A stretch of 64,000 bases of DNA from Planctomycetia bacterium. Its GTDB lineage: Bacteria; Planctomycetota; Phycisphaerae; UBA1845; UTPLA1. How positions within the stretch are numbered: the first letter of the stretch is position 1; the number at the start of each line of letters is the position of its first letter. The position numbers and the translations under genes were made by a program. A model generated the notes under the pieces. It saw only the letters and a list, made by a program, of their open reading frames with translations. It ran no database searches and was not told the DNA's origin. The stretch is from NCBI GenBank assembly GCA_015200345.1, contig CP054187.1, positions 1,162,470 through 1,226,469 on the forward strand, given 5' to 3'. Below, piece after piece: positions 1 to 64,000 of this stretch.

Positions 1-792
1 TACGCCAAAATTGCCCAAGGCGGTTCCGTGAGCTCGGGAGGTGGATGCTGCGGCCCAGGTGCATGCAGCCCCGAGGCGCTTACGCGCGAAATCGGCTACA
101 CCAGCGAAGAACTCGCAACAACGCCCGATGGCGCGAACATGGGACTGTCGTGCGGCAACCCAACGGCGCTGGCATCGCTTCGAGCCGGTGAGGTTGTCCT
201 AGACTTGGGTGCCGGAGGCGGATTCGACTGCTTCATCGCCGGCCCGAAAGTTGGCCCTACCGGCCAGGTAATCGGAGTGGACATGACGCCTGAAATGCTC
301 GCGAAGGCTCGGCGCAACGTTGCGTCCTACCGTGATCGCACGGGCCTGAGCAACGTGGAATTTCGCTTGGGCGAAATCGAGAATCTTCCCGTCGCTGATC
401 GCAGCATCGATGTCGTCGTTTCCAATTGCGTCCTCAATCTCTCGCCGGACAAGCCTCGCGTATGGAAGGAGATCGCCCGCGTGCTGAAGCCCGGAGGTCG
501 CGTGGCCGTTTCCGATCTTGCGCTGCTTCGCCCGCTCCCGGAATCTGTCCGTCAAAGCATGGAAGCCCTCATCGGATGCATTGCGGGAGCGGTCCTCGTC
601 GAGGAGACCAGAGGGATGGCCACCGCCGCAGGACTCACCGATATCACCCTGACCGCAAAGAGCAGCTACATCGACAAGATGACTGATTGGCAGGATCCCC
701 TGTACCGAGAGATCATTTCAAGACTTCCATCCGGATCGAAACCCGGCGAATTCATCACGAGCCTTGATATCTCGGCTCGAAAGGCACCTTGA
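1..792 (+). CDS. arsM: arsenite S-adenosylmethionine methyltransferase, 5' partial
   Basis: Class I SAM-dependent methyltransferase that methylates arsenite in the cytoplasm. The SAM-binding glycine-rich motif LDLGAGGG is visible, followed by GVDMTPEML and the post-motif region [14 protein letters not shown]. Cysteines expected for As(III) binding are present in GLSCGNP and IGCIAGAV, and the N-terminus carries the CCGP segment common in ArsM. A GTG at 28 could start a 254-residue protein, but the frame is open to the window edge and the preceding codons read YAKIAQGGS, which resembles the usual ArsM N-terminus. The true start is therefore probably upstream of the window. The next gene, 15 bp downstream, is an ArsC-like protein, so an arsenic operon is likely. 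Confidence 0.9.
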
Positions 793-807
793 ATACAGGA
801 GGGAGAG

Positions 808-1518
808 ATGCGCGTCGTGCTCGGGATCGCCTGTTTTGCGGCGCTCTTCTGTGCAACAGTTTTCGCACAGTCGCCGAAAGGCTCCGACAAAATGTTTGAG
901 AAAGTTCACGCCTATCTGGTTGAGAGAGAAAGGGAGTTCAGCCTGATCCCGCCGGAACGGAGAGTCTTGCTGAAATCAATCGCCGATTACGCCATCGAGC
1001 GACAGCGAGGCAAGCAGCCCGTCCGCTTGCTGTTCGTCTGCACGCACAACTCACGCCGAAGCCAACTCGGGCAAGTCTGGTCGGCGACCGCAGCCGCCTA
1101 CTACGGGCTATCGGTGCCCTGGACGTACTCCGGCGGAACCGAATCGACGGCATTCAATCCGCGCGCTGTTGCCGCACTGGAGCGGGCCGGACTTAAGCTG
1201 GAAAAAACAACTGAAGACGAAAACCCGATCTATCACGTTCGCTTCGGCGACAAAGGGCCCGTCATTACCGCGTTCTCCAAGACGATAGGCAATGCTCCGA
1301 ACCCGATAAGGGACTTCTGCGCGATCATGGTGTGCGCAACCGCTGATCGGTCGTGTCCCGTAGTGCCGGGCGCGGCTGTGCGTTTCGCCGTTCCTTACGA
1401 TGACCCCAAGCAGTCTGACGGTACACCGATTGAGACGAAGACCTATGACGAGCGCTGCCGCCAGATTGCGAGAGAGATGCTGTACGTAATGTCCTTGCTC
1501 AAAACTCCGGCTCGCTAG
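808..1518 (+). CDS. exported low-molecular-weight phosphatase / ArsC-like arsenate reductase
   Basis: This 236-residue protein belongs to the LMW protein-tyrosine-phosphatase fold shared with thioredoxin-type arsenate reductases. The catalytic P-loop Cys78-x5-Arg84-Ser is visible in CTHNSRRS. The C-terminal half contains CATADRSCP and the YDERCRQIAREM segment typical of the family branch found beside arsenic genes. Unusually, the first ~20 residues form a hydrophobic signal peptide ending FA-Q, so export is predicted; most relatives are cytosolic. The start ATG at 808 has GGAGGGAGAG just upstream and lies 15 bp after arsM, indicating co-transcription. Arsenate reduction is inferred from family and context. 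A secreted phosphatase role is possible, since cytoplasmic thioredoxin would not reach it. Confidence 0.75.
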   Translation: MRVVLGIACFAALFCATVFAQSPKGSDKMFEKVHAYLVEREREFSLIPPERRVLLKSIADYAIERQRGKQPVRLLFVCTHNSRRSQLGQVWSATAAAYYGLSVPWTYSGGTESTAFNPRAVAALERAGLKLEKTTEDENPIYHVRFGDKGPVITAFSKTIGNAPNPIRDFCAIMVCATADRSCPVVPGAAVRFAVPYDDPKQSDGTPIETKTYDERCRQIAREMLYVMSLLKTPAR

Positions 1519-2004
1519 TGCCGAGAAGCGGCAAGCAGGCCGCGTTCTCGAACCCCGACCAGAAAATCGCTCGAATCGATCCCAAAACGAGGTTTTTGAT
1601 CGTCGGATTTGGCGCGATGGCGGGCCCCCGCTAATGAAAGCAGCGACGTGCCGTTGGGGCGAGCGTCGGCAATTGCAGCCCGATTGCGACGCCCGGGCCG
1701 CGGTCCCGGGTCGTCGGGGTCTAACACCGACGGTCGCATTACATCCCGACGCGTCTGCTGTTCTGGTCCCGGACGGATTCTGTGGACATGCCGATTGGGC
1801 CGATTACAGCGTCGGATCAGCCTCATTGCCTCACAACCTGGGCGTTTTCAGCATATTGGGGTCAACCAAGCGAGCGCTTGCGGTGTCGCACGACATCGTG
1901 TTTTTCCGCGTTCCATGAAAGTCGCCTTATCTTGCATGTTGACCGCGATGAAATCGGCAGCAAATTGAGGTCATGGGCTATAATGGGCCTTCGAGGGGAG
2001 CATC
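1519..2004. other. intergenic region without recognisable gene
   Basis: Roughly 490 bp separate the arsenic genes from the next CDS. The short open frames here have no recognisable motifs or ribosome-binding sites. A TATAAT hexamer lies at 1979-1984, 20 bp before the next start, but no -35 at normal spacing is visible. A GAGGGGAG Shine-Dalgarno precedes the ATG at 2005. Confidence 0.5.
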
Positions 2005-3918
2005 ATGCCAAGGCGGTTCAGTGTCTCAACAGGCCTCGTTGTCGTTCTGAGTTTGCCTCTCATTCCTTTCGGGAAGGCGAGGGCGGCTGTTGTCTCAGGC
2101 ATCGTGAATCGTCAAGGCAATCCTCTGATTCCTGTCTCGAACGCTCGGGTCACGCTTTTTAATCTATCCTTGAGCGTCTTTCTGGAAACTCGTACGAATG
2201 CGCAGGGTCAATACAGCATCTCCGACGCTCCAGAAGGCACTTGGCGGCTCGGAGCATCGCAACGTGGATTTGCTTATTCGGAGATCACAGCGGTCGTGCC
2301 CGCTGCGGGACTTCAGCAGGACTTTCTCCTGACCACGGAGTCCAACCAGGGACAATGGGACATCATCGGTAATACGCTGCCTGAGTTCTTCGATGCGACG
2401 GACATCGCGATTCTCCGGCCGGATGGACAGATCATGTTCTGTCACGACACGATGGACCCGGTCGTCTTTAATCCTGGAACGGGCCTGAAGTCGTTTCCTG
2501 CCGGTTCGGGCACGCCACAGGGGTGCATGAATTCAACTGTCCTACAAGACGGACGAATCATCATGGTGGGCGGGCAGACACCCGACGATCCGGGAAGCTT
2601 TACCAATGCCGTCCCGTGGGTAAAGACATATTCATCTCAATCCAATTCCTGGCAGCAGTTGCCCGACATGCAGTTGTCCGTTGGACGTTGGTATCCTGGC
2701 CTGGCTCGTCTCGCAGACAGTTCCTTGTTGATGATGGGCGGTGGCACCTGTTGCTCTGCGGTGCGGACGAATACTTGTGAACGGTTCAATCTGGTGACCC
2801 AGACGTGGAGTTTCACCGGATCGATGCTCAATCCCTGCGAATTCTCGCCGAGCGCCCTGCTCTTCAATGGGAAGGTGCTTGCGACTTGGTCACCGCCTCA
2901 ACTCTACGACGTGAACTCGGGCCAATGGACCGCGACCGGGAATTTCAACCAGCCAAATCGCGGTTGGCCGGACCATTCCGATCACTCCCTCGTGGTCATG
3001 GCGGATGGAAGAGCATTGGCGATGGGAACCCGGCGTCCGAACGGCACGACTAATTCGGTCATGGGGGAAATCTATGATCCAAGCACGGGCGCCTGGAGCC
3101 TAATCTCCAATCCTGGCCTCGTCCGATTTCAAACAGAGGTAACTCAGCTTCCAGACGGGCGGGTGCTTGCTGCGGGTGGAGAGTCGCAAGTCAATCCGCC
3201 GCCGGTTTCAAATGTGCTTGGCATAGTGAAGTGGTCCGACCTATATGATCCCTCGGACAATACTTGGAGACACATGGCGGACATGAACTGGTTTCGCGAG
3301 TATCACGCAGTGACCGTTCTTGTCCCAGATGGACGTGTGGTGATGACTGGCGGCACGCGGATCAAGTTTCAGTTTGGCCCCACAAGCGCGGACATTGAAG
3401 CATTCTCGCCGCCGTATCTTTTCCGTGGTGTCCGACCACAGATCACGCAGATTTCAACAACACAACCTCGCCGTGGCCAGACCATTTCGTTCACGGTGTT
3501 TCCGAGCACGGTGCTGACGAACGTCGTATTGATGGGCTGCGAGACTCACACGCATTGGGTCAACGGAGGAATCCCCCGCCGCCTGGTTCTTGCAGTCGTC
3601 CAAACCGGCTCGACGGTCTGCGTCACATTGCCGTCGGACACAAATGTATTACCCCTCGGCCACTACATGCTTTTTGCAATGGTCGATGATATTCCGTCTG
3701 TCGCGAGGATTATTCGTGTTAACACTGATGCGGCTTCGACTCCCGGCGATTTTGATGCGAGCGGTCGCGTCGACTCGCCCGATGTTAATCCGTTCGTCAG
3801 CGTTCTCTTGGGACTCGACACGGCTTGCGAACGCATCTCAATTGCCGATGTTAACACGGATGGTAGTGCAGACGGCCGTGACGTGAGGCCTTTCGTCGCG
3901 GCATTCCTGGCTCCGTGA
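2005..3918 (+). CDS. secreted galactose/glyoxal-oxidase-like copper radical oxidase with dockerin-like tail
   Basis: A 637-residue secreted protein. Residues 1-27 are a signal peptide ending ARA. Residues ~29-110 look like a carboxypeptidase-regulatory-like beta-sandwich. Residues ~120-480 form Kelch-type repeats (xxDGRxxxxGG), followed by a DUF1929-like sandwich. The copper-radical ligands appear conserved: Cys174 (GCMNS before LQDGR), Tyr230 in RWYPG, the Tyr433-His434 pair in REYHAV, and His517 in HTHW, which match the Cys-Tyr cofactor, axial Tyr-His and second His of galactose/glyoxal oxidases. The last ~55 residues carry two D-x-D/N-x-D/S-G EF-hand-like loops (GDFDASGRVD and ADVNTDGSAD), a dockerin-type tail. 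It should oxidise an alcohol or aldehyde and release H2O2; the substrate is unknown. Confidence 0.8.
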   Translation: MPRRFSVSTGLVVVLSLPLIPFGKARAAVVSGIVNRQGNPLIPVSNARVTLFNLSLSVFLETRTNAQGQYSISDAPEGTWRLGASQRGFAYSEITAVVPAAGLQQDFLLTTESNQGQWDIIGNTLPEFFDATDIAILRPDGQIMFCHDTMDPVVFNPGTGLKSFPAGSGTPQGCMNSTVLQDGRIIMVGGQTPDDPGSFTNAVPWVKTYSSQSNSWQQLPDMQLSVGRWYPGLARLADSSLLMMGGGTCCSAVRTNTCERFNLVTQTWSFTGSMLNPCEFSPSALLFNGKVLATWSPPQLYDVNSGQWTATGNFNQPNRGWPDHSDHSLVVMADGRALAMGTRRPNGTTNSVMGEIYDPSTGAWSLISNPGLVRFQTEVTQLPDGRVLAAGGESQVNPPPVSNVLGIVKWSDLYDPSDNTWRHMADMNWFREYHAVTVLVPDGRVVMTGGTRIKFQFGPTSADIEAFSPPYLFRGVRPQITQISTTQPRRGQTISFTVFPSTVLTNVVLMGCETHTHWVNGGIPRRLVLAVVQTGSTVCVTLPSDTNVLPLGHYMLFAMVDDIPSVARIIRVNTDAASTPGDFDASGRVDSPDVNPFVSVLLGLDTACERISIADVNTDGSADGRDVRPFVAAFLAP

Positions 3919-3977
3919 GTTCAAGCTCTATCTCGGTCTCATTCTAGTCTTTCTCCCAACTCTCACCGCAGCCCCTC

Positions 3978-4844
3978 TTACGGCTCGTGATCGTGTGGGT
4001 GCTCTTCTGATAATGGCTGTGACAAAGAGTCTGGCGCGATCTTCGATAACACCAAAGGCAGTTCGCTTTTTTCATCCAGTTTGCTCAGGACACAATGGCA
4101 AGTCGTGGCGTCGGTCAAATGCACGAGCTTCCAATCTCCAACGGCAACCGCGTGACCACGGTGCTGGCCGATGACGCAACCATAGTCTTTGTGCGTGCCA
4201 AAATGTTCGCGTTGCACCGGACGATGAAAGATGGCCCCAAGGAATTCTCCGTTTTTCGTATAGCGTGCTGCGGCCCCCGGTTCATCGCCAAAGCGAAGGG
4301 TATACGCTTTCTCCAGCCGAAAACCGCCCGGCAGCATTTCGGGAATCTCGAAATTCAGCTGCGATGCCGTCCGCTTTGCCTCAGCGCTCGATACGTGCCG
4401 TGCCTGGTATTGATCCAAGAACTTATCAAAGGCGGCTGTTGGATCAACGGAGATCGAATCGAGCAGGGCGCCAAAATCGAGCGTTGAAGCCTTGGCCGTC
4501 GAAGCTACCTCCCCGGTCCAAAGGATCCAAACGGCACCAAGTCCCAGCGCCAGAAAAACGCTGGCGGCGATGGCGAATCGTCGTGAGGTCGCAAACGGAA
4601 TCGAGCGAGCAGGTGACTTCTCGGCCGCATGATCCAACTTACGCTCGATTTCTCCCCAGAGACGCTCCGGAACGGGTACCACCGGCGGGTTGGCCAATGC
4701 GGTCGCAACGCCTCGCAACGACTCCAATTCAGCGGTGCATATTGGACATCCAGACAAGTGGGCGCTAACCGCAAGACGGACTGGCGAAGGCAACTCGCCG
4801 TCCAGGTACGCACCCAATGATTCTCTGGCCGTTTGGCAGTTCAT
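3978..4844 (-). CDS. membrane anti-sigma factor with zinc finger and Cys/His-rich sensor domain
   Basis: Predicted partner of the ECF sigma factor immediately upstream. The N-terminus has an anti-sigma zinc-finger motif (His29-x3-Cys33-x2-Cys36), then one transmembrane helix at about residues 89-109 (FAIAASVFLALGLGAVWIL) and a ~180-residue extracytoplasmic domain. That domain has YGCVIGQHRGH and TTCHCVLSKL and ends HPHDHEP, suggesting metal or redox sensing. I start it at ATG 4844 (288 aa): its Shine-Dalgarno GGAGTGA overlaps the sigma stop codon, giving translational coupling. A longer frame to 4973 lies inside the sigma gene and is unlikely. Metal sensing is inference from the residues and from divergence from metal-efflux genes. 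Confidence 0.8.
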   Translation of the reverse strand: MNCQTARESLGAYLDGELPSPVRLAVSAHLSGCPICTAELESLRGVATALANPPVVPVPERLWGEIERKLDHAAEKSPARSIPFATSRRFAIAASVFLALGLGAVWILWTGEVASTAKASTLDFGALLDSISVDPTAAFDKFLDQYQARHVSSAEAKRTASQLNFEIPEMLPGGFRLEKAYTLRFGDEPGAAARYTKNGEFLGAIFHRPVQREHFGTHKDYGCVIGQHRGHAVAVGDWKLVHLTDATTCHCVLSKLDEKSELPLVLSKIAPDSLSQPLSEEHPHDHEP

Positions 4845-4851
4845 GACGGCT

Positions 4852-5478
4852 TCACTCCGATTCTGACCGTGAGGAGACCCTCGACTCCTCCTGCACGGCC
4901 CGAACAGAACCATCCTTACAAGTTGGATGCTCGGCATCCGACCTTTCTTCCTGTGCGCAATAACCATTCCCAAGAATCTGCCGCAGCCGGTCGCGAGCGC
5001 GGTTCAAGCGTGATGCAACCGTGCCGCCTGCGCAATCGAGCGCTTCGGCAATGGCGTGATAATCCAACCCTTCTTGATAGCGGAGCAGCAGAATCGCCTG
5101 GTCCGCCGGGTCGAGGCGGTTCAAGGCATACTCAAGGTCAATTGATGTGATCGTTCGATCGATTTCGTGGTCGTTAGAGGCTAGTTCCTGCACCGAGTCC
5201 GAGGAAAGCCGCAATGGCTCTTTCCGCCGCAGAAACTGCAGCGCCTCGTTTACCGCAATGCGGTAGAGCCACGTCTCAATCGAAGAATCTCCCTTAAACT
5301 GGGCAATCCGTGTGAAGGCTCGCAGGTATACATCCTGCGCCAGGTCCGTGGCCGTTTCGGCGCGTCGCGTCATGCGGAGCAGGAGACGATAAATCCGATC
5401 GCAGGTCAGCGTGTACAGGATACGCTGGGCCTCCCGGTCGCCCTTGCGGCATTGGGCTATCAAATCGGCTTCCGTCAC
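4852..5478 (-). CDS. ECF-type RNA polymerase sigma factor
   Basis: A 208-residue sigma-70 family protein of ECF size. Region 2 spans about residues 10-75, with DLAQDVYLRAF and IETWLYRIAVNEALQFLRR; region 4 spans about 115-165, with LDPADQAILLLRYQEGLDYHAIAEAL and VASRLNRARDRLRQIL. The ~40-residue hydrophilic C-terminal extension is longer than usual. It is followed by its anti-sigma factor and divergently oriented to the RND efflux operon across a 240-bp intergenic region, so it probably controls itself and perhaps the efflux genes in response to an envelope or metal signal. No confident ECF -35/-10 pair was identified. Confidence 0.9.
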   Translation of the reverse strand: MTEADLIAQCRKGDREAQRILYTLTCDRIYRLLLRMTRRAETATDLAQDVYLRAFTRIAQFKGDSSIETWLYRIAVNEALQFLRRKEPLRLSSDSVQELASNDHEIDRTITSIDLEYALNRLDPADQAILLLRYQEGLDYHAIAEALDCAGGTVASRLNRARDRLRQILGNGYCAQEERSDAEHPTCKDGSVRAVQEESRVSSRSESE

Positions 5479-5535
5479 GCTAAACCCTGAAAACCTCGCT
5501 TGGAATCATGCTCGACACGGCATTCTGGGACATGG

Positions 5536-5562
5536 CATGACCGGGGAGTATATCCGGTCATG
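5536..5562. promoter_or_regulatory. perfect 9-bp inverted repeat, candidate operator
   Basis: CATGACCGG (5536-5544) and CCGGTCATG (5554-5562) are perfect inverted copies separated by 9 bp (GGAGTATAT). The repeat lies between the divergent sigma gene and the efflux operon, 156 bp upstream of the adaptor start. A dimeric metal regulator could bind here, or the element could act as a hairpin in the leader. No protein match is implied. Confidence 0.45.
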
Positions 5563-5718
5563 GACTCGCAGTCCCTTCGGTCCACCCAGCCCAGGGCAAT
5601 CTGAAAAGCTGCTTGGTCGGGAAGAACTGATCACACCAACGCATCCAATTCATGAACCCGAGGCGGTCGCGCCATGCGCGAGACCTGCCTTTCGGCCGGA
5701 TGTTGTCTGGAGAAACGC

Positions 5719-7029
5719 ATGAAACGGATCAAGATCTCCCGCCTTATCATGTTGGTACCCGGCATTATCGCGGCACCGTTGCTGCTCTATGCGCATGAAG
5801 GTCACGGCGGCAAGGAAATCGGGCCGTACGACTTGGATGCTCCGCGCCAAGTCTCTCCCGAGACAGCGGCACACATCGGGCTGAAAACCGCCGAGATTGA
5901 TTTCGGTCCTGTGGAGGACACCTTGCCGCTTTCAGGGGTCGTCCGTGCGGTACCGGACCGGCACTGGATCATCTCAACTGTAACGGCCGGTAAGGTGCTC
6001 GCAGTGCATGTCCAGGTGGGGAGCGTGGTGCGCCGGGGCGATCTTCTGGTCGAAATAGACTCGCCGGAGCTGGCCAGACTGATGCTCGATGTCGTTCGCG
6101 GCGAGGGGCGAGTCCAACAGCTTCGCGTCGAAGCCCAAAACGCCGACGAGACCGCCACCCTGGCCGAAGAGGAATTGCGTCGCGTCGCGTCGTCCGGCGA
6201 AGGCGTGATACCGATCAATGAGGTCTCCGAGCGGCGCGTGGTCGCGCTTCGAGCAAGAGGCGAGGCCAAGCTTAAAGCCGTTGATTTAGATGTGACCACT
6301 AAGGAAGTCGCGGTCCTCAGGCAGCAGTCCCTACGATGGTCTCGTGACAGTGTTGGTGCACAGGCGGATTCCGGAGCAACGGAGCGGTCCGACGGCCAAC
6401 CGATCAATCTGCTGCGCCTTGTCGCACCGGCAGACGGCGTTGTCGTGGAGCGTTCGGCGCGGCCCGGTCAATGGGCGACTGCTGGCGGGCCTCTGCTCGC
6501 GGTTGCGGACCACTCGGTCATGCAGATCGAGGGCGAGTTGCCGGAATCGCTGATCTCCAGGGTTGTCAACCGGTCCTCCGACATGGTGCGCGTCCGGACG
6601 CCGGCGGATCCGAGCTACCTGGGGACAGGAAAGATCAAGTTCATCTCCCCCTCCCTTGATCAAGTGAAGCGAACGGCGCACGTGTTTGTTGAAACACCGA
6701 ACGAAAAAGGTGTCCTTCGCGATGGCATGTTCGTGGACCTCGCCATCGTACTTCGCGAGGCAAAGACCGCAGTAGTCGTGCCGACGTCCGCCGTGGTTCA
6801 GAGCGGCCCAATGCACTTCGTCTTCTTGAAGAGCGGAGATGCTTACAAGAAACAGGACATCACACCTGGACTCTCAAACGATCAGGTCGTGGAAGTGCTT
6901 GGCGGGCTCGCGCCTGGCGACATCGTCGTTACCCAGGGTGCGTATTCCCTGACACAGTTAAGACCCAAGACCGGCGCGGCCGTTGCGGCATCGCCGCCAA
7001 AGCCAGAATTGCCCAACAAGCATGGATAG
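5719..7029 (+). CDS. RND efflux periplasmic adaptor (CusB/CzcB type)
   Basis: Membrane fusion protein linking an RND pump to an outer-membrane channel for heavy-metal export. The N-terminus is a signal or anchor segment (residues ~5-25) followed by the His-containing HEGHGG. It then shows the lipoyl-like half VLAVHVQVGSVVRRGDLL, a coiled-coil hairpin around residues 125-200, and the beta-barrel and C-terminal segment VVPTSAVVQSG...VVEVLGGLAPGD typical of the family. I use ATG 5719 (436 aa) because GGAGAAA precedes it at correct spacing; an in-frame ATG at 5674 would add 15 non-signal-like residues. It is first in the long + strand operon and precedes an HMA-MauE protein and its likely pump. 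Metal specificity (Cu/Ag favoured by neighbours) is inference. Confidence 0.88.
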   Translation: MKRIKISRLIMLVPGIIAAPLLLYAHEGHGGKEIGPYDLDAPRQVSPETAAHIGLKTAEIDFGPVEDTLPLSGVVRAVPDRHWIISTVTAGKVLAVHVQVGSVVRRGDLLVEIDSPELARLMLDVVRGEGRVQQLRVEAQNADETATLAEEELRRVASSGEGVIPINEVSERRVVALRARGEAKLKAVDLDVTTKEVAVLRQQSLRWSRDSVGAQADSGATERSDGQPINLLRLVAPADGVVVERSARPGQWATAGGPLLAVADHSVMQIEGELPESLISRVVNRSSDMVRVRTPADPSYLGTGKIKFISPSLDQVKRTAHVFVETPNEKGVLRDGMFVDLAIVLREAKTAVVVPTSAVVQSGPMHFVFLKSGDAYKKQDITPGLSNDQVVEVLGGLAPGDIVVTQGAYSLTQLRPKTGAAVAASPPKPELPNKHG

Positions 7030-7060
7030 TTGCAATGGTTGAAAGCGAAATGACGCAACA

Positions 7061-7777
7061 ATGATGACCTCATACGAAATAGAAGGCATGCACTGTGAAA
7101 GCTGCGTTGCGAAGATTACGGCGGCGCTACAACGAGTCGCCGGCGTGGTTTCGGCGAGCGTGTCACTATCGCCGCCACAAGCCCAAGTGGACGCAAACCG
7201 GCCGATTTCTTTCTCAGACCTCAATGATGCCGTTCGGACAGTCGGCACATATGCGCTGAAGGAGCCGAGCAACGAAGCTCGTTCATCGGAACGCACTGGT
7301 TCAGTTAAACGTCTTTATCCGCTTGGCTTGATTGTGGGCTATCTGGTGGGAATGGTAATTCTCATTGCGGTAGTCACGAATGACTGGTCTCTTCATCGGC
7401 TCATGAATGATTTCATGGGCGGATTTTTTCTCGTGTTCTCGTTCTTCAAACTGTTGGATTTGGACGGTTTTGCCGGTGCCTACCGTTCATACGACCTGAT
7501 CACACAACGTGTGCCGGCATGGGGGTTTATCTACCCTTTTGTGGAGTTAATCCTCGGCGTCGCTTACATCGCAGAATGGAAGCCGCTCTTTGTCAACTCC
7601 GCGACACTTATATTGATGATTTCCGGAGCAGTCAGCGTATTGAAGGCGTTGCTGAAAAAGCAAGCCATCCAATGCGCCTGCCTTGGAACGGTGCTGAATC
7701 TCCCTATGACCACGGTCACCCTCATCGAAGACTTAGGCATGGCGTTCATGGCCGGGGCCATGCTGTTCACTCTGTAG
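7061..7777 (+). CDS. HMA-domain / MauE-like integral membrane protein
   Basis: A 238-residue fusion. Residues ~1-70 are a heavy-metal-associated (HMA) domain with the canonical GMHCESC metal-binding loop. After a short linker come about four transmembrane helices (residues ~85-235) resembling the MauE/DoxX-like family, including CACLGTVLNLPM near the fourth helix, a cysteine pair reminiscent of MauE proteins. It lies between the RND adaptor and the RND pump. This suggests it takes up a soft metal such as Cu(I) on the cytoplasmic face and hands it to a membrane redox or transport step. The exact function is unknown. ATG 7061 or 7064 are both possible. Confidence 0.75.
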   Translation: MMTSYEIEGMHCESCVAKITAALQRVAGVVSASVSLSPPQAQVDANRPISFSDLNDAVRTVGTYALKEPSNEARSSERTGSVKRLYPLGLIVGYLVGMVILIAVVTNDWSLHRLMNDFMGGFFLVFSFFKLLDLDGFAGAYRSYDLITQRVPAWGFIYPFVELILGVAYIAEWKPLFVNSATLILMISGAVSVLKALLKKQAIQCACLGTVLNLPMTTVTLIEDLGMAFMAGAMLFTL

Positions 7778-7799
7778 TTCAGGCAGGAAGGCGAACGAT

Positions 7800-10700
7800 T
7801 TGCTTAACGCGATCATCAAATTCTCGCTGCACAATCGCGTGCTCGTCCTCGCCGCCGCGGCGTTGTTGGCCGCATACGGCCTCTTTACTGCCACTCGGCT
7901 GCCGACGGACGTGCTCCCCGATTTGAATCGTCCGACCGTCACCGTGTTGACCGAGGCCCCCGGACTTGCACCGGAAGAAGTCGAAACGCAGGTCACGTTC
8001 CACCTTGAGACCGCCCTTAATGGCGCCGTCGGCGTCGAACGGGTTCGAAGCGTGTCGGGCTTGGGCCTGTCCGTCGTGTATGTCGAGTTCGCCTGGGGCA
8101 CGGACATCCGCTACGACCGGCAAGTCGTTCAGGAGCGGTTGAATCAAGTCGCCGAAAAGCTGCCCCCGAGCGTGATTCCCTTGATGGGGCCGATCAGTTC
8201 CATCATGGGCGAGATCATGCTCGTGGGCCTGCGAAGCGACTCTCTGCCGCCGATGGAGGTGCGCTCGCTCGCCGATTGGGTCATTCGGCCGTCGCTGCTC
8301 TCGGTCGCCGGCGTGGCACAAGTCACGGTCATGGGCGGGCAGGTGAAGCAGTTTCAGGTGCTGGCCGATCCTGAAAAGCTGCGACGATACGACCTGACCT
8401 TGACGGACTTGCAGGAGGCCCTGGAGAAGGCTAACGAAAACTCCGGCGGCGGCTTTATCGTTGGCAGCAGCCAGGAATTCGTCGTACGCAATCTGGGCCG
8501 GGTCGCCAACGTCTCTGACATCGAGTCCTCGCTGGTTGCATCGCGCACGAGTGAAGGAACGACACGCCCGATCCTTGTCCGCGATGTCGCGATGGTGCGC
8601 GAAGGCGGCGCGCCGATCAAGCGCGGCGAAGGATCCATGAATGCCCGGCCCGCGGTAATCATGGCGATCCAGAAGCAGCCGGGGGCCGACACGCGCGAAC
8701 TTACAACCCGCATCGACAGCGCGCTAAACCAGATTCGGCCAACTTTGCCCAAGGATATGATCATCAACGCCGACCTGTTCCGGCAATCCCACTTCATTCA
8801 GACGGCGATTGAAAATGTGATAGAGGCCCTGCGCGATGGTTCGATCCTTGTCGTGATCGTGCTCATTCTGTTTCTGATGAACGTCCGCACGACGCTCATC
8901 ACGCTCACGGCGTTGCCGCTGTCCCTGCTTGTCACGGCGCTCGTATTCAAATTCTTCGGCGAGACGATCAACACCATGACGCTCGGCGGCATCGCGGTCG
9001 CCATCGGTGAACTTGTGGACGACGCCGTTGTCGATGTTGAGAACGTCTTCCGCCGTTTGCGCGAAAACCGGCATCTGCCCCATCCTCGCCCGGCGATGGA
9101 TGTCGTGTTTGACGCGTCGAGTGAAGTGCGAAACTCCATCGTGTATGGCACGGCAGTTGTGCTGCTCGTCTTCCTGCCTCTCTTTGCAATGTCCGGAGTT
9201 GAAGGAAGGTTGTTTCAGCCGCTTGCGGTCGCCTACATCGTCAGCATTCTGGCCTCGCTGGTCGTCTCGCTCACCGTGACGCCAGCGATGGCGTTCTACC
9301 TGCTTCCCACCATGAAGCGAATGGCGGATGAGAAGGACGGCCTTGTGCTGCGGGCGTGCAAGCGGTTTGCCCGCATGTTGTACGACCTCACGATGCCGAG
9401 GCCGTGGACTGTGATCGGCGTTGCTCTGGGCTTTGTCGCGCTGGGGGCGATTCTTGTTTCACGGCTTGGCAGCGAGTTCCTGCCCGCGTTCAACGAAGGA
9501 ACGGCGACGATAAACATCGTGGCCGATCCCGGCATATCGTTGGCCGAATCAGATCGACTTGGGAGCAAGGCCGAGGAATTGATCCTCTCCGTACCTGAAG
9601 TGAAGTCCACTGGCCGGCGGACCGGCCGAGCCGAGCAGGACGAGCATGCCGAGGGTGTCCACTACTCAGAATTGGACGTAGATTTCTGGACGCGCGACGA
9701 GGCCCGCGAGCCGGATAAACACATCACGGTCGATGGCCGAAAGCCGCCTGCAACGGTACGGCCCAAACAGATCGTGCTTGCCGAGATTCGACAGAAACTT
9801 GAAACCGTTCCCGGTGTGGCGGTCGGACTCGGGCAACCGATCAGTCACCGGATCGACCATCTCTTATCCGGCGTCCGGGCACAAATTGCAGTCAAGATCA
9901 CCGGGCAGGATCTCAACACGTTGCGCACGCTGGCAGACCAGGTTCAGGGGGCCATGACTGGAATCCCCGGCGTCGTCGATCTTCAAATCGAAAAACAGGT
10001 GCTGATTCCTCAGGTGCGAATTCGTGTGAACCGGGAGGCGGCTGCACGGGTCGGCTTCAAGCCGGCGGAATTGGTGCGCACGCTCGAAACCGCGATGAAG
10101 GGAAAGATCGTCTCGCAAGTCCTCGACGGATTGAAATCGTATGACTTGGTTCTAATGCTCGAAGAGTCGGTGCGTAACGATGTGCGGCGGCTCAACGACG
10201 TCAGGCTGATCTCGCCGACGGGCGCCGTTGTGTTGCTCTCAGACGTTGCTGGAATCACTGAGACACCGGGGCCGAATCAGATCAGCCGCGAGAACGTCCA
10301 GCGCAGAATCGTCGTCTCGTCCAACGTTCAGGGCCGTGATCTGGGCCGCACGGTTGCGGAAATTGAGAAGTCACTGGCGATGGACCTGCCGCCGGAAAAG
10401 ATACCGGCCGGTTACACCCTCAGCATCGGCGGCCAATTCGAGGCGCAGCAAGCCGCCACACGTCTGCTTCTGCTGCTTGGTACGTTGTCACTCGTAGCGA
10501 TGTTCGCCGTTCTGTATTCGCATTTCCGATCAGTGGAAATGGTTGTGCAGGTCATGCTGAACATTCCGTTCGCGTTCATCGGCAGCGCCTTCGCGCTGTG
10601 GTTGGCGAGTGAAAATTTCAGCGTCGCCAGCCTGGTGGGGTTCATCAGCCTGTGCGGCATCGCCAGCCGCAACGGCATTCTGATGATCACACACTACATC

Positions 10701-11132
10701 CACCTCATGACGCATGAGGGGATGGAGTTCGGCCGCGAGATGGTTGTGCGCGGCAGCCAGGAGCGCGTTGCGCCCGTATTGATGACGGCGCTGACAGCGG
10801 GACTGGCACTCATACCGCTGGTTCTTGCGGCCGGTCAGCCCGGCAAGGAAATACTGTACCCCGTCGCGCTCGTTGTGCTGGGTGGTCTGGCCACGAGCAC
10901 GTTCCTGGACTTTTGTATCACGCCGACGATCTTCCTGCGATTTGGCCGCAGGGCGTCGCAGCATGTCGTGGCTCAATGGCGAGCGACGCACGTACAACCT
11001 GAATTGACGCCTGGTTCCGACCACCGTCCCGTCGGAACTGCGGATCAAGTTCTTGCAAGGGACGCAGTCGTTCAAACCGCCAGTGAAACCGGCGGGGCGA
11101 GCGAGCCGCCTGATTCTCGGCTTCCTCGCTAA
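7800..11132 (+). CDS. heavy-metal RND efflux pump, inner-membrane subunit (HME family)
   Basis: A 1110-residue RND transporter of CusA/CzcA type. The layout is visible: TM1 at ~10-30, a large periplasmic loop, the TM2-6 cluster with the proton-relay segment IGELVDDAVVDVENVFRRL (acidic residues in TM4), a second periplasmic loop, and TM7-12 ending near residue 1050. A ~60-residue hydrophilic tail follows. The start is TTG 7800, preceded by AGGAAGG at good spacing. The TM4 signature differs from that of the second pump in this window, so the two probably export different metals. A Cu/Ag role is inferred from the HMA, Csp-like and HMBD neighbours. Confidence 0.88.
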   Translation: MLNAIIKFSLHNRVLVLAAAALLAAYGLFTATRLPTDVLPDLNRPTVTVLTEAPGLAPEEVETQVTFHLETALNGAVGVERVRSVSGLGLSVVYVEFAWGTDIRYDRQVVQERLNQVAEKLPPSVIPLMGPISSIMGEIMLVGLRSDSLPPMEVRSLADWVIRPSLLSVAGVAQVTVMGGQVKQFQVLADPEKLRRYDLTLTDLQEALEKANENSGGGFIVGSSQEFVVRNLGRVANVSDIESSLVASRTSEGTTRPILVRDVAMVREGGAPIKRGEGSMNARPAVIMAIQKQPGADTRELTTRIDSALNQIRPTLPKDMIINADLFRQSHFIQTAIENVIEALRDGSILVVIVLILFLMNVRTTLITLTALPLSLLVTALVFKFFGETINTMTLGGIAVAIGELVDDAVVDVENVFRRLRENRHLPHPRPAMDVVFDASSEVRNSIVYGTAVVLLVFLPLFAMSGVEGRLFQPLAVAYIVSILASLVVSLTVTPAMAFYLLPTMKRMADEKDGLVLRACKRFARMLYDLTMPRPWTVIGVALGFVALGAILVSRLGSEFLPAFNEGTATINIVADPGISLAESDRLGSKAEELILSVPEVKSTGRRTGRAEQDEHAEGVHYSELDVDFWTRDEAREPDKHITVDGRKPPATVRPKQIVLAEIRQKLETVPGVAVGLGQPISHRIDHLLSGVRAQIAVKITGQDLNTLRTLADQVQGAMTGIPGVVDLQIEKQVLIPQVRIRVNREAAARVGFKPAELVRTLETAMKGKIVSQVLDGLKSYDLVLMLEESVRNDVRRLNDVRLISPTGAVVLLSDVAGITETPGPNQISRENVQRRIVVSSNVQGRDLGRTVAEIEKSLAMDLPPEKIPAGYTLSIGGQFEAQQAATRLLLLLGTLSLVAMFAVLYSHFRSVEMVVQVMLNIPFAFIGSAFALWLASENFSVASLVGFISLCGIASRNGILMITHYIHLMTHEGMEFGREMVVRGSQERVAPVLMTALTAGLALIPLVLAAGQPGKEILYPVALVVLGGLATSTFLDFCITPTIFLRFGRRASQHVVAQWRATHVQPELTPGSDHRPVGTADQVLARDAVVQTASETGGASEPPDSRLPR

Positions 11133-11153
11133 AACTATGAAGGAGTGTCGAAA

Positions 11154-12113
11154 ATGTCCGGACGAGCAATGATTGTTCTGGCGACCTTGCTATTGGGACC
11201 CACGGCGCCGATGGCGCTCGCGCAGCACGAACACGGCGGCGGGCACGGAAAACCTGCCGAATTCAAGACGCCGACGACGTACAAAGCGGCTGTGGAGGAG
11301 ATTCAGCACCGGCTCCACGAGATCAGCGAACTCATCGAGTCCAAGAAGCTCGATGACGTGCATAGCGAGGCGGAGGTCATCCAGAAAATCGGAAACGTCA
11401 TCGGCCAACTGGCGCTCAAGGCCGATTCCGGCGTGCCTAAGAGCGCCATCAAGGAGATCAACAAGGCGGGACGCGAATTGGCCGGCAAGTTTGACGCCAT
11501 TGACAAGGCGGGCGACTCCGGCGACGCGGCGGGAACGCAGAAAGTTTACGACGAAATGGCCAAGCTCGCCGCCACGCTGGAGAAGTATGTGCCCAAGGAA
11601 TATGCCTGCCCGATGAAATGTGAAGGCGATAAGACCTATTCGCAGCCGGGCAATTGCCCGAAGTGCGGCATGGCATTGGTCGAGATCAAGCCGCACATAG
11701 ACCATCATCCCAAACATGGCGGCGTCTTTTTCATGGCGCCGGACCAGAAGCATCACCTGGAAGGAGCGATTTCGGATAAGGGCGAGTTTCACATCCACTT
11801 CTACGACGAATACACGAAGCCCATATTGGCGGAAAAGTTCACAGCGGAGGGCAAAGTTCGAGCAAAAGGACTCGACAAGGAACTGCCCCTCAAAATGACA
11901 CTCGAACCGCGCAAGTCATTTCTGAAGGGAAATGTGGACAAATCGATCAAGTTTCCCCTCTCAATAAAGATATTCATTGACTTCAAAGACGGCGAGAAGC
12001 CGCAGGTCTTTGACTTCGACTTCGACGGTCCCAGTAAGCCACCCGCCGGCCACGACGACGAAACGAACGGTAAGCACGAAGGCAAAGGACACGGGCACGC
12101 CGATGAACCGTGA
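11154..12113 (+). CDS. secreted heavy-metal-binding-domain protein
   Basis: A 319-residue exported protein. A signal peptide (~1-24, ending ALA) precedes a His/Gly-rich start HEHGGGHG and a helical region (~45-140) with a charged coiled-coil look. Next is a heavy-metal-binding domain (YACPMKCEG...GNCPKCGMALVEI, ~147-175), as found on RND adaptors and metal ATPases. The second half is beta-rich with HHPKHGGVFF and ends in a His/Asp/Glu-rich tail. It may act as a periplasmic metal chaperone or buffer for the RND system. I chose ATG 11154 with AAGGAG 8 bp upstream over the in-frame GTG at 11145, which overlaps that site. Confidence 0.75.
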   Translation: MSGRAMIVLATLLLGPTAPMALAQHEHGGGHGKPAEFKTPTTYKAAVEEIQHRLHEISELIESKKLDDVHSEAEVIQKIGNVIGQLALKADSGVPKSAIKEINKAGRELAGKFDAIDKAGDSGDAAGTQKVYDEMAKLAATLEKYVPKEYACPMKCEGDKTYSQPGNCPKCGMALVEIKPHIDHHPKHGGVFFMAPDQKHHLEGAISDKGEFHIHFYDEYTKPILAEKFTAEGKVRAKGLDKELPLKMTLEPRKSFLKGNVDKSIKFPLSIKIFIDFKDGEKPQVFDFDFDGPSKPPAGHDDETNGKHEGKGHGHADEP

Positions 12114-12236
12114 CACCGTTGGAAGTCCGGGGATGGATTCTACGCCCCCAAATGCCAGGGAGATGCTGGTTCAAGACATCACATAACAGTCATGGATTTA
12201 CGTTACAAACACTACAATCAGGAATTAGGAGATCAC

Positions 12237-12476
12237 ATGATACGAAAACTGTTTGCCGCGACCGTCCTAAGTGCTGCAACGATCTTTCTCGTAGCGGCTT
12301 GCTCCCAAAATGATGGCAGTTGTTGCGGACACTGCGGAAACAAAGGAAACGCCAGAGCCGACCGGCCGCCATTGAGCACCACGGAAGTCGTGTACGTGTG
12401 TTCGATGCACCCGGAGGTGAGACAGGCAGCGCCCGGCAACTGCCCAAAATGCGGAATGGAGCTTAAGCGGCAGTAG
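12237..12476 (+). CDS. small lipoprotein with heavy-metal-binding domain
   Basis: A 79-residue lipoprotein. The signal peptide ends in the lipobox LVAAC. A Cys-rich stretch (GSCCGHCGNKG) follows, then a single heavy-metal-binding domain (YVCSMHPEV...GNCPKCGMELKR). The start at 12237 has AGGAGA just upstream; the in-frame ATG at 12192 would bury the signal sequence. Its HMBD resembles the domain in the preceding gene. It is probably a membrane-tethered periplasmic metal-binding protein serving the efflux system. Confidence 0.8.
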   Translation: MIRKLFAATVLSAATIFLVAACSQNDGSCCGHCGNKGNARADRPPLSTTEVVYVCSMHPEVRQAAPGNCPKCGMELKRQ

Positions 12477-12654
12477 TAAATCGCAATCGCAATGCACTTG
12501 CTGTCCCGCGTAGAGGCCTGTCGAACGCGCCTTCTGAAGTATGGCTCGGCTTCGTGCTCATCCTTTGTTTTGGCCTGTTTCTGATCACCGACGTCGAGAT
12601 GGCGATTTCCGTCGCTGGCGTCGAGATGACAGTTTTTTATGAAAGGAGTGTTCT

Positions 12655-13146
12655 ATGAACGCTCGGAAATTCGGTGGAATCGTTGTGGTGGTGTTGGCCC
12701 TTGTCGCTGTGGCGGGGTTCGCCCAGCAGGACGAAATGAAGGGCATGAAGATGGGGGGACAGAAGAAGGACATGAAGATGGAGGATCACATGGAACACAA
12801 TGCGATGATGCAGGAATGCGCCAAAGCCTGCTCGGACTGCCAGCGGGCCTGTGACAGCTGTGCGACCCACTGTGCGCATATGCTGTCCGACGGCATGAAG
12901 GAACACCTGACAACCCTGATGACCTGTCGAGACTGTGCGACTATCTGTTCCGCCTGTGCAGAGGTTTGTTCGAGAGGCGGGCCGTTCTCCGTACTCATCG
13001 TTGAAGCATGTGCGAAAGCTTGTGCCGACTGTGCGACGGCGTGCGATAAATTCCCCGCCGACACGTACATGAAGGCGTGTGCCGAGGAATGCCGCAGGTG
13101 CGAGAAGGCGTGCCGGGCGATGATGAAGCAAATGCCGGGCAAGTAG
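12655..13146 (+). CDS. exported Cys-rich four-helix-bundle copper-storage-like protein (Csp/DUF326 type)
   Basis: A 163-residue protein with a signal peptide (~1-23), a Met/Lys-rich segment (EMKGMKMGG, KDMKMEDHMEH), and then four helices lined with CxxC/CxxxC spacings. I count 19 cysteines in residues ~50-155 (for example ECAKACSDCQRACDSC and ACAEECRRCEKAC). This is the hallmark of Csp1-type proteins that bind many Cu(I) ions in the core of a four-helix bundle. The signal sequence places it outside the cytoplasm. Its position between HMBD proteins and the TolC-like gene supports copper buffering before efflux. Confidence 0.85.
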   Translation: MNARKFGGIVVVVLALVAVAGFAQQDEMKGMKMGGQKKDMKMEDHMEHNAMMQECAKACSDCQRACDSCATHCAHMLSDGMKEHLTTLMTCRDCATICSACAEVCSRGGPFSVLIVEACAKACADCATACDKFPADTYMKACAEECRRCEKACRAMMKQMPGK

Positions 13147-13304
13147 GTTCCCGGTCCCGACCAAGCGAGATTTTTGTGATCGACACCACGCCTCGTTTCA
13201 ATGGCGGGGCGTGGTGTTGTGCTCGCGGCAAATTATGGCCAAGGAGCGGTCTCTGGAGTGCCGGTAATCCTCTATCGACGAATACTCGTCGCGCTGCTAG
13301 CATC

Positions 13305-13649
13305 ATGAGAATGTACTTGAGGCTGATTCTGGTTTCGTCGCTTTCGTTGGCGGCCATTGCTTGTCCGGTACTATGCGCCGACTCGTCCGCACCGCATGGC
13401 TCCCATAACACGCCATGTTCGCCCGACGGTCATAATCGGCCCTGCGATAACTCGTGTTTCTGTTCCTCAGCAGCTACCCAGCAGTCTTCGTGGCGCCTCG
13501 TGCTGGAGACCGGGTTTACATTCGCGCCAATCGCCACGAACGTTTGTTCGCCGATTGCCCCGGTCCCCGATGGCGCTTCAATTCTGCCGCTTCTCGTGAT
13601 CATCCAACTTGGATCTTCGGCCGGACCGTCACTTCCCCTTCTGATCTGA
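13305..13649 (+). CDS. small secreted hypothetical protein
   Basis: A 114-residue protein with a clear signal peptide (~1-24, ending LCA). The mature part has several Cys and His residues (HGSHNTPCSPDGHNRPCDNSC) and a second hydrophobic stretch near the C-terminus (ILPLLVIIQLGSS). I chose ATG 13305 because it begins the signal peptide; the frame extends further 5' without sense. I do not recognise a family. Its place just before the outer-membrane channel gene suggests a periplasmic accessory in metal handling. Confidence 0.5.
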   Translation: MRMYLRLILVSSLSLAAIACPVLCADSSAPHGSHNTPCSPDGHNRPCDNSCFCSSAATQQSSWRLVLETGFTFAPIATNVCSPIAPVPDGASILPLLVIIQLGSSAGPSLPLLI

Positions 13650-13756
13650 TTATCTGCCCTGTTTGCGCCTGAAGACTGCGAGCGTTTCAGTCGACGCCGG
13701 CGCGCCGCTAACACACTTGATGTTGCGTTTTTCCCGAATACCCGGAGTTAAATCGA

Positions 13757-15331
13757 ATGACTTCAACCCATCGATGCGGGACCCTTGCCGCTGCCACGTC
13801 CGCGCTCCTCGTCATGAGCGGCTGCGCGATGGTCAACCCCAAACCTGATTACGAACGGGCCGGCAAGACCATCTCGGATGCAACCGGTTCCGATTCTTTC
13901 TTCCAACCCGGCGAGGATGATGTCGGAACGAAAAGAGTCCGCGGACTGCTACAGGCGGGAATCACATGCGACGAGGCTGTGCAAATCTGCCTGATCAACA
14001 ACCCAACGCTACAAGCGGCCTTCTTCGAGATCGGTTTCGCCCGGGCCGATGTAGTGCAATCGGGCCTGTTCTCCAATCCGTCGCTTGCCTTGTCGGTTGC
14101 CTTTCCGGAGGGCGGTGGTCGATCCAACATTCAGGCGACCTTCGCACAGAATATTGTAGACCTTTGGCAGATTCCAATTCGGAAGCGATCGTCGCAACGG
14201 TTGCTGGACGCTGCGATACTCGACGTGGCGCGTCAGGCTTCACAGCTCGCAGTGGACACACGCTCCGCATACTTCACGGCCGTTGCCGCCGACCAAGCAC
14301 TACTGATTGCAAAAGAAAACGTCGGCATCGCCGAGCAGTTGCTCGAAGCAGCGAAGGCAAGGCAGCAAGCCGGTGCGGTGGGCGAACTCGATGTAAACCT
14401 GGCCCGCGGCGCTGTATACAGCGCAGAACTGGAGATGCAGAGGGCGCGGCTTGACGACGGCACCGCTCGACGCCGCCTAGCCATATTGCTTGGACTGACA
14501 GAGGCCGCCGAGGAGCTGCAACTCACAACGAATGCTTTGCTTCCACCGATGGTCGACCTGGACGCCGAGCAGATCGTGCAGATTGCATTGGGCAGTCGAT
14601 TGGACGTTCAGTCCGCGAGGATGGAGTCCGAGGCCAAACGCCAACGCATTAACTTGGAAATCGCCAAGATTCTTCCGGAATTCTCGATTGGTTTTTACGA
14701 GGAGCGGAGCGAGCGGCGGGCCTTGCCGGGTCGAAAAATCCCCGCCGACACAGCGAGAGCCTCCATCGCAGCAGGCGCGCTCACGGCCCCCGAAATCCAG
14801 TCACGGGGCCAGAGAAATCGAGAGCGTTCGCAAATCATCGACAACATCTTTGGTCCTGCGTTCAATTTGACGCTTCCTATCTTTGACCAAAATCAAGCCC
14901 AGATCGCCAAGGCTCGATTTGCTTACGAGCAAAGCGCGTTGCAATTGGACGCGTTGGAAAAAACGGTCATCCAAGCGGTTCGGCAAGGCGTGGACGCGGC
15001 CCAGACTTCCCGAAAGGTCGCGGCGTACTTCCATGAAAAAATGCTTCCCCAGGCGCAGGCCAACCTCGACCTCTCGCGGCAGTCTTATCAGGCGGGCCGG
15101 GCGTCCCTGATCGTGCTCCTCGATGCACAGCGAATCCTCCTGGCCACTCGTCGTGATGCCGTCATTGCCGATCGCGAGAGCGCCATCACATGGGCCGAGC
15201 TTGAGCGCTTGACGGCGCGACCCCTGCCCACATTGCTCGAATCGAGCAGTCCGACCTCCCGGCCGGTCGCTGAGGCGGCGCCGCCCATTTTCGAGCCGCC
15301 TACGTTAACGCGACAGGGAGCACAGCCATGA
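13757..15331 (+). CDS. TolC/CusC-family outer-membrane efflux lipoprotein
   Basis: A 524-residue outer-membrane factor. The N-terminus has a lipobox (LVMSGC), so it is probably lipid-anchored like CusC. Two related halves with long coiled-coil helices are visible: LARGAVYSAELEMQRARLDDGTARRRLA in half one and SRKVAAYFHEKMLPQAQANLDLSR in half two, plus the GRASLIVLLDAQR segment typical of OEP proteins. It is the only outer-membrane channel in the window and sits between the two RND systems, so both may share it. Its stop overlaps the next start (ATGA). Confidence 0.88.
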   Translation: MTSTHRCGTLAAATSALLVMSGCAMVNPKPDYERAGKTISDATGSDSFFQPGEDDVGTKRVRGLLQAGITCDEAVQICLINNPTLQAAFFEIGFARADVVQSGLFSNPSLALSVAFPEGGGRSNIQATFAQNIVDLWQIPIRKRSSQRLLDAAILDVARQASQLAVDTRSAYFTAVAADQALLIAKENVGIAEQLLEAAKARQQAGAVGELDVNLARGAVYSAELEMQRARLDDGTARRRLAILLGLTEAAEELQLTTNALLPPMVDLDAEQIVQIALGSRLDVQSARMESEAKRQRINLEIAKILPEFSIGFYEERSERRALPGRKIPADTARASIAAGALTAPEIQSRGQRNRERSQIIDNIFGPAFNLTLPIFDQNQAQIAKARFAYEQSALQLDALEKTVIQAVRQGVDAAQTSRKVAAYFHEKMLPQAQANLDLSRQSYQAGRASLIVLLDAQRILLATRRDAVIADRESAITWAELERLTARPLPTLLESSSPTSRPVAEAAPPIFEPPTLTRQGAQP

Positions 15332-15510
15332 ATGTGCGGGGGAAAAAACTGATGGCTCCACTCACCACTGCCTTTGTACTTGCGTTCCTGAGTGTGGGAT
15401 GTATCCCGGCGGACCAGACATCTAGCACCTCGTCGGGGGACCCGATCTCAACGTTGATCGGGTTTGCGATTGATTTTGGTCGGCAGATTCTTGCCGCGTT
15501 TCTGTTTTGA
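15328..15510 (+). CDS. 60-residue putative lipoprotein
   Basis: The start ATG overlaps the stop of the preceding TolC-like gene (ATGA), indicating translational coupling. The product has a basic N-terminus, a hydrophobic segment and the lipobox FLSVGC, leaving a ~35-residue mature peptide with a second hydrophobic C-terminal stretch (STLIGFAIDFGRQILAAFLF). No family is recognised. Coupling suggests a small partner of the efflux complex. Confidence 0.55.
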   Translation: MNVRGKKLMAPLTTAFVLAFLSVGCIPADQTSSTSSGDPISTLIGFAIDFGRQILAAFLF

Positions 15511-15521
15511 AGGAGTCCTGC

Positions 15522-16757
15522 GTGTCTAATCTAATCACGGGATTACAGGGTCGCTTAATGGGCCGGCTAGGTGTCGGACTTCTGACAGGTCTTCTGTGCG
15601 GTGCATTCGGCATGCGCCTCTGGATGACGCGAGAAACTGCTCATGGCAGGCAATCGACTCAGGGCGACCATTCGCATGAAAAAGGTAAGCCCGGCGAGCG
15701 CGAACAGGGCGTTGTCAAGCTGTCTCCGGAGACATTGAAGATAAACGGCATCGAAGTCGCCGAAGCCGGGCCCGGCACTCTGGAGCGGACGATCACGCTG
15801 CCGGGCGAAGTGCATCTCGATGCTGACCGAGTCGCACACATCGTGCCCCGTGTGTCTGGAATGGTTCGTGAGGTGCTGAAGAAGCTCGGCGAGCCCGTCA
15901 AGCCCGGCGAAGTCATCGCCATCCTCGACAGCAGGGAACTCGCCGACGCGAAGGCGGCGGACCTTGCCGCGGCTTCACGACATGAGTTGGCCAAAGCCAA
16001 CCTCGAACGAATCCAGAAGTTATTTGAAAAGAAGATCGCCCCTGAGGAGGAGCTGCTAAAGGCTCGACAGGCTCTCGCGGAAACCGACATCGACCATCGA
16101 ACGGCCGAGGCGAAGCTTCACGCCCTGGGACTCACCGAGCAGCAGGTTGAAAGCTTGCATTCGGAAAAGGATACGGACTATTCGCGCTACGAAATCAAGG
16201 CTCCCTTCTCAGGCACGGTGATCGAAAAGCACATCACTCTTGGAGAGGTGGTCAACCCGGACACGACCTGTTTCGTGCTCGCGGATCTGTCGAATGTCTG
16301 GATCGATGTCACGGTCTATGGTCAGGACATCATCCATGTACATGTGGGCCAGACCGCGCATGTGAAAGCCGAAGGAATCGACGGCGATACAACCGGCAAG
16401 CTGTTCTATGTCAGTTCGGTCATTGATGAGGCCACGCGCACGGCAACGGCCCGGCTTGTGCTGGACAACGTCGAGGGACGTTGGAAGCCCGGCCTCTTTG
16501 TGCGGGCAACGGTCAGCGTTGCATCCCAAGCTGTCGCCATTCTTCTACCTCTCGGGGCCGTCCAGACAGTGGAAGGTCAACCCACCGTGTACGTAGAGAA
16601 GTCCGGCGCGTTCGAGCCGCGCAAAGTGACAGTCGGCGACAAAAACGCAACGCACATCGAAATCACATCGGGCCTCAAGCCGGGCGAGCGAGTCGTCGTC
16701 AAAAACGCATTCATCGTGAAGTCTCAAGGCATGAAGAGTGAACTGGGCGAGGAATAG
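15522..16757 (+). CDS. RND efflux periplasmic adaptor (CzcB type)
   Basis: A 411-residue membrane fusion protein. An N-terminal membrane segment (~12-32) is followed by a His-containing spacer (QGDHSHEKG). Then come the lipoyl half VREVLKKLGEPVKPGEVIAIL, an alpha-hairpin (~130-200), the other lipoyl half YEIKAPFSGTVIEKHITLGE, a beta-barrel, and the C-terminal GLKPGERVVVKNAF. I start at GTG 15522 because AAGGAG lies 7 bp upstream; the in-frame TTG at 15507 overlaps that site and the previous stop. Only 2 bp separate it from the CzcA-like pump, its obvious partner. Confidence 0.88.
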   Translation: MSNLITGLQGRLMGRLGVGLLTGLLCGAFGMRLWMTRETAHGRQSTQGDHSHEKGKPGEREQGVVKLSPETLKINGIEVAEAGPGTLERTITLPGEVHLDADRVAHIVPRVSGMVREVLKKLGEPVKPGEVIAILDSRELADAKAADLAAASRHELAKANLERIQKLFEKKIAPEEELLKARQALAETDIDHRTAEAKLHALGLTEQQVESLHSEKDTDYSRYEIKAPFSGTVIEKHITLGEVVNPDTTCFVLADLSNVWIDVTVYGQDIIHVHVGQTAHVKAEGIDGDTTGKLFYVSSVIDEATRTATARLVLDNVEGRWKPGLFVRATVSVASQAVAILLPLGAVQTVEGQPTVYVEKSGAFEPRKVTVGDKNATHIEITSGLKPGERVVVKNAFIVKSQGMKSELGEE

Positions 16758-16759
16758 GC

Positions 16760-19700
16760 ATGATCCAGGCGATTGTCAGATTCTCCATCCAGCAGCGGAT
16801 CTTCATCCTGATTCTGGCGGCCGTTCTAATCGGCGTAGGGGTTTGGTGCGCCTCGCTCCTTCCCATCGACGCCGTGCCAGACATCACCAATAAGCAGGTC
16901 CAGATCAACGTGGCTGTTCCAGCGCTTGGACCGGAGGAGATAGAGCGCCAGATCACATTTCCTCTTGAAGTCGCTTTGGCTGGCGTGCCGCACCTGAAGG
17001 AGACCCGCTCGATCTCGCAGTTCGGTCTTTCACAGGTGACGGTGATCTTCGAAGACGACACCGACCTTTATTTCGCGCGCCAGCTCGTCAATCAGCGGAT
17101 TCAGGAAGCCCAGGAACAGCTCCCGTCCGGCGTCCGCGCGGAAATGTCCCCGGTCAGCACAGGTCTTGGAGAAATCTACTACATCAAGCTGCAAGGTGAA
17201 AAGCATTCGCTCATGGAAAGGCGCACGATGATCGACTGGATTGTGCGCCCCCAGCTTCGCACCGTCACCGGCCTCGCTGAGGTGAACACGTGGGGCGGAT
17301 TGTTGCGTCAGTACCAGGTCCTCATGGACCCGCAGAAGCTCCTGGCTCGCGGCCTGACGATCCGAGACGTTGTCAACGCAGTGGCGGCGAACAATCAGAA
17401 CGCCGGAGGCGCCTACATCACGCGCGGATCGGAGCAGCAACTTGTTCGCAGCGTCGGCGTTATACAAACGCCGGACGATATCCGAAACATCGTGGTCGGC
17501 GCGCGAGGCGGAGTTCCCATCACCATTGGACAGGTCGCTGTCGTGACCGAAGGCGGCGCGGTTCGCCAGGGAGCCATTACAGAAGACGGGCAAGGCGAAC
17601 AGGTCTATGCGATCACGATGCTCCTGGTCGGCGAGAATGGCCGCATCGTCGTCGAAAGGGTTAAGGACAAGGTCCGCCAGATTCAGAAGATGCTGCCCGA
17701 GGGCACGCAGTTGATGGGATTCCTGGATCGGGCCGCCTTGATCAACCGCACGTTGCAGACTGCACTGCGCAACCTCGTTGAGGGCGGCCTCCTAGTCATT
17801 GTTGTGCTGTTCCTTTTCCTCCTTCAGCTTCGAGCCGGACTGATCGTCAGCAGCATGATTCCGCTCTCGATGCTTGTGGCCATCATTGGCATGAAATACT
17901 ACGGCGTGTCCGCCAATCTGATGAGCCTCGGAGCAATCGACTTCGGGATGATCGTGGACGGCGGCGTCATCATCGTGGAAAACACTGTTCGCAGGCTAGT
18001 CGAGCGGCGGCAAGAGCACGGCCAGGCGATTTCCGAGCCGGACCGCCTCAAGGTTATCTATGAGAGCGCGGTCGAGGTTTTGAAACCCAGCCTCTACGGC
18101 GTCATCATCATCATCGCCGCATACCTGCCCATCCTGACGCTCGTTGGCATCGAAGGCAAGATGTTTCGGCCGATGGGGCTGACTGTCATTTTCGCTCTTC
18201 TAGGCGCTTTGGTCCTGTCGTTCACGCTCATTCCAGCCCTGTGCGCCTTCTTCCTGAAAGCAAGTCGGGAACGCGAAAACTTCGTACTCGGTCTGATTGC
18301 GCGTCTGTATCGGCCGGCGCTCGAATGGCACTTTCGGCATCGGTTCCTGACGATCGGGATCGCGACTGCCTTGTTTGCCTTTTGTGCATGGCTCTTTCCG
18401 CGGTTAGGCAGTGAGTTCATCCCTGAGCTGGACGAAGGATCGCTCGCCGTGGAGGCCATCTACGCGCCCAGTATTTCACTAGAACAGGTCATCGAGCGGG
18501 CTGGACTGTTGGAGCGAACCCTTCGAGAGAAGTTCCCCGATGAGGTGAAACAGATAGTCACGCGTATCGGCCGGCCCGAGATCGCCACTGATCCCATGTT
18601 GATTTCCCAGACCGACGTGCTCATCGACCTCAATCCCATGACCTCGTGGAAGAGGGCGCATGGCAAAGAGGAATTGGTCGCCCAAATGGCAGAGGCGCTG
18701 GACGAGATTCCCGGTTTGGCGACAAGCTTCACCCAGCCCATCAAGATGCGAATGATGGAGTTGATTGAGGGCGTGGGCGTGAGGGCAGATTTGGGAATCA
18801 AACTCTTCGGTCCCGACCCCGAAGTCTTGGCCCGCGAGGGCGCTCGAATCGCACAGATTGTCTCGCGCGTCCAGGGCGTGGCGGACGTGAAGGTCGAAAC
18901 GACGCAGGGTTTGCCGCAGCTTCAAATCAAGATTCGTCGTCCCGACATCGCCCGCTACGGGATAAACGTGGCCGACGTGAATGAGATCATCGAGGCGGCC
19001 GTGGGCGGCAAGAATGTGACCGTCGTAACCGATGGAACGCAGCGAATCGACGTGGCGGTGCGACTCATCGAGGATTATCGCAATGACCCCGAGAAGATTG
19101 GCCGCATCCTGATCCCCGCGCCCAAAGGAATTCAGATCCCACTCACGCAGCTTGCAGACGTTGAGAGCATCGAGGGTCCCGTGCAGATCAGCCGCGAGAA
19201 CGGCCAGCGGCGGATTGTGGTCCAGGCGAATGTACGCGGACGCGACTTGGGCAGCTTTACAGAGGAAGTACAGCGGCGGATGGACAACGAGTTCAAGCCA
19301 CCACCAGGGTATCACGTCGAGTATGGGGGAACCTACGAGCAGTTGCAGTCCGGTCGAGCGCGACTGGCGTTGGTGACGCCGCTTGCTTTTGGACTGGTTT
19401 TCCTCCTCCTGTTCACAACCTTTGGAAGCCTCAAACAATCAGCCATTGTCTTCACGGGCATTCCGCTCTCGATCACTGGTGGCGTCCTGTCGCTGTTCTT
19501 GCGTGGAATGCCGTTTTCGATCTCCGCCGGGATCGGGTTCATTGCACTGGCCGGCATCGCTGTGTTGAATGGAGTCGTGATGGTCACGTTCATCAATCAG
19601 CTGCGTCAACAGGGGCTGCCCGTCAGGGATGCGACGATCCAGGGGGCCTTGGCCCGCCTGCGGCCGGTGTTGATGACCGCATCCGTGGCGAGCATTGGAT

Positions 19701-19858
19701 TCATCCCGATGGCCATGTCGCACGGATCGGGCGCAGAAGTTCAGCGACCGCTTGCAACGGTCGTAATCGGCGGCCTGATCACCGCGACGTTTCTGACGCT
19801 GGTCGTACTTCCCACCTTGTACGCGTGGTTTGAAAAAGACAAGCCGATGGCTGAGTGA
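16760..19858 (+). CDS. czcA: CzcA-type heavy-metal RND efflux pump
   Basis: A 1032-residue HME-RND transporter, usual length for CzcA. The TM4 signature IDFGMIVDGGVIIVENTVRRL matches the DFG..DGxV.IVEN pattern of CzcA-like Co/Zn/Cd pumps and carries the acidic proton-relay residues. The N-terminal segment LLPIDAVPDITNKQVQINV and the motif GSEFIPELDEG are also typical. It works with the adaptor just upstream and probably the shared TolC-like channel. The neighbouring NicO-like and P1B ATPase genes fit a divalent-cation role. Substrate assignment is by family, not by direct residues. Confidence 0.9.
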   Translation: MIQAIVRFSIQQRIFILILAAVLIGVGVWCASLLPIDAVPDITNKQVQINVAVPALGPEEIERQITFPLEVALAGVPHLKETRSISQFGLSQVTVIFEDDTDLYFARQLVNQRIQEAQEQLPSGVRAEMSPVSTGLGEIYYIKLQGEKHSLMERRTMIDWIVRPQLRTVTGLAEVNTWGGLLRQYQVLMDPQKLLARGLTIRDVVNAVAANNQNAGGAYITRGSEQQLVRSVGVIQTPDDIRNIVVGARGGVPITIGQVAVVTEGGAVRQGAITEDGQGEQVYAITMLLVGENGRIVVERVKDKVRQIQKMLPEGTQLMGFLDRAALINRTLQTALRNLVEGGLLVIVVLFLFLLQLRAGLIVSSMIPLSMLVAIIGMKYYGVSANLMSLGAIDFGMIVDGGVIIVENTVRRLVERRQEHGQAISEPDRLKVIYESAVEVLKPSLYGVIIIIAAYLPILTLVGIEGKMFRPMGLTVIFALLGALVLSFTLIPALCAFFLKASRERENFVLGLIARLYRPALEWHFRHRFLTIGIATALFAFCAWLFPRLGSEFIPELDEGSLAVEAIYAPSISLEQVIERAGLLERTLREKFPDEVKQIVTRIGRPEIATDPMLISQTDVLIDLNPMTSWKRAHGKEELVAQMAEALDEIPGLATSFTQPIKMRMMELIEGVGVRADLGIKLFGPDPEVLAREGARIAQIVSRVQGVADVKVETTQGLPQLQIKIRRPDIARYGINVADVNEIIEAAVGGKNVTVVTDGTQRIDVAVRLIEDYRNDPEKIGRILIPAPKGIQIPLTQLADVESIEGPVQISRENGQRRIVVQANVRGRDLGSFTEEVQRRMDNEFKPPPGYHVEYGGTYEQLQSGRARLALVTPLAFGLVFLLLFTTFGSLKQSAIVFTGIPLSITGGVLSLFLRGMPFSISAGIGFIALAGIAVLNGVVMVTFINQLRQQGLPVRDATIQGALARLRPVLMTASVASIGFIPMAMSHGSGAEVQRPLATVVIGGLITATFLTLVVLPTLYAWFEKDKPMAE

Positions 19859-19862
19859 TTAC

Positions 19863-20675
19863 ATGGCCGCAACGAATGGGGTTTTCTTCACGGTCGCGGC
19901 CACGGGCTTCACCGTCGCATTCTTCCACGCGGCCATTCCCACGCATTGGTTGCCGTTTGTGCTCGCATCGCGCGCCCAGCGGTGGAGCCGGGCCAAAACC
20001 TTGGCCATCACGGCAATTGCCGGTGGCGGACACGTGCTGTTCACCACACTGCTAGGCGTCTTCATCGCCTGGCTTGGCATCGCCATCAATGAAAGGATTG
20101 GAGACCTGTTCCCTTGGATCGCGGGCGGCGCGTTGATCGTCTTTGGACTGTACTATGTTTTTGGCCAACTGAGTGGAAAAGGACACGGACATAGCCATGC
20201 ATCTGGCGGACACAGCCATGCCGCCCGCAAGCATTCCCACCATGACCACGGCCATGAGCATAGCGATCATGGTCACGATCATTCTCACCCGCATCCGCAC
20301 GAGCGACCGGATCACGCCCACGACGGTGAGACGACCGTCGCAGATGAAATGAAAGACTTTCGCGCCCTGGAGCAACCAAAGCCCACCTCCGATTGGGTCG
20401 CAATCGGCAGCCTGTTCGCCTTGTTGACCTTCTCCCCTTGTGAAGGGTTTTTGCCAGTTTATCTCTCCGGCATCCGCTACGGATGGATGGGCTTCGCACT
20501 CCTCAGCGCCATCCTTGCAGGAGCAACGCTTTCGGGAATGGTGATCTTTACTTGGTTGACGCTCATCGGGCTGGAGAAGCTCAAGCTCCAACTCCTGGAA
20601 AAGTACGAGAGCGGAATCTTAGGCGGCGCGCTGTGCCTGCTGGGGGTTCTTGTCATTTTGTTCGAGCACCAATGA
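19863..20675 (+). CDS. NicO/RcnA-like divalent-metal transporter with His-rich loop
   Basis: About 270 residues with six predicted membrane helices in two groups of three, split by a cytoplasmic or periplasmic loop extremely rich in His (HGHSHASGGHSHAARKHSHH and more). Helix 1 has FFHAAIPTHWLPFV and helix 4 has LLTFSPCEGFLPVYLSG, which resemble the NicO/RcnA and related exporter fold. It probably exports or distributes Ni, Co or Zn. I start at ATG 19863, 4 bp after the CzcA stop; an in-frame TTG inside czcA at 19830 is the alternative. It overlaps the next gene by ATGA. Confidence 0.65.
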   Translation: MAATNGVFFTVAATGFTVAFFHAAIPTHWLPFVLASRAQRWSRAKTLAITAIAGGGHVLFTTLLGVFIAWLGIAINERIGDLFPWIAGGALIVFGLYYVFGQLSGKGHGHSHASGGHSHAARKHSHHDHGHEHSDHGHDHSHPHPHERPDHAHDGETTVADEMKDFRALEQPKPTSDWVAIGSLFALLTFSPCEGFLPVYLSGIRYGWMGFALLSAILAGATLSGMVIFTWLTLIGLEKLKLQLLEKYESGILGGALCLLGVLVILFEHQ

Positions 20676-22867
20676 AGACTGCTGAGTTCAAAATCGCCGG
20701 GATGGACTGCGCCGAGGAAGTGGCGACGCTCAAGAAGGAGCTTGGCCCCATGCCCGGTGTACAGGAACTACGTTTCGATATCCTCAACGCGAAGATGATC
20801 GTTGGCTACGCTGAAGACAAGGTCAATCCTGACGACCTCCAAGCCGCGGTAAGGCGTACAGGGATGAGAGCCGAGCCGTGGAGCGAAAAGACTGATAACC
20901 ATCAGCCGACAACATTCTGGACGCGGCGGAGTCGAACACTTCTTACCACGGCGAGCGGCGTCTTGACGGCGATTGGGTTTGTGATCCACGGACTTACGGC
21001 CGGTCTGCGGGCGGCGATAAGCGAAGGCGAAGGACCCATCCCCCTGATAGTCAAAGTGCTGTACGCCGCGGCGGTTGTTGCGGGCGTTTGGTTCGTCTTG
21101 CCCAAAGCATGGCTGGCGTTTCGCGGGTTGCGGCCAGACATGAACCTATTGATGGTCGTCGCCGTGGTTGGGGCCATCGTCATCGGCCAGTGGCTTGAAG
21201 CGGCGACCGTAGCCTTCCTCTTTGCTCTTTCGATTTTGCTGGAGGCCTGGAGTGTCTCCCGCGCGCGCCGCGCTGTCGCCGCCCTCATGGCCCTAACCCC
21301 ACCGAAGGCGCGAATGATTCACGACGCCGCAGAGCATGGCGAGCACGAACACATGATGGACGTGGCTGACGTGGTTGTCGGTTCGACGGTTCTGGTAAAA
21401 CCCGGCGAAAAGTTCCCCCTCGACGGCAAGATCATCAAGGGACAAACGAGCGTCAATCAAGCACCCATCACTGGCGAATCCATGCCGGTGCCGAAGTCTG
21501 CAGGCGATGACGTGTTTGCCGGCACGATTAACTGCGACGGAACCGTCGAGTTTGCCACAACAAAAGTTGCCAGCGACACCACAGTCGCCCATATCGTCAA
21601 GATGGTCGGTGAGGCTCAGAGCCGTCGCTCGCCCAGCGAGCAGTGGGTCGAAAAGTTCGCTCGCTATTACACGCCGGCTGTAATGGTGTTGGCCATCGCG
21701 GTGATTGTCGGCCCACCGTTGCTGTTCGATGAAACCTGGTCGAAATGGTTCTACGAGGGGTTAGTGTTGTTGGTCATCGCCTGCCCGTGCGCACTCGTCA
21801 TCTCAACGCCGGTCAGCATCGTCGCGGCGCTGGCATCGGCGGCGAAAAACGGAGTGCTCATTAAGGGTGGACTCTTTGTCGAACTCCCGGCTCGACTGCG
21901 GGCGGTCGCGATGGATAAGACTGGCACCTTGACGGAGGGCAAGCCTTCCGTGCGCGAGATTGTCCCGCTCTCCGGCCATACCGAAGCGGAACTCATTGCA
22001 ATTGCCGCAGCCATTGAATCAAGGTCTGAGCACCCGTTGGCACGAGCCGTGATGGCCCACGCTTTGGCGCTTGGCGTGCGACCAACGCATGCGGACGACT
22101 TTCAAGTGATCAAGGGGAAGGGTGCGAGTGCCGTGCTTAACGGACAGCCCGTTTGGATCGGGTCGCACCGTTATCTGGAAGAGCGCGGACAGGAAACCCC
22201 TGAAATGCACGAGAAATTGGAGGCGCTGTCTTCGGCTGGGTCCAGCGTCGTGGTCATCGGAAACAATGAGCACATATGCGGGTTCATCGCCGTGGCCGAT
22301 CGAATGCGGAGTGACGCCACGGCGTCTATCGTCGACCTCCGCGCCGCGGGCATCCAACATATCGTCATGCTTACCGGCGACAACAAGGGAACGGCGGAGG
22401 CGATCGGTCGCGAAGCTGGAGTGGACGAGGTAAGAGCAGAACTATTACCCGAGGACAAGGTCAAGGCCGTGGAAGAACTCGTCGGCCGCTATCATCAAGT
22501 GGCGATGATTGGTGACGGCGTGAACGACGCACCGGCGATGGCCCGCTCTTCCCTGGGCATCGCAATGGGCGTTGTCGGAACGGACGCCGCCATCGAGACT
22601 GCGGATATCGCGCTGATGAGCGACGATCTTTCAAAGCTGGCGTGGCTCGTCCGTCATTCGCGCCGTACTCTCAATACCATCCGCGTCAATATCACCGCTT
22701 CGTTAGTCGTAAAGGCGATCTTCGTTGTGCTCACGCTGCTGGCCAAGGCCACCTTGTGGGGAGCCATCGCGGCTGACACTGGTGTGTCGCTGCTGGTGGT
22801 GCTTAACGCGCTTCGCCTGTTGACGACTGAAGGATCACCTGTTCTTGGAATGGAGAAATTCGAATGA
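20672..22867 (+). CDS. cadA: P1B-type heavy-metal-transporting ATPase (Zn/Cd/Pb class)
   Basis: A 731-residue cation pump. The N-terminal HMA-like domain has GMDCAEE rather than CxxC, a variant seen in Czc-linked ATPases. Core motifs are visible: the TGES actuator loop (PITGESMPV), the membrane metal site Cys371-Pro-Cys373, the phosphorylated Asp415 in DKTGTLTEGK, SEHPLARAV with the HP locus, the MLTGDN hinge, and GDGVNDAPA. CPC with the MDCAEE head points to Zn/Cd/Pb/Co export rather than copper. The start ATG 20672 overlaps the previous stop (ATGA); an upstream in-frame extension lies inside the neighbour and is rejected. Confidence 0.92.
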   Translation: MKTAEFKIAGMDCAEEVATLKKELGPMPGVQELRFDILNAKMIVGYAEDKVNPDDLQAAVRRTGMRAEPWSEKTDNHQPTTFWTRRSRTLLTTASGVLTAIGFVIHGLTAGLRAAISEGEGPIPLIVKVLYAAAVVAGVWFVLPKAWLAFRGLRPDMNLLMVVAVVGAIVIGQWLEAATVAFLFALSILLEAWSVSRARRAVAALMALTPPKARMIHDAAEHGEHEHMMDVADVVVGSTVLVKPGEKFPLDGKIIKGQTSVNQAPITGESMPVPKSAGDDVFAGTINCDGTVEFATTKVASDTTVAHIVKMVGEAQSRRSPSEQWVEKFARYYTPAVMVLAIAVIVGPPLLFDETWSKWFYEGLVLLVIACPCALVISTPVSIVAALASAAKNGVLIKGGLFVELPARLRAVAMDKTGTLTEGKPSVREIVPLSGHTEAELIAIAAAIESRSEHPLARAVMAHALALGVRPTHADDFQVIKGKGASAVLNGQPVWIGSHRYLEERGQETPEMHEKLEALSSAGSSVVVIGNNEHICGFIAVADRMRSDATASIVDLRAAGIQHIVMLTGDNKGTAEAIGREAGVDEVRAELLPEDKVKAVEELVGRYHQVAMIGDGVNDAPAMARSSLGIAMGVVGTDAAIETADIALMSDDLSKLAWLVRHSRRTLNTIRVNITASLVVKAIFVVLTLLAKATLWGAIAADTGVSLLVVLNALRLLTTEGSPVLGMEKFE

Positions 22868-23058
22868 GCTGGGTACGAACAGTCAATGAAAAGGATGCGA
22901 ACGGCGTGCTGGCCACGATCTATGAGGAGTGCCGTGCAAAGTTCGGCGCTGTAATCAATCTGGTGAGAATTCAGGGGCTACGACCGGAGACGATGGCGAT
23001 TGGACGCCAGTTTTATCGTCACTTGATGGACGCCCCCGGCGGCCTCTCGAAGCTTCAG
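22864..23058 (+). pseudogene. AhpD-like (carboxymuconolactone decarboxylase family) gene, 5' part, cut by IS21
   Basis: The first 65 codons of a peroxidase-related AhpD-like protein, starting ATGA-overlapped with the ATPase gene. Sequence such as FGAVINLVRIQGLRPETMAIGRQFYRHLM fits the helical N-terminal part of that family. The gene stops at the IS21 left end at 23059; its last six bases CTTCAG are one copy of a target-site duplication. The second half lies on the opposite strand at 39272-39664. Joining the two halves without the IS and one duplication copy is perfectly in frame (LSKLQ-RVLIATVVSKVNGC). Confidence 0.85.
23053..23058 (+). repeat. IS21 target-site duplication, copy in AhpD-like 5' half
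   Basis: CTTCAG abuts the left IS21 end here. The same six bases, in gene orientation, abut the other IS21 copy at 39665-39670. This pairing marks the two outer flanks of one original insertion. Confidence 0.75.
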
Positions 23059-23145
23059 TGTCATCTATCACTTGAAAACCGGCCACGGGTTATCGAATCA
23101 AAACCGGCCAGTGGTTGCTGATATACCTCACTTCAGGGGCTTTGA

Positions 23146-23991
23146 TCAAGCCGTGTTATTTTCTTCATCCTTCTTTTTCGAACGGTTCAGGCTCCGTCCT
23201 CGGTCGCCTTCACTGTCGGCGCCGTCCTTCGGGGCGGGCTCGCCATCGGCCTTTTCATCCTTCACGGCCCGGTCTTTGAGGCGGTAACTGCGGCCGGTGA
23301 TGGTGATGATCTCGGCGTGGTGCAGGAAGCGGTCGAGGATGGCGGTAGCAGAGGGAACATCCCCGATCAGCTTACCCCAATCCTCCAGCGGCCGGTTGGA
23401 TGTCATGATGGTGGAGTGGTTTTCGTATCGGCGCATGATGATCTCGAACAGATATTCCCCGCTTCGCTTGGGGAGTTGCTTCATGCCCATGTCGTCGACG
23501 ATGAGCAGGTCCGGTTTCAAGTATTTCGCCAGGGTCTTGTCCTCGGCGGCGAAGGCCTCGTCGTGGAGGAAGTCACGGACCACGTCGAAGATGGAGTGGT
23601 ACAGGACGTAGAAGCCGGCCTTGATGGCCTGATAGCCGATGGCCTGCACCAGATGACTTTTTCCCGTACCCGGCGGACCGAGGATGAGGACGTCCTTGGC
23701 CTCGCGGATGAACTTGCACGCGGCCAGGTCGAAGATCTGCTTCTTCCTAATGGCGGGATTGAATTGCCAATCAAAGTCTTCCAGGGTCTTGGGCTCGCGG
23801 AAGGCGGCGGCCTTGGTGCGGCGCTTGATGAGGCGATCCTGTCGGACAGCCAGTTCATCCTGAAGGACCAGTTCGAGGAATTCGGCGTGAGACAGGTGGT
23901 TCGCCATCGCTTCTTGGAGGCGGACGTCCAGGGAGGGCGTCAAGCCCGAGAGGCGTAACTTCTTCAATGCGGTTTGCAACGCTTCATTCAT
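23146..23991 (-). CDS. istB: IS21 transposition helper ATPase IstB
   Basis: A 281-residue DnaC/AAA+-like ATPase that assists the IstA transposase. Walker A GPPGTGKS and Walker B LLIVDDMG are visible, with the C-terminal ITGRSYRLKDR segment of the family. ATG 23991 has AAGGAA upstream. The frame is intact here, unlike the second copy. The C-terminus is rich in charged residues (DGADSEGDRGR, KKKDEEN). Confidence 0.92.
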   Translation of the reverse strand: MNEALQTALKKLRLSGLTPSLDVRLQEAMANHLSHAEFLELVLQDELAVRQDRLIKRRTKAAAFREPKTLEDFDWQFNPAIRKKQIFDLAACKFIREAKDVLILGPPGTGKSHLVQAIGYQAIKAGFYVLYHSIFDVVRDFLHDEAFAAEDKTLAKYLKPDLLIVDDMGMKQLPKRSGEYLFEIIMRRYENHSTIMTSNRPLEDWGKLIGDVPSATAILDRFLHHAEIITITGRSYRLKDRAVKDEKADGEPAPKDGADSEGDRGRSLNRSKKKDEENNTA

Positions 23992-25590
23992 GGGCAAAGT
24001 TCCTTGATCAGAGGTTGATGTTGAAGACAGGCGTGCACGATCCGGCCGTATTCGCTGATGCTGCGGATGATCGGGTGACGGTCGATGAACTCGAATTGTT
24101 CCTGCTTGGGCGCCGCGCGCTTAATCAACTCGCGCAGGGCTCGCAGGCGATAGGCCCCGTGAGTCTGGGCGATCTCACAAGCTTGTTCGATGGCGTCGTA
24201 GGAATGTCGGTTGGCCAGGGCCGTGACGCCGACCAGGACGCGTATACCCTGGATGCCGCGCTCGGCCAGCATGGATTCGGCCCACCGCGCTGCATGCGGG
24301 CCGATGCGTCCAATCTTTTTCAGGAGCCACTCCGCGCCGCGTTCTACTCCGGCGATCTTCTCGGTGACGATGTGCTTGGACTGCGTACTGAACCGGCCCG
24401 CTTCATGCCGGGCATGAATGGCGATCTGCTGGAGTCGGTCATTGAAGATACGGACCACCCGGCCATCCCAACGCGCCCAGACCGTGCGGCTGACGTACTC
24501 CGGCGGCGCCGAGTAGTAGGCCTTGTCGACTTCGACATGGCCGTCGCGGTGAACTTGGGCGCTGGGCCTCATGGAAGAAGGGGAATCTCTCAACAGGCAA
24601 TGGCAACAGCGCCGATCGTTCGACTTCTTCGAAGAGCCTGCCCACCTGCTTCTTCGTCGTGCCGTGGATGCGGGTGTCGGCGACGCCGGCCTCCCACTCC
24701 AACAGGTATTCGTTCTGTTCCTCGGAGGCTGGTGAAGGTGCGCCCTTTGAGGCCGTTGTCCTTCACATAGCCGATTCCCCGCTCGGTCTTGCCCTTGTGC
24801 CGCGGGGTGTAGGGGCTTGGTGGGCAGGATCACCGAGCCGTAGTGCCGGCAGAAGGCCTCGATCTTGGGGTTGATCTCCGGTCGAACCAGTCGGTTGGTT
24901 TACGGCGGCCTTCAAGTTGTCGATGACCAACGTCTTGGGCGCGCGCCGAAGTGATGAAAGGCGTTCTCGATGCAGCGGATGAACTCTTCGGTGGTCTGTC
25001 GATAGACGACCTCGCTGTAGGCCTTTCGGGAGTGGCTCAGCAGGACGCGGAGGACATGGGTCTTGCGACGCCGTGTCTTGCCATTCGGCTGACTCAGATC
25101 GACCGGCACGATCACCGCGCCGGTGCCGAAGTCGATCTGGGCCTCGGCGCCCGGCTCGCACTCCATCCGCCGGAACGGCAACGGCCGCGCTGTCCGCAGG
25201 CGACGCACAAACCGCTGAACCGACTGGTAGCTCTCGGCGAAGCCATGATCAGTTCGAAGGTCCTGCCAGATCCGCTGCGCCGTCAGGCCCCGCTTCAGGG
25301 CCTCCATGATCGCGGCGCGATAGGGTCACAATGACTGCGGCGTCCCCGCCGACCCGGCAATCGAAATGGCCGGTTTTGCCGGATCACACCCGGGGATCGA
25401 AATCAGGGAATCCGCCGCGCCCTCCGGCGGCGCCGGTCCCGATGCCGGCCCGCCCCCGCGCCAGGCCCACATACCGGGCGACGGTCTCGCGGTGGACACC
25501 CATCTCCCGGGCGATCCGCCGATACGACCAGCCGTGCTCGGCCAGCCTGATGATTGCGTGCTGTTCGGCCATCTTGAGTTGGTTCGCCAT
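23988..25590 (-). pseudogene. istA: IS21 transposase istA, multiply frameshifted
   Basis: Pieces of the DDE transposase are readable in different frames: the HTH start MANQLKMAEQHAIIRLAEHG, the core with IDFGTG and VIDNLKAA, and the C-terminus ending in KELCP. Comparison with copy 2 shows several 1-3 bp indels (for example near 24731, 24816, 24945 and 25120). The N-terminal HTH region and the C-terminus are each in frame. The indels may be decay or consensus errors in a repeat. Confidence 0.85.
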
Positions 25591-25706
25591 CAATGCTCTC
25601 CTGCAGCCAGACCCCGGCTGGGAGAACTTCAAGACGAACCGACAACTCCTCAAAGTGGCCGGTTTTCAAGTGATAATCACTGGACGGTTTTGACTGATAG
25701 CTGACA

Positions 25707-26302
25707 GCAGCGTCCTGCTGTGCCTTCACACCTCCGGAGGACGTTGGCGCGTCAAGGTCAAGCACACACACCACGTCATCGGCGCGACGCCACTTGATCC
25801 ACGCACGGCGAACGAGGTCACGCGGCATGAGCAGGTACGCCGCGAACATGTTCGCCTGCACCTCTTCACGCGCTTGATCGGTCGAGCGGCACACGAAAGC
25901 GGGCGCATCCGATGCGGATGTCAGAGACATCTGTGTCTCGTCGCGGAGAAAGACCTTCCGGTGAAGCTGCCAGTGGCCGATCTCATGGGCGAGCGTGAAC
26001 CGGTAGCGTCCCAGCATGCGCGGATGCTCGACGGGATCAAGGCTCCGGTCAACTCGGATGAGCTGCTCCTTGAACCAGATCGCACCCAGCACATCGCTGT
26101 GACCGAATCGCTTCTGCAGGTCATCTAGTTCATACCGCAGGTTGAGCTGCAGCTTGATCATCTCATCGACGGGAACCGGGGGTTCAGAGACCTCGCCGTG
26201 GTCCTTCTGCCACAGCGCAAAGAGCGTCTCGGCCTCGGCCTCGATGTTCTCATCGCGCAACCACGGCACGCGTTCGGTCTTGGCAGGCGGTCGCCCCATC
26301 AT
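25707..26302 (-). pseudogene. ImmA/IrrE-family metallopeptidase, 3' end lost to IS21
   Basis: About 198 residues remain before the IS junction. The zinc-protease motif HEIGH is intact within TLAHEIGHWQLH, and the helical segment QANMFAAYLLMPRDLVRRAW matches ImmA/IrrE proteins. The gene overlaps the upstream XRE regulator (ATGATGG), forming a typical XRE-ImmA pair in which the protease cleaves or senses the repressor. The C-terminal ~50 residues appear replaced by IS sequence. Activity may persist, since the catalytic domain is present. Confidence 0.78.
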
Positions 26303-26661
26303 TGCTCCTCTTTCTGCATCCTCTTGGCCTGCGCCGACAGCGCCTTCAACTGGTCTGCCGTCAAACCCTTTGCCGCCCGCAACAACTGAGGCATCTCTTC
26401 CGGCTCGCTCTGGATGATTCCGCGAAGATCCTCAGGCATCCGGCCGGCCAATGACATCAGCTCATCTGGGTTCTCTCCGAGGACCTCCGCCATCCGACGC
26501 ACCCGCTCGGCGGTCGGAGGGCTTTCCACCTTTCCCTGCTCGACGAGCGAGAGATAGGTTGGACTCACGTCGATGAGCTCCGCGAACTTCCGCAGGCTGT
26601 GACCCTTCGCGAGCCGCTTCTCGCGGATGAGCTCGCCAAAGGCTGGTTGTTTCTTGCTCAT
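26299..26661 (-). CDS. XRE-family transcriptional regulator
   Basis: A 120-residue protein with an N-terminal HTH_3 domain (GHSLRKFAELIDVSPTYLSLVEQGK) and a helical C-terminus rich in Leu, Ala and Lys. It lies 27 bp after hsdR and overlaps the ImmA-like gene. I start at ATG 26661; an in-frame GTG at 26685 is possible but its Shine-Dalgarno would be directly adjacent. It may control the restriction locus or form a toxin-antitoxin-like pair with ImmA. Confidence 0.82.
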   Translation of the reverse strand: MSKKQPAFGELIREKRLAKGHSLRKFAELIDVSPTYLSLVEQGKVESPPTAERVRRMAEVLGENPDELMSLAGRMPEDLRGIIQSEPEEMPQLLRAAKGLTADQLKALSAQAKRMQKEEQ

Positions 26662-26688
26662 GTCTGGCGTCCGTTCACAAATCACTCC

Positions 26689-29600
26689 TCAGGCCGCGAT
26701 CGGCCACTCCGCGTACAACGCCTCCGCCTGTGCCATCAGCACGGGCATCAGCCGATCAAAGTCTTCAGCCTTCACGCCCTGTTTCGTCAGAACACGCCGC
26801 ACCGCCGCTCTCACTGCGGCCTTCACGTCCTCCCGATGCGGCTCGGTCCAATCCACCTTCAGGTTTCGCTTGATGCTCTGCACAACGTCGTGGATCAGGC
26901 CCTTCAGGAAGTCCACGCCGTAGACGTTCTCGTAGTTGATGGCGACCGCGTCATAGAAGGCAAGCTCATCCTCCGCCAAGCCCAACTGCCCGGCCCGCTG
27001 ATCCGAGGCCTCCATGTCCTTCTTGATCTCGATCATGGCGCGGATGACCGCCGCCGCGTCGATGAGCCGGTTGTGGTACTTCTGGAGCGTCGCTTCGAGT
27101 AGTTCACGGAACGTCTTCGCCTTGGCCAAGTTCTTCTTGGCCCGCATGTGGATCTCGTCAGCGAGCAGTTTTTCGAGCAACTTGAGCCGAAGATCCGGCA
27201 GCGGCCGGTCCTTAAACGTCTGAAGGAAGTTGTCGTCGAGGATCGAGATGTCGGCCCGCGTGATCCCCGCGGCCTTAAAGATGTCAACCACGTCCTCGCT
27301 CTCGACGGTGTCATCCACCAGGTCCCGCACCGCCTTCTCGATGTCTCTGGTAGGGCCACGCCCGCGGATCGTCTTGAGGAGTTGCTTGCGCACCCGCTGA
27401 TAGAAGATAACCTCGTCGGCACTGGCGCGGCAGTCATCCAGGTGTTTAACGAGCAGGAATGCGCTCGTCAGCCTCAGCTCGGCGTCCAAGAAGTGGTCCC
27501 GCAGGTCATCGTCGCTGGTCAGATGCCCGTAGACCGCCGCGTAGCGGTCCTCTAGCGCGATCGGCGAGAGCCGCCGCCAGTCGCCGTAGTTCACGCCTTC
27601 GGGGAGGAAAGACCGCACCTCGGCCAGCGACGCCACGAACAGCGGCCGGGCGTCTTCATCCAGCCCGCCTGCGGGCTTCCCGTGATCTTCTCCACCCGCT
27701 GAGTACTTCGCGGTCGCCGCCCGCAACTCATCGCCGATGCCGATGTAGTCCACGATCAGCCCGTGCGGCTTGTCGCTGAACACGCGGTTCACACGCGAAA
27801 TCGCCTGAATCATCGTGTGCCCCTTCATGGGCTTGTCCACGTACAGCGTGTGCAGGCATGGGATATCCGTGCCCGTCAACCACATATCGCAGACGATCAC
27901 CATTGACAGCGGATCGTCCGCGTCGATCATCCGCTTCTTGATTGCTTCGCGCTGCTGTTTGGTCGTCAGGTGCCCGGCCTTGCTCCACGCCTCCGGGTCC
28001 TTGCCCAGGTCGCCGGTCATCACGACCTTGATCTCGGGGCACCCCGGCAGCGCCTTGAGCGCATCGTACAGCCGCACGCAGTTCTCGCGGGTCATGCAGA
28101 CGACCATCGCCTTGCCCTTGAGCGTGGCCGTCCGGTCCTTGAAGTGTGCGAGCAAATCCGCCGCGAGTTGGTCGATGCGGTCCTTTGCGCCCGCCGCCTT
28201 GGCCAGCGCGGCCCATTGGCCCTTCTTTCTCTCCAACTCGTCAATCGCCCCCCCCTCCGCATCTTCGACAATCTCCGCCAGTGCCCCATCCACATCCGTC
28301 TTGTTCAAATGAAGCTTGATCTGCCGTGGCTCGTAGAAGATCGGCACCGTCGCCTTGTCATCCTGGCTCTGGCGGATGTCGTAGACGTGGACCAGGTCAC
28401 CGAAGACCTCAACGGTGTCGGCCCCGCTGAAGGAGACAGGCGTGCCGGTGAACCCCAGCCGCCGCGCATTGGGCAGCGCCGCCCCGAGCCAGCGTGCAAA
28501 GCCCTTGGTGAACCCGTACTGGCTCCGGTGCGCCTCATCGGCGATCACGATCACGTTGTCTCGCGTCGAGAGCACCGGATGCTCGGCCTCGCCCTCACGC
28601 AGCGCGAACTTCTCGATGGTGGTGAAGATCACCTCGCCGCCCTGTGTCTGGAGCAGCCCGCGAAGATCTTCGACGCTCTTGGCGTGCTTGACGTCGCCCA
28701 CCAGCGAGCGGGCCGAAACGAACTGGTCGTGCAGTTGCTGGTCCAGGTCCGTCCGATCGACCTGAATCACGAAGGTCGGGTTGTTCAGCACGGCCTCCCG
28801 CCGCAGCATCCCCACCAGGAAGCACATCGACAGCGACTTCCCCGAGCCGGTGGTGTGCCAGATGACGCCCAGCCGCTTGTCCGCGCTGCCCGCCGCGACC
28901 GACTCCAGGATCTTCCTCGCCCCGATCCGCACCGCGAAGAACTGGTGATACTTGCCGCCCTTCTTGATGATCTTGCCCCCGGCGGCTCCAACAGTTTCGA
29001 AGACGATGAAGTCGCGGATGTACGCCAAGAGCCGGTCCTTGGGCAGCAGCCCCTCGACCAGCGTCTTCATGCTCCCGGTGGTGCCGCGCTCGACGCTTGT
29101 GCCATCAATGCTCTTCCACGGCGCGTACCACTCTTCGCTGGCGGTCCACATCCCGTGCAGCGTGGTCACGCCGTCAGAGGCGATGCACAGCGCGTTGTGG
29201 TCAAAGAGTTGCGGGATCTCGTGGCGGTAGTGTCCGATCTGGTTAATCGCGTCCGCCACCGTGGGCTGGTCGTCGTACGGGTTCTTGAGCTCGAACAGGA
29301 CCAGCGGCAGCCCGTTCACGTACACGATGACATCGGGCCGACGATCGTTCCCACTTGGCCCGTGGACGGGCAACTGGTTCACGACCAGGAACTCGTTGTT
29401 CTCCGGTGTCTCCCAGTCCACCGCGTAGACGTGCGCGATGCGTTTACCCGCGGGCTTCCCGTCTGCCGCCGGTTCTTCGACGGCAATCTCCACGCCACCG
29501 CGCAGCATGGCGTGCAGCGCGGCGTTGCGGCGGAGTGTGTCCACACCCTCGGGCCGGGCGAACTTGGCGATGGCCAACTCGATGGCCGCCTCCGGCAGCC

Positions 29601-29793
29601 CATCGGGGCGGGTGATTGTCCGCCCGTACCGTCGCGTCAGGAACGCGCGCAGATGGTCCTTGAGCACCACCTCGGCCTCATCGCCCCCGCGTGCAGCGAG
29701 CAGTTCGGAGCCGTGCACATGGACATAGCCCAGGGCCTTGAGCCGCTCGATGGTGGTGTACTCGAACTCGGATTCGGAGCCGTGCCAGCCCAT
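26689..29793 (-). CDS. hsdR: type I restriction enzyme, HsdR (R) subunit
   Basis: A 1034-residue restriction and translocase subunit. The N-terminal nuclease domain carries RPDVIVYVNGLPLVLFELK, the D..ELK core of the PD-(D/E)xK fold. It is followed by two helicase domains with Walker A TTGSGKS (~314-320, Lys319) and DEAH (~419-422), plus helicase motif VI ISRVNR. The C-terminal helical region likely binds the methylase. Length and order are standard. The gene starts 3 bp after hsdS and is co-directional with hsdM. It appears intact. Confidence 0.94.
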   Translation of the reverse strand: MGWHGSESEFEYTTIERLKALGYVHVHGSELLAARGGDEAEVVLKDHLRAFLTRRYGRTITRPDGLPEAAIELAIAKFARPEGVDTLRRNAALHAMLRGGVEIAVEEPAADGKPAGKRIAHVYAVDWETPENNEFLVVNQLPVHGPSGNDRRPDVIVYVNGLPLVLFELKNPYDDQPTVADAINQIGHYRHEIPQLFDHNALCIASDGVTTLHGMWTASEEWYAPWKSIDGTSVERGTTGSMKTLVEGLLPKDRLLAYIRDFIVFETVGAAGGKIIKKGGKYHQFFAVRIGARKILESVAAGSADKRLGVIWHTTGSGKSLSMCFLVGMLRREAVLNNPTFVIQVDRTDLDQQLHDQFVSARSLVGDVKHAKSVEDLRGLLQTQGGEVIFTTIEKFALREGEAEHPVLSTRDNVIVIADEAHRSQYGFTKGFARWLGAALPNARRLGFTGTPVSFSGADTVEVFGDLVHVYDIRQSQDDKATVPIFYEPRQIKLHLNKTDVDGALAEIVEDAEGGAIDELERKKGQWAALAKAAGAKDRIDQLAADLLAHFKDRTATLKGKAMVVCMTRENCVRLYDALKALPGCPEIKVVMTGDLGKDPEAWSKAGHLTTKQQREAIKKRMIDADDPLSMVIVCDMWLTGTDIPCLHTLYVDKPMKGHTMIQAISRVNRVFSDKPHGLIVDYIGIGDELRAATAKYSAGGEDHGKPAGGLDEDARPLFVASLAEVRSFLPEGVNYGDWRRLSPIALEDRYAAVYGHLTSDDDLRDHFLDAELRLTSAFLLVKHLDDCRASADEVIFYQRVRKQLLKTIRGRGPTRDIEKAVRDLVDDTVESEDVVDIFKAAGITRADISILDDNFLQTFKDRPLPDLRLKLLEKLLADEIHMRAKKNLAKAKTFRELLEATLQKYHNRLIDAAAVIRAMIEIKKDMEASDQRAGQLGLAEDELAFYDAVAINYENVYGVDFLKGLIHDVVQSIKRNLKVDWTEPHREDVKAAVRAAVRRVLTKQGVKAEDFDRLMPVLMAQAEALYAEWPIAA

Positions 29794-29796
29794 GCG

Positions 29797-31278
29797 TCAC
29801 GCCCTTCCTTTCACGGTGCCCGCGACCTTCCCGCTGCGCGGCGAACCGTTCCCACCCGCGCGGGGCGGCGGACTGGTGGTTTGGAGCGCATCATCCACGG
29901 CCCGCTCGGCCTCACGCAAACGAATCTCGCCCGAGAGCAGTTGCGGCAGGAGCGCATCGCGCAGCGCGGCGAGCGCGCGTGACTCGTGCGCCTGGATGCG
30001 CAGCATGTCAGCCACCTGCCGCATCCACACCGAGTAAGAAGCCGCGACCGGCTCCGGCGGGATCACGATCTGATAGCGGGCCATGTCGCCCCAACTCGTC
30101 CGGGGCATCCGCGTGCCACCCGATGCGCCGTCCACGTAGTCGATGAACTCATCGGAGGAGAGGTGGCCGAGCAGCACGCCGAACCAGCATTCCTTCTTCG
30201 GAGCCGCGACGATCACGTCCGTCGAGCACACGCCGTCGATCAGGGCCACGCCGACCTTGTGGAAGTACGGACGCAACTTGCCGAAGAGGATTTCACCGCG
30301 CGCGAAGCGGGACTTGCCGCTCGACACGTCCGCCGCCGTTCCCCAATCGTCCAGCGCGATGCTCCGGCGGGGCATGTGTTCCAGCCCGACGTAGGGCGTG
30401 GTCGCGGCCACCTCGGAAGGCAACACGCCGCGGCGCGGGTTGGTACCGATCTCGCCCACCGTCCCCACCCTCCACCCCTCCGGGATCGGGCCGAGGGGGG
30501 AATCGGTGAGGCGGGTGGGCCAGAGGGCGGGGTGATGGGGGAGGCCGCCGGCGTGGGGCGTCCCGGCGCCCGGCGTGCCCGCCGCCCCGCCCTTGAGGCC
30601 CCGCCCGCCCGCGCCGCCCGCCCGCCGCAGGACCGGGTCAAAGTCGATGAACCACGACCGGAAGACCCCGCGCGCCAACTCCTCCAGCGTCCGGTTCATC
30701 CGCCGATTCAACTCGATCTTGTCATCCAGCCCCCCCAGCACCCGCGCGATGGCGCGTTGCTCGGGGAGAGGGGGAAGGGTGATCCACATGCGCCGTTGAT
30801 CGGTCAGACTGACGTAGTCCGCCATGTCGGTCTGGCCCTTGACCGAATCGGCTTGCTCCCAGAACTCCGAGCCGTGCATCCAGTAAAGCAGGAAGCGAGA
30901 GTCGATGACGTTCGGGTCGAGCGAACGCCAATAGCAGAGTTGGGGCGCGAACACAAATCGGGGTGTTTCGGGCAGCACATAGGCGAATCTGCCGACCGTG
31001 CCTTTCGACGTAAACACCACGTCACCGGGGCGGCTGATCTTGTCTCCAACCTTGTGCAAGTCGGCCTCGGGGAAACGGTCGGCGTCGTTGAACAGGAAAC
31101 CGCCGTCAATGTTTCCGGCTCTTGCGAACGGGATGCCGTGCGACGCCAACTCGGCGTTCTTTGCGCGGTATCCGTCGCCGACCGCGAGAACGCCCGCGTC
31201 GATCAACTGCTGAATCCGGAAGGTCCCGACAAAGGCTTCGCCCGTTGATGCCTTTCCGTTGTTCGTTCGCTCACCCAC
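29797..31278 (-). CDS. hsdS: type I restriction enzyme, HsdS specificity subunit
   Basis: A 493-residue specificity subunit with two target-recognition domains, each followed by a conserved helical spacer (LPPLPEQRAIARVLGGLDDKIELNR in the middle, IPPEPVAASY... at the C-terminus). I start at GTG 31278, which has GGAGGTG at ideal spacing; the longer frame runs into repeats. Between FRSWFIDFDPV and LGPIPEGW lies a Gly/Ala/Pro-rich linker (~30 residues) of high GC. The N-terminal recognition domain begins with FRIQQLID. The gene is separated from hsdM by 1.36 kb of repeats, which is unusual. Confidence 0.9.
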   Translation of the reverse strand: MGERTNNGKASTGEAFVGTFRIQQLIDAGVLAVGDGYRAKNAELASHGIPFARAGNIDGGFLFNDADRFPEADLHKVGDKISRPGDVVFTSKGTVGRFAYVLPETPRFVFAPQLCYWRSLDPNVIDSRFLLYWMHGSEFWEQADSVKGQTDMADYVSLTDQRRMWITLPPLPEQRAIARVLGGLDDKIELNRRMNRTLEELARGVFRSWFIDFDPVLRRAGGAGGRGLKGGAAGTPGAGTPHAGGLPHHPALWPTRLTDSPLGPIPEGWRVGTVGEIGTNPRRGVLPSEVAATTPYVGLEHMPRRSIALDDWGTAADVSSGKSRFARGEILFGKLRPYFHKVGVALIDGVCSTDVIVAAPKKECWFGVLLGHLSSDEFIDYVDGASGGTRMPRTSWGDMARYQIVIPPEPVAASYSVWMRQVADMLRIQAHESRALAALRDALLPQLLSGEIRLREAERAVDDALQTTSPPPRAGGNGSPRSGKVAGTVKGRA

Positions 31279-31435
31279 GCCGCACCTCCGATCCGCAGGT
31301 GCGCTGATGCCCGAGGGGCGTGTGTGGGGGCCGCCCCGCCGGCACCTCCCCGGCTCGGAATAGAACATCACCCGCGCGGGCGCGAGCGCCGATCGCGCGG
31401 GCCGCAGCAAACACCCGCCGCGCGTCTCCGCGCCT

Positions 31436-32070
31436 CTCGACCCCGGAGGGGTCAAGGGCTGTCGCCACGGGTGGAGCGACGGTGCTTTGACCGTCGCGCA
31501 ACCCGTGGAGAGCGTCGTGCGTGGGGCCGCCCCGGCAGGGGCGGAGGAATCGTCCGTTCACAGGATCGCGCCCCTCCCGCGCGGGCGAACATCCCTCTGC
31601 CCCTCCGGGGCAGAACCCATCCGCGCGCGTCCCGTCCACGGGTTCCGCATCGCTGCGCGATGCTCCACCCGTGGCTACACCCCATCGTCCCTCCGGGACG
31701 AAGACCGCGCGGGCGGTTCCGTCGTCTTCGACCCCGGAGGGGTCAGGGCTGTCGCCACGGGTGGAGCGACGGTGCTTTGACCGTCGCGCAACCCGTGGAG
31801 AGCGTCGTGTGTGCGGGGGCCGCCCCGGCAGGGGCGGAGGAATCGTCCGTTCACGGGATCGCGCCCCTCCCGCGCGGGCGAACATCCCTCTGCCCCTCCG
31901 GGGCAGGAGATATCTCCGCGCGTCCCGTCCACGGGTTCCGCATCGCTGCGCGATGCTCCACCCGTGGCTACATCCCGTCGTCCCTCCGGGACGAAGACCG
32001 CGCGGGCGATGCTCCACCCGTGGCGTGGGGGGGCACCCCGTCGTCCCTCCGGGACGAAGACCGCGCGGGC
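31436..32070. repeat. 290-bp tandem repeat made of short perfect hairpins
   Basis: Two nearly identical units (anchors GTCGCCACGGGTGGAGCGAC at 31461 and 31751, period 290) and a third partial unit ending near 32070. Each unit strings together perfect or near-perfect hairpins: GACCCC-GGA-GGGGTC, GACGGT-GCTTTG-ACCGTC, CCGCCCC-GGCA-GGGGCGG, CTGCCCC-TCC-GGGGCAG, GCATCGC-TGC-GCGATGC and TCGTCCC-TCC-GGGACGA. It resembles a complex REP-like array. Confidence 0.8.
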
Positions 32071-32211
32071 CAGTGCGCAAAGCCCGTGCTCCCGTGGGCC
32101 GTCCAATCCCCTCCGGGGACCGTCCAATCCCTTCCCGCGCGCCGCCCCGGGCCTCCGTGCGCCGTGCATTCCCTCCCGGCGTGCCGCCGTGGGGGGGCGG
32201 CGCGCCGCGCC

Positions 32212-32462
32212 GGGACCGTCCGGCTCACTCGGACGACCGTCCGACTCACCCGGACGACGCGACAGGCGGCCCGGACGACCCGCCAACTCACCCGGCGGCC
32301 CCGCCGGATGGCCCGGACGACCCGCCGACTCATCCGTCAGCCCCGCCAGCCCGCCCGGACGACGCGACAACTGACTCGGACGACGCGACAACTGACCCGG
32401 CGGACGCGACAACTCGTCCGTCGCGTCCGCCGACTGCCTTGTCGCGTGGCGGGGATGACCCC
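32212..32462. repeat. 21-bp minisatellite, about 12 degenerate units
   Basis: Units follow the pattern GGACGACGCGACAACTCACC plus C with variation, for example GGACGACCCGCCAACTCACC and GGACGACGCGACAACTGACT. The 21-bp period keeps all frames open and would encode a 7-residue repeat if translated. No start signal supports translation. Confidence 0.75.
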
Positions 32463-32642
32463 CACGAGGCAGAACCTGCGCGGCGGGGGCCAGTGGCGGG
32501 TATCCGGAGATACCGGAGAACTGCCGGGAGGCCGGCGCGAACCATCCGGTGTTTCCGGAGAGTTCGATTCCGACCCGCGCGAACTGTTCGGAGTTTCCGA
32601 AGCGTTGCTCGCCAGCCCAACTTGTAAGTATTCCTTTCACGT

Positions 32643-34346
32643 TCATTTGGCCGTGGCCCCCATAGCCGCCGCCACCTCGGCCAGGCTCGCCCGGATCTGC
32701 TTCTCCAGCGCGGCCGACTGCTTGAACTGCTCATCCAGCGTCGCCGCCAGGTGCGGAAAGCGGTCCTCGAACGGCTCATCCGGATCATCGCTCTCGGCCG
32801 CGCCGACGTAGCGCCCCGGCGTCAGCGCGTAGTTGTGCTCGCGGATTTCCTCCAGCGTCGCGGCCTTGCAGAAGCCCGCAACCTCCGCGGGCGTGCCCTT
32901 CCGCTTGAACTCGCGGTAGACGGATGCGATCTTCTCGACCTCCTCCGCCGACAGTTGCTTCTGCTTGCGCGAGCCGGGGATGAGCGTGCCGAGTTTGCGG
33001 CCGTCGATGAAGAGGACTTCGTTGGTGCGGGCGCGGAAGCCAAGGCCCCCGCCCCGGTTCTTGGACAGGAACCAGAGGCAGCACGGGATCTGCGTGTTGG
33101 CGAAGAGTTGGCCTGTGAGCTGCACGATGCAGTCCACGTAGCCGTGCTCGACGAGGGCCTTGCGGACTTCGAGGCGCGCGGTCTCGCTGTTGGAGAGTTC
33201 GCCCGTGGCCATCACGAATCCGGCGGTGCCGCCGGCGTGCTTCTTTCCATCAGGGTCGCGGAGGTGATGCAGGAAGTGCATCATCCACATGGTGTTGGCG
33301 TTGCGCGGCGAGAGAGGCATGGGCTGGCCCGCCCCTTGGGCGCTGGGGGGGTGGCCGTTCGCGCCGGCACGCTTGGCGAAGTCCAGCCGTGGGTCCTTGC
33401 TCGTGATGCGGTGAGCGCCCCAGCCATCCTCGCCCTTCGCGCCGTCGTTGAAGGGGGGATTGGCGATGACGTAGTCGGCCTTCGTATCGGCGTGCAGATC
33501 GTTGAAGTACGAACTGCCGAGTTGGATGTTGCCGTCGATGCCGTGGATGAAGAGGTTCATCCGGCACAGCCGGTACGTGAAGTCCTTGCTTTCCTGGCCG
33601 ATGAACGACAGGCGGCCCGAGTGCTTCGTGAACACGTCCGACTGCACGAACATGCCGCCCGCGCCGCAGCAGGGGTCGTACACGACGCCGTCGGTCGGCT
33701 CGAGCATGGCGACGAGCGTGCGGACAATCGAGACGGGCGTGAAGTACTCGCCGCCGCGCTTGCCCTCGCTGTTGGCGAACTCGCCGATGAAGTACTCGTA
33801 GACGCGGCCGACCAGGTCTTCGCCGCCGTGGTCCTGCTTGAAGATGTCCTTCGAAAACAGGTTGATCAGGCCGGTGACACCCTCGCGGTCGAGGTTCGAG
33901 CCGGCGTAGATGCGGGGTAGCAGGCCGCGGAGTTTGTCGGGGTAGGTCTTCTCCAGAAGTTCGAGGGCGTCGTCGAGGATGCTCTTGATTGTGTCCGCCT
34001 GGGCGTGCTGGAGGATGTAAGACCAGCGGGATTTTTCGGGGACGATAAAAGCACCCGCGGCGCGATACTCGTCCGCGTCGGCCAGAATGCGGGCGCGGGC
34101 CTTCGCGTCCTTGGTGAAGTAATCGCTCTTCGGGTCCGCGAGCAATCCCTCGAGTTCCTCGCGGCGGCGCTCATAGCGCAGCGAGAGGAACCGGAGAAAG
34201 ATGATGGGCAAGACGTACCGCTTATAGTCGGCGGGCTCGATCGAGCCGCGCAGGTTGACGGCGGCCTGCCACAGTTCCTTCATGAGCTGTGCCGTCCCGT
34301 TCTGCGGGGCTTCGTCCTTCGGCTTCTTCGCGGTCCGCTTGGCCAT
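32643..34346 (-). CDS. hsdM: type I restriction-modification DNA methyltransferase, HsdM
   Basis: A 567-residue N6-adenine methylase. The N-terminal helical domain (LWQAAVNLRGSIEPADYKRYVLPIIFLRFLSLRYERR) contacts HsdS. The SAM motif VYDPCCGAGGMFVQ and the catalytic NPPF at residues 296-299 (VIANPPFND) are present. The C-terminal region continues through FIDGRKLG to the end. The start ATG 34346 lies just below a 23-bp near-perfect palindrome. The first residues are Lys-rich. Confidence 0.95.
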   Translation of the reverse strand: MAKRTAKKPKDEAPQNGTAQLMKELWQAAVNLRGSIEPADYKRYVLPIIFLRFLSLRYERRREELEGLLADPKSDYFTKDAKARARILADADEYRAAGAFIVPEKSRWSYILQHAQADTIKSILDDALELLEKTYPDKLRGLLPRIYAGSNLDREGVTGLINLFSKDIFKQDHGGEDLVGRVYEYFIGEFANSEGKRGGEYFTPVSIVRTLVAMLEPTDGVVYDPCCGAGGMFVQSDVFTKHSGRLSFIGQESKDFTYRLCRMNLFIHGIDGNIQLGSSYFNDLHADTKADYVIANPPFNDGAKGEDGWGAHRITSKDPRLDFAKRAGANGHPPSAQGAGQPMPLSPRNANTMWMMHFLHHLRDPDGKKHAGGTAGFVMATGELSNSETARLEVRKALVEHGYVDCIVQLTGQLFANTQIPCCLWFLSKNRGGGLGFRARTNEVLFIDGRKLGTLIPGSRKQKQLSAEEVEKIASVYREFKRKGTPAEVAGFCKAATLEEIREHNYALTPGRYVGAAESDDPDEPFEDRFPHLAATLDEQFKQSAALEKQIRASLAEVAAAMGATAK

Positions 34347-34356
34347 TGTGTACTCC

Positions 34357-34379
34357 GTCCATGTTCAGTGAACGTGGAC
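34357..34379. promoter_or_regulatory. 23-bp near-perfect palindrome upstream of hsdM, candidate operator
   Basis: GTCCATGTTCA-G-TGAACGTGGAC: 11-bp arms with one mismatch around a single central base, ending 11 bp before the hsdM start. This is the expected place for a repressor or control-protein site. The XRE protein at the end of the operon is a candidate binder by inference only. Confidence 0.55.
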
Positions 34380-34455
34380 AGAGTATCATAACCGGCGGGT
34401 CAATGCCAGCGGATCAGGGTCGATCCGACAGCCCGCGTCGGTCTGGCGTAGACGC

Positions 34456-34623
34456 CATGTCGAAGTTGGGGGGGCCAAGGGATTCAAGATCGGTCGGGAC
34501 AACGAGACGGGCCGCCTGAAGTCTGTCGAACAGGCCAAGGCCAACCCCCGAGGGTCGTCAGTCGAGGTCATGCCCAAGAAGGGGAACGGCGACACGGGTC
34601 GCTACGACAACAAGAAGAAGTAG
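34456..34623 (+). pseudogene. fragment of a small conserved Lys-rich protein
   Basis: An open frame without a clear start codon reads FKIGRDNETGRLKSVEQAKA, then PRGSSVEVMPKK and a Lys-rich end DNKKK. The GRDxxTGRxxxVxxA pattern resembles a family of small uncharacterised bacterial proteins. It lies divergent from hsdM and just before the recombinase cassette. It may be a truncated remnant or a gene with an unusual start. Confidence 0.35.
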
Positions 34624-34626
34624 TTG

Positions 34627-35022
34627 TCAGCGGCGCGGCAGCGATCCCCATCGCCGCCGTTGCTCCATCCAGTCCATCACGCAGGCCACGTCGCGCAGCA
34701 TGTGCTCGTGGATGGGATCGCGCCCACTCATCACCAGCGGCAGGAACAGAATCTCCTCCTGAATGTCCGGCGCGAGGTGGCAGAGATTCATCAACTGCGT
34801 GATCCGCGGCTGGGTGACGTGCGTCAGGCGGGCGATCTCGGAGATGTTGGCGACCTTCCCGGCGCGGATCATCTCGTCGAAGTGGATCGCCAGCGCCATC
34901 AGGCGCGAGATACGCGGCACGCGGCCGGGGTCCACGGCTACTCGCGCGGCGGGCTTCGTGTCAATCGTCTTGCGCCCGTGGGCGGCGCGGTTGAAGAAGA
35001 CCTTCGTCTTGACGGTGATCAT
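34627..35022 (-). CDS. ParB/KorB-like HTH protein of a recombinase cassette
   Basis: A 131-residue protein with a central helix-turn-helix (VANISEIARLTHVTQPRITQLMNL) and a DIQEEILFLP segment. The start ATG overlaps the stop of the serine recombinase gene (ATGA), so the two are translationally coupled. Similar small HTH proteins follow this type of recombinase in other genomes. A role as recombination directionality or DNA-binding partner is inference. Confidence 0.75.
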   Translation of the reverse strand: MITVKTKVFFNRAAHGRKTIDTKPAARVAVDPGRVPRISRLMALAIHFDEMIRAGKVANISEIARLTHVTQPRITQLMNLCHLAPDIQEEILFLPLVMSGRDPIHEHMLRDVACVMDWMEQRRRWGSLPRR

Positions 35023-36608
35023 GCCTGGGCCTCCGGTCCTTCTGCTGCCCCGCCCGCCAGCGCCTTCACGCCCGACGGGTAGAACGACACCTCGATGCTG
35101 CTGTCGAGGGCGTCGAAGACGACCTTGTTGATCAGCAACTGGAGCATCCTGACCTGCTCTCGGGGCGCGAGCGCGGTCCAGACGTTGTCGAAGTCGGCAA
35201 ACGCCGCGTGGAGGTCTTCGGCTGAGAGCACTTCCGCTCGGTGGCGTTCTACGGCGGCCCCAATCTCGCTGGCCCGCCGCTCCGCCTCGCGGATCTGGTC
35301 GTTGAGGTCGGTGATGCGGCCCGCGGACGCGGAGGACGCTGGCTCGGTGGTTGCCAGGTGGCGGATCTCGGCGTGATTGCGCCCCAGACCACGGTTGACG
35401 ATGCGCAGCTCGGCGTCCAACTGCTCGATGGCCGCGTCTGCTTGAGCCCGCGATGCCGAGAGCGTCTCCTCCAGAACGCTCTGGTCCTGGCCGACGCACC
35501 GGATCTGTTCGACGACCGCCTTCTCGATCTCAAGGGCGGGCAGCGAACCACTCTGGCAACGAGCGCGGCCCTTCTTGATGGCGTTGCAGCAGACGTAGTA
35601 CCGATACGCCTTGTTCCCACGCCGGGTAAAGGTGTGGACCATCGCGCTGCCGCACCCCTTGCAGTACAGCAGTTTGCGCAGCAGCGCCCCGAACTGGTTT
35701 CTCAGTTCGTTGCCGCGGGTCCGTGAGTTCTTCTGCATCAGCACGTGCGCACGCCGGAACGTCTCCTCCTCAACTATGGCCTCGTGCTGCCCCTGGTACG
35801 TCTCGCCCTTGTGGACCACCTTGCCCATGTAGATCGGATTCGTCAGCGTGCAGTACACCGAGTGCCGGTCCCATTCCACGCCGCCACGAATCACCCCAGC
35901 CTTCGTTCGCCACGATTTGGTCTTCCAGCCGCGTTTGCAGAGATCTTCACCGACCGACAGCAACGACCCGAGTTCAAGGTACCGCTCAAAGATGTGGCGA
36001 ACCCGCGACGCCTCAGCCGGGTTGACGACGAGGCGTGGGCTTCCGTTCGAGCGGTCGACGTCGTACCCGAACGGCGGCGGACCGCCGCCCCATTTGCCCC
36101 GCTTCTTCGCCGCCGCGATCTTGTCCCGGATGCGCTCGCCGATGATCTCACGCTCGAACTGGGCGAACGACAGGAGGATGTTGAGCGTGAGCCGGCCCAT
36201 CGAGTGGGTCGTGTTGAAGTGCTGGGTAACCGAGACGAACGAAACCTTGTGGCGATCAAAGACCTCCATGAGGCGCGCGAAGTCCATCAGCGACCGGGAC
36301 AGACGGTCCACCTTGTAGACCACCACGCAGTCGATCTTGCCCGCCTCGATGTCGGCCATCAGGCTCTTGAGGCCGGGCCGATCGACGTTACCGCCGGAGA
36401 ATCCGCCGTCGTCGTATCGATCGGGAAGCGCCGACCATCCCTCGTTCCGCTGGCTGGCGATGTACGCCTCCGCCGCCTCACGCTGGGCGTCGAGGGAGTT
36501 GAACTCCTGCTTGAGCCCCTCCTCGCTCGACTTTCGGGTGTAGATCGCGCAGCGACATTGCGGAGGCGGAGTGGCGGCGTGCTTTCCGTTCTGGGTGCCT
36601 CTGCTCAT
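35019..36608 (-). CDS. large serine recombinase
   Basis: A 529-residue site-specific recombinase. The N-terminal resolvase domain has the catalytic serine (Ser27 in IYTRKSSEEG), YDDGGFSGGNVDRPGL and VYKVDRLSRSLMDF. The recombinase domain follows, with PPPFGYDVD and ITNPIYMGKVVHKG-type sequence (LTNPIYMGKV). A zinc ribbon (CKGCGSAM...YYVCCNAI...C) and a coiled-coil precede the C-terminus. It is coupled to DUF2924 upstream and the HTH gene downstream. It appears intact and could mobilise the island. Confidence 0.93.
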   Translation of the reverse strand: MSRGTQNGKHAATPPPQCRCAIYTRKSSEEGLKQEFNSLDAQREAAEAYIASQRNEGWSALPDRYDDGGFSGGNVDRPGLKSLMADIEAGKIDCVVVYKVDRLSRSLMDFARLMEVFDRHKVSFVSVTQHFNTTHSMGRLTLNILLSFAQFEREIIGERIRDKIAAAKKRGKWGGGPPPFGYDVDRSNGSPRLVVNPAEASRVRHIFERYLELGSLLSVGEDLCKRGWKTKSWRTKAGVIRGGVEWDRHSVYCTLTNPIYMGKVVHKGETYQGQHEAIVEEETFRRAHVLMQKNSRTRGNELRNQFGALLRKLLYCKGCGSAMVHTFTRRGNKAYRYYVCCNAIKKGRARCQSGSLPALEIEKAVVEQIRCVGQDQSVLEETLSASRAQADAAIEQLDAELRIVNRGLGRNHAEIRHLATTEPASSASAGRITDLNDQIREAERRASEIGAAVERHRAEVLSAEDLHAAFADFDNVWTALAPREQVRMLQLLINKVVFDALDSSIEVSFYPSGVKALAGGAAEGPEAQA

Positions 36609-37093
36609 CGACGGCCCTCCAGGTTGAAGAACCGGAATCCGTTGATGTGCGATCCGGTGACCGCTTTGGCGATCGCCGACAGGGAGCGGTAGAGCTCACC
36701 CTCGAACTCGAACCCGTCCGTCAGCACCACGACCCGCACCGTCCGGCCCCGGTAGTCCCGGACGATCGCCGTTCCCGCGGGTGGTAGCCGTGGGTCCGCC
36801 GTGGCGGCGAGGGCGACCTTCTTGGCGTCCTTGGGGGCCTCCCCGAGCGTGGCCCACTTGGGTGGCGTACGCCGCACGTCGGTCGGGTTGGCGAGTTGGG
36901 CCGCTCGGACACGGGCTCGTTCGGACAAGCCACCTTCGGCGTTGGCCTGGATGCGCCACGCGATGCGGCGGACGAGGTAGATGCGATGGCGGCTCTGAAT
37001 CCGCTCGCCGAAGAGCTCGGCGTAGCGATCGTGCAGTTCGCCGATCGTCATCTTTTCCAGCGCCGCGAGGTCCTTCGAAACGGTGGTCGTCAT
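36605..37093 (-). CDS. DUF2924 family protein
   Basis: A 162-residue protein matching the DUF2924 pattern: LAALEKMTIGELHDRYAELFGE near the start, RIQSRHRIYLVRRIAWRIQ, then TAIVRDYRGRTVRVVVLTDG and LYRSLSAIAKAVTGSHINGF at the C-terminus, where the last segment resembles a small DNA-binding fold. It overlaps the recombinase start by ATGA and is usually encoded with it. I start at ATG 37093 (MTTTVSK). Confidence 0.88.
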   Translation of the reverse strand: MTTTVSKDLAALEKMTIGELHDRYAELFGERIQSRHRIYLVRRIAWRIQANAEGGLSERARVRAAQLANPTDVRRTPPKWATLGEAPKDAKKVALAATADPRLPPAGTAIVRDYRGRTVRVVVLTDGFEFEGELYRSLSAIAKAVTGSHINGFRFFNLEGRR

Positions 37094-37119
37094 GGGCAAG
37101 TCTCCAGATGCCCGCACCG

Positions 37120-37422
37120 CTAACGCGCGGTACGGTCAGACACACTGAGGCCGGCTTCCTCGCCCAGTTCAAGTTCGATGTCCGCTTCTTCTTGATGCTC
37201 CGACTTCGGGGTGTCGGGGGTCGCCGCAACCGCGCCAACAACAAGGCCAGTCGCCTTGGCGCGGCGGTGCCATCGCATCGCGCCCGTCGCGAGGATGGAG
37301 ATCACTTCGCGGCGGCGCTGGTCGGCGGAAAGATTGGCGTCGTCGTCATTGGCAACCATCTGCGGTGCTCCCGGCTCGTCGTCGGACGATTGAGGTGGCG
37401 TGGGGGCGAGAAGGCAAGGCAT
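37120..37422 (-). CDS. small hypothetical protein of the recombinase cassette
   Basis: A 100-residue protein with the segment LSADQRRREVISILATGAMR in the middle and an acidic C-terminus (EEADIELELGEEAG). ATG 37422 has GGGGAGA upstream. The frame extends further 5' but without codons that look like protein. A similar short QRRREV-type protein commonly precedes DUF2924 and the recombinase; its function is unknown. Confidence 0.6.
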   Translation of the reverse strand: MPCLLAPTPPQSSDDEPGAPQMVANDDDANLSADQRRREVISILATGAMRWHRRAKATGLVVGAVAATPDTPKSEHQEEADIELELGEEAGLSVSDRTAR

Positions 37423-37817
37423 GTCTTCTCCCCGGCTACATACGCCACGCGGAGGCGGGCTGTCCGCACTGGGCATGTGAACGCACAACTGTTTTCGATT
37501 CGTGTGGCACCTTCGCCAGCACGCTCGCTGGAACGCCCACGCGAAGCGAGCCGAGGCGTCGGCATCACACCAACCGCGTTTGCGTTCGAAATCGCCGTCG
37601 CCCCTGCCGAACTCGCCATGTGTTGCCGACCCACGAGCTGTCGGGTCACGGCTATAACGGCGTGCCGGGTGAGACGCAGAGACTCTGAGAGTTTTTGGGT
37701 TTGGACGCGTCCCCGCTGGCCAGATGCCGCGCCCCGTGAGTCTCACGGCGCAAGTCGGTGAGACTTCGCGCGGTGGGGCATGTCGAGAGACTCGGCAAAA
37801 CGCGGCCCGGAAACGCA

Positions 37818-37845
37818 AACGCCCCGACCTTGCGGTCGGGGCGTT
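37818..37845 (-). terminator. intrinsic terminator hairpin with GCAA loop
   Basis: On the - strand AACGCCCCGACC-GCAA-GGTCGGGGCGTT forms a perfect 12-bp stem with a GNRA loop, followed by TGCGTTT. It lies downstream of the tRNA 3' half in the tRNA's direction, as a tRNA terminator would. Confidence 0.65.
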
Positions 37846-37859
37846 CACTTCTAACGGGT

Positions 37860-37884
37860 GGGTCGTCCAGTTTCTAGACGACCC
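37860..37884. terminator. second hairpin beside the tRNA fragment
   Basis: GGGTCGTC and GACGACCC form a perfect 8-bp stem around a 9-nt loop, 6 bp from the tRNA 3' end. It may be a terminator or part of an attachment site. Confidence 0.45.
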
Positions 37885-37890
37885 GGGCAA

Positions 37891-37932
37891 TAGCGGGGGC
37901 TGGACTCGAACCAGCGACCTCCGGGTTATGAG
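37891..37932 (-). pseudogene. 3' half of initiator tRNA-fMet (CAT), candidate attachment site
   Basis: On the - strand the sequence runs from the anticodon loop CTCATAA through ACCCGG, the variable loop, a T arm GCTGG-TTCGAGT-CCAGC and acceptor strand CCCCGCTA, closely like initiator tRNA-fMet. The 5' half (acceptor, D arm, 5' anticodon stem) is absent upstream. This is the pattern left when an element integrates inside a tRNA gene. Confidence 0.8.
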
Positions 37933-38112
37933 AGAGATATGCTGCGAAATCGCTAACTCACGAATCCGCCGCAACCTATAGCAAAATCAAGACGTTGCAT
38001 GGTGTTCTACATTCGATGCATGCACTGCACGCAGCACATGTTTCGCATCGATTTGGGCCTCATTTTGGTCACCCCTGATTACGCCGTCAAGCCCACTGTT
38101 GCAGTATCGCCA

Positions 38113-38141
38113 TTGCGCTTCGTGCTCTGCAATCGTATACT
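38113..38141 (+). promoter_or_regulatory. candidate sigma-70 promoter
   Basis: TTGCGC (38113-38118) and TATACT (38136-38141) with a 17-bp spacer, 73 bp before the HTH gene start. The fit to consensus is fair. Confidence 0.4.
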
Positions 38142-38214
38142 TTTCCTATGCTTCAGCCGCGTGCGACGATTCGATTCCTTGGACCGCGGCGTTTTCAACA
38201 TCCAGGAGCGCGTC

Positions 38215-38460
38215 ATGCCGAACGCACGGGTTCATCAGCAGACTATTAGCACCGATGGCGGCGACGTCAAGTCGAGATTTCAACTGGTGAGCGCAAAGAC
38301 TCTGGCGAAAGAGTGGGATGCGAGCAGTACGTCTGTTCGTCGTTGGCTTCAGGCAGCGGGGATCGAGCCCGTCGCTGTTGGACGCGGACGCAACGGAGCT
38401 GTCAGGTATTTTCGGAGCGATGTTCAGCGATGGATGGACTCGTTGGAACGGTTGGGGTGA
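38215..38460 (+). CDS. small helix-turn-helix (excisionase/MerR-like) DNA-binding protein
   Basis: An 81-residue protein with the pattern LVSAKTLAKEWDASSTSVRR followed by WLQAAGIEPVAVGRG and VRYFRSDVQRWM. This is the winged-helix form of AlpA/excisionase-like and helix-turn-helix_17 proteins. ATG 38215 has CAGGAG upstream; the longer frame to 37999 lacks sense. It lies 280 bp from the tRNA fragment, fitting an element-borne directionality factor or regulator. Confidence 0.65.
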   Translation: MPNARVHQQTISTDGGDVKSRFQLVSAKTLAKEWDASSTSVRRWLQAAGIEPVAVGRGRNGAVRYFRSDVQRWMDSLERLG

Positions 38461-38596
38461 GCCGCCCCCCTGATCCATCCATCGGTCCGCCTAGTTGCTC
38501 AATGCCTTGCGCGAATCTGATGCAGACCGGGCATCATTTCGAGTTAACCGCGATACCCTTTGGGATACGCCTCGGCCTGAGCACTTCGAGCGCGGT

Positions 38597-39178
38597 CTAG
38601 CGCTGCTGGGCTTCTTTAAGGGTTGGGCAATCCAACGCAGCGCGCATCGCGTCGGTCACGCCCGGCCGATCGATTGGAACCAGATGCATCATCTCGCCGT
38701 TAGCGGATTGGAACTGTGTTCCGAATCGCTGATATCGCCCAAGGTCCATCATCAGGCGATCGTAGCTGGCCGCCGCGAGCCACCTTGCTTCCCGGTTGCC
38801 TAACACTGCTGCAATGATAGCAAGCTCGTGAGCGAGTTGGATTCCTTCGACGTCATCGGCGTGCTGAAACACCAGCGCCGCATGGTAATAATCCGCACCT
38901 GTGCGTACTGCGCCCTCATCCAGCAGTTTACGCACACTCACCCGACGTTGTACGTCGCGCTGGTACATGGTGACCCCGTCGGTCGGGTTTCCCGTTCGAT
39001 CGGCCTGGTCCTGCTCGTATAGCATCAAGAGATCGGCTGAATCGGGTGATGCCGGGGAGGAGGTTTCGACTTGCGTTTGCTCGGCTTCGCGCGAGGCCGG
39101 AGTGTTCCGAGCGACGCCAACGCAACCGACCACTTGGATGTAAAGCAGCAACGCAATGGCGAAGAATGCTGTTCGCAT
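38597..39178 (-). CDS. putative lipoprotein resembling DUF6624 proteins
   Basis: A 193-residue protein. Residues 1-19 form a signal with a lipobox-like end (VVGC). The mature part contains LYEQDQADR, RRVSVRKLLDEGAVRTGADYY, HAALVFQHADDVEGIQLAHE, and a C-terminal pattern MMHLVPIDRPGVTDAMRAAL. This order resembles DUF6624 domain proteins of unknown function. In the pre-inversion arrangement it would directly follow the AhpD-like gene on the same strand, 93 bp after its stop. Confidence 0.65.
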   Translation of the reverse strand: MRTAFFAIALLLYIQVVGCVGVARNTPASREAEQTQVETSSPASPDSADLLMLYEQDQADRTGNPTDGVTMYQRDVQRRVSVRKLLDEGAVRTGADYYHAALVFQHADDVEGIQLAHELAIIAAVLGNREARWLAAASYDRLMMDLGRYQRFGTQFQSANGEMMHLVPIDRPGVTDAMRAALDCPTLKEAQQR

Positions 39179-39271
39179 GTGGTTTCTCCGTGGGCGGAAA
39201 AAAGTAGAAGCGTTAGCCGTTCAAAACCTCTTCGAAGCTCTGTTCTACAGGGCCAAGCGGGCTGAAGAGTG

Positions 39272-39664
39272 TTAGCGCTCGCTGGCGCTTTCCCGTCGCG
39301 TTCCGGCCTTTGGGAGAAAGCGCATCCCGGGATCCGGCTCGGCGCCAAGACCATCCAGTACACGATTGATGTAGTTGAAATAGGAAGCCATCTGAACGAT
39401 GTCGACCACATCTTCATCCCGGAATCCAACACGGAGCAACGCTTCAATATCATCTGAACACATGTCGTTGGGCGTCTTCGTCAGCTTCACGGCGTAATCA
39501 AGCATTGCACGCGTCGCGGGGGCGAGTTTCGCCTGGCGATAATCCTCTTGAATCGTGCTCACCACTTTGCCATCTTGGACCTCGGCACGGAGGTCCGCCT
39601 CGTGGCTCTCCATTCAGTACAAGCAGCCATTCACCTTCGATACAACAGTGGCGATCAGAACTCG
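39272..39664 (-). pseudogene. AhpD-like gene, 3' part with in-frame TGA (probable selenocysteine)
   Basis: Reading from the IS21 end, the sequence encodes RVLIATVVSKVNGCLY, then an in-frame TGA at 39616-39614, then MESHEADLRAEV and 110 further residues typical of peroxidase-related AhpD-like proteins (AMLDYAVKLTKTP, DIVQMASYFNYINRV). The AhpD catalytic motif is CxxCxxxH; here it is CLY-TGA-MES-H, so TGA replaces exactly the second redox cysteine. This strongly suggests selenocysteine (Sec82 of the joined 195-residue protein, with Cys79). The 5' half is at 22864-23058. A shorter frame starting at ATG 39613 would lack the active site. Confidence 0.8.
39577..39596 (-). promoter_or_regulatory. 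candidate bacterial SECIS hairpin
   Basis: On the - strand GGACCTC-CGTGCC-GAGGTCC forms a perfect 7-bp stem with a 6-nt loop whose second base is G. The stem begins 17 nt after the TGA and the loop 24 nt after it. Both fit the published bacterial SECIS geometry (loop 16-37 nt after UGA, a G among the first two loop bases). Confidence 0.6.
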
Positions 39665-39670
39665 CTGAAG
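39665..39670 (-). repeat. IS21 target-site duplication, copy in AhpD-like 3' half
   Basis: CTGAAG on the + strand (CTTCAG in gene orientation) abuts the IS21 istA end at 39671 and matches 23053-23058. Confidence 0.75.
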
Positions 39671-39786
39671 TGTCAGCTATCAGTCAAAACCGTCCAGTGA
39701 TTATCACTTGAAAACCGGCCACTTTGAGGAGTTGTCGGTTCGTCTTGAAGTTCTCCCAGCCAGGGTCTGGCTGCAGGAGAGCATTG

Positions 39787-41253
39787 ATGGCGAACCAACT
39801 CAAGATGGCCGAACAGCACGCAATCATCAGGCTGGCCGAGCACGGCTGGTCGTATCGGCGGATCGCCCGGGAGATGGGTGTCCACCGCGAGACCGTCGCC
39901 CGGTATGTGGGCCTGGCGCGGGGCGGGCCGGCATCGGGACCGGCGCCGCCGGAGGGCGCGGCGGATTCCCTGATTTCGATCCCCGGGTGTGATCCGGCAA
40001 AACCGGCCATTTCGATTGCCGGGTCGGCGGGGCGCCGCAGTCATTGTGACCCCTATCGCGCCGCGATCATGGAGGCCCTGAAGCGGGGCCTGACGGCGCA
40101 GCGGATCTGGCAGGACCTTCGAACTGATCATGGCTTCGCCGAGAGCTACCAGTCGGTTCAGCGGTTTGTGCGTCGCCTGCGGACAGCGCGGCCGTTGCCG
40201 TTCCGGCGGATGGAGTGCGAGCCGGGCGCCGAGGCCCAGATCGACTTCGGCACCGGCGCGCCGGTGATCGTGCCGGTCGATCTGAGTCAGCCGAATGGCA
40301 AGACACGGCGTCGCAAGACCCATGTCCTCCGCGTCCTGCTGAGCCACTCCCGAAAGGCCTACAGCGAGGTCGTCTATCGACAGACCACCGAAGAGTTCAT
40401 CCGCTGCATCGAGAACGCCTTTCATCACTTCGGCGGCGCGCCCAAGACGTTGGTCATCGACAACTTGAAGGCCGCCGTAAACCAAGCCGACTGGTTCGAC
40501 CCGGAGATCAACCCCAAGATCGAGGCCTTCTGCCGGCACTACGGCTCGGTGATCCTGCCCACCAAGCCCTACACCCCGCGGCACAAGGGCAAGACCGAGC
40601 GGGGAATCGGCTATGTGAAGGACAACGGCCTCAAAGGGCGCACCTTCACCAGCCTCCAGGAACAGAACGAATACCTGTTGGAGTGGGAGGCCGGCGTCGC
40701 CGACACCCGCATCCACGGCACGACGAAGAAGCAGGTGGGCAGGCTCTTCGAAGAAGTCGAACGATCGGCGCTGTTGCCATTGCCTGTTGAGAGATTCCCC
40801 TTCTTCCATGAGGCCCAGCGCCAAGTTCACCGCGACGGCCATGTCGAAGTCGACAAGGCCTACTACTCGGCGCCGCCGGAGTACGTCGGCCGCACGGTCT
40901 GGGCGCGTTGGGATGGCCGGGTGGTCCGTATCTTCAATGACCGACTCCAGCAGATCGCCATTCATGCCCGGCATGAAGCGGGCCGGTTCAGTACGCAGTC
41001 CAAGCACATCGTCACCGAGAAGATCGCCGGAGTAGAACGCGGCGCGGAGTGGCTCCTGAAAAAGATTGGACGCATCGGCCCGCATGCAGCGCGGTGGGCC
41101 GAATCCATGCTGGCCGAGCGCGGCATCCAGGGTATACGCGTCCTGGTCGGCGTCACGGCCCTGGCCAACCGACATTCCTACGACGCCATCGAACAAGCTT
41201 GTGAGATCGCCCAGACTCACGGGGCCTATCGCCCGCGGTTTCGCGCGAGTTGA
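39787..41253 (+). CDS. istA: IS21 transposase IstA, C-terminus shortened by frameshift
   Basis: A DDE transposase of ~488 residues. The N-terminal HTH (IIRLAEHGWSYRRIAREMGVHR) and the catalytic rve core (AQIDFGTG, VIDNLKAAV, KTERGIGYVKDN) are intact. Compared with copy 1, one base is missing near 41235, so the frame ends at 41253 and the last ~50 residues (KRAAPKQEQFEFIDRH region) are out of frame. ATG 39787 is the likely start. Confidence 0.85.
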   Translation: MANQLKMAEQHAIIRLAEHGWSYRRIAREMGVHRETVARYVGLARGGPASGPAPPEGAADSLISIPGCDPAKPAISIAGSAGRRSHCDPYRAAIMEALKRGLTAQRIWQDLRTDHGFAESYQSVQRFVRRLRTARPLPFRRMECEPGAEAQIDFGTGAPVIVPVDLSQPNGKTRRRKTHVLRVLLSHSRKAYSEVVYRQTTEEFIRCIENAFHHFGGAPKTLVIDNLKAAVNQADWFDPEINPKIEAFCRHYGSVILPTKPYTPRHKGKTERGIGYVKDNGLKGRTFTSLQEQNEYLLEWEAGVADTRIHGTTKKQVGRLFEEVERSALLPLPVERFPFFHEAQRQVHRDGHVEVDKAYYSAPPEYVGRTVWARWDGRVVRIFNDRLQQIAIHARHEAGRFSTQSKHIVTEKIAGVERGAEWLLKKIGRIGPHAARWAESMLAERGIQGIRVLVGVTALANRHSYDAIEQACEIAQTHGAYRPRFRAS

Positions 41254-41383
41254 TTAAGCGCGCGCGCCCTGGCAGGAACAATTCGAGTTCATCGACCGTC
41301 ACCCGATCATCCGCAGCATCAGCGAATACGGCCGGATCGCACGCCTGTCTTCAACATCAACCTCTGATCAAGGAACTTTGCCC

Positions 41384-42228
41384 ATGAATGAAGCGTTGCA
41401 AACCGCATTGAAGAAGTTACGCCTCTCGGGCTTGACGCCCTCCCTGGACGTCCGCCTCCAAGAAGCGATGGCGAACCACCTGTCTCACGCCGAATTCCTC
41501 GAACTGGTCCTTCAGGATGAACTGGCTGTCCGACAGGATCGCCTCATCAAGCGCCGCACCAAGGCCGCCGCCTTCCGCGAGCCCAAGACCCTGGAAGACT
41601 TTGATTGGCAATTCAATCCCGCCATTAGGAAGAAGCAGATCTTCGACCTGGCCGCGTGCAAGTTCATCCGCGAGGCCAAGGACGTCCTCATCCTCGGTCC
41701 GCCGGGTACGGGAAAAAGTCATCTGGTGCAGGCCATCGGCTATCAGGCCATCAAGGCCGGCTTCTACGTCCTGTACCACTCCATCTTCGACGTGGTCCGT
41801 GACTTCCTCCACGACGAGGCCTTCGCCGCCGAGGACAAGACCGGCGAAATACTTGAAACCGGACCTGCTCATCGTCGACGACATGGGCATGAAGCAACTC
41901 CCCAAGCGAAGCGGGGAATATCTGTTCGAGATCATCATGCGCCGATACGAAAACCACTCCACCATCATGACATCCAACCGGCCGCTGGAGGATTGGGGTA
42001 AGCTGATCGGGGATGTTCCCTCTGCTACCGCCATCCTCGACCGCTTCCCTGCACCACGCCGAGATCATCACCATCACCGGCCGCAGTTACCGCCTCAAAG
42101 ACCGGGCCGTGAAGGATGAAAAGGCCGATGGCGAGCCCGCCCCGAAGGACGGCGCCGACAGTGAAGGCGACCGAGGACGGAGCCTGAACCGTTCGAAAAA
42201 GAAGGATGAAGAAAATAACACGGCTTGA
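41384..42228 (+). pseudogene. istB: IS21 helper istB with two frameshifts
   Basis: Same gene as the intact copy at 23146-23991. A 2-bp deletion near 41844 (GACCGGCG against GACCCTGGCG) shifts the frame after FAAEDKT, and one extra C near 42049 shifts it again. Walker A is still readable. The changes may be decay or consensus error. Confidence 0.85.
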
Positions 42229-42318
42229 TCAAAGCCCCTGAAGTGAGGTATATCAGCAACCACTGGCCGGTTTTGATTCGATAACCCGTGGCCGGTTTTC
42301 AAGTGATAGATGACAGCG

Positions 42319-42361
42319 CCTGTGAACGGCACTAACATCACGGCGGAGTTACGTTCACAGG
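42319..42361. promoter_or_regulatory. 10-bp perfect inverted repeat before an HTH gene, candidate operator
   Basis: CCTGTGAACG (42319-42328) and CGTTCACAGG (42352-42361) are perfect inverted copies 23 bp apart. The second arm runs into the Shine-Dalgarno AGGAGG of the HTH fragment that starts at 42372. This placement suggests autoregulation. Confidence 0.5.
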
Positions 42362-42371
42362 AGGTTCGCTC

Positions 42372-42446
42372 ATGGCAGGTCAGCTTATCGGTGTTTACGA
42401 AATCGCGGAACTCGCAAACGTCAGTGCTTCGGCCGTCGCAAACTGG
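42372..42446 (+). pseudogene. 5' fragment of a small HTH protein, cut by IS3-type element
   Basis: Twenty-five codons read MAGQLIGVYEIAELANVSAS then AVANW and end exactly at the IS3-type left end. The pattern YEIAELANVSASAVANW is the first half of a MerR/AlpA-like helix-turn-helix. A strong AGGAGG lies upstream. No continuation is seen beyond the IS at 43759. Confidence 0.6.
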
Positions 42447-43758
42447 TGACCTTCCCCCCAGAAACGGATCCAGGTCTTGAGTTAGGATCGGGGTCTGGAT
42501 CATGGAGGAAAGGTGATGAGCAGGAAGCGGTTCAAGCCGGAGGAGATCGTCAACAAGCTTCGAGAGGCGGATGTGCTGATCGCGCAGGGCGGACGGTGGC
42601 CCGAGCGTGCAAGCAGATCGGCGTGACGGAGCAGACGTACTATCGTTGGCGGAAGGAATACGGCGGACTCAAGACCGATCAGGCGGGCGGCTGAAGGAGT
42701 TGAGCGTGAGAACGCCCGGCTCAAGCGGTTGGTGGCCGATGCGGAATTAGACAAGGCGATTCTTCGGGAGGCCGCCCGCCCAAACTTGATTCCGCAACGG
42801 AGGCGACGAGCGGTCCAGAAGCCGTGGACCAGCTGGGCGTATCCGAGAGGCGGGCCTGCAAGGCGCTGGGGCAGTCTCGGGCGACGCAGCGTTTTCTTCC
42901 ATCGGTTCGTGAGGATGAGGACCGGCTGACGCAGCGGATCATCGAACTGGCGGCAGTGTACGGACGCTACGGGACGCCGCGGATCACGGGATTGATTCGC
43001 AACGAAGGGATGCTGGTGAATCACAAGCGGGTCGAGCGAATCTGGAAGGCCGAGGGTTGAAGGTGCCGAAGAAGCAGCCGCGACGCGGTCGATTGTGGCT
43101 CAACGACGGCTCGTGCATTCGGCTTCGGCCGGAGCACAAGGATCATGTCTGGGCGTATGACTTTGTGCAGGCGAATACCCACGACGGCCGGCCGTCCGGA
43201 TGCTGACGCTGGTGGATGAGTACACTCAGGAGTGTTTGGCGATCGACGTGGCGGGAATCTGAGATCGGATGATGTGCTGGAGCGGCTGTCGTGGTTGTTT
43301 GCGACGCGCGGCGTGCCGGAGCATCTGCGGAGTGATAACGGCCCGGAGTTCACGGCGAAGGTGGTGTGGCAGTGGCTGGCCCGGGTCGGCGTGAAGACGC
43401 TGTTCATCGAGCCGGGCAGCCCGTGGGAGAACGGCTACGTGGAGAGTTTTAACGGGAAGCTGGGCGATGAGCTGCTGAGCGGCGAGATCTTCTACACGCT
43501 CAACGAGGCGAAGGTGCTGATCGAGCGGTGGCGGATTCATTACAACACGGTGCGGCCGCACGGCGCGTTGGGGTATCGGCCACCGGCGCCGGAGGCGTGG
43601 TCGATCAGGCCGGATGCGAGGGAGGGTGAACCGGTCGCGCCGCCGTGGGCAGGCTGCGCTCCGCTCGGTTCCCTCGCTCCGCTCCGCCCGCCCACGGCGT
43701 GTGCTTCGAACGGTGTTGGACTAACATAACAGGTGGACTAAAGGCAGGGGGAAGGTCA
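42447..43758 (+). mobile_element. IS3-family (IS407-like) element, degenerate
   Basis: A 1312-bp element with terminal inverted repeats TGACCTTCCCCC and GGGGGAAGGTCA. It contains an OrfA/OrfB transposase broken by several frameshifts. Near the right end CGCCGTGGGC (43641) and GCCCACGGCG (43690) form a long-range stem. No clear target duplication is visible. Confidence 0.85.
42516..43729 (+). pseudogene. IS3-family transposase OrfA/OrfB, frameshifted
   Basis: OrfA begins RKRFKPEEIVNKLREADVLI, then continues in another frame with ACKQIGVTEQTYYRWRKEYG. OrfB pieces include YGRYGTPRITGLIRNEGMLV, the DDE core parts VWAYDFVQ, LRSDNGPEF and PGSPWENGYVESFNGKL, and a C-terminal RIHYNTVRPHGALGYRPP. At least five frame changes prevent a full protein. 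Confidence 0.85.
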
Positions 43759-43993
43759 GGGTGACTGCACATCATTCCTAGGAAAAGCAAAGAAAACACC
43801 TGAGAACAACCCTGAGTGCCCGTGCAAATGCGATGGATTTGTTATTTGCAACATGACTTACCGATTAACGGACACTTACAATTTCAATGGGCTGAACAAT
43901 ATCATGCTCAGTTGGATGCCGGGGACACAGTTCACAATACAAAACGTATGGCAGAATACCGAGACTGTATTCGTTAGCGCTTGTGCGAAGTAG
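43759..43993 (+). pseudogene. 3' remnant of an unidentified gene after the IS3-type element
   Basis: An open frame immediately right of the IS reads PENNPECPCKCDGFVICNMT and continues to SWMPGTQFTIQNVWQNTETV, ending at TAG 43991-43993. It has no start codon of its own in a sensible place, so it looks like the tail of a gene truncated by the IS. The Cys cluster and lower GC resemble the next two genes. No family is recognised. Confidence 0.35.
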
Positions 43994-44034
43994 AGCTAAA
44001 ACGACGCTGGGCAGTAGAGTCACGGAGCGATGTC

Positions 44035-44409
44035 TTGAATAGCCAACAGGCGTCATTAGCCATTCAGTTGATCGGGCTGCTATGCGCCGTCGGACTCGGA
44101 GCAATCTTAGGCAGGAAATGGGCACCATGGATCGGCATATTGCTTGGAGCAACGATCAATATAGTGGGACAAATATTTGTAGCAGGTGGCGGCCCTGGTG
44201 CTTGCGTTGGGTTTGTTTTTTTCCCACTCATAGGCATTGTGGCCAGTTACACAGGCTTGGCAATTCGCTACTTGATAGCAGGCACTACGGACCCGCCACA
44301 TGACATGCATGAAGATGATGGGCTGCAATGCAAGAAGTGTGGCTATTCCCTAAAAGGGCTAGTTTCTCGAGTTTGCCCTGAATGCGGAACTACGATTAAT
44401 GACAAATAG
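44035..44409 (+). CDS. small membrane protein with C-terminal zinc ribbon
   Basis: About 124 residues. Two or three membrane helices (residues ~10-90: IQLIGLLCAVGLGAIL, WIGILLGATINIVGQIFVAG, FFPLIGIVASYTGLAIRYLI) precede a zinc ribbon CKKCGYSLKGLVSRVCPECG. This ribbon type is widespread in Planctomycetota small proteins. The start is uncertain: TTG 44035 with GGAG upstream is my choice; TTG 43981 would extend it. Function unknown. Confidence 0.6.
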   Translation: MNSQQASLAIQLIGLLCAVGLGAILGRKWAPWIGILLGATINIVGQIFVAGGGPGACVGFVFFPLIGIVASYTGLAIRYLIAGTTDPPHDMHEDDGLQCKKCGYSLKGLVSRVCPECGTTINDK

Positions 44410-44480
44410 GGGGATCAGAGGGTTGGCCAATAGTGAAGATGTGGATCATCTGCGTGACAATGAGCCGCATGCACTGAGTA

Positions 44481-44948
44481 ATGCAAATGCCTAAAAAATG
44501 GCGCATGACTGTGATTGTGCTGTTTGCTTTGTGTGTTGGAGTCGTGATCAATGGGCAGATTGGGCGACATTTTGCCAAGAATGCAACGGTTGATACGGAC
44601 ATACGACGTCTTACTCGATTGCTCGCAGATTATGCGAAGGCCCACGACGGCAGACTTTCGTCGTCGTGGGAGGAGCTTGTGGAAATGAAATTGCTCGTAC
44701 TCGGCGAGAAGGCCGCAAAGTCAACGACGCGACCAAGTACCGCCAACGCAATCATGAACCCTGATCGTTGCCATTGGAAACACGGCGCGTTGGTAAAGGA
44801 GTACGTAGGCCGACTCTCCGGCGAGCCAGTCAAGTCAGTGGATTCGCTCCTGGTTTACTCGGATGATCTCAATTGGGAAGACAACATGGTCTACAATCGT
44901 CGCCTGCTGGAGAATTGCGGCTACTCTCTTACCACGGGCAGTCCGTAG
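44481..44948 (+). CDS. hypothetical membrane-anchored protein
   Basis: A 155-residue protein with one N-terminal membrane helix (residues ~9-26, MTVIVLFALCVGVVING) followed by a soluble part. The segment DIRRLTRLLADYAKAHDGRL and WEELVEMKLL resembles the layout of pilin-like or secreted planctomycete proteins but no firm family is recognised. The base composition is lower in GC than the metal island. An ATG at 44487 is an alternative start. Confidence 0.5.
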   Translation: MQMPKKWRMTVIVLFALCVGVVINGQIGRHFAKNATVDTDIRRLTRLLADYAKAHDGRLSSSWEELVEMKLLVLGEKAAKSTTRPSTANAIMNPDRCHWKHGALVKEYVGRLSGEPVKSVDSLLVYSDDLNWEDNMVYNRRLLENCGYSLTTGSP

Positions 44949-44951
44949 GTA

Positions 44952-45083
44952 ATGACCCTGTCACGATCAAAGATTTTTGTTATGTTGTTTATTGCAACGG
45001 CCGGAGGAGGCACGACCAGCATGTTAGACGCCGCCAGCTACGGCTGCTTGTACAATAGCAATTGCCCGACGCAATTCTATTGA
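44952..45083 (+). CDS. possible 43-residue secreted peptide
   Basis: An ATG frame with a signal-like N-terminus (SRSKIFVMLFIATAGG) and a short Cys-containing mature part (YGCLYNSNCPTQFY). It starts 3 bp after the preceding stop. It could be the 5' remnant of a larger gene. Support is limited to the signal-like pattern. Confidence 0.25.
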   Translation: MTLSRSKIFVMLFIATAGGGTTSMLDAASYGCLYNSNCPTQFY

Positions 45084-45160
45084 TTTTGATTTCGGTAGCT
45101 TGCCGCCCTCAAACTGCCCTTAAAACGCATCACGGGATGGTAAGAAACCGTGGAGGGGCT

Positions 45161-45900
45161 TTAAAGGGGACATTCTACTTTTCCGTCTCCGTTCTGGGGC
45201 GGCCGCGGGGGCGAAGGCTGGATTCCAGGCCCAGCCGCGACGCGGTGCGCTGTGTCCAGGTCGTGCCGCCGAACGGCGATCCGCGCCGGATGCACCGTCG
45301 CAACGCCTCCAACTCCGCCGCCGACTCCGGGCGATTCACGCGCGCCAGCCAGTCGCGCGGGCGATCGACCGGCCCGCGATGCAGCCACGCCGGCCCCATG
45401 TTATTGAGTCTAACCGCTAAACTCGACCACGGCCACTTCTCCGCCGCGCGAACCAATCCGGCCCGCAGCGGATTCCGCTCGACGTATCGCAGCACCGCGA
45501 GCAAGTGGCCGTCCTGCTGAATCGGAAACGCCTTGAATCGCCCCTGCCAGACGTGGCCGCTGCTGTGGTGGCTCTGGTGATAGCGCCGGACCTGCGCGGT
45601 CATCAGCCATTGCATCCAGCGCGACAAATCGCCGTCGTGGCGCGGCCAGAGCACCAGGTGAAAATGATTCGGAAGGAGACAATACGCCAAGATTCGCATC
45701 GGCAGCCGCTCGCAGGCCGGGGCGAACAACTCGACAAACGCCTGAAAATCCCGATCCTTGTGAAAGACACGGGCGCGGCCGTTGCCGCGATTGATCACGT
45801 GATAACAAACACCGCCGACCGAGGCGCGAGCAGTTCGAGGCATGAAGGCACTGTAGCGGAAGAGCCAGCCCCCGTCAATAATTCAGAATGTCCCCTTTAA
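45161..45900 (-). mobile_element. RAYT element with 16-bp terminal inverted repeats
   Basis: TTAAAGGGGACATTCT at 45161-45176 and its exact reverse complement at 45885-45900 flank the RAYT gene. This is the usual arrangement of a REP-associated tyrosine transposase and its palindromic partners. Confidence 0.7.
45175..45843 (-). CDS. REP-associated tyrosine transposase (RAYT, Y1_Tnp)
   Basis: A 222-residue single-strand DNA transposase. The HUH metal motif is visible in LLPNHFHLVLWP, preceded by VCYHVINRGNGRARVF at the N-terminus. A candidate catalytic Tyr lies in VRRYHQSHH, followed by GHVWQGRFKAFPIQ and LRYVERNPLRAGLV. The C-terminus is basic and extended. Such enzymes act on REP hairpins; it could relate to the hairpin repeats at 31436-32070, though these differ in sequence. 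The frame is intact. Confidence 0.9.
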   Translation of the reverse strand: MPRTARASVGGVCYHVINRGNGRARVFHKDRDFQAFVELFAPACERLPMRILAYCLLPNHFHLVLWPRHDGDLSRWMQWLMTAQVRRYHQSHHSSGHVWQGRFKAFPIQQDGHLLAVLRYVERNPLRAGLVRAAEKWPWSSLAVRLNNMGPAWLHRGPVDRPRDWLARVNRPESAAELEALRRCIRRGSPFGGTTWTQRTASRLGLESSLRPRGRPRTETEK

Positions 45901-46044
45901 TTCCCCAGAACGAAGCCCTCCGACATTTTGGATCCGCTCTGGCGGACCCGCGCGGTCCACATCTACTGGGGAACTCCAATCATCAGGAGTGACGACCTGC
46001 ACGGTATCGCCCTAAACGGTTTGGGGACGTTGCACCCTGGAACG

Positions 46045-48576
46045 TCATGGAGCGAGGATCGTCTCGGTGAACGACCGCACATCGAGCCCGTTGACGAAGC
46101 CGTCGTTGTTCATATCGGCGATACAAAGATCGGGCGGCGCGCCGAGCAGGGCGGATACGAACAAAGGAACATCCGAAAGGGTGAAGAGGCCGTCGCCACT
46201 CAGATCACCGGATTGACACTGCGCGGGCGTGAATTCATACGCGCCGCGATCGACGATCGGCGCGGGACCTGCGCCGGCATCCGCGATTGCGGGAATATCG
46301 ATCCGGCGCGGCCCCCCCGCGTAGTCGCTCATCAATGCGAAGGGCACGGCCGCGCTGTCGCCGGAATCAATCGCAGCGGAACCGGGGCGGAGGCGGACGT
46401 CATCATCGAGTGTGCCGATCGTCTGATCGCGCCCTGCGGGGTCGAGTAGCTTTGGATCCGAGCCGTTATTCCCGATACCGCCCAGCGCGCCGGTCCATCC
46501 CTGAAGCGTACAATAGCGCAGCATCGTCTGGCCGGCGAAGTTCCAGACTTGCTGCTCCTCGACATTGCCGAAATCGGCCGTGTTCTCCCAGAGGAGGCAG
46601 TTGTGCAGCGTCGGCCCGTTGGAATCATTGGCGATCGCACCGCCCAACGCTCCGCCGTTGTTGCCGACCATCGTGCAATTGACGATCGTGGGACTGCTGT
46701 TCGCAAAGGTGGTCATCGCGCCGCCGTAATTGTTTACGGCGGTGTTGGCCGTGAAGACACAACCGGCCAGCAGCGGACCGCTGCCGATGATATCAAAGGC
46801 GCCCCCGTGGAACTCGGCCACGTTGGCATGGAACCCACAGTTGAGGAAAGCACTATCACTGCCTGCGCCGTTTTCGACCGCGCCGCCGTATTGGCTGGTG
46901 TTGCCGACGAATCGACAACCGGTGAACACGGCGGGGCTGTTGTAATTCGTGACCGCGCCGCCGACATAATCGGCATGGTTGTTGATGAAAAGGCAGTCGA
47001 TGACAACCGGTGCGCTGGCGTTTTCATTGGCCATGGCGCCGCCTCCGGGAAAATCTTCGGACGACGCGGAGTTCTGCTCGAATGTACATTCGGCGATCGT
47101 CGGAGAGGACGCGTCGCAATAGAGTCCGCCACCGTTCTGGCCTGCGGAATTGTCCTCAAAACGGCAATCTGTAATGGACGGCGAGGCGTTCAAGACGCGC
47201 ATGCCGCCGCCGCGATTGAAGAAGAAGACGGACTGCGTGTCCGCGATGCCGTCACGAACGATGACCCCATCCAGCACGGCGGTCGCGTTGACGTCTTCCG
47301 CGACGATCACGTGCATGGTGTTGTCCCCCGTGTCACCCGGCAAGCCGATATTGCCGGTCAGGATCGTCAGGTGAGCGCCGGGGTCGCGCTGATCCCGCTG
47401 CGACTCGTTTCCGACAAAGCCACCGTACAAGGCGAGGTTGTTTTGCAATCGAAATGAGAGCTGTCTCAGGGTCGTGCCGAGGTCCGGCGTGTACTGACCC
47501 TCGGCGATCCAGATTTCCTGAACGTCGCCACGCGAACGGACGGCCTGACAGATGGCCTGTTGCAGATCATTGAAGGCCGTGGCCCAGGTGAGTCCGTCGC
47601 CGCCGGGGGATGCGGTAGCACGAACGAGGAGAACGCTGGGCAGCCCGGCAACGGCACGCAGACGATAATTGGCGACGATGTGTCGCGTCAGGTTGATGGT
47701 CTCGGCGTTGTTGGCCGATGCGTCGCCCGTAGGGCGTCCCTGGTAGTTTACGGCGGGATTGGAAAAGTGAGGGATGGTCGGGTTGGGTTGAAAGACGGCC
47801 ATGATGGTGTGCCACTGATTGAGCGAGTCGACGTAGCCGTAAGACCAGGGAAAGTAGGCATCGTCAAAAGCATTGGGAGGATCGTGGGCGCAACCCAAGT
47901 TATGGCCGATTTCGTGCGCCAGTGTAAAAAGATTCCAGTTGTCCCAGCGCATTTCGAAGAAACCTGATTTGCCGGAAGGATTCGTCGGCGCGAAGACGCG
48001 GCCGCCGACTTCCAGCGTATCGACCCACAACCCGACGAGGTCAGCGGCATGTGTTTCACGTAACGTGTGTGCCAGAGCCAAGGCACCACTGCCGGCCAGA
48101 AGGGCCGGCCCGTCCTGGCTGCTTTGGCCGGTTTCTGAATAGGCGACCTCGGCCGTGTGGACCAGTTGAAGCTGGGTATCGATCAGGCTGTTGGTAAACG
48201 AGAGGTTTGCGTCACTCACGGCGGCGGCAATATAGTTTTCGATGATTGACGATCCCCCAGCCGCGATTCGCGCCTGGGTCGTATAGAGAATCAAGAGATC
48301 AATGACGCTGCCATCATCACAGCCTGTGGGAATCGTTCCCGATTCGTTTGATTCATCGTGCCGACATTGCGATGAGGTGTGGGTGTGACGGTTGACCGGC
48401 TTAGGGATCCCTTGAGGGATGGCTTCGGCTCGGGTGCCGCAGTGAACAACAGGGTTGATGTGCGGCGTAGGCGTTTGCATCGCCAGACCCGCCGCAGGTG
48501 CGAGCCAACCGAAGATGATGACGATGGCTGACGCTGGGCGATGTGCGTGCCGAGATGGTCCAATGAAGTGTCTCAT
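46045..48576 (-). CDS. secreted metzincin-type metalloprotease with beta-helix and dockerin-like tail
   Basis: About 843 residues. A signal region (~17-33) is followed by a reprolysin-like metalloprotease domain with the zinc motif HEIGHNLGCAH (His221, Glu222, His225, His231). A right-handed parallel beta-helix (~residues 320-730) follows, with repeats such as DCRFEDNSAGQNGGGLYCD and ECTFEQNSAS. The C-terminus has two EF-hand-like dockerin loops (GDLSGDGLFTLSD, ADMNNDGFVNGLD). It probably degrades or binds an extracellular polymer. I start at ATG 48576 because GGAG precedes it, though with long spacing; ATG 48597 is the alternative. Confidence 0.82.
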   Translation of the reverse strand: MRHFIGPSRHAHRPASAIVIIFGWLAPAAGLAMQTPTPHINPVVHCGTRAEAIPQGIPKPVNRHTHTSSQCRHDESNESGTIPTGCDDGSVIDLLILYTTQARIAAGGSSIIENYIAAAVSDANLSFTNSLIDTQLQLVHTAEVAYSETGQSSQDGPALLAGSGALALAHTLRETHAADLVGLWVDTLEVGGRVFAPTNPSGKSGFFEMRWDNWNLFTLAHEIGHNLGCAHDPPNAFDDAYFPWSYGYVDSLNQWHTIMAVFQPNPTIPHFSNPAVNYQGRPTGDASANNAETINLTRHIVANYRLRAVAGLPSVLLVRATASPGGDGLTWATAFNDLQQAICQAVRSRGDVQEIWIAEGQYTPDLGTTLRQLSFRLQNNLALYGGFVGNESQRDQRDPGAHLTILTGNIGLPGDTGDNTMHVIVAEDVNATAVLDGVIVRDGIADTQSVFFFNRGGGMRVLNASPSITDCRFEDNSAGQNGGGLYCDASSPTIAECTFEQNSASSEDFPGGGAMANENASAPVVIDCLFINNHADYVGGAVTNYNSPAVFTGCRFVGNTSQYGGAVENGAGSDSAFLNCGFHANVAEFHGGAFDIIGSGPLLAGCVFTANTAVNNYGGAMTTFANSSPTIVNCTMVGNNGGALGGAIANDSNGPTLHNCLLWENTADFGNVEEQQVWNFAGQTMLRYCTLQGWTGALGGIGNNGSDPKLLDPAGRDQTIGTLDDDVRLRPGSAAIDSGDSAAVPFALMSDYAGGPRRIDIPAIADAGAGPAPIVDRGAYEFTPAQCQSGDLSGDGLFTLSDVPLFVSALLGAPPDLCIADMNNDGFVNGLDVRSFTETILAP

Positions 48577-48678
48577 GCGTCTTTTCCGCTCCTGCATGAA
48601 TTATACACAATTCAGGCTTTGGATCCGTCCTCCCGAAATATTCTGTTGAGCGAATTCATCGCCGATGAAATGTTTCAC

Positions 48679-49182
48679 TCAAAGTGAGACCGTTCGCCTT
48701 TGAGAATTAAGGATGGTTTGGGCTGCCGGGTAGGGCAGCAGGCGTTGGCGGAGGTTCAAGTTCTCCTGCTTTTGCAGTTGTCTAGCCGTGGTCAGTTTCC
48801 GGCGGCGCTCGGCCAGCAGCGCCTCCGGGTTTCCTCGATAATAATCCACACCGGCCGCAGGAAGTTCAAACTGCTGTGCAGCCGATCATGGTTGTAGTGG
48901 TCGATCACGCCGGCGATGACGCCTGTGGCGACGGCGAAGTCTCCTGCCGCGTCCTCGCCCGCCTCTCGCAGGGCCGCCAACTGGTCATCGATCTTCTCGC
49001 CGATCGTCCGATTGCAGCGCTCGATCTCGGCGTTGTCGGTCGGCGTGTGCGGGCGGATGAGGGTGTGACCGACGGCCATCGCATCCAGGGTCTGGGCAAA
49101 CTCGCGGGCGATGAAGCACGAGCCGTGGTCGCTCTGAATGGTCGGGCGGACACCGAAGGGCAGCATGCCGACGGCCGCCGGT
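48679..49182 (-). pseudogene. IS3-type transposase integrase-core fragment
   Basis: The readable part TIQSDHGSCFIAREFAQTLD, HTPTDNAEIERCNRTIGEK and DHYNHDRLHSSL is the C-terminal half of an rve integrase domain. A frameshift near 48850 shifts it to DYYRGNPEALLAERRRKL and the tail ending RRTVSL. The N-terminal half is missing, replaced by the IS256-type fragment. Confidence 0.75.
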
Positions 49183-49470
49183 CTGACCAGGGATCGCGAT
49201 GTGCTGCTGACGTTCTACGACTTCCCGGCCGAACACTGGCGACACCTGCGGACGACGAATCCGATCGAGAGCACGTTCGCAACGGTGCGGCTGCGCCATC
49301 GACGAACCAAGGGCAACGGCAGCCGCGTGGCCTGCCTGGCGATGGTGTTCAAGCTGTGCGAGTCAGCCGCCAACCACTGGCGACTGCTCAACGGCGCGAC
49401 GCTGCTCCAGGAGGTCATCGCCGGCATGAAGTTTATCAATGTGGAAAAGGCCGAGAAAAACGCCGCCTGA
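49183..49470 (+). pseudogene. IS256-family (Mutator-type) transposase C-terminal fragment
   Basis: Reads LTRDRDVLLTFYDFPAEHW, then HLRTTNPIESTFATVRLRHR and ends KAEKNAA at TGA 49468-49470. The TTNPIESTFATVR block is the signature of IS256-type transposases. The N-terminal two thirds, including the DDE residues, are missing. It abuts the IS3-type fragment head to head. Confidence 0.8.
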
Positions 49471-49506
49471 TCACGAAGCCATCAAGGACATTTGACAACA
49501 ACTCAC

Positions 49507-50262
49507 TCAAAGCCAAAGCAAGATGTAATTGACTAATGGCTGGATATCCAATCCATTTGCAAATCCATCGCAGTTCGCATCCGCCGCGACGATGTGAGCC
49601 GGTGTGGTATCAAACCCCAGGTAAACATCCACCGCGGAAGAGATGTCCGCAAACGTAATAAACATGTCCCCATTAACGTCGCCGACCGTCGGCGAACACG
49701 GCGCGACAATCGTCACATTCGCCATGGATGCAATGTTCCCCGTAATGTCGCTTCCGGCCGTTGGACCAAGCACGCGCGTGCGCCCGAAAACGCCGAACGT
49801 TGGAAGCAACTGTACGGCCGTTGACGCCGTTCCGGAAAGCGTCTGGAAATGGAACCTTGCGATCGTAATTGATCCGGGCGCCGCGGGGGCTGTGGCCGGT
49901 GATCCGGGGTTGGCCAGTGCCGTAAAGAGCCCGTTGCCGTCAGCGAGCGAGGCGTTGATTCCGTCCGGGTCATTAAGGAAGTCGGCAATAAACCATGGAT
50001 ACCCCGCAGTGCTCGTATCGAACCCGGTGAATTGCAGGTGAGCCGGATCCCAACTAAGAATGGCATCCACAGCAGAAAACTGTTGTCCGGGCGATCCATT
50101 CCACTGGGCTTTGAGCGTAACCTCGACGGTTTGCCCGGCAGCCTTGATCTGCAATTCGGGTGTCAGCAGCAGGTCCACTGCTGCGTTCGTGCTGGGCGCA
50201 ACCGCGCAACAGAATCCAAGTATGAGAGCGATCCATGTAGCACGCGGAGGCAACTGAATCAT
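49507..50262 (-). CDS. secreted cohesin-like protein with dockerin-like tail
   Basis: About 251 residues. A signal peptide (~1-28, ending TNA) precedes a cohesin-like beta-sandwich (VDLLLTPELQIKAAGQTVEV, SAVDAILSWDPAHLQFTG, ITIARFHFQTLSG). The C-terminus has two dockerin-like EF loops (GDVNGDMFITFAD, ADANCDGFANGLD). Having both module types in one chain suggests self-assembly or surface scaffolding. ATG 50262 has GGAG upstream; ATG 50277 is possible. Confidence 0.78.
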   Translation of the reverse strand: MIQLPPRATWIALILGFCCAVAPSTNAAVDLLLTPELQIKAAGQTVEVTLKAQWNGSPGQQFSAVDAILSWDPAHLQFTGFDTSTAGYPWFIADFLNDPDGINASLADGNGLFTALANPGSPATAPAAPGSITIARFHFQTLSGTASTAVQLLPTFGVFGRTRVLGPTAGSDITGNIASMANVTIVAPCSPTVGDVNGDMFITFADISSAVDVYLGFDTTPAHIVAADANCDGFANGLDIQPLVNYILLWL

Positions 50263-50289
50263 GTTCCTGTACTCCATTACCCTTGTGCG

Positions 50290-50940
50290 TTAGACGGTCT
50301 TTGTGCAGGTACGCTGGTGCGCCGAAATCCGTCCCCACCTGACAATCGCCAACTGAAAGGCAAGCAACAAGCACGCAACGCTTGCCGGCTCGGGAATGAT
50401 CGTTACCAACGCCGTGCTGCTGATGTCGCCCGTGATCGGCGTATTGGGAACAAAACCCGCATAGATCTGGGTGCTGCCAAACATACCCATGTTCGGAACA
50501 AATCGGACGAGGGTACCAGCCGTCTCCGCAAGCGCTGTGAACTCGAGGGTCGTGACGACCAACGATCCCGGCGGCGGCGGTGCAAATGCCGGCGATGCAA
50601 GTTGCCCGAGCGCGGTATAGATCGCGTTGCCATCTGTCAGGCTTGCGTTGATGCCATCCGGGTCGGGCAGGAACCCCTCGGCTAACCATGCGTAACCGGC
50701 TGCGGCGTTGTTCACGCCGTTGAGCTGCAACAGAGTTGGGTCCCAGTCCAGAATCGCGTCCAGAGCTGAAACCGACTCCGCTGCGATGCCGTCCGCCTGG
50801 AGCAGGATGTCGATGGAAACCGTCGCGCCGACGTTAACAACCTGCGCCGAAGGCAGGAAGTTCATGTTGACCATTCCGGCCCTTGCAGGCACCGCCGCAA
50901 AGACCGCTGCCGCTGCTATTGCAATCTGTCTCATTTTCAT
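50290..50940 (-). CDS. secreted cohesin-like protein with PEP-CTERM sorting signal
   Basis: A 216-residue relative of the neighbouring cohesin-like protein, with the same SALDAILDWDPTLLQLNG pattern and DPDGINASLTDGN segment. Residues 1-20 are a signal peptide. The C-terminus has the PEP-CTERM layout: Pro-Glu-Pro (IIPEPAS), a hydrophobic helix and basic end. It would be processed by exosortase rather than carrying a dockerin. ATG 50940 starts the signal; the frame's longer 5' extension is not coding. Confidence 0.78.
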   Translation of the reverse strand: MKMRQIAIAAAAVFAAVPARAGMVNMNFLPSAQVVNVGATVSIDILLQADGIAAESVSALDAILDWDPTLLQLNGVNNAAAGYAWLAEGFLPDPDGINASLTDGNAIYTALGQLASPAFAPPPPGSLVVTTLEFTALAETAGTLVRFVPNMGMFGSTQIYAGFVPNTPITGDISSTALVTIIPEPASVACLLLAFQLAIVRWGRISAHQRTCTKTV

Positions 50941-51196
50941 AGTCGAATGCCTCAATCCAAGCCAACCCGGTTTAAGGGTCACGCCAACCCTCACGTGAGC
51001 CGGAAAGACCATCGCCATTGTACATGATCCCGCATGCGTGCGCGCATTGGAGATCGCCGGTTTTCTTTATTAATACACCGTTGTCGCAATGATTCTGCGT
51101 CAGCGCGCGGACTCTCCGGAGGTACCCAAGTCGTGCTCCGGGCACGCGATGCACACTTCCATCACCGCTTCTACAGTTCTTGTCTTCCGGGTGACA
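50941..51196. other. intergenic region, nothing recognised
   Basis: About 256 bp between two - strand genes. No hairpin, promoter or small gene was identified. Confidence 0.4.
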
Positions 51197-54100
51197 TCAC
51201 CTCCGCATGGGCAACTCCCTCGGAACAACCGGCGTGGCGCCGATGGCTCCATCCGACCCGACGCTCGCCGAGTCCAGTGACCGGGAGAGTCGTCCGTCCA
51301 ATCCGTTTGTGCGCTCAAAAATGCGAATGTCCTCAACGTCTACATAGCCGTCCTGGTTCAGGTCGGCTCGCTGCGAATCCGACTGGCTTAGCCGTGACGT
51401 TGCGATGCGCCATTCAAAGCCATGGTGGCTGCCCTGTGCGGCAAGTGCCTTGTCCGGCGAATGACTGGAGTCCTCCGGTCCGATGATCGGCCATCCGCTC
51501 CCGCTGCAGCAATTGGCGAAGAGCTGCCAGTTGTCCGACAGGAACACGTAGTCTTCCGAGAGAACCACGCCGTTGACGCTGAAATCGGCATGCCGCACAC
51601 CATCCCACGGGCAGGTGTTGGGACCGGCGATGCTGCCAAACTGCACCAGCAGCAGGGTCACGTCATTGATGTCCACGTCGTTGTCGTTGTCCGTGTCGCC
51701 GCCAAGGAGCGAGAGGGTCGTTGCTGCCGCATAGGTCGGGCCAAGATCACTCAACAGTGAATCATGGCTCAAAGTATGTTGCTCATCCTTTGCGCAGATG
51801 CTGGTCCATTCGCCGCAGGGTATTTGCAGATCGGAATCGGAAACGGTTCCCTGTGCCCACGGCCCGCTCGGGCCTGTCCCACCGGAGAAGGTCACATTGA
51901 CATGGGTGCTGGGGCCACAGTTGGAGCCGTTGCGAGGAATAAACCGAATGCAACGTTGAACGGGTGACGGCAAGACAACGCCCACCAACTCGATTGTGGC
52001 AGTCACCAGGTTCTTAGGCTGCACTACAACCAATTGATCGCATTCCGCGCTGTTGCCACAGGAATCGGTGGCCGTCCAGGTGATCGTGGTCGTGCCGATG
52101 GGATAGGGATCATTCAGCGGCAGCGCGTCATTGCGAGCGCCCACGACAGCGGGGCTGCCGTCACAGTTGTCCTCGACGACGGGAGCACCCAAGGCAACAC
52201 CGGAAGCCTGACACTCGCCCGCATCTGCGAACACATTCACATCGGCCGGGCACTTGATCGTCGGTGGCGACGCATCTTGAACCGTGTCCGATTGGGTGCA
52301 TGTTTGTGCTGCATTGCCGCAACAGTCCGCGGCGTTCACCACAACTTCAACCGTCGCCGGGCACGAGGTGAGTTCCGACACGAGTATTTCACCGCTCACG
52401 AGCACCTGGTTGGCGCCGTTCTGAACGATCTGGGTATTTGGCGTACCAAACACAGCCGCTCCCATCGTGTTGACCACGCACGTGATGTCACTTGCATTCA
52501 CGCAGCAGTTGTCCTCAACAACCGCTGAATACGTGACCAGCCGCTCACAGGAGCCATCCAGGTTTCCGCCCACGACATCGCAAACAATGCTCGGCGGCGT
52601 GTCGTCGGTGACGTATGCCGTATAGTTCGTCGGGCCGGCGGAATTCCCGCAGTCGTCCATGGCCGTCAGCGTCGCGGTGACGGTTGCCGGGCATCCGGAC
52701 AGATCGGACACTGGAACAGAGATTGATACTTCAACCGTCTTGGCGTCGATGGGCGTCTTGACCACAACCGGCGCGCCGTAGATTGCGTTTGATCCGGTTG
52801 CGACTCCCACGCTGACTTGCGCGGGCGTAATGCCGCAATTGTCCATCACGGTCGCTGACAGCGTCGCGGTGGCGGAACAGTTTTCATCCACGACCGTGGA
52901 CGTGTCCGAGCCGACGATTGCCGGCGACGTGTTGTCATCCACGACGATGGCGTCCTTGAAGGTGCTGAAATTGCCGCATTCGTCGTAAATGCGATAGACG
53001 CGCAGAATCAGCAGTGGGCATGTACCCTGCTGAAACGTCTGATGGAGCAAGATCGTAAGATGACAGGTGTCGCTTACCTGGCCGCCATCTGCTTCAAACT
53101 CATCAATCGTTGTATAGGGGTCTGGAATCTCCTCCGGGCAATCGAGGAACTTGGTCGGTGGGACCGACGTGATGCTCGGCGGCGTGCTGTCCTGAAGCAC
53201 GGTGATAGACTGAACACAAGGAGTCGTGTGACCGGCGATGTCCGTCGCCAGGTAAGTTCGCGTAATGGTGACGTCGCCCGTCATGCAATTGCCGGCGAAG
53301 TCATCACTTGCATGCGTCACCTCCCCCATGCCGCACGCGTCAGTGACCGATGCACCGGGAAGCGCGATAAACTCGTCCAGGTTCGTCGCCGGAAGAGGGA
53401 CCTGTGACAGGCAATCGACGGTTACATCGCTTGGGCACGTGATAGCCGGCGGGGTCTGGTCGATGGAGAAACTCTGGGAGTTCAGCAGTGCAGTGGCAAT
53501 CGGAACTCCATTCAAGCTCAACTCGGACAAGAACGACGGCACCGTTCGGAAGGCGAAGTTCGTCGATGAGCCGTCGTTACCGGAGTTGACTGTGAAGCAA
53601 AGCGTGGCCAGAAGCGAATCCAGATTGGTGCCGCCACTGCCCGGCCCGACGAACGGCGCTGCGCCATCCAGGTTAATCTGGCCTGGGGCAATCTCGGCAC
53701 TTGCCATGCTTTGGATATGCACCGGAAAAGGTGACGTGGTGTAACTGCTCGCGCCCGGGTTGAAGGCCAACAACGTGTTATTGAACTGAAGAAACGCCTG
53801 AAAGCCCGTTGCATTCTGCGTCAGATTAGACATTCTTAGCTGAAAACAGATCGAGTCACCCTCTTTGTAGCAGGACTGGGGGTTGACGATTTCCAGGCTC
53901 AATGCGTTATCGCTGCTGAGCCGCGTGTTGTCGATCGCGACGGTTTCCACCTCGAGAAAGGTAAACCACATATAGCGATTGCCACCGACAACCGTTGAAA
54001 TGAGATCACTCGCATCGGAGCGGGTCTCGGTCCAAAGCAGCGTCCCGCCGCTGTCTCGCAGGTTCAGGTCCACAGCCAGAACGCCGACGCCGTTGTTGCG

Positions 54101-54667
54101 AAACACCCATTCAAAGGTATACCAGCCGGATGCAGTAATGGCATAGTGGTTGATGCTGCCAAGATCGTTGCGCCTCGTAAAGTTCGTGTTGTTGCTTGCG
54201 CCGACCAGAATCTGACCCGGCGATCCGGCCGTATGGAAGATGAAGTCTCTCCGATGTCCGCCCGACTGATTGTTCGCGGCGCAGGACAGATCCCATCCGT
54301 ACGTGTTGTTCAGCACGGCCGGATCATCCAGATTCATGTAGACATCAAGCGAGGCCTTGAATCCGGTGGCCGGGAAAGTCGAGCTATACCCTCCAAGTCG
54401 AGTAAAGGCGCCGGTGTAATCGTTTGGAGGTGCTGGCAGCAGCGTGGAATCAATGCTCGCATGATAAGCGCCCGTTTTTGAGGTGATGCCGCCAGTTCCA
54501 GATGCCACCCGCGTGAGCGAGCTGTTGAAGTTGTTCCAGTTCGGCACCGTGTTAACCGTGAAACCGGCGTTCTCGAACCCCTCAAAATGCGGAGGACCGG
54601 CTTTCGCCGGTTGATTCCCCGCCACACTCAAAACGAACACGAAAAATGGAACGAGTTTGCGACCCAC
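51197..54667 (-). CDS. giant secreted HYR-repeat protein with cohesin-like and dockerin-like modules
   Basis: About 1156 residues. GTG 54667 has AAGGAGG at 7 bp and begins a signal peptide ending AKA. An N-terminal beta-rich domain resembling a LamG/concanavalin-like fold covers ~30-250. A cohesin-like module (NATGFQAFLQFNNTLLAFN, PFPVHIQSMASAEI) follows, then about five HYR-type repeats (TPPAITCPSDVTVDC and variants), one in a Cys-rich form (DNCC, SCPATV, DCCGN). The C-terminal module has RCIRF, ICAKDEQHTL and EF loops GDTDNDNDVDINDV and DLNQDGYVDVED. It is the first of three paralogues. Confidence 0.82.
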   Translation of the reverse strand: MGRKLVPFFVFVLSVAGNQPAKAGPPHFEGFENAGFTVNTVPNWNNFNSSLTRVASGTGGITSKTGAYHASIDSTLLPAPPNDYTGAFTRLGGYSSTFPATGFKASLDVYMNLDDPAVLNNTYGWDLSCAANNQSGGHRRDFIFHTAGSPGQILVGASNNTNFTRRNDLGSINHYAITASGWYTFEWVFRNNGVGVLAVDLNLRDSGGTLLWTETRSDASDLISTVVGGNRYMWFTFLEVETVAIDNTRLSSDNALSLEIVNPQSCYKEGDSICFQLRMSNLTQNATGFQAFLQFNNTLLAFNPGASSYTTSPFPVHIQSMASAEIAPGQINLDGAAPFVGPGSGGTNLDSLLATLCFTVNSGNDGSSTNFAFRTVPSFLSELSLNGVPIATALLNSQSFSIDQTPPAITCPSDVTVDCLSQVPLPATNLDEFIALPGASVTDACGMGEVTHASDDFAGNCMTGDVTITRTYLATDIAGHTTPCVQSITVLQDSTPPSITSVPPTKFLDCPEEIPDPYTTIDEFEADGGQVSDTCHLTILLHQTFQQGTCPLLILRVYRIYDECGNFSTFKDAIVVDDNTSPAIVGSDTSTVVDENCSATATLSATVMDNCGITPAQVSVGVATGSNAIYGAPVVVKTPIDAKTVEVSISVPVSDLSGCPATVTATLTAMDDCGNSAGPTNYTAYVTDDTPPSIVCDVVGGNLDGSCERLVTYSAVVEDNCCVNASDITCVVNTMGAAVFGTPNTQIVQNGANQVLVSGEILVSELTSCPATVEVVVNAADCCGNAAQTCTQSDTVQDASPPTIKCPADVNVFADAGECQASGVALGAPVVEDNCDGSPAVVGARNDALPLNDPYPIGTTTITWTATDSCGNSAECDQLVVVQPKNLVTATIELVGVVLPSPVQRCIRFIPRNGSNCGPSTHVNVTFSGGTGPSGPWAQGTVSDSDLQIPCGEWTSICAKDEQHTLSHDSLLSDLGPTYAAATTLSLLGGDTDNDNDVDINDVTLLLVQFGSIAGPNTCPWDGVRHADFSVNGVVLSEDYVFLSDNWQLFANCCSGSGWPIIGPEDSSHSPDKALAAQGSHHGFEWRIATSRLSQSDSQRADLNQDGYVDVEDIRIFERTNGLDGRLSRSLDSASVGSDGAIGATPVVPRELPMRR

Positions 54668-54826
54668 GTGAGAGCCTCCTTCCAATTCACTTCCGGGCAT
54701 ATCATGACACCGGCCGTCTTCACTCGACTGTATTGAGGAAGGATCGACCCAAGGCGCTTTCGGTCAAGCGGAACTGGATCACGCTTGCCGAAAGCAGCCT
54801 TGAATCAACGCCCCTTCTTTTCAACG

Positions 54827-57800
54827 CTATTTCCCGTCAACCCGTTCCGACGTCATCGCCGCGTTCGCAGGTTGTCCGGCGCTCCGCATCCTGGTCGACA
54901 AATCGTTGGGCAGCCCCATTCGAGATTCGAAGACCTCAACGTCGTGATAATCGATCACGCGGTCGCCGTTCAGGTCAGCCAGCGCCGCAACGTCCGGAGC
55001 CAGCTGTGAAACATCAATGGTTGAGACAATCCGACTCGACGGCATGGCGATCAGGTCTGGCACCAGATCCCCATCAGACGGGGCAACCAGTCGCCAGCCG
55101 AATGGGCCACAGCAACTCTGGTACTGCAGCCAATTCGCGCTCAGCGCGGTGTAATCCGGCGATCCAATCGCACCGTTCAGGTCGAAGTCCGCACCCCGGG
55201 TGCCATCCCACGGGCACCCGCCTGACGCCTCGAGCGAACCGAATTGAACAAGCAGCAATGTGACGTCATTGATATCGACGTCATTGTCGTTGTCGGTATC
55301 GCCGGCCAGCAAGAGCAGAGGCGAGCATGTGTAGTATGGAGGCCCCCCGGCGATCGTGAGCGGCCTCTTGTCGCTCAACGTATGCTGCTCGTCCTTGGCG
55401 CAGATTTCCAGCCAGCCGGTGCTGCTGCAACTGGCCGTGAACGTCGCCAGGCCATACGCAGGCGCTGCACCGTCGAAGGACACCTGCACGTCGATGCTCA
55501 CGGCGTTGCAACTCGAGGCATCCTTCAGTACGAACTGGATGCAGCGCTGCACCGGTGATCCGAGCGATACACCGTCCAGCAAGACTGGAATCTCGAATGA
55601 ATTGACCGCGTTTACAGTGACCGTCTGCTCACACGTCCCCGACAGCCCGCATTCGTCAGTCGCGGTCCACGTGATCGTGGTGACGCCCTGCGGATACGGA
55701 TCTGTCAATGCGGCAAGATCGTCGCGAGCGCCATTGATCGTGATCGGACCGGAACAAAGGTCGGAGCCCGTCGCCTCAACGATGGCAACGCTGGCAAAAC
55801 AGCCGCCCGGATCGGCATTCACAACGATGTCATCCGGGCACACCACTGTTGGCGGTGTCGTGTCCGCGATGGTGAAGGTGCGCGATGCGGAACTGCCAAT
55901 GTTCCCGCAGTCATCCGTCGCAGTCCAATGCGCCGTCACAACGCGAGTGCCGCCGCAGCCGGGGACGTTGGAATCCTCGACGTACGCCGTGGGCAGCGCG
56001 CCGGAACACACATCGCTCGCCGTCGCTCCGGTCTGCCATGCTTCAAAAGCCGCTAGATTCCCAGCGCCGTCGCATTCAACCGTCTGGTCAGCCGGCGGAG
56101 TGACGACCGGCGGCGTCGTATCCTGAACCGTGATCGTCTGCGTGCAGGTCGAAAAATTCCCACAAGCATCCGTCGCGGTCCAAACTCGTGTGATAACCTC
56201 TGGACACGAGCCGCTTGAACTGTCGGTGTATCCAACGCCAGGTGCATCGTCGCAATTGTCCAGCGCATTGGCCGTGCCCGTATTTGACGGAAGCGTCGAT
56301 TCTCCGCACTCGATGGTCGTGTCAGCGGGGCAGGTAATGACTGGAGCGGTCGAATCCACGACGGTGATCATCTGCGTGCAGGTTGAGAAGTTGCCGCAGG
56401 CATCCGTCGCTTTCCAGGTTCGCTCGATCGTGCCGGTGATTGGCGGACAATCGCCGCCCGCCGTGTACTCATCTTCATACGAAATGACGGGGAACAACGT
56501 GCAATTGTCCGTCGCAAGCGCGAAGCCCAATCCGACACTGGGCGAATTCGCCGAGATCGTGATGGTGCCTTCGTAGAAGTCCTTGCGATCGCTGCCGTCG
56601 TCTCCGGTGCTGTCATACGTCAGCGTGCCCCAGAAATAGAACTCGCCATTGAGGCCGTACACGGGCATCGGCGTATCCGGCTGGCCAATCGTGTACCAAT
56701 GAAGAATGTTGTCGGACTTGAGCTTGCCCGCTACCTGGGCCGTGTAGATCGGTCCGGACTGGGACACATCAAGCTGTGTGATGACGATATCCGTGAACGG
56801 ATTGCCCGGAGAAGGACTGCGAATGAGGCTGTTGATATCGACATTCGCCGCATTGCTCGGACCGCTGGGAGACCCATCCTTATAGTCCGCGATCTTCCAG
56901 AGAACGGCGCCTGCAGCCAGCCGACCGGAGACACCATTATTGGTGTTCTCATACGCTGTAAGTCCTGCCGGCAGTACGCTTCCGTTGTTCGTCGGAGTGA
57001 TCAATTCAAGGTCAAACCCGAATTGGCTCGGAGGACCAACCTGCCCAAAAAGAGCCGACCACGTCAAGGGGCCATAGCCCGTCAACGGCAGGCTGCTGAA
57101 GCTGAACTGCGAACCGTTGGCATTGCCGTAAGAGAACTGGCTCTTGAAGTACGCCTGGTTGTTCGGCGCTTCCGGCCCGGTCGAGTTGTAATAGATCATC
57201 ACTCCACCCGTGGCAGTACCAAAAGGTATGCCGGGCACGGTGGATTCGCTGCACTCGATGGTGGTGTCTTCAGGACAGAACGTGAAGGTCGGCGCAACCG
57301 TATCCACGACGGTGATGACCTGCACGCACGGAGCGCTGACGTTGCCGCACACATCCGTGGCTATCCAAGTCCGCGTGATCGTTCCGGTTCCGTTGCAGCC
57401 GCCGAGGCTGTTGACATCGGTGAAACTGACGACGGGCGAAGGATCGCAGACGTCACTGGCCGTCGCCGGTCCTCCCGTATTGGCAGGAATCGGCGCTACA
57501 TGACATTCGATCGTGACATCATCCGGACAGAACGAGATGGTTGGCACCGTCGTATCCTGCACTGTGATCAACTGAACGCATGTGCTTTCGTTGCCACACG
57601 CATCGGTTGCCTTCCAAGTGCGCGAGATCAGGCGCGGGCATGTGCCAGCGCTGGCATCGCTGTAGGAAATGACCGGCGATGGATCGCAGGCATCAATCGC
57701 CGTCGCGCTGCCGGTATCGGCCGGATCGGTTGAATCGCCGCATTCGACCGTCGTATCCGGCGGACAGGTGATGTCCGGCGCCACCGTGTCGATCACGTTG

Positions 57801-60055
57801 ATCGTCTGAACGCACGTGCTGAAGTTTCCGCACGCGTCCGTTGCAGTCCAAGTTCGCAGAATCGTGCCGGTGCCATTGCAACCGGACAAGTCCGGCGAAT
57901 CGGAATAGGTGATGGAAGGATCCGGATCGCAATTGTCGGTTGCCGTGGTTGGTTGCGTCGGCGTGATGGAGCTGAAGTTGTCCCAGTAGATGTCGTACGT
58001 CACGCCCGCCGCATTGTTATGCCCCTGAAGAATGACGTTGCCGATGTTGACACTGCCTGTCGCAGATGTGACCAGCACCAGATCACCAACCGTGTATCGC
58101 CAGTTCGTGCCCACCAGTTCGATCTTGAGCCGGTGCCAGGAGTCGTAGCTGAAGCCGGTGGGCAGGCCCATGTCGATCCAATCGCCAACCGCGTTGTTCC
58201 ATCCGCGAAATCGCGGTGTGCCTCCAAGGCTTGTGAACTCAATGATTGGAAACGATGAAACCGCGGGCACTGAATCAAACCCGGTGCCCCAGAACCCTGC
58301 CATGCGGCGTCCGGTCGTTGCCCAAGCTGCCGGCACATAGAGGTCGATTGACATCATGGTCGTCCCCGCGATGTCATACTTTCGCCCCTGCGTGTCGTAA
58401 AAGGCGCTGCCAAAGCCACCCGGACGGCACGGCGAACAATCGCTTGCCGAAATGGAGTGCTTCAGTCGATTGTCTCCATCGAAGAATTCACTGATGAAGC
58501 CGGCAGGGGGATAACGGTCTGTGTACCAAACCTCCGGTGCCTGTGTGGGGCCAAGTACCGGATTGCTGTTGAACGCATTCAGAGCCTTCGTGATGATTGC
58601 GCCGGGATCAATCGAATCATTGCATTGCACGGTCGTGTCGGCCGGGCATGCGATGACCGGCGCAACCGTGTCGTACTTAATGCAGGCGGAATTCGGAAGC
58701 TGCGTCGGAATCGGCGTCCCGTTGAAACTTAGTTCACTATTGAAGGGACCATTCGAGGTGAAATTGAGGAACGTCGTTTCACATTGCGTCCACCCGCCCG
58801 AGTCGACGTCAAATACTAGAGTCGCCAGCTTGGCATCCGCATTCGTGCCGGGGTTCAGCGGCAACGTGGATCCGTCAATTCGCAGCAGGCCCGTCCCGAT
58901 CTGGGCGGTCGCGAGCCCCTGGATGTGCTGGGGAAATGGCGCGGCCGTATATGAACTGGCGCCACCATTGTAATTAAACTTACTGTCGTCAAACGCGATG
59001 AATGCCTGAAAGCCGGTCGCGTTCTGGCGAAGATTGCGCATCCAGACTTCAACAATCGTTTGACTCTGGCCATTTTCGATGCACGTGTCGCTGATCTCCA
59101 GCCGCAACGCAGACTGAAAGTCAACGACCGCCATCGCATTCACAACTGCATTGACGCCATCGTCAACCGACATGCGAGCTTCGAAACGCGACAAATAACG
59201 AGACAGATCGAGAATGAGGTCGTTGAGCTCGCACTGCTCGGTGCCGGCCTGACAACTGTTGCAGCACTCCGGCACAAACGCCAGCCCGATACTTCCGACG
59301 ATTTCGTCGACCGCGGCATTGCCGCTCGTAATCCTGGTGCTGCCAATGAAGCCTGTGCGACTTTGACCGTTGAAGACCGTGGCGCCACTGAAGTCAACCC
59401 CGTCACACCCCAACGTAAAAGTGCAGTAATTCACGCCGTCGTAGGTGTACTCAATCTCGATATTCTTGAGGTATTCCAGTTTGACCTGTCCGCCGTTGGC
59501 GTCGAAAAAGTGGTAGACGCAGTGCATTCGCTCGCCATATTGGCCGGGGGCGAGCGGATCGGTCGTCGAACCGTTCCAACTGTTGTAGCACGTGACACTG
59601 GCCTGGCGGGCGCTCGTCTGTCCCGAGGTGACGTTCATGTACCGCCGCGTCGTCGCGCCACAGGAAGCAAGATTGTTGCGAACTGCATGTTCAGCATTGT
59701 CCACCCAGTTCCCAGTCGAACAGGGACTCAACCCGTTGAAGTTAAACGTGCCTGCGCCAAACACGTTGGGCGCGGAAGACCAGTGCAATTCAAGTCGATA
59801 ATCGGGCGCGCCGCGCAGTCCCGCATTAACACCCGCCTTGCGATCACTTCGCCCCGCTGCTGATTCGCTTGCCGTGGTCTGCTTCCCCAGTTCGTCCTGC
59901 TCAAGGCCGCTGACGAGCAGCTTCGGAGGCGTGCGGCCGGCGACGCTCCCGGACGACGCAACCGGTCGAACTTCGCCAACCTTTGGTGACGCCTGGACCA
60001 AATCGGCTGCCAGGAGCCCAATGCCGATTAATGCGAGTGAAATGCGACGAGTCAT
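54827..60055 (-). CDS. giant secreted HYR-repeat protein, 1742 residues
   Basis: ATG 60055 has GGGAGGAA upstream and begins a signal peptide ending VQA. An N-terminal domain of ~300 residues (VFGAGTFNFNGLSPCSTG, NVTSGQTSARQ) precedes a cohesin-like module (NATGFQAFIAFDDSKFNYN, PFPQHIQGLATAQI). About nine HYR repeats (TAPVITCPADTTIECG and similar) follow. Two carry large inserted globular domains: one near 57950-58600 with FRGWNNAVGDWIDMG and a second near 56510-57230 with YFWGTLTYDSTGDDG. The C-terminus repeats the RCIQF, ICAKDEQHTL and GDTDNDNDVDINDV module and ends in ADLNGDRVIDYHD. It is probably a surface adhesin or matrix protein. Confidence 0.82.
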   Translation of the reverse strand: MTRRISLALIGIGLLAADLVQASPKVGEVRPVASSGSVAGRTPPKLLVSGLEQDELGKQTTASESAAGRSDRKAGVNAGLRGAPDYRLELHWSSAPNVFGAGTFNFNGLSPCSTGNWVDNAEHAVRNNLASCGATTRRYMNVTSGQTSARQASVTCYNSWNGSTTDPLAPGQYGERMHCVYHFFDANGGQVKLEYLKNIEIEYTYDGVNYCTFTLGCDGVDFSGATVFNGQSRTGFIGSTRITSGNAAVDEIVGSIGLAFVPECCNSCQAGTEQCELNDLILDLSRYLSRFEARMSVDDGVNAVVNAMAVVDFQSALRLEISDTCIENGQSQTIVEVWMRNLRQNATGFQAFIAFDDSKFNYNGGASSYTAAPFPQHIQGLATAQIGTGLLRIDGSTLPLNPGTNADAKLATLVFDVDSGGWTQCETTFLNFTSNGPFNSELSFNGTPIPTQLPNSACIKYDTVAPVIACPADTTVQCNDSIDPGAIITKALNAFNSNPVLGPTQAPEVWYTDRYPPAGFISEFFDGDNRLKHSISASDCSPCRPGGFGSAFYDTQGRKYDIAGTTMMSIDLYVPAAWATTGRRMAGFWGTGFDSVPAVSSFPIIEFTSLGGTPRFRGWNNAVGDWIDMGLPTGFSYDSWHRLKIELVGTNWRYTVGDLVLVTSATGSVNIGNVILQGHNNAAGVTYDIYWDNFSSITPTQPTTATDNCDPDPSITYSDSPDLSGCNGTGTILRTWTATDACGNFSTCVQTINVIDTVAPDITCPPDTTVECGDSTDPADTGSATAIDACDPSPVISYSDASAGTCPRLISRTWKATDACGNESTCVQLITVQDTTVPTISFCPDDVTIECHVAPIPANTGGPATASDVCDPSPVVSFTDVNSLGGCNGTGTITRTWIATDVCGNVSAPCVQVITVVDTVAPTFTFCPEDTTIECSESTVPGIPFGTATGGVMIYYNSTGPEAPNNQAYFKSQFSYGNANGSQFSFSSLPLTGYGPLTWSALFGQVGPPSQFGFDLELITPTNNGSVLPAGLTAYENTNNGVSGRLAAGAVLWKIADYKDGSPSGPSNAANVDINSLIRSPSPGNPFTDIVITQLDVSQSGPIYTAQVAGKLKSDNILHWYTIGQPDTPMPVYGLNGEFYFWGTLTYDSTGDDGSDRKDFYEGTITISANSPSVGLGFALATDNCTLFPVISYEDEYTAGGDCPPITGTIERTWKATDACGNFSTCTQMITVVDSTAPVITCPADTTIECGESTLPSNTGTANALDNCDDAPGVGYTDSSSGSCPEVITRVWTATDACGNFSTCTQTITVQDTTPPVVTPPADQTVECDGAGNLAAFEAWQTGATASDVCSGALPTAYVEDSNVPGCGGTRVVTAHWTATDDCGNIGSSASRTFTIADTTPPTVVCPDDIVVNADPGGCFASVAIVEATGSDLCSGPITINGARDDLAALTDPYPQGVTTITWTATDECGLSGTCEQTVTVNAVNSFEIPVLLDGVSLGSPVQRCIQFVLKDASSCNAVSIDVQVSFDGAAPAYGLATFTASCSSTGWLEICAKDEQHTLSDKRPLTIAGGPPYYTCSPLLLLAGDTDNDNDVDINDVTLLLVQFGSLEASGGCPWDGTRGADFDLNGAIGSPDYTALSANWLQYQSCCGPFGWRLVAPSDGDLVPDLIAMPSSRIVSTIDVSQLAPDVAALADLNGDRVIDYHDVEVFESRMGLPNDLSTRMRSAGQPANAAMTSERVDGK

Positions 60056-60203
60056 GGGGTTTCCTCCCGAAAGTCGGTACATTGCCGCCTCGAGCGGCGC
60101 GGTCAATTCAACACGCGATTCATTCAATCCTTCATGGGCCGGACGACCGGAATCGACATGTGGAGGTCCACACATGAAGATTCGGTCGAGCCGGTTCTCC
60201 TCA

Positions 60204-63200
60204 CTAGTCCCTCGGTACAGCGCGCTGTGATGGATTCACACGCATCCGCTGCGACAGCGTGTGCGGCAATCCCCTCGCCGTCTCAAACAGTTCAACGTCC
60301 TTCACGTCCACCACGCCGTCGCGGTTGATATCCGCGGCCGCCGCGACATCGGGTTGCAGAAGCGCTGTGGAAATGCGCGTTAGCGCCGCCGGGCCCGCCG
60401 TTTGCGGAGCGACCTTTGAATCCGTCGCGCCAGCTGTCAGCGTGGTGCACGAGCATGAGGTCGCCATCAGCCAATTGGCCGACAGGAACGTGAAGTCCTC
60501 GGTTCCAACGTTGCCGTTCAGGCTGAAGTCAGCGCCGCGTGTTCCGTTCCACGGACACCCTCCGACACCCTCCGGTCCGCCGTACGTGAAGATGAAGTAC
60601 GTCACGTCATTGATGTCAACGTCTCCGTCGTTGTCGGTATCGCCGCTCTTGAGCACAATGACGCTCGTTGCTTCGTACTCCGTACCAGAAACGATCAAGG
60701 AAGTTGTATTCCAAAGGCTGTGCTGTTCATCCTTGGCGCAAAGGGAAGTCCAGTTGCCACACGGAATATCGAAAGTGACATCAAGCGCCCGTAACGAACC
60801 GCCGCCGCCACCGTTGTCGCCGAACGTGATCGGCTGTGCGATCGTCGCACCACAACTGTCGGCTCGGAAGCGGATGCAGCGCGTTTGAGGCGCAGCCACC
60901 GTGACGCCTTCCAGCACAATCGTCGCTTTCACCGTATTGAACGCGTTGACCGTTACCGTCTGGTCGCACGTGACCATGTTTCCGCAGGCATCGGTCGCTT
61001 TCCAGGTGATCGTGGTCACGCCCTGCGGATAGGGCGCGCCGAGCGGCTGATTATCGCTGCGTGTCGCCGTCACGGCGGGGTCAGGATCGCAATTGTCCGT
61101 GGCCGTTGCCGTGCCTGGGTCAACGACTGCCGTGCAACTTCCCGCATCCGCATTCATCGTGATCGAAGCGGGACAGCTGATGACCGGCGCTGTCGTGTCC
61201 TGCACGGTAATCGTCTGAACACAACTATTACTGTTGCCGCAGTCATCCTCGGCTGTCCACGTTCGCTTGATCGTCGCGCTGCACAGCGTGGCGGGTTCAA
61301 AGTCGTACGTGGACCCGTTGACGACGACCTTATCGACGTTGCCGTCGTAATTGGTCCAAATGCCGCCGGAATTCTGACCGCTCACAAAGTTCATGCCCGG
61401 GGCTCCCCCCCAGTTCACGATCTTCGCGTTCGGGAAGAGGCCGATGTAGTGTGACAACGGCTTGAACTCGTTCTGTGCATTGGTAAGTGCCCCGAAGTTG
61501 GACGTGTACCACCAGCTGTTTTCTGCCGTCAGAGCGTCCCACTCCTGCCAGACGCCCTGAACCACAGGCCCCTGCAGCGTGGCATAGACGGGCTCAAAGA
61601 CCATCGTCGTATCGCGCGTTCCATTGCCGTCCAGGTCAACGTAAAGGTTGATCGCAGTCGTCAAGTGCGGCGCGGCAAGCGAACTCGGACTGACGTACGT
61701 GCTGTATCTGAATGCCGTCAGCGCGCTCAACAACAGGCCCGAGTGCTGCGATGTTGCCAGCCATGTCTTCCCGCCCAGTCCGGCTCCGTTGCCGGAACCC
61801 GTGGGCATATGGAAGCTGCCGATGCCAATCGGGGGTGCTGCGGGGCCGGCCACCAGCGCGCCCGACGCGGTGTTCTGACTGAAGAAGACCCATCCTGCCG
61901 GCGACGTAATCACGCCGGCGGTTGTGACATCCGAACTCGAGACGCTCACGCCATCGTCGCAATTGTCGCTCACGGTCGGAGTACCCGTCACGCCCGGAGA
62001 AACAGACGTGTTGCATTCAACGGTCGCCGCGGGTGGACAAGTGATCAACGGCGGCGTGACGTCATTCACATCAGCCGATTCCGAGCAGGTCAGAGCGGCG
62101 TTGCCACAACAGTCATTCGCTTCCACGGTGAGCTCCACCGTGGCCGGGCAACTCGACAACGCCGATACGAGAACGGTGCCGCTGACAGCAATGTGTGTCG
62201 GATCAATCTGGGTCACCGTGATATCCGGATCGCCTAATGTGGCATTGCCGGTCGAGAGCACCACCGCCACGCTGACCGCATCCGCGAAGATGCAGCAATT
62301 GTCCGCCACAGCCGCCGAGAAACTGACGAGATACTCACAGCCCGAATCGGCACTGCCGCCGGTTATCGAGCAGGAAATGGTTGGTGCCGTCGTGTCGACC
62401 ACATGAATCAACTGCTCGCATGACGACGAGTTGTTGCAGGAATCGATGGCGGTCCAAGTCCTCACGATCTCGTAGGCGGGTGTGCAGGCGCTGGGGTTGA
62501 TCTGATCGCTGTAGATGATGCCCACGATGCCGGCGCAATTGTCCGTCGCAGAGGCCTGACCGGTCGCTGCGGGCAGAGTGGATGCACCGCACTCGACGGT
62601 CGTATCGGCGGGGCAGGTGATTACCGGTGCAATGGTGTCAGTCACATCGACCGTCGTAATGCACAAGTCCGCCGCATGGCCGCAGCAGTCTTCGCCGGTG
62701 ACTTCGATTTGAATCGTCGCTGGACAACTGGTCAGCGCGGAGACCGGGATACTGCCGGTGATCTGCACGGTATTGCCGTCCACCTGGACCTTGTTGATGG
62801 TTGCTGCCCCGAGCATCGCATTGTTGCTTGGGTTGCTAATGGAAACGTGAACATCATCCGCACTGATGCAGCAATTGTCCGTCGCGGTAGCAGAGAACAG
62901 CACTACCGCCTCGCATTCACTGTCCACGCTCGCTCCGGTCGCCGAGCACACAATGGTCGGCGCCGTCGTATCCTGCACGGTGATGGTCTGAACGCATGTG
63001 TCCGTGTTGCCGCAGGCATCGGTCGCGATCCATGTTCGCTCGATCGTCTTGTTGGACGCGCACGCGCCGGGGGTGATCTGATCGGACCAGGTGATGTCAA
63101 CAAGGCCGGGGCAATTGTCCGTCGCGCTCGCCATGCCGGTGTTGGATGGCGCAGTCGAATCGCTGCACTCGATGGTTGCGTCGGCCGGACAGGCAATGAC

Positions 63201-64000
63201 CGGTGCAATCGCATCATTCACATTTGCCGTGGCTTCGCAGATCTTGGCGTCGTTGCCGCAGCAATCGACTGCCATGACCGACACTTTCACGGTTGCCGGG
63301 CAGCTTGTCAGGAGCGATACGGGAACGATACCCGTGACTTGCACTTCGGTCGGGCCGACTTGAGATGTCGAGTAGGTGATCGCGCCAATCATGGCGTTGC
63401 CCGTCAGCAACATGGCCGTCGCCGAGACATCCCCCTCATTAAGACAGCAATTGTCGGTAATGGTCGCACTGAAGCTCACGCTCGCCGCACAGCCGGCGTC
63501 TACGCTGGCGTCATCGGCCGAGCAAAGGATGGCAGGCGCCGTGACATCGCGAGAATACTCCGGTGATATGACGAGACTGGTCGGCGGTCCGCTGACCGGT
63601 GATCCCTGATAGCTCAATTCGGAGACGAACGGGCCAAACGTCCGGAAGATCACCGCTGTGGTCGTGCACTCCGGCCAGCCCGCATCGATCACGTCAAAGA
63701 CAAGTGTCGCGAGCAGAATGTTGCCGGTCAGACCCGGCGGATTGCTTGCCAGGTTCAGCGATCCGTCCAGATTCAGGTTGCCCGGTTGCACTTCCGCGGA
63801 TGCGATTGGTTGGACGTGAAGCGGGAACGAGCCGCCGTAGCTGCTGTCGGCGCCATTGTATGCGAGCTTCCCTGCCTCAAATTCCAGGAATGCCTGGAAG
63901 CCGGTGGCACCCGGAGGCACAACATTCGCCGCCCAAAGTTCGACGATGACCTGATCCTCGCCGATGCTGACGCACGTATTGGGTGTAATCGTCCGAGCGA
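60204..64000 (-). CDS. giant secreted HYR-repeat protein, 5' end outside the window
   Basis: The frame is open to the right edge: residues upstream of the first internal ATG (63920) read ITPNTCVSIGEDQVIVELWA, the start of a cohesin-like module continuing ATGFQAFLEFEAGKLAYN and PLHVQPIASAEV. At least eight HYR or Cys-rich HYR units follow, three of the Cys-rich type with DNCC, TSCPATV and DCCG. One HYR near 61300-61900 hosts an inserted domain (INLYVDLDGNGTRD, IVNWGGAPGMNF). The C-terminus has RCIRF, LCAKDEQHSL and GDTDNDGDVDINDV, ending in ADINRDGVVDVKD. The signal peptide lies beyond the window. Confidence 0.82.
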   Translation of the reverse strand, partial: ARTITPNTCVSIGEDQVIVELWAANVVPPGATGFQAFLEFEAGKLAYNGADSSYGGSFPLHVQPIASAEVQPGNLNLDGSLNLASNPPGLTGNILLATLVFDVIDAGWPECTTTAVIFRTFGPFVSELSYQGSPVSGPPTSLVISPEYSRDVTAPAILCSADDASVDAGCAASVSFSATITDNCCLNEGDVSATAMLLTGNAMIGAITYSTSQVGPTEVQVTGIVPVSLLTSCPATVKVSVMAVDCCGNDAKICEATANVNDAIAPVIACPADATIECSDSTAPSNTGMASATDNCPGLVDITWSDQITPGACASNKTIERTWIATDACGNTDTCVQTITVQDTTAPTIVCSATGASVDSECEAVVLFSATATDNCCISADDVHVSISNPSNNAMLGAATINKVQVDGNTVQITGSIPVSALTSCPATIQIEVTGEDCCGHAADLCITTVDVTDTIAPVITCPADTTVECGASTLPAATGQASATDNCAGIVGIIYSDQINPSACTPAYEIVRTWTAIDSCNNSSSCEQLIHVVDTTAPTISCSITGGSADSGCEYLVSFSAAVADNCCIFADAVSVAVVLSTGNATLGDPDITVTQIDPTHIAVSGTVLVSALSSCPATVELTVEANDCCGNAALTCSESADVNDVTPPLITCPPAATVECNTSVSPGVTGTPTVSDNCDDGVSVSSSDVTTAGVITSPAGWVFFSQNTASGALVAGPAAPPIGIGSFHMPTGSGNGAGLGGKTWLATSQHSGLLLSALTAFRYSTYVSPSSLAAPHLTTAINLYVDLDGNGTRDTTMVFEPVYATLQGPVVQGVWQEWDALTAENSWWYTSNFGALTNAQNEFKPLSHYIGLFPNAKIVNWGGAPGMNFVSGQNSGGIWTNYDGNVDKVVVNGSTYDFEPATLCSATIKRTWTAEDDCGNSNSCVQTITVQDTTAPVISCPASITMNADAGSCTAVVDPGTATATDNCDPDPAVTATRSDNQPLGAPYPQGVTTITWKATDACGNMVTCDQTVTVNAFNTVKATIVLEGVTVAAPQTRCIRFRADSCGATIAQPITFGDNGGGGGSLRALDVTFDIPCGNWTSLCAKDEQHSLWNTTSLIVSGTEYEATSVIVLKSGDTDNDGDVDINDVTYFIFTYGGPEGVGGCPWNGTRGADFSLNGNVGTEDFTFLSANWLMATSCSCTTLTAGATDSKVAPQTAGPAALTRISTALLQPDVAAAADINRDGVVDVKDVELFETARGLPHTLSQRMRVNPSQRAVPRD

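Follow-up and report, generated by a model that had tools for sequence, protein, structure and literature searches.

The 64,000-nucleotide stretch of DNA analysed here (the window) carries the two separated halves of a gene that almost certainly belongs to a known selenoprotein type, the TIGR01926 proteins with a CxxU motif, in which an in-frame TGA is read as selenocysteine (Sec), and that has been broken by the insertion of an IS21-type element together with a probable inversion. The family has been known since 2005, and the window gene is a broken further member of it. Being split by the element and by a probable inversion, the locus in the window cannot make the AhpD-like selenoenzyme. Plain reading of the raw sequence recovers a selenoprotein even if it is split and inverted; annotation would miss such genes.

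The split gene and its uninterrupted counterpart

The 5′ part of the gene (codons 1–65) is located at 22864–23058 on the forward strand, and the 3′ part (codons 66–195 and the TAA stop) at 39272–39664 on the reverse strand, inverted and 16.6 kb away. Joining 22864–23058 (+) to 39664–39272 (−) gave a 195-codon frame with a single internal TGA at codon 82 (39614–39616, reverse strand), surrounded by C-L-Y-TGA-M-E-S-H. The recomputed join was identical to the one proposed in an earlier reading made from the letters of the window (the sequence-only reading), as was the start of the gene, where the ATG at 22864 overlaps the stop of the upstream metal ATPase (20672–22867) as ATGA.

That reading had attributed the split to an IS21 insertion and had suggested looking for a relative without the element. 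Such a relative was found in Planctomycetota NC_groundwater_1803 (G008), where contig C60 (L056) holds the same gene whole and uninterrupted, which represents an independent empty site. Window positions 19861–23058 (86% identical) and 38592–39670 (86%) align to adjoining stretches of this contig, and the two aligned stretches overlap by exactly six bases, CTTCAG (L056 7279–7284). The same hexamer flanks the element in the window at the 5′ half (23053–23058, forward strand) and at the 3′ half (39665–39670, reverse strand). Because the halves meet in G008 at the 6-bp duplicated target, both the join and the insertion are real.

Elements of the IS21 family carry istA (a DDE transposase) and istB (an ATPase) in tandem, have terminal TGT...ACA and produce a short target duplication. 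The two-gene layout, the TGT/ACA ends and the 6-bp duplication were all seen here, which makes the element a candidate member. There are two copies of 2.65 kb, a left copy with istA/istB and several indels (23059–25706, reverse strand) and a right copy in inverted orientation (39671–42315, forward strand), which are 98.9% identical and, fragments aside, are the only two full copies in the 3.88-Mb single-contig genome. Insertion is, however, only one part of the event: as the halves lie far apart in opposite orientation, a probable inversion is to be added to it, and recombination of one IS copy with the other, inverted one accounts best for this arrangement. The element would have entered after codon 65 with its 6-bp target duplication, and a later inversion between it and the second, inverted copy would have moved the 3′ part by 16.6 kb. 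This history of two insertions and one inversion is incomplete, since comparison of the second pair of IS flanks (the reverse complement of 25707 onwards against 42316 onwards) showed no target duplication match; the order of the rearrangements is therefore one that we infer.

The halves could also have been moved apart by the assembler, with the insertion being real and the 14-kb inversion artificial. Near-identical inverted IS copies that differ mainly by indels are compatible with such an error, as is the second flank pair without a matching duplication, but the genome is a single contig, and whichever way the segment is turned, both gene ends adjoin an IS, which leaves the gene disrupted. 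We consider an assembly artefact unlikely, and recombination between the IS copies is retained as the explanation. Between the copies there are 9 substitutions and more than a dozen indels, many of which break istA or istB in one copy only; this looks like assembly or polishing errors within the repeat, or decay, and since most of the differences are indels, some base-level assembly errors are possible. The segment between the copies (26689–37117) encodes a type I restriction-modification system (an hsdR match, an hsdM match and a weak hsdS match), a large serine recombinase and a DUF2924 protein, a content that suggests an integrated element.

Reading of the in-frame TGA

The machinery for selenocysteine insertion, which the sequence-only reading had proposed to seek in the same genome, is present. 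SelA (444 bits), SelB (304 bits) and SelD (374 bits) each exceeded the cut-off of the respective model, selB lies directly upstream of selA, and a tRNA-Sec gene scored 73.7 bits against a gathering threshold of 47. The SelD protein (L012, G000:C1:3620511) is itself a selenoprotein by an in-frame TGA, within NCAG-TGA-AGK.

Homologues were identified in 63 of the 101 relatives searched; a TGA interrupts the majority of the strong matches that span the full length. In 29 extracted full-length relatives and one paralogue from the same genome (L055), the TGA occurs at one place, with a C three residues before it and an H four residues after it, and all of them show CxxUxxxH. A scan of the species collection yielded over 500 relatives, and codons were compared in the best 80, which span Planctomycetota, Acidobacteriota, Chloroflexota, Gemmatimonadota, Armatimonadota and Nitrospirota, among others. 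The aligned codon was TGA in 79 of these 80 loci and TGC in the remaining one; no other sense codon was present at the site among the best 80 of over 500 relatives. Relative to G008, dN/dS was 0.110 before the TGA and 0.107 after it. The stretch 3′ of the TGA was thus coding until recently and neither half is otherwise decayed, which indicates that the IS insertion into the selenoprotein gene is probably young.

These observations bear on two other readings of the TGA. It might be a simple nonsense mutation, acquired by an AhpD gene of the Cys type whose decay had begun before the IS entered, and the window copy is certainly broken by the element, with a paralogue (L054) frameshifted as well. 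Purifying selection of equal strength on both sides of the TGA and the retention of this codon across many phyla speak against such decay; a nonsense mutation is highly improbable and was rejected on the conservation of TGA in intact relatives. Alternatively, a changed genetic code might assign TGA to another amino acid such as Trp or Gly, as an in-frame TGA is read through both in the window gene and in selD. TGA nevertheless ends many homologues as a normal stop, the full Sec machinery is present, and the site alternates with Cys only. An altered code was therefore also rejected, since TGA is conserved at this site and serves as a stop in other places, and can be given scarcely any weight. 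Judged from these comparisons, the TGA at codon 82 is almost certainly a selenocysteine codon, and in the protein from the intact gene Sec would stand at the second of the two redox positions of CxxUxxxH. The assignment to Sec had been the central claim of the sequence-only reading, and it withstood both checks that could have overturned it: the Sec machinery was found, and the 80 homologous loci compared showed only Sec or Cys codons at the site.

RNA-level constraint downstream of the TGA

A bacterial SECIS stem-loop, GGACCTC-CGTGCC-GAGGTCC, was predicted at 39577–39596 on the reverse strand, 17 nt after the TGA, and lends further weight to the Sec assignment. The stretch from 16 to 45 nt past the TGA was folded in 77 distinct genes, giving a mean of −10.5 kcal/mol against −7.0 kcal/mol for synonymous recodings, with the native fold being lower in 70 of the 77. 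One stem pair (23,36) is C-G in 45 genes and T-A in 14, a double-sided change.

Codon choice is also constrained at the positions eight and nine places downstream of the TGA. Leu90 is CTC in 70 of the 77 genes, compared with 31.5% of the Leu codons at other positions of these genes. Arg91 is CGG or CGT in 71 of the 77 (all 71 aligned CGN codons), compared with 39.6% of the other Arg codons, and CGC, which is the most frequent Arg codon at other sites, does not occur at this position. The binomial p-values for the two biases (1e-27 and 3e-22) are overstated, as related genes were treated as independent; given the spread over phyla, a chance origin is unlikely. Such nearly fixed codons are as expected from a predicted bacterial SECIS whose apical loop is under constraint. 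In the intact gene, UGA at codon 82 would be read as Sec through SelB, tRNA-Sec and this hairpin.

Family assignment and proposed activity

Mycobacterial AhpD possesses a CxxCxxxH redox centre, and it is in this centre that the window protein resembles it. The joined protein matched TIGR01926 (peroxidase-related, AhpD/CMD fold) with 158 bits over positions 1–177 of 178, against a cut-off of 81.8, and the Pfam CMD family (PF02627) with 38 bits. It is not AhpD proper, as the score with TIGR00777 was 28.3 bits against a cut-off of 191.95. NF041238, the alkylhydroperoxidase-related (seleno)protein with CFYUT, likewise has CxxU in an AhpD core but represents a different family, its cut-off of 175 lying well above the 51 bits scored here. 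Solved homologues of the TIGR01926 type include PDB 6k40, 3c1l, 2pfx, 2oyo and 2prr (E down to 1e-43), which presumably have Cys where the window protein has Sec. The AhpD-like, peroxidase-related assignment made from the sequence alone is thus borne out. The C79-x-x-U82-x-x-x-H86 centre might give the enzyme the activity of a small thiol/selenol peroxidase or of a disulfide reductase; the selenolate would take the place of the second, reactive Cys in AhpD.

An AhpD-like CxxU selenoprotein was described from the Sargasso Sea in 2005 with 27 sequences (Zhang 2005; PMC1088965), was found again in an ocean survey in 2008 (PMC2398784) and is listed with TIGR01926 and CxxU in a 2026 review (PMC13188914). 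The window gene shares with this protein the TIGR01926 match, the CxxU motif with Sec at the second redox position and the predicted SECIS directly downstream, in a genome with Sec machinery. It differs in that the window copy is split by an IS and that its nearest relatives lie inside heavy-metal efflux clusters. Carriage by viruses or plasmids was rejected: the viral_contigs search returned a single weak partial match (27%), and all plasmid matches were below 60% identity, those listed being at 34% and annotated as a peroxidase-related enzyme.

Association with heavy-metal efflux clusters

The genes upstream of the 5′ part, all on the forward strand, encode an outer-membrane efflux protein (13757–15331), a CusB-type membrane-fusion protein (15507–16757), a CusA/CzcA-family heavy-metal RND transporter (TIGR00914; 16760–19858), a 281-residue His-rich membrane protein without a family match (19830–20675) and, directly upstream, a heavy-metal P-type ATPase (TIGR01525; cadmium/zinc type TIGR01512; 20672–22867). 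The metal cluster of G008 has the same gene order, with the selenoprotein gene after the P-type ATPase; the gene that follows the intact copy there corresponds to a 193-residue protein at 38597–39178 (reverse strand) in the window. In G009 (L057 6692–11559), the selenoprotein gene is located between CusB and CusA of a heavy-metal efflux operon, and in G047 an ATPase lies ∼2.5 kb from it. The copies from G008, G009 and the window group together in a clade with support of 96/97.

A link between the selenoprotein and metal resistance had been drawn from the gene order of the window. It holds for the window copy and its nearest relatives and does not extend to the family: neighbours are diverse in the remaining loci, and metal-type neighbours occur in few of the best 80 of over 500, so the link is confined to the subclade and a family-wide association was rejected. 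Within the subclade, the argument is one of guilt by association. It is possible, and we propose it tentatively, that these copies have come to function within heavy-metal efflux clusters, perhaps by removing peroxides or reducing metal-oxidised thiols under metal stress; loss of the gene to an IS would in that case mark relaxed metal selection. The placement of a subclade inside metal-efflux clusters is a modestly new point, from which a link of selenium to metal stress can be tested. CusB and CusA (15507–19858 against L056 10592–15044) are 50% and 44% identical to those of G008, compared with 86–88% for the genes on both sides, a difference that suggests the pump was replaced as a cassette.

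Paralogues in the same genome

Two further copies were identified in the genome. The paralogue in L054 (3086–3636, reverse strand; G000:C1:3015073-3015635) is 62% identical, groups with other relatives and retains the TGA, with a frameshift near codon 140 that reflects either decay of the gene or an indel introduced in the assembly. The more distant paralogue in L055 (∼310086–310682) has CHYU in an open frame and may partly compensate for the broken window copy. Just past the stop of this paralogue lies a 49-bp remnant (G000:C1:309978-310026; L055 2979–3028) of the same end of the IS; of the three AhpD-like selenoprotein copies in the genome, two have been touched by this element.
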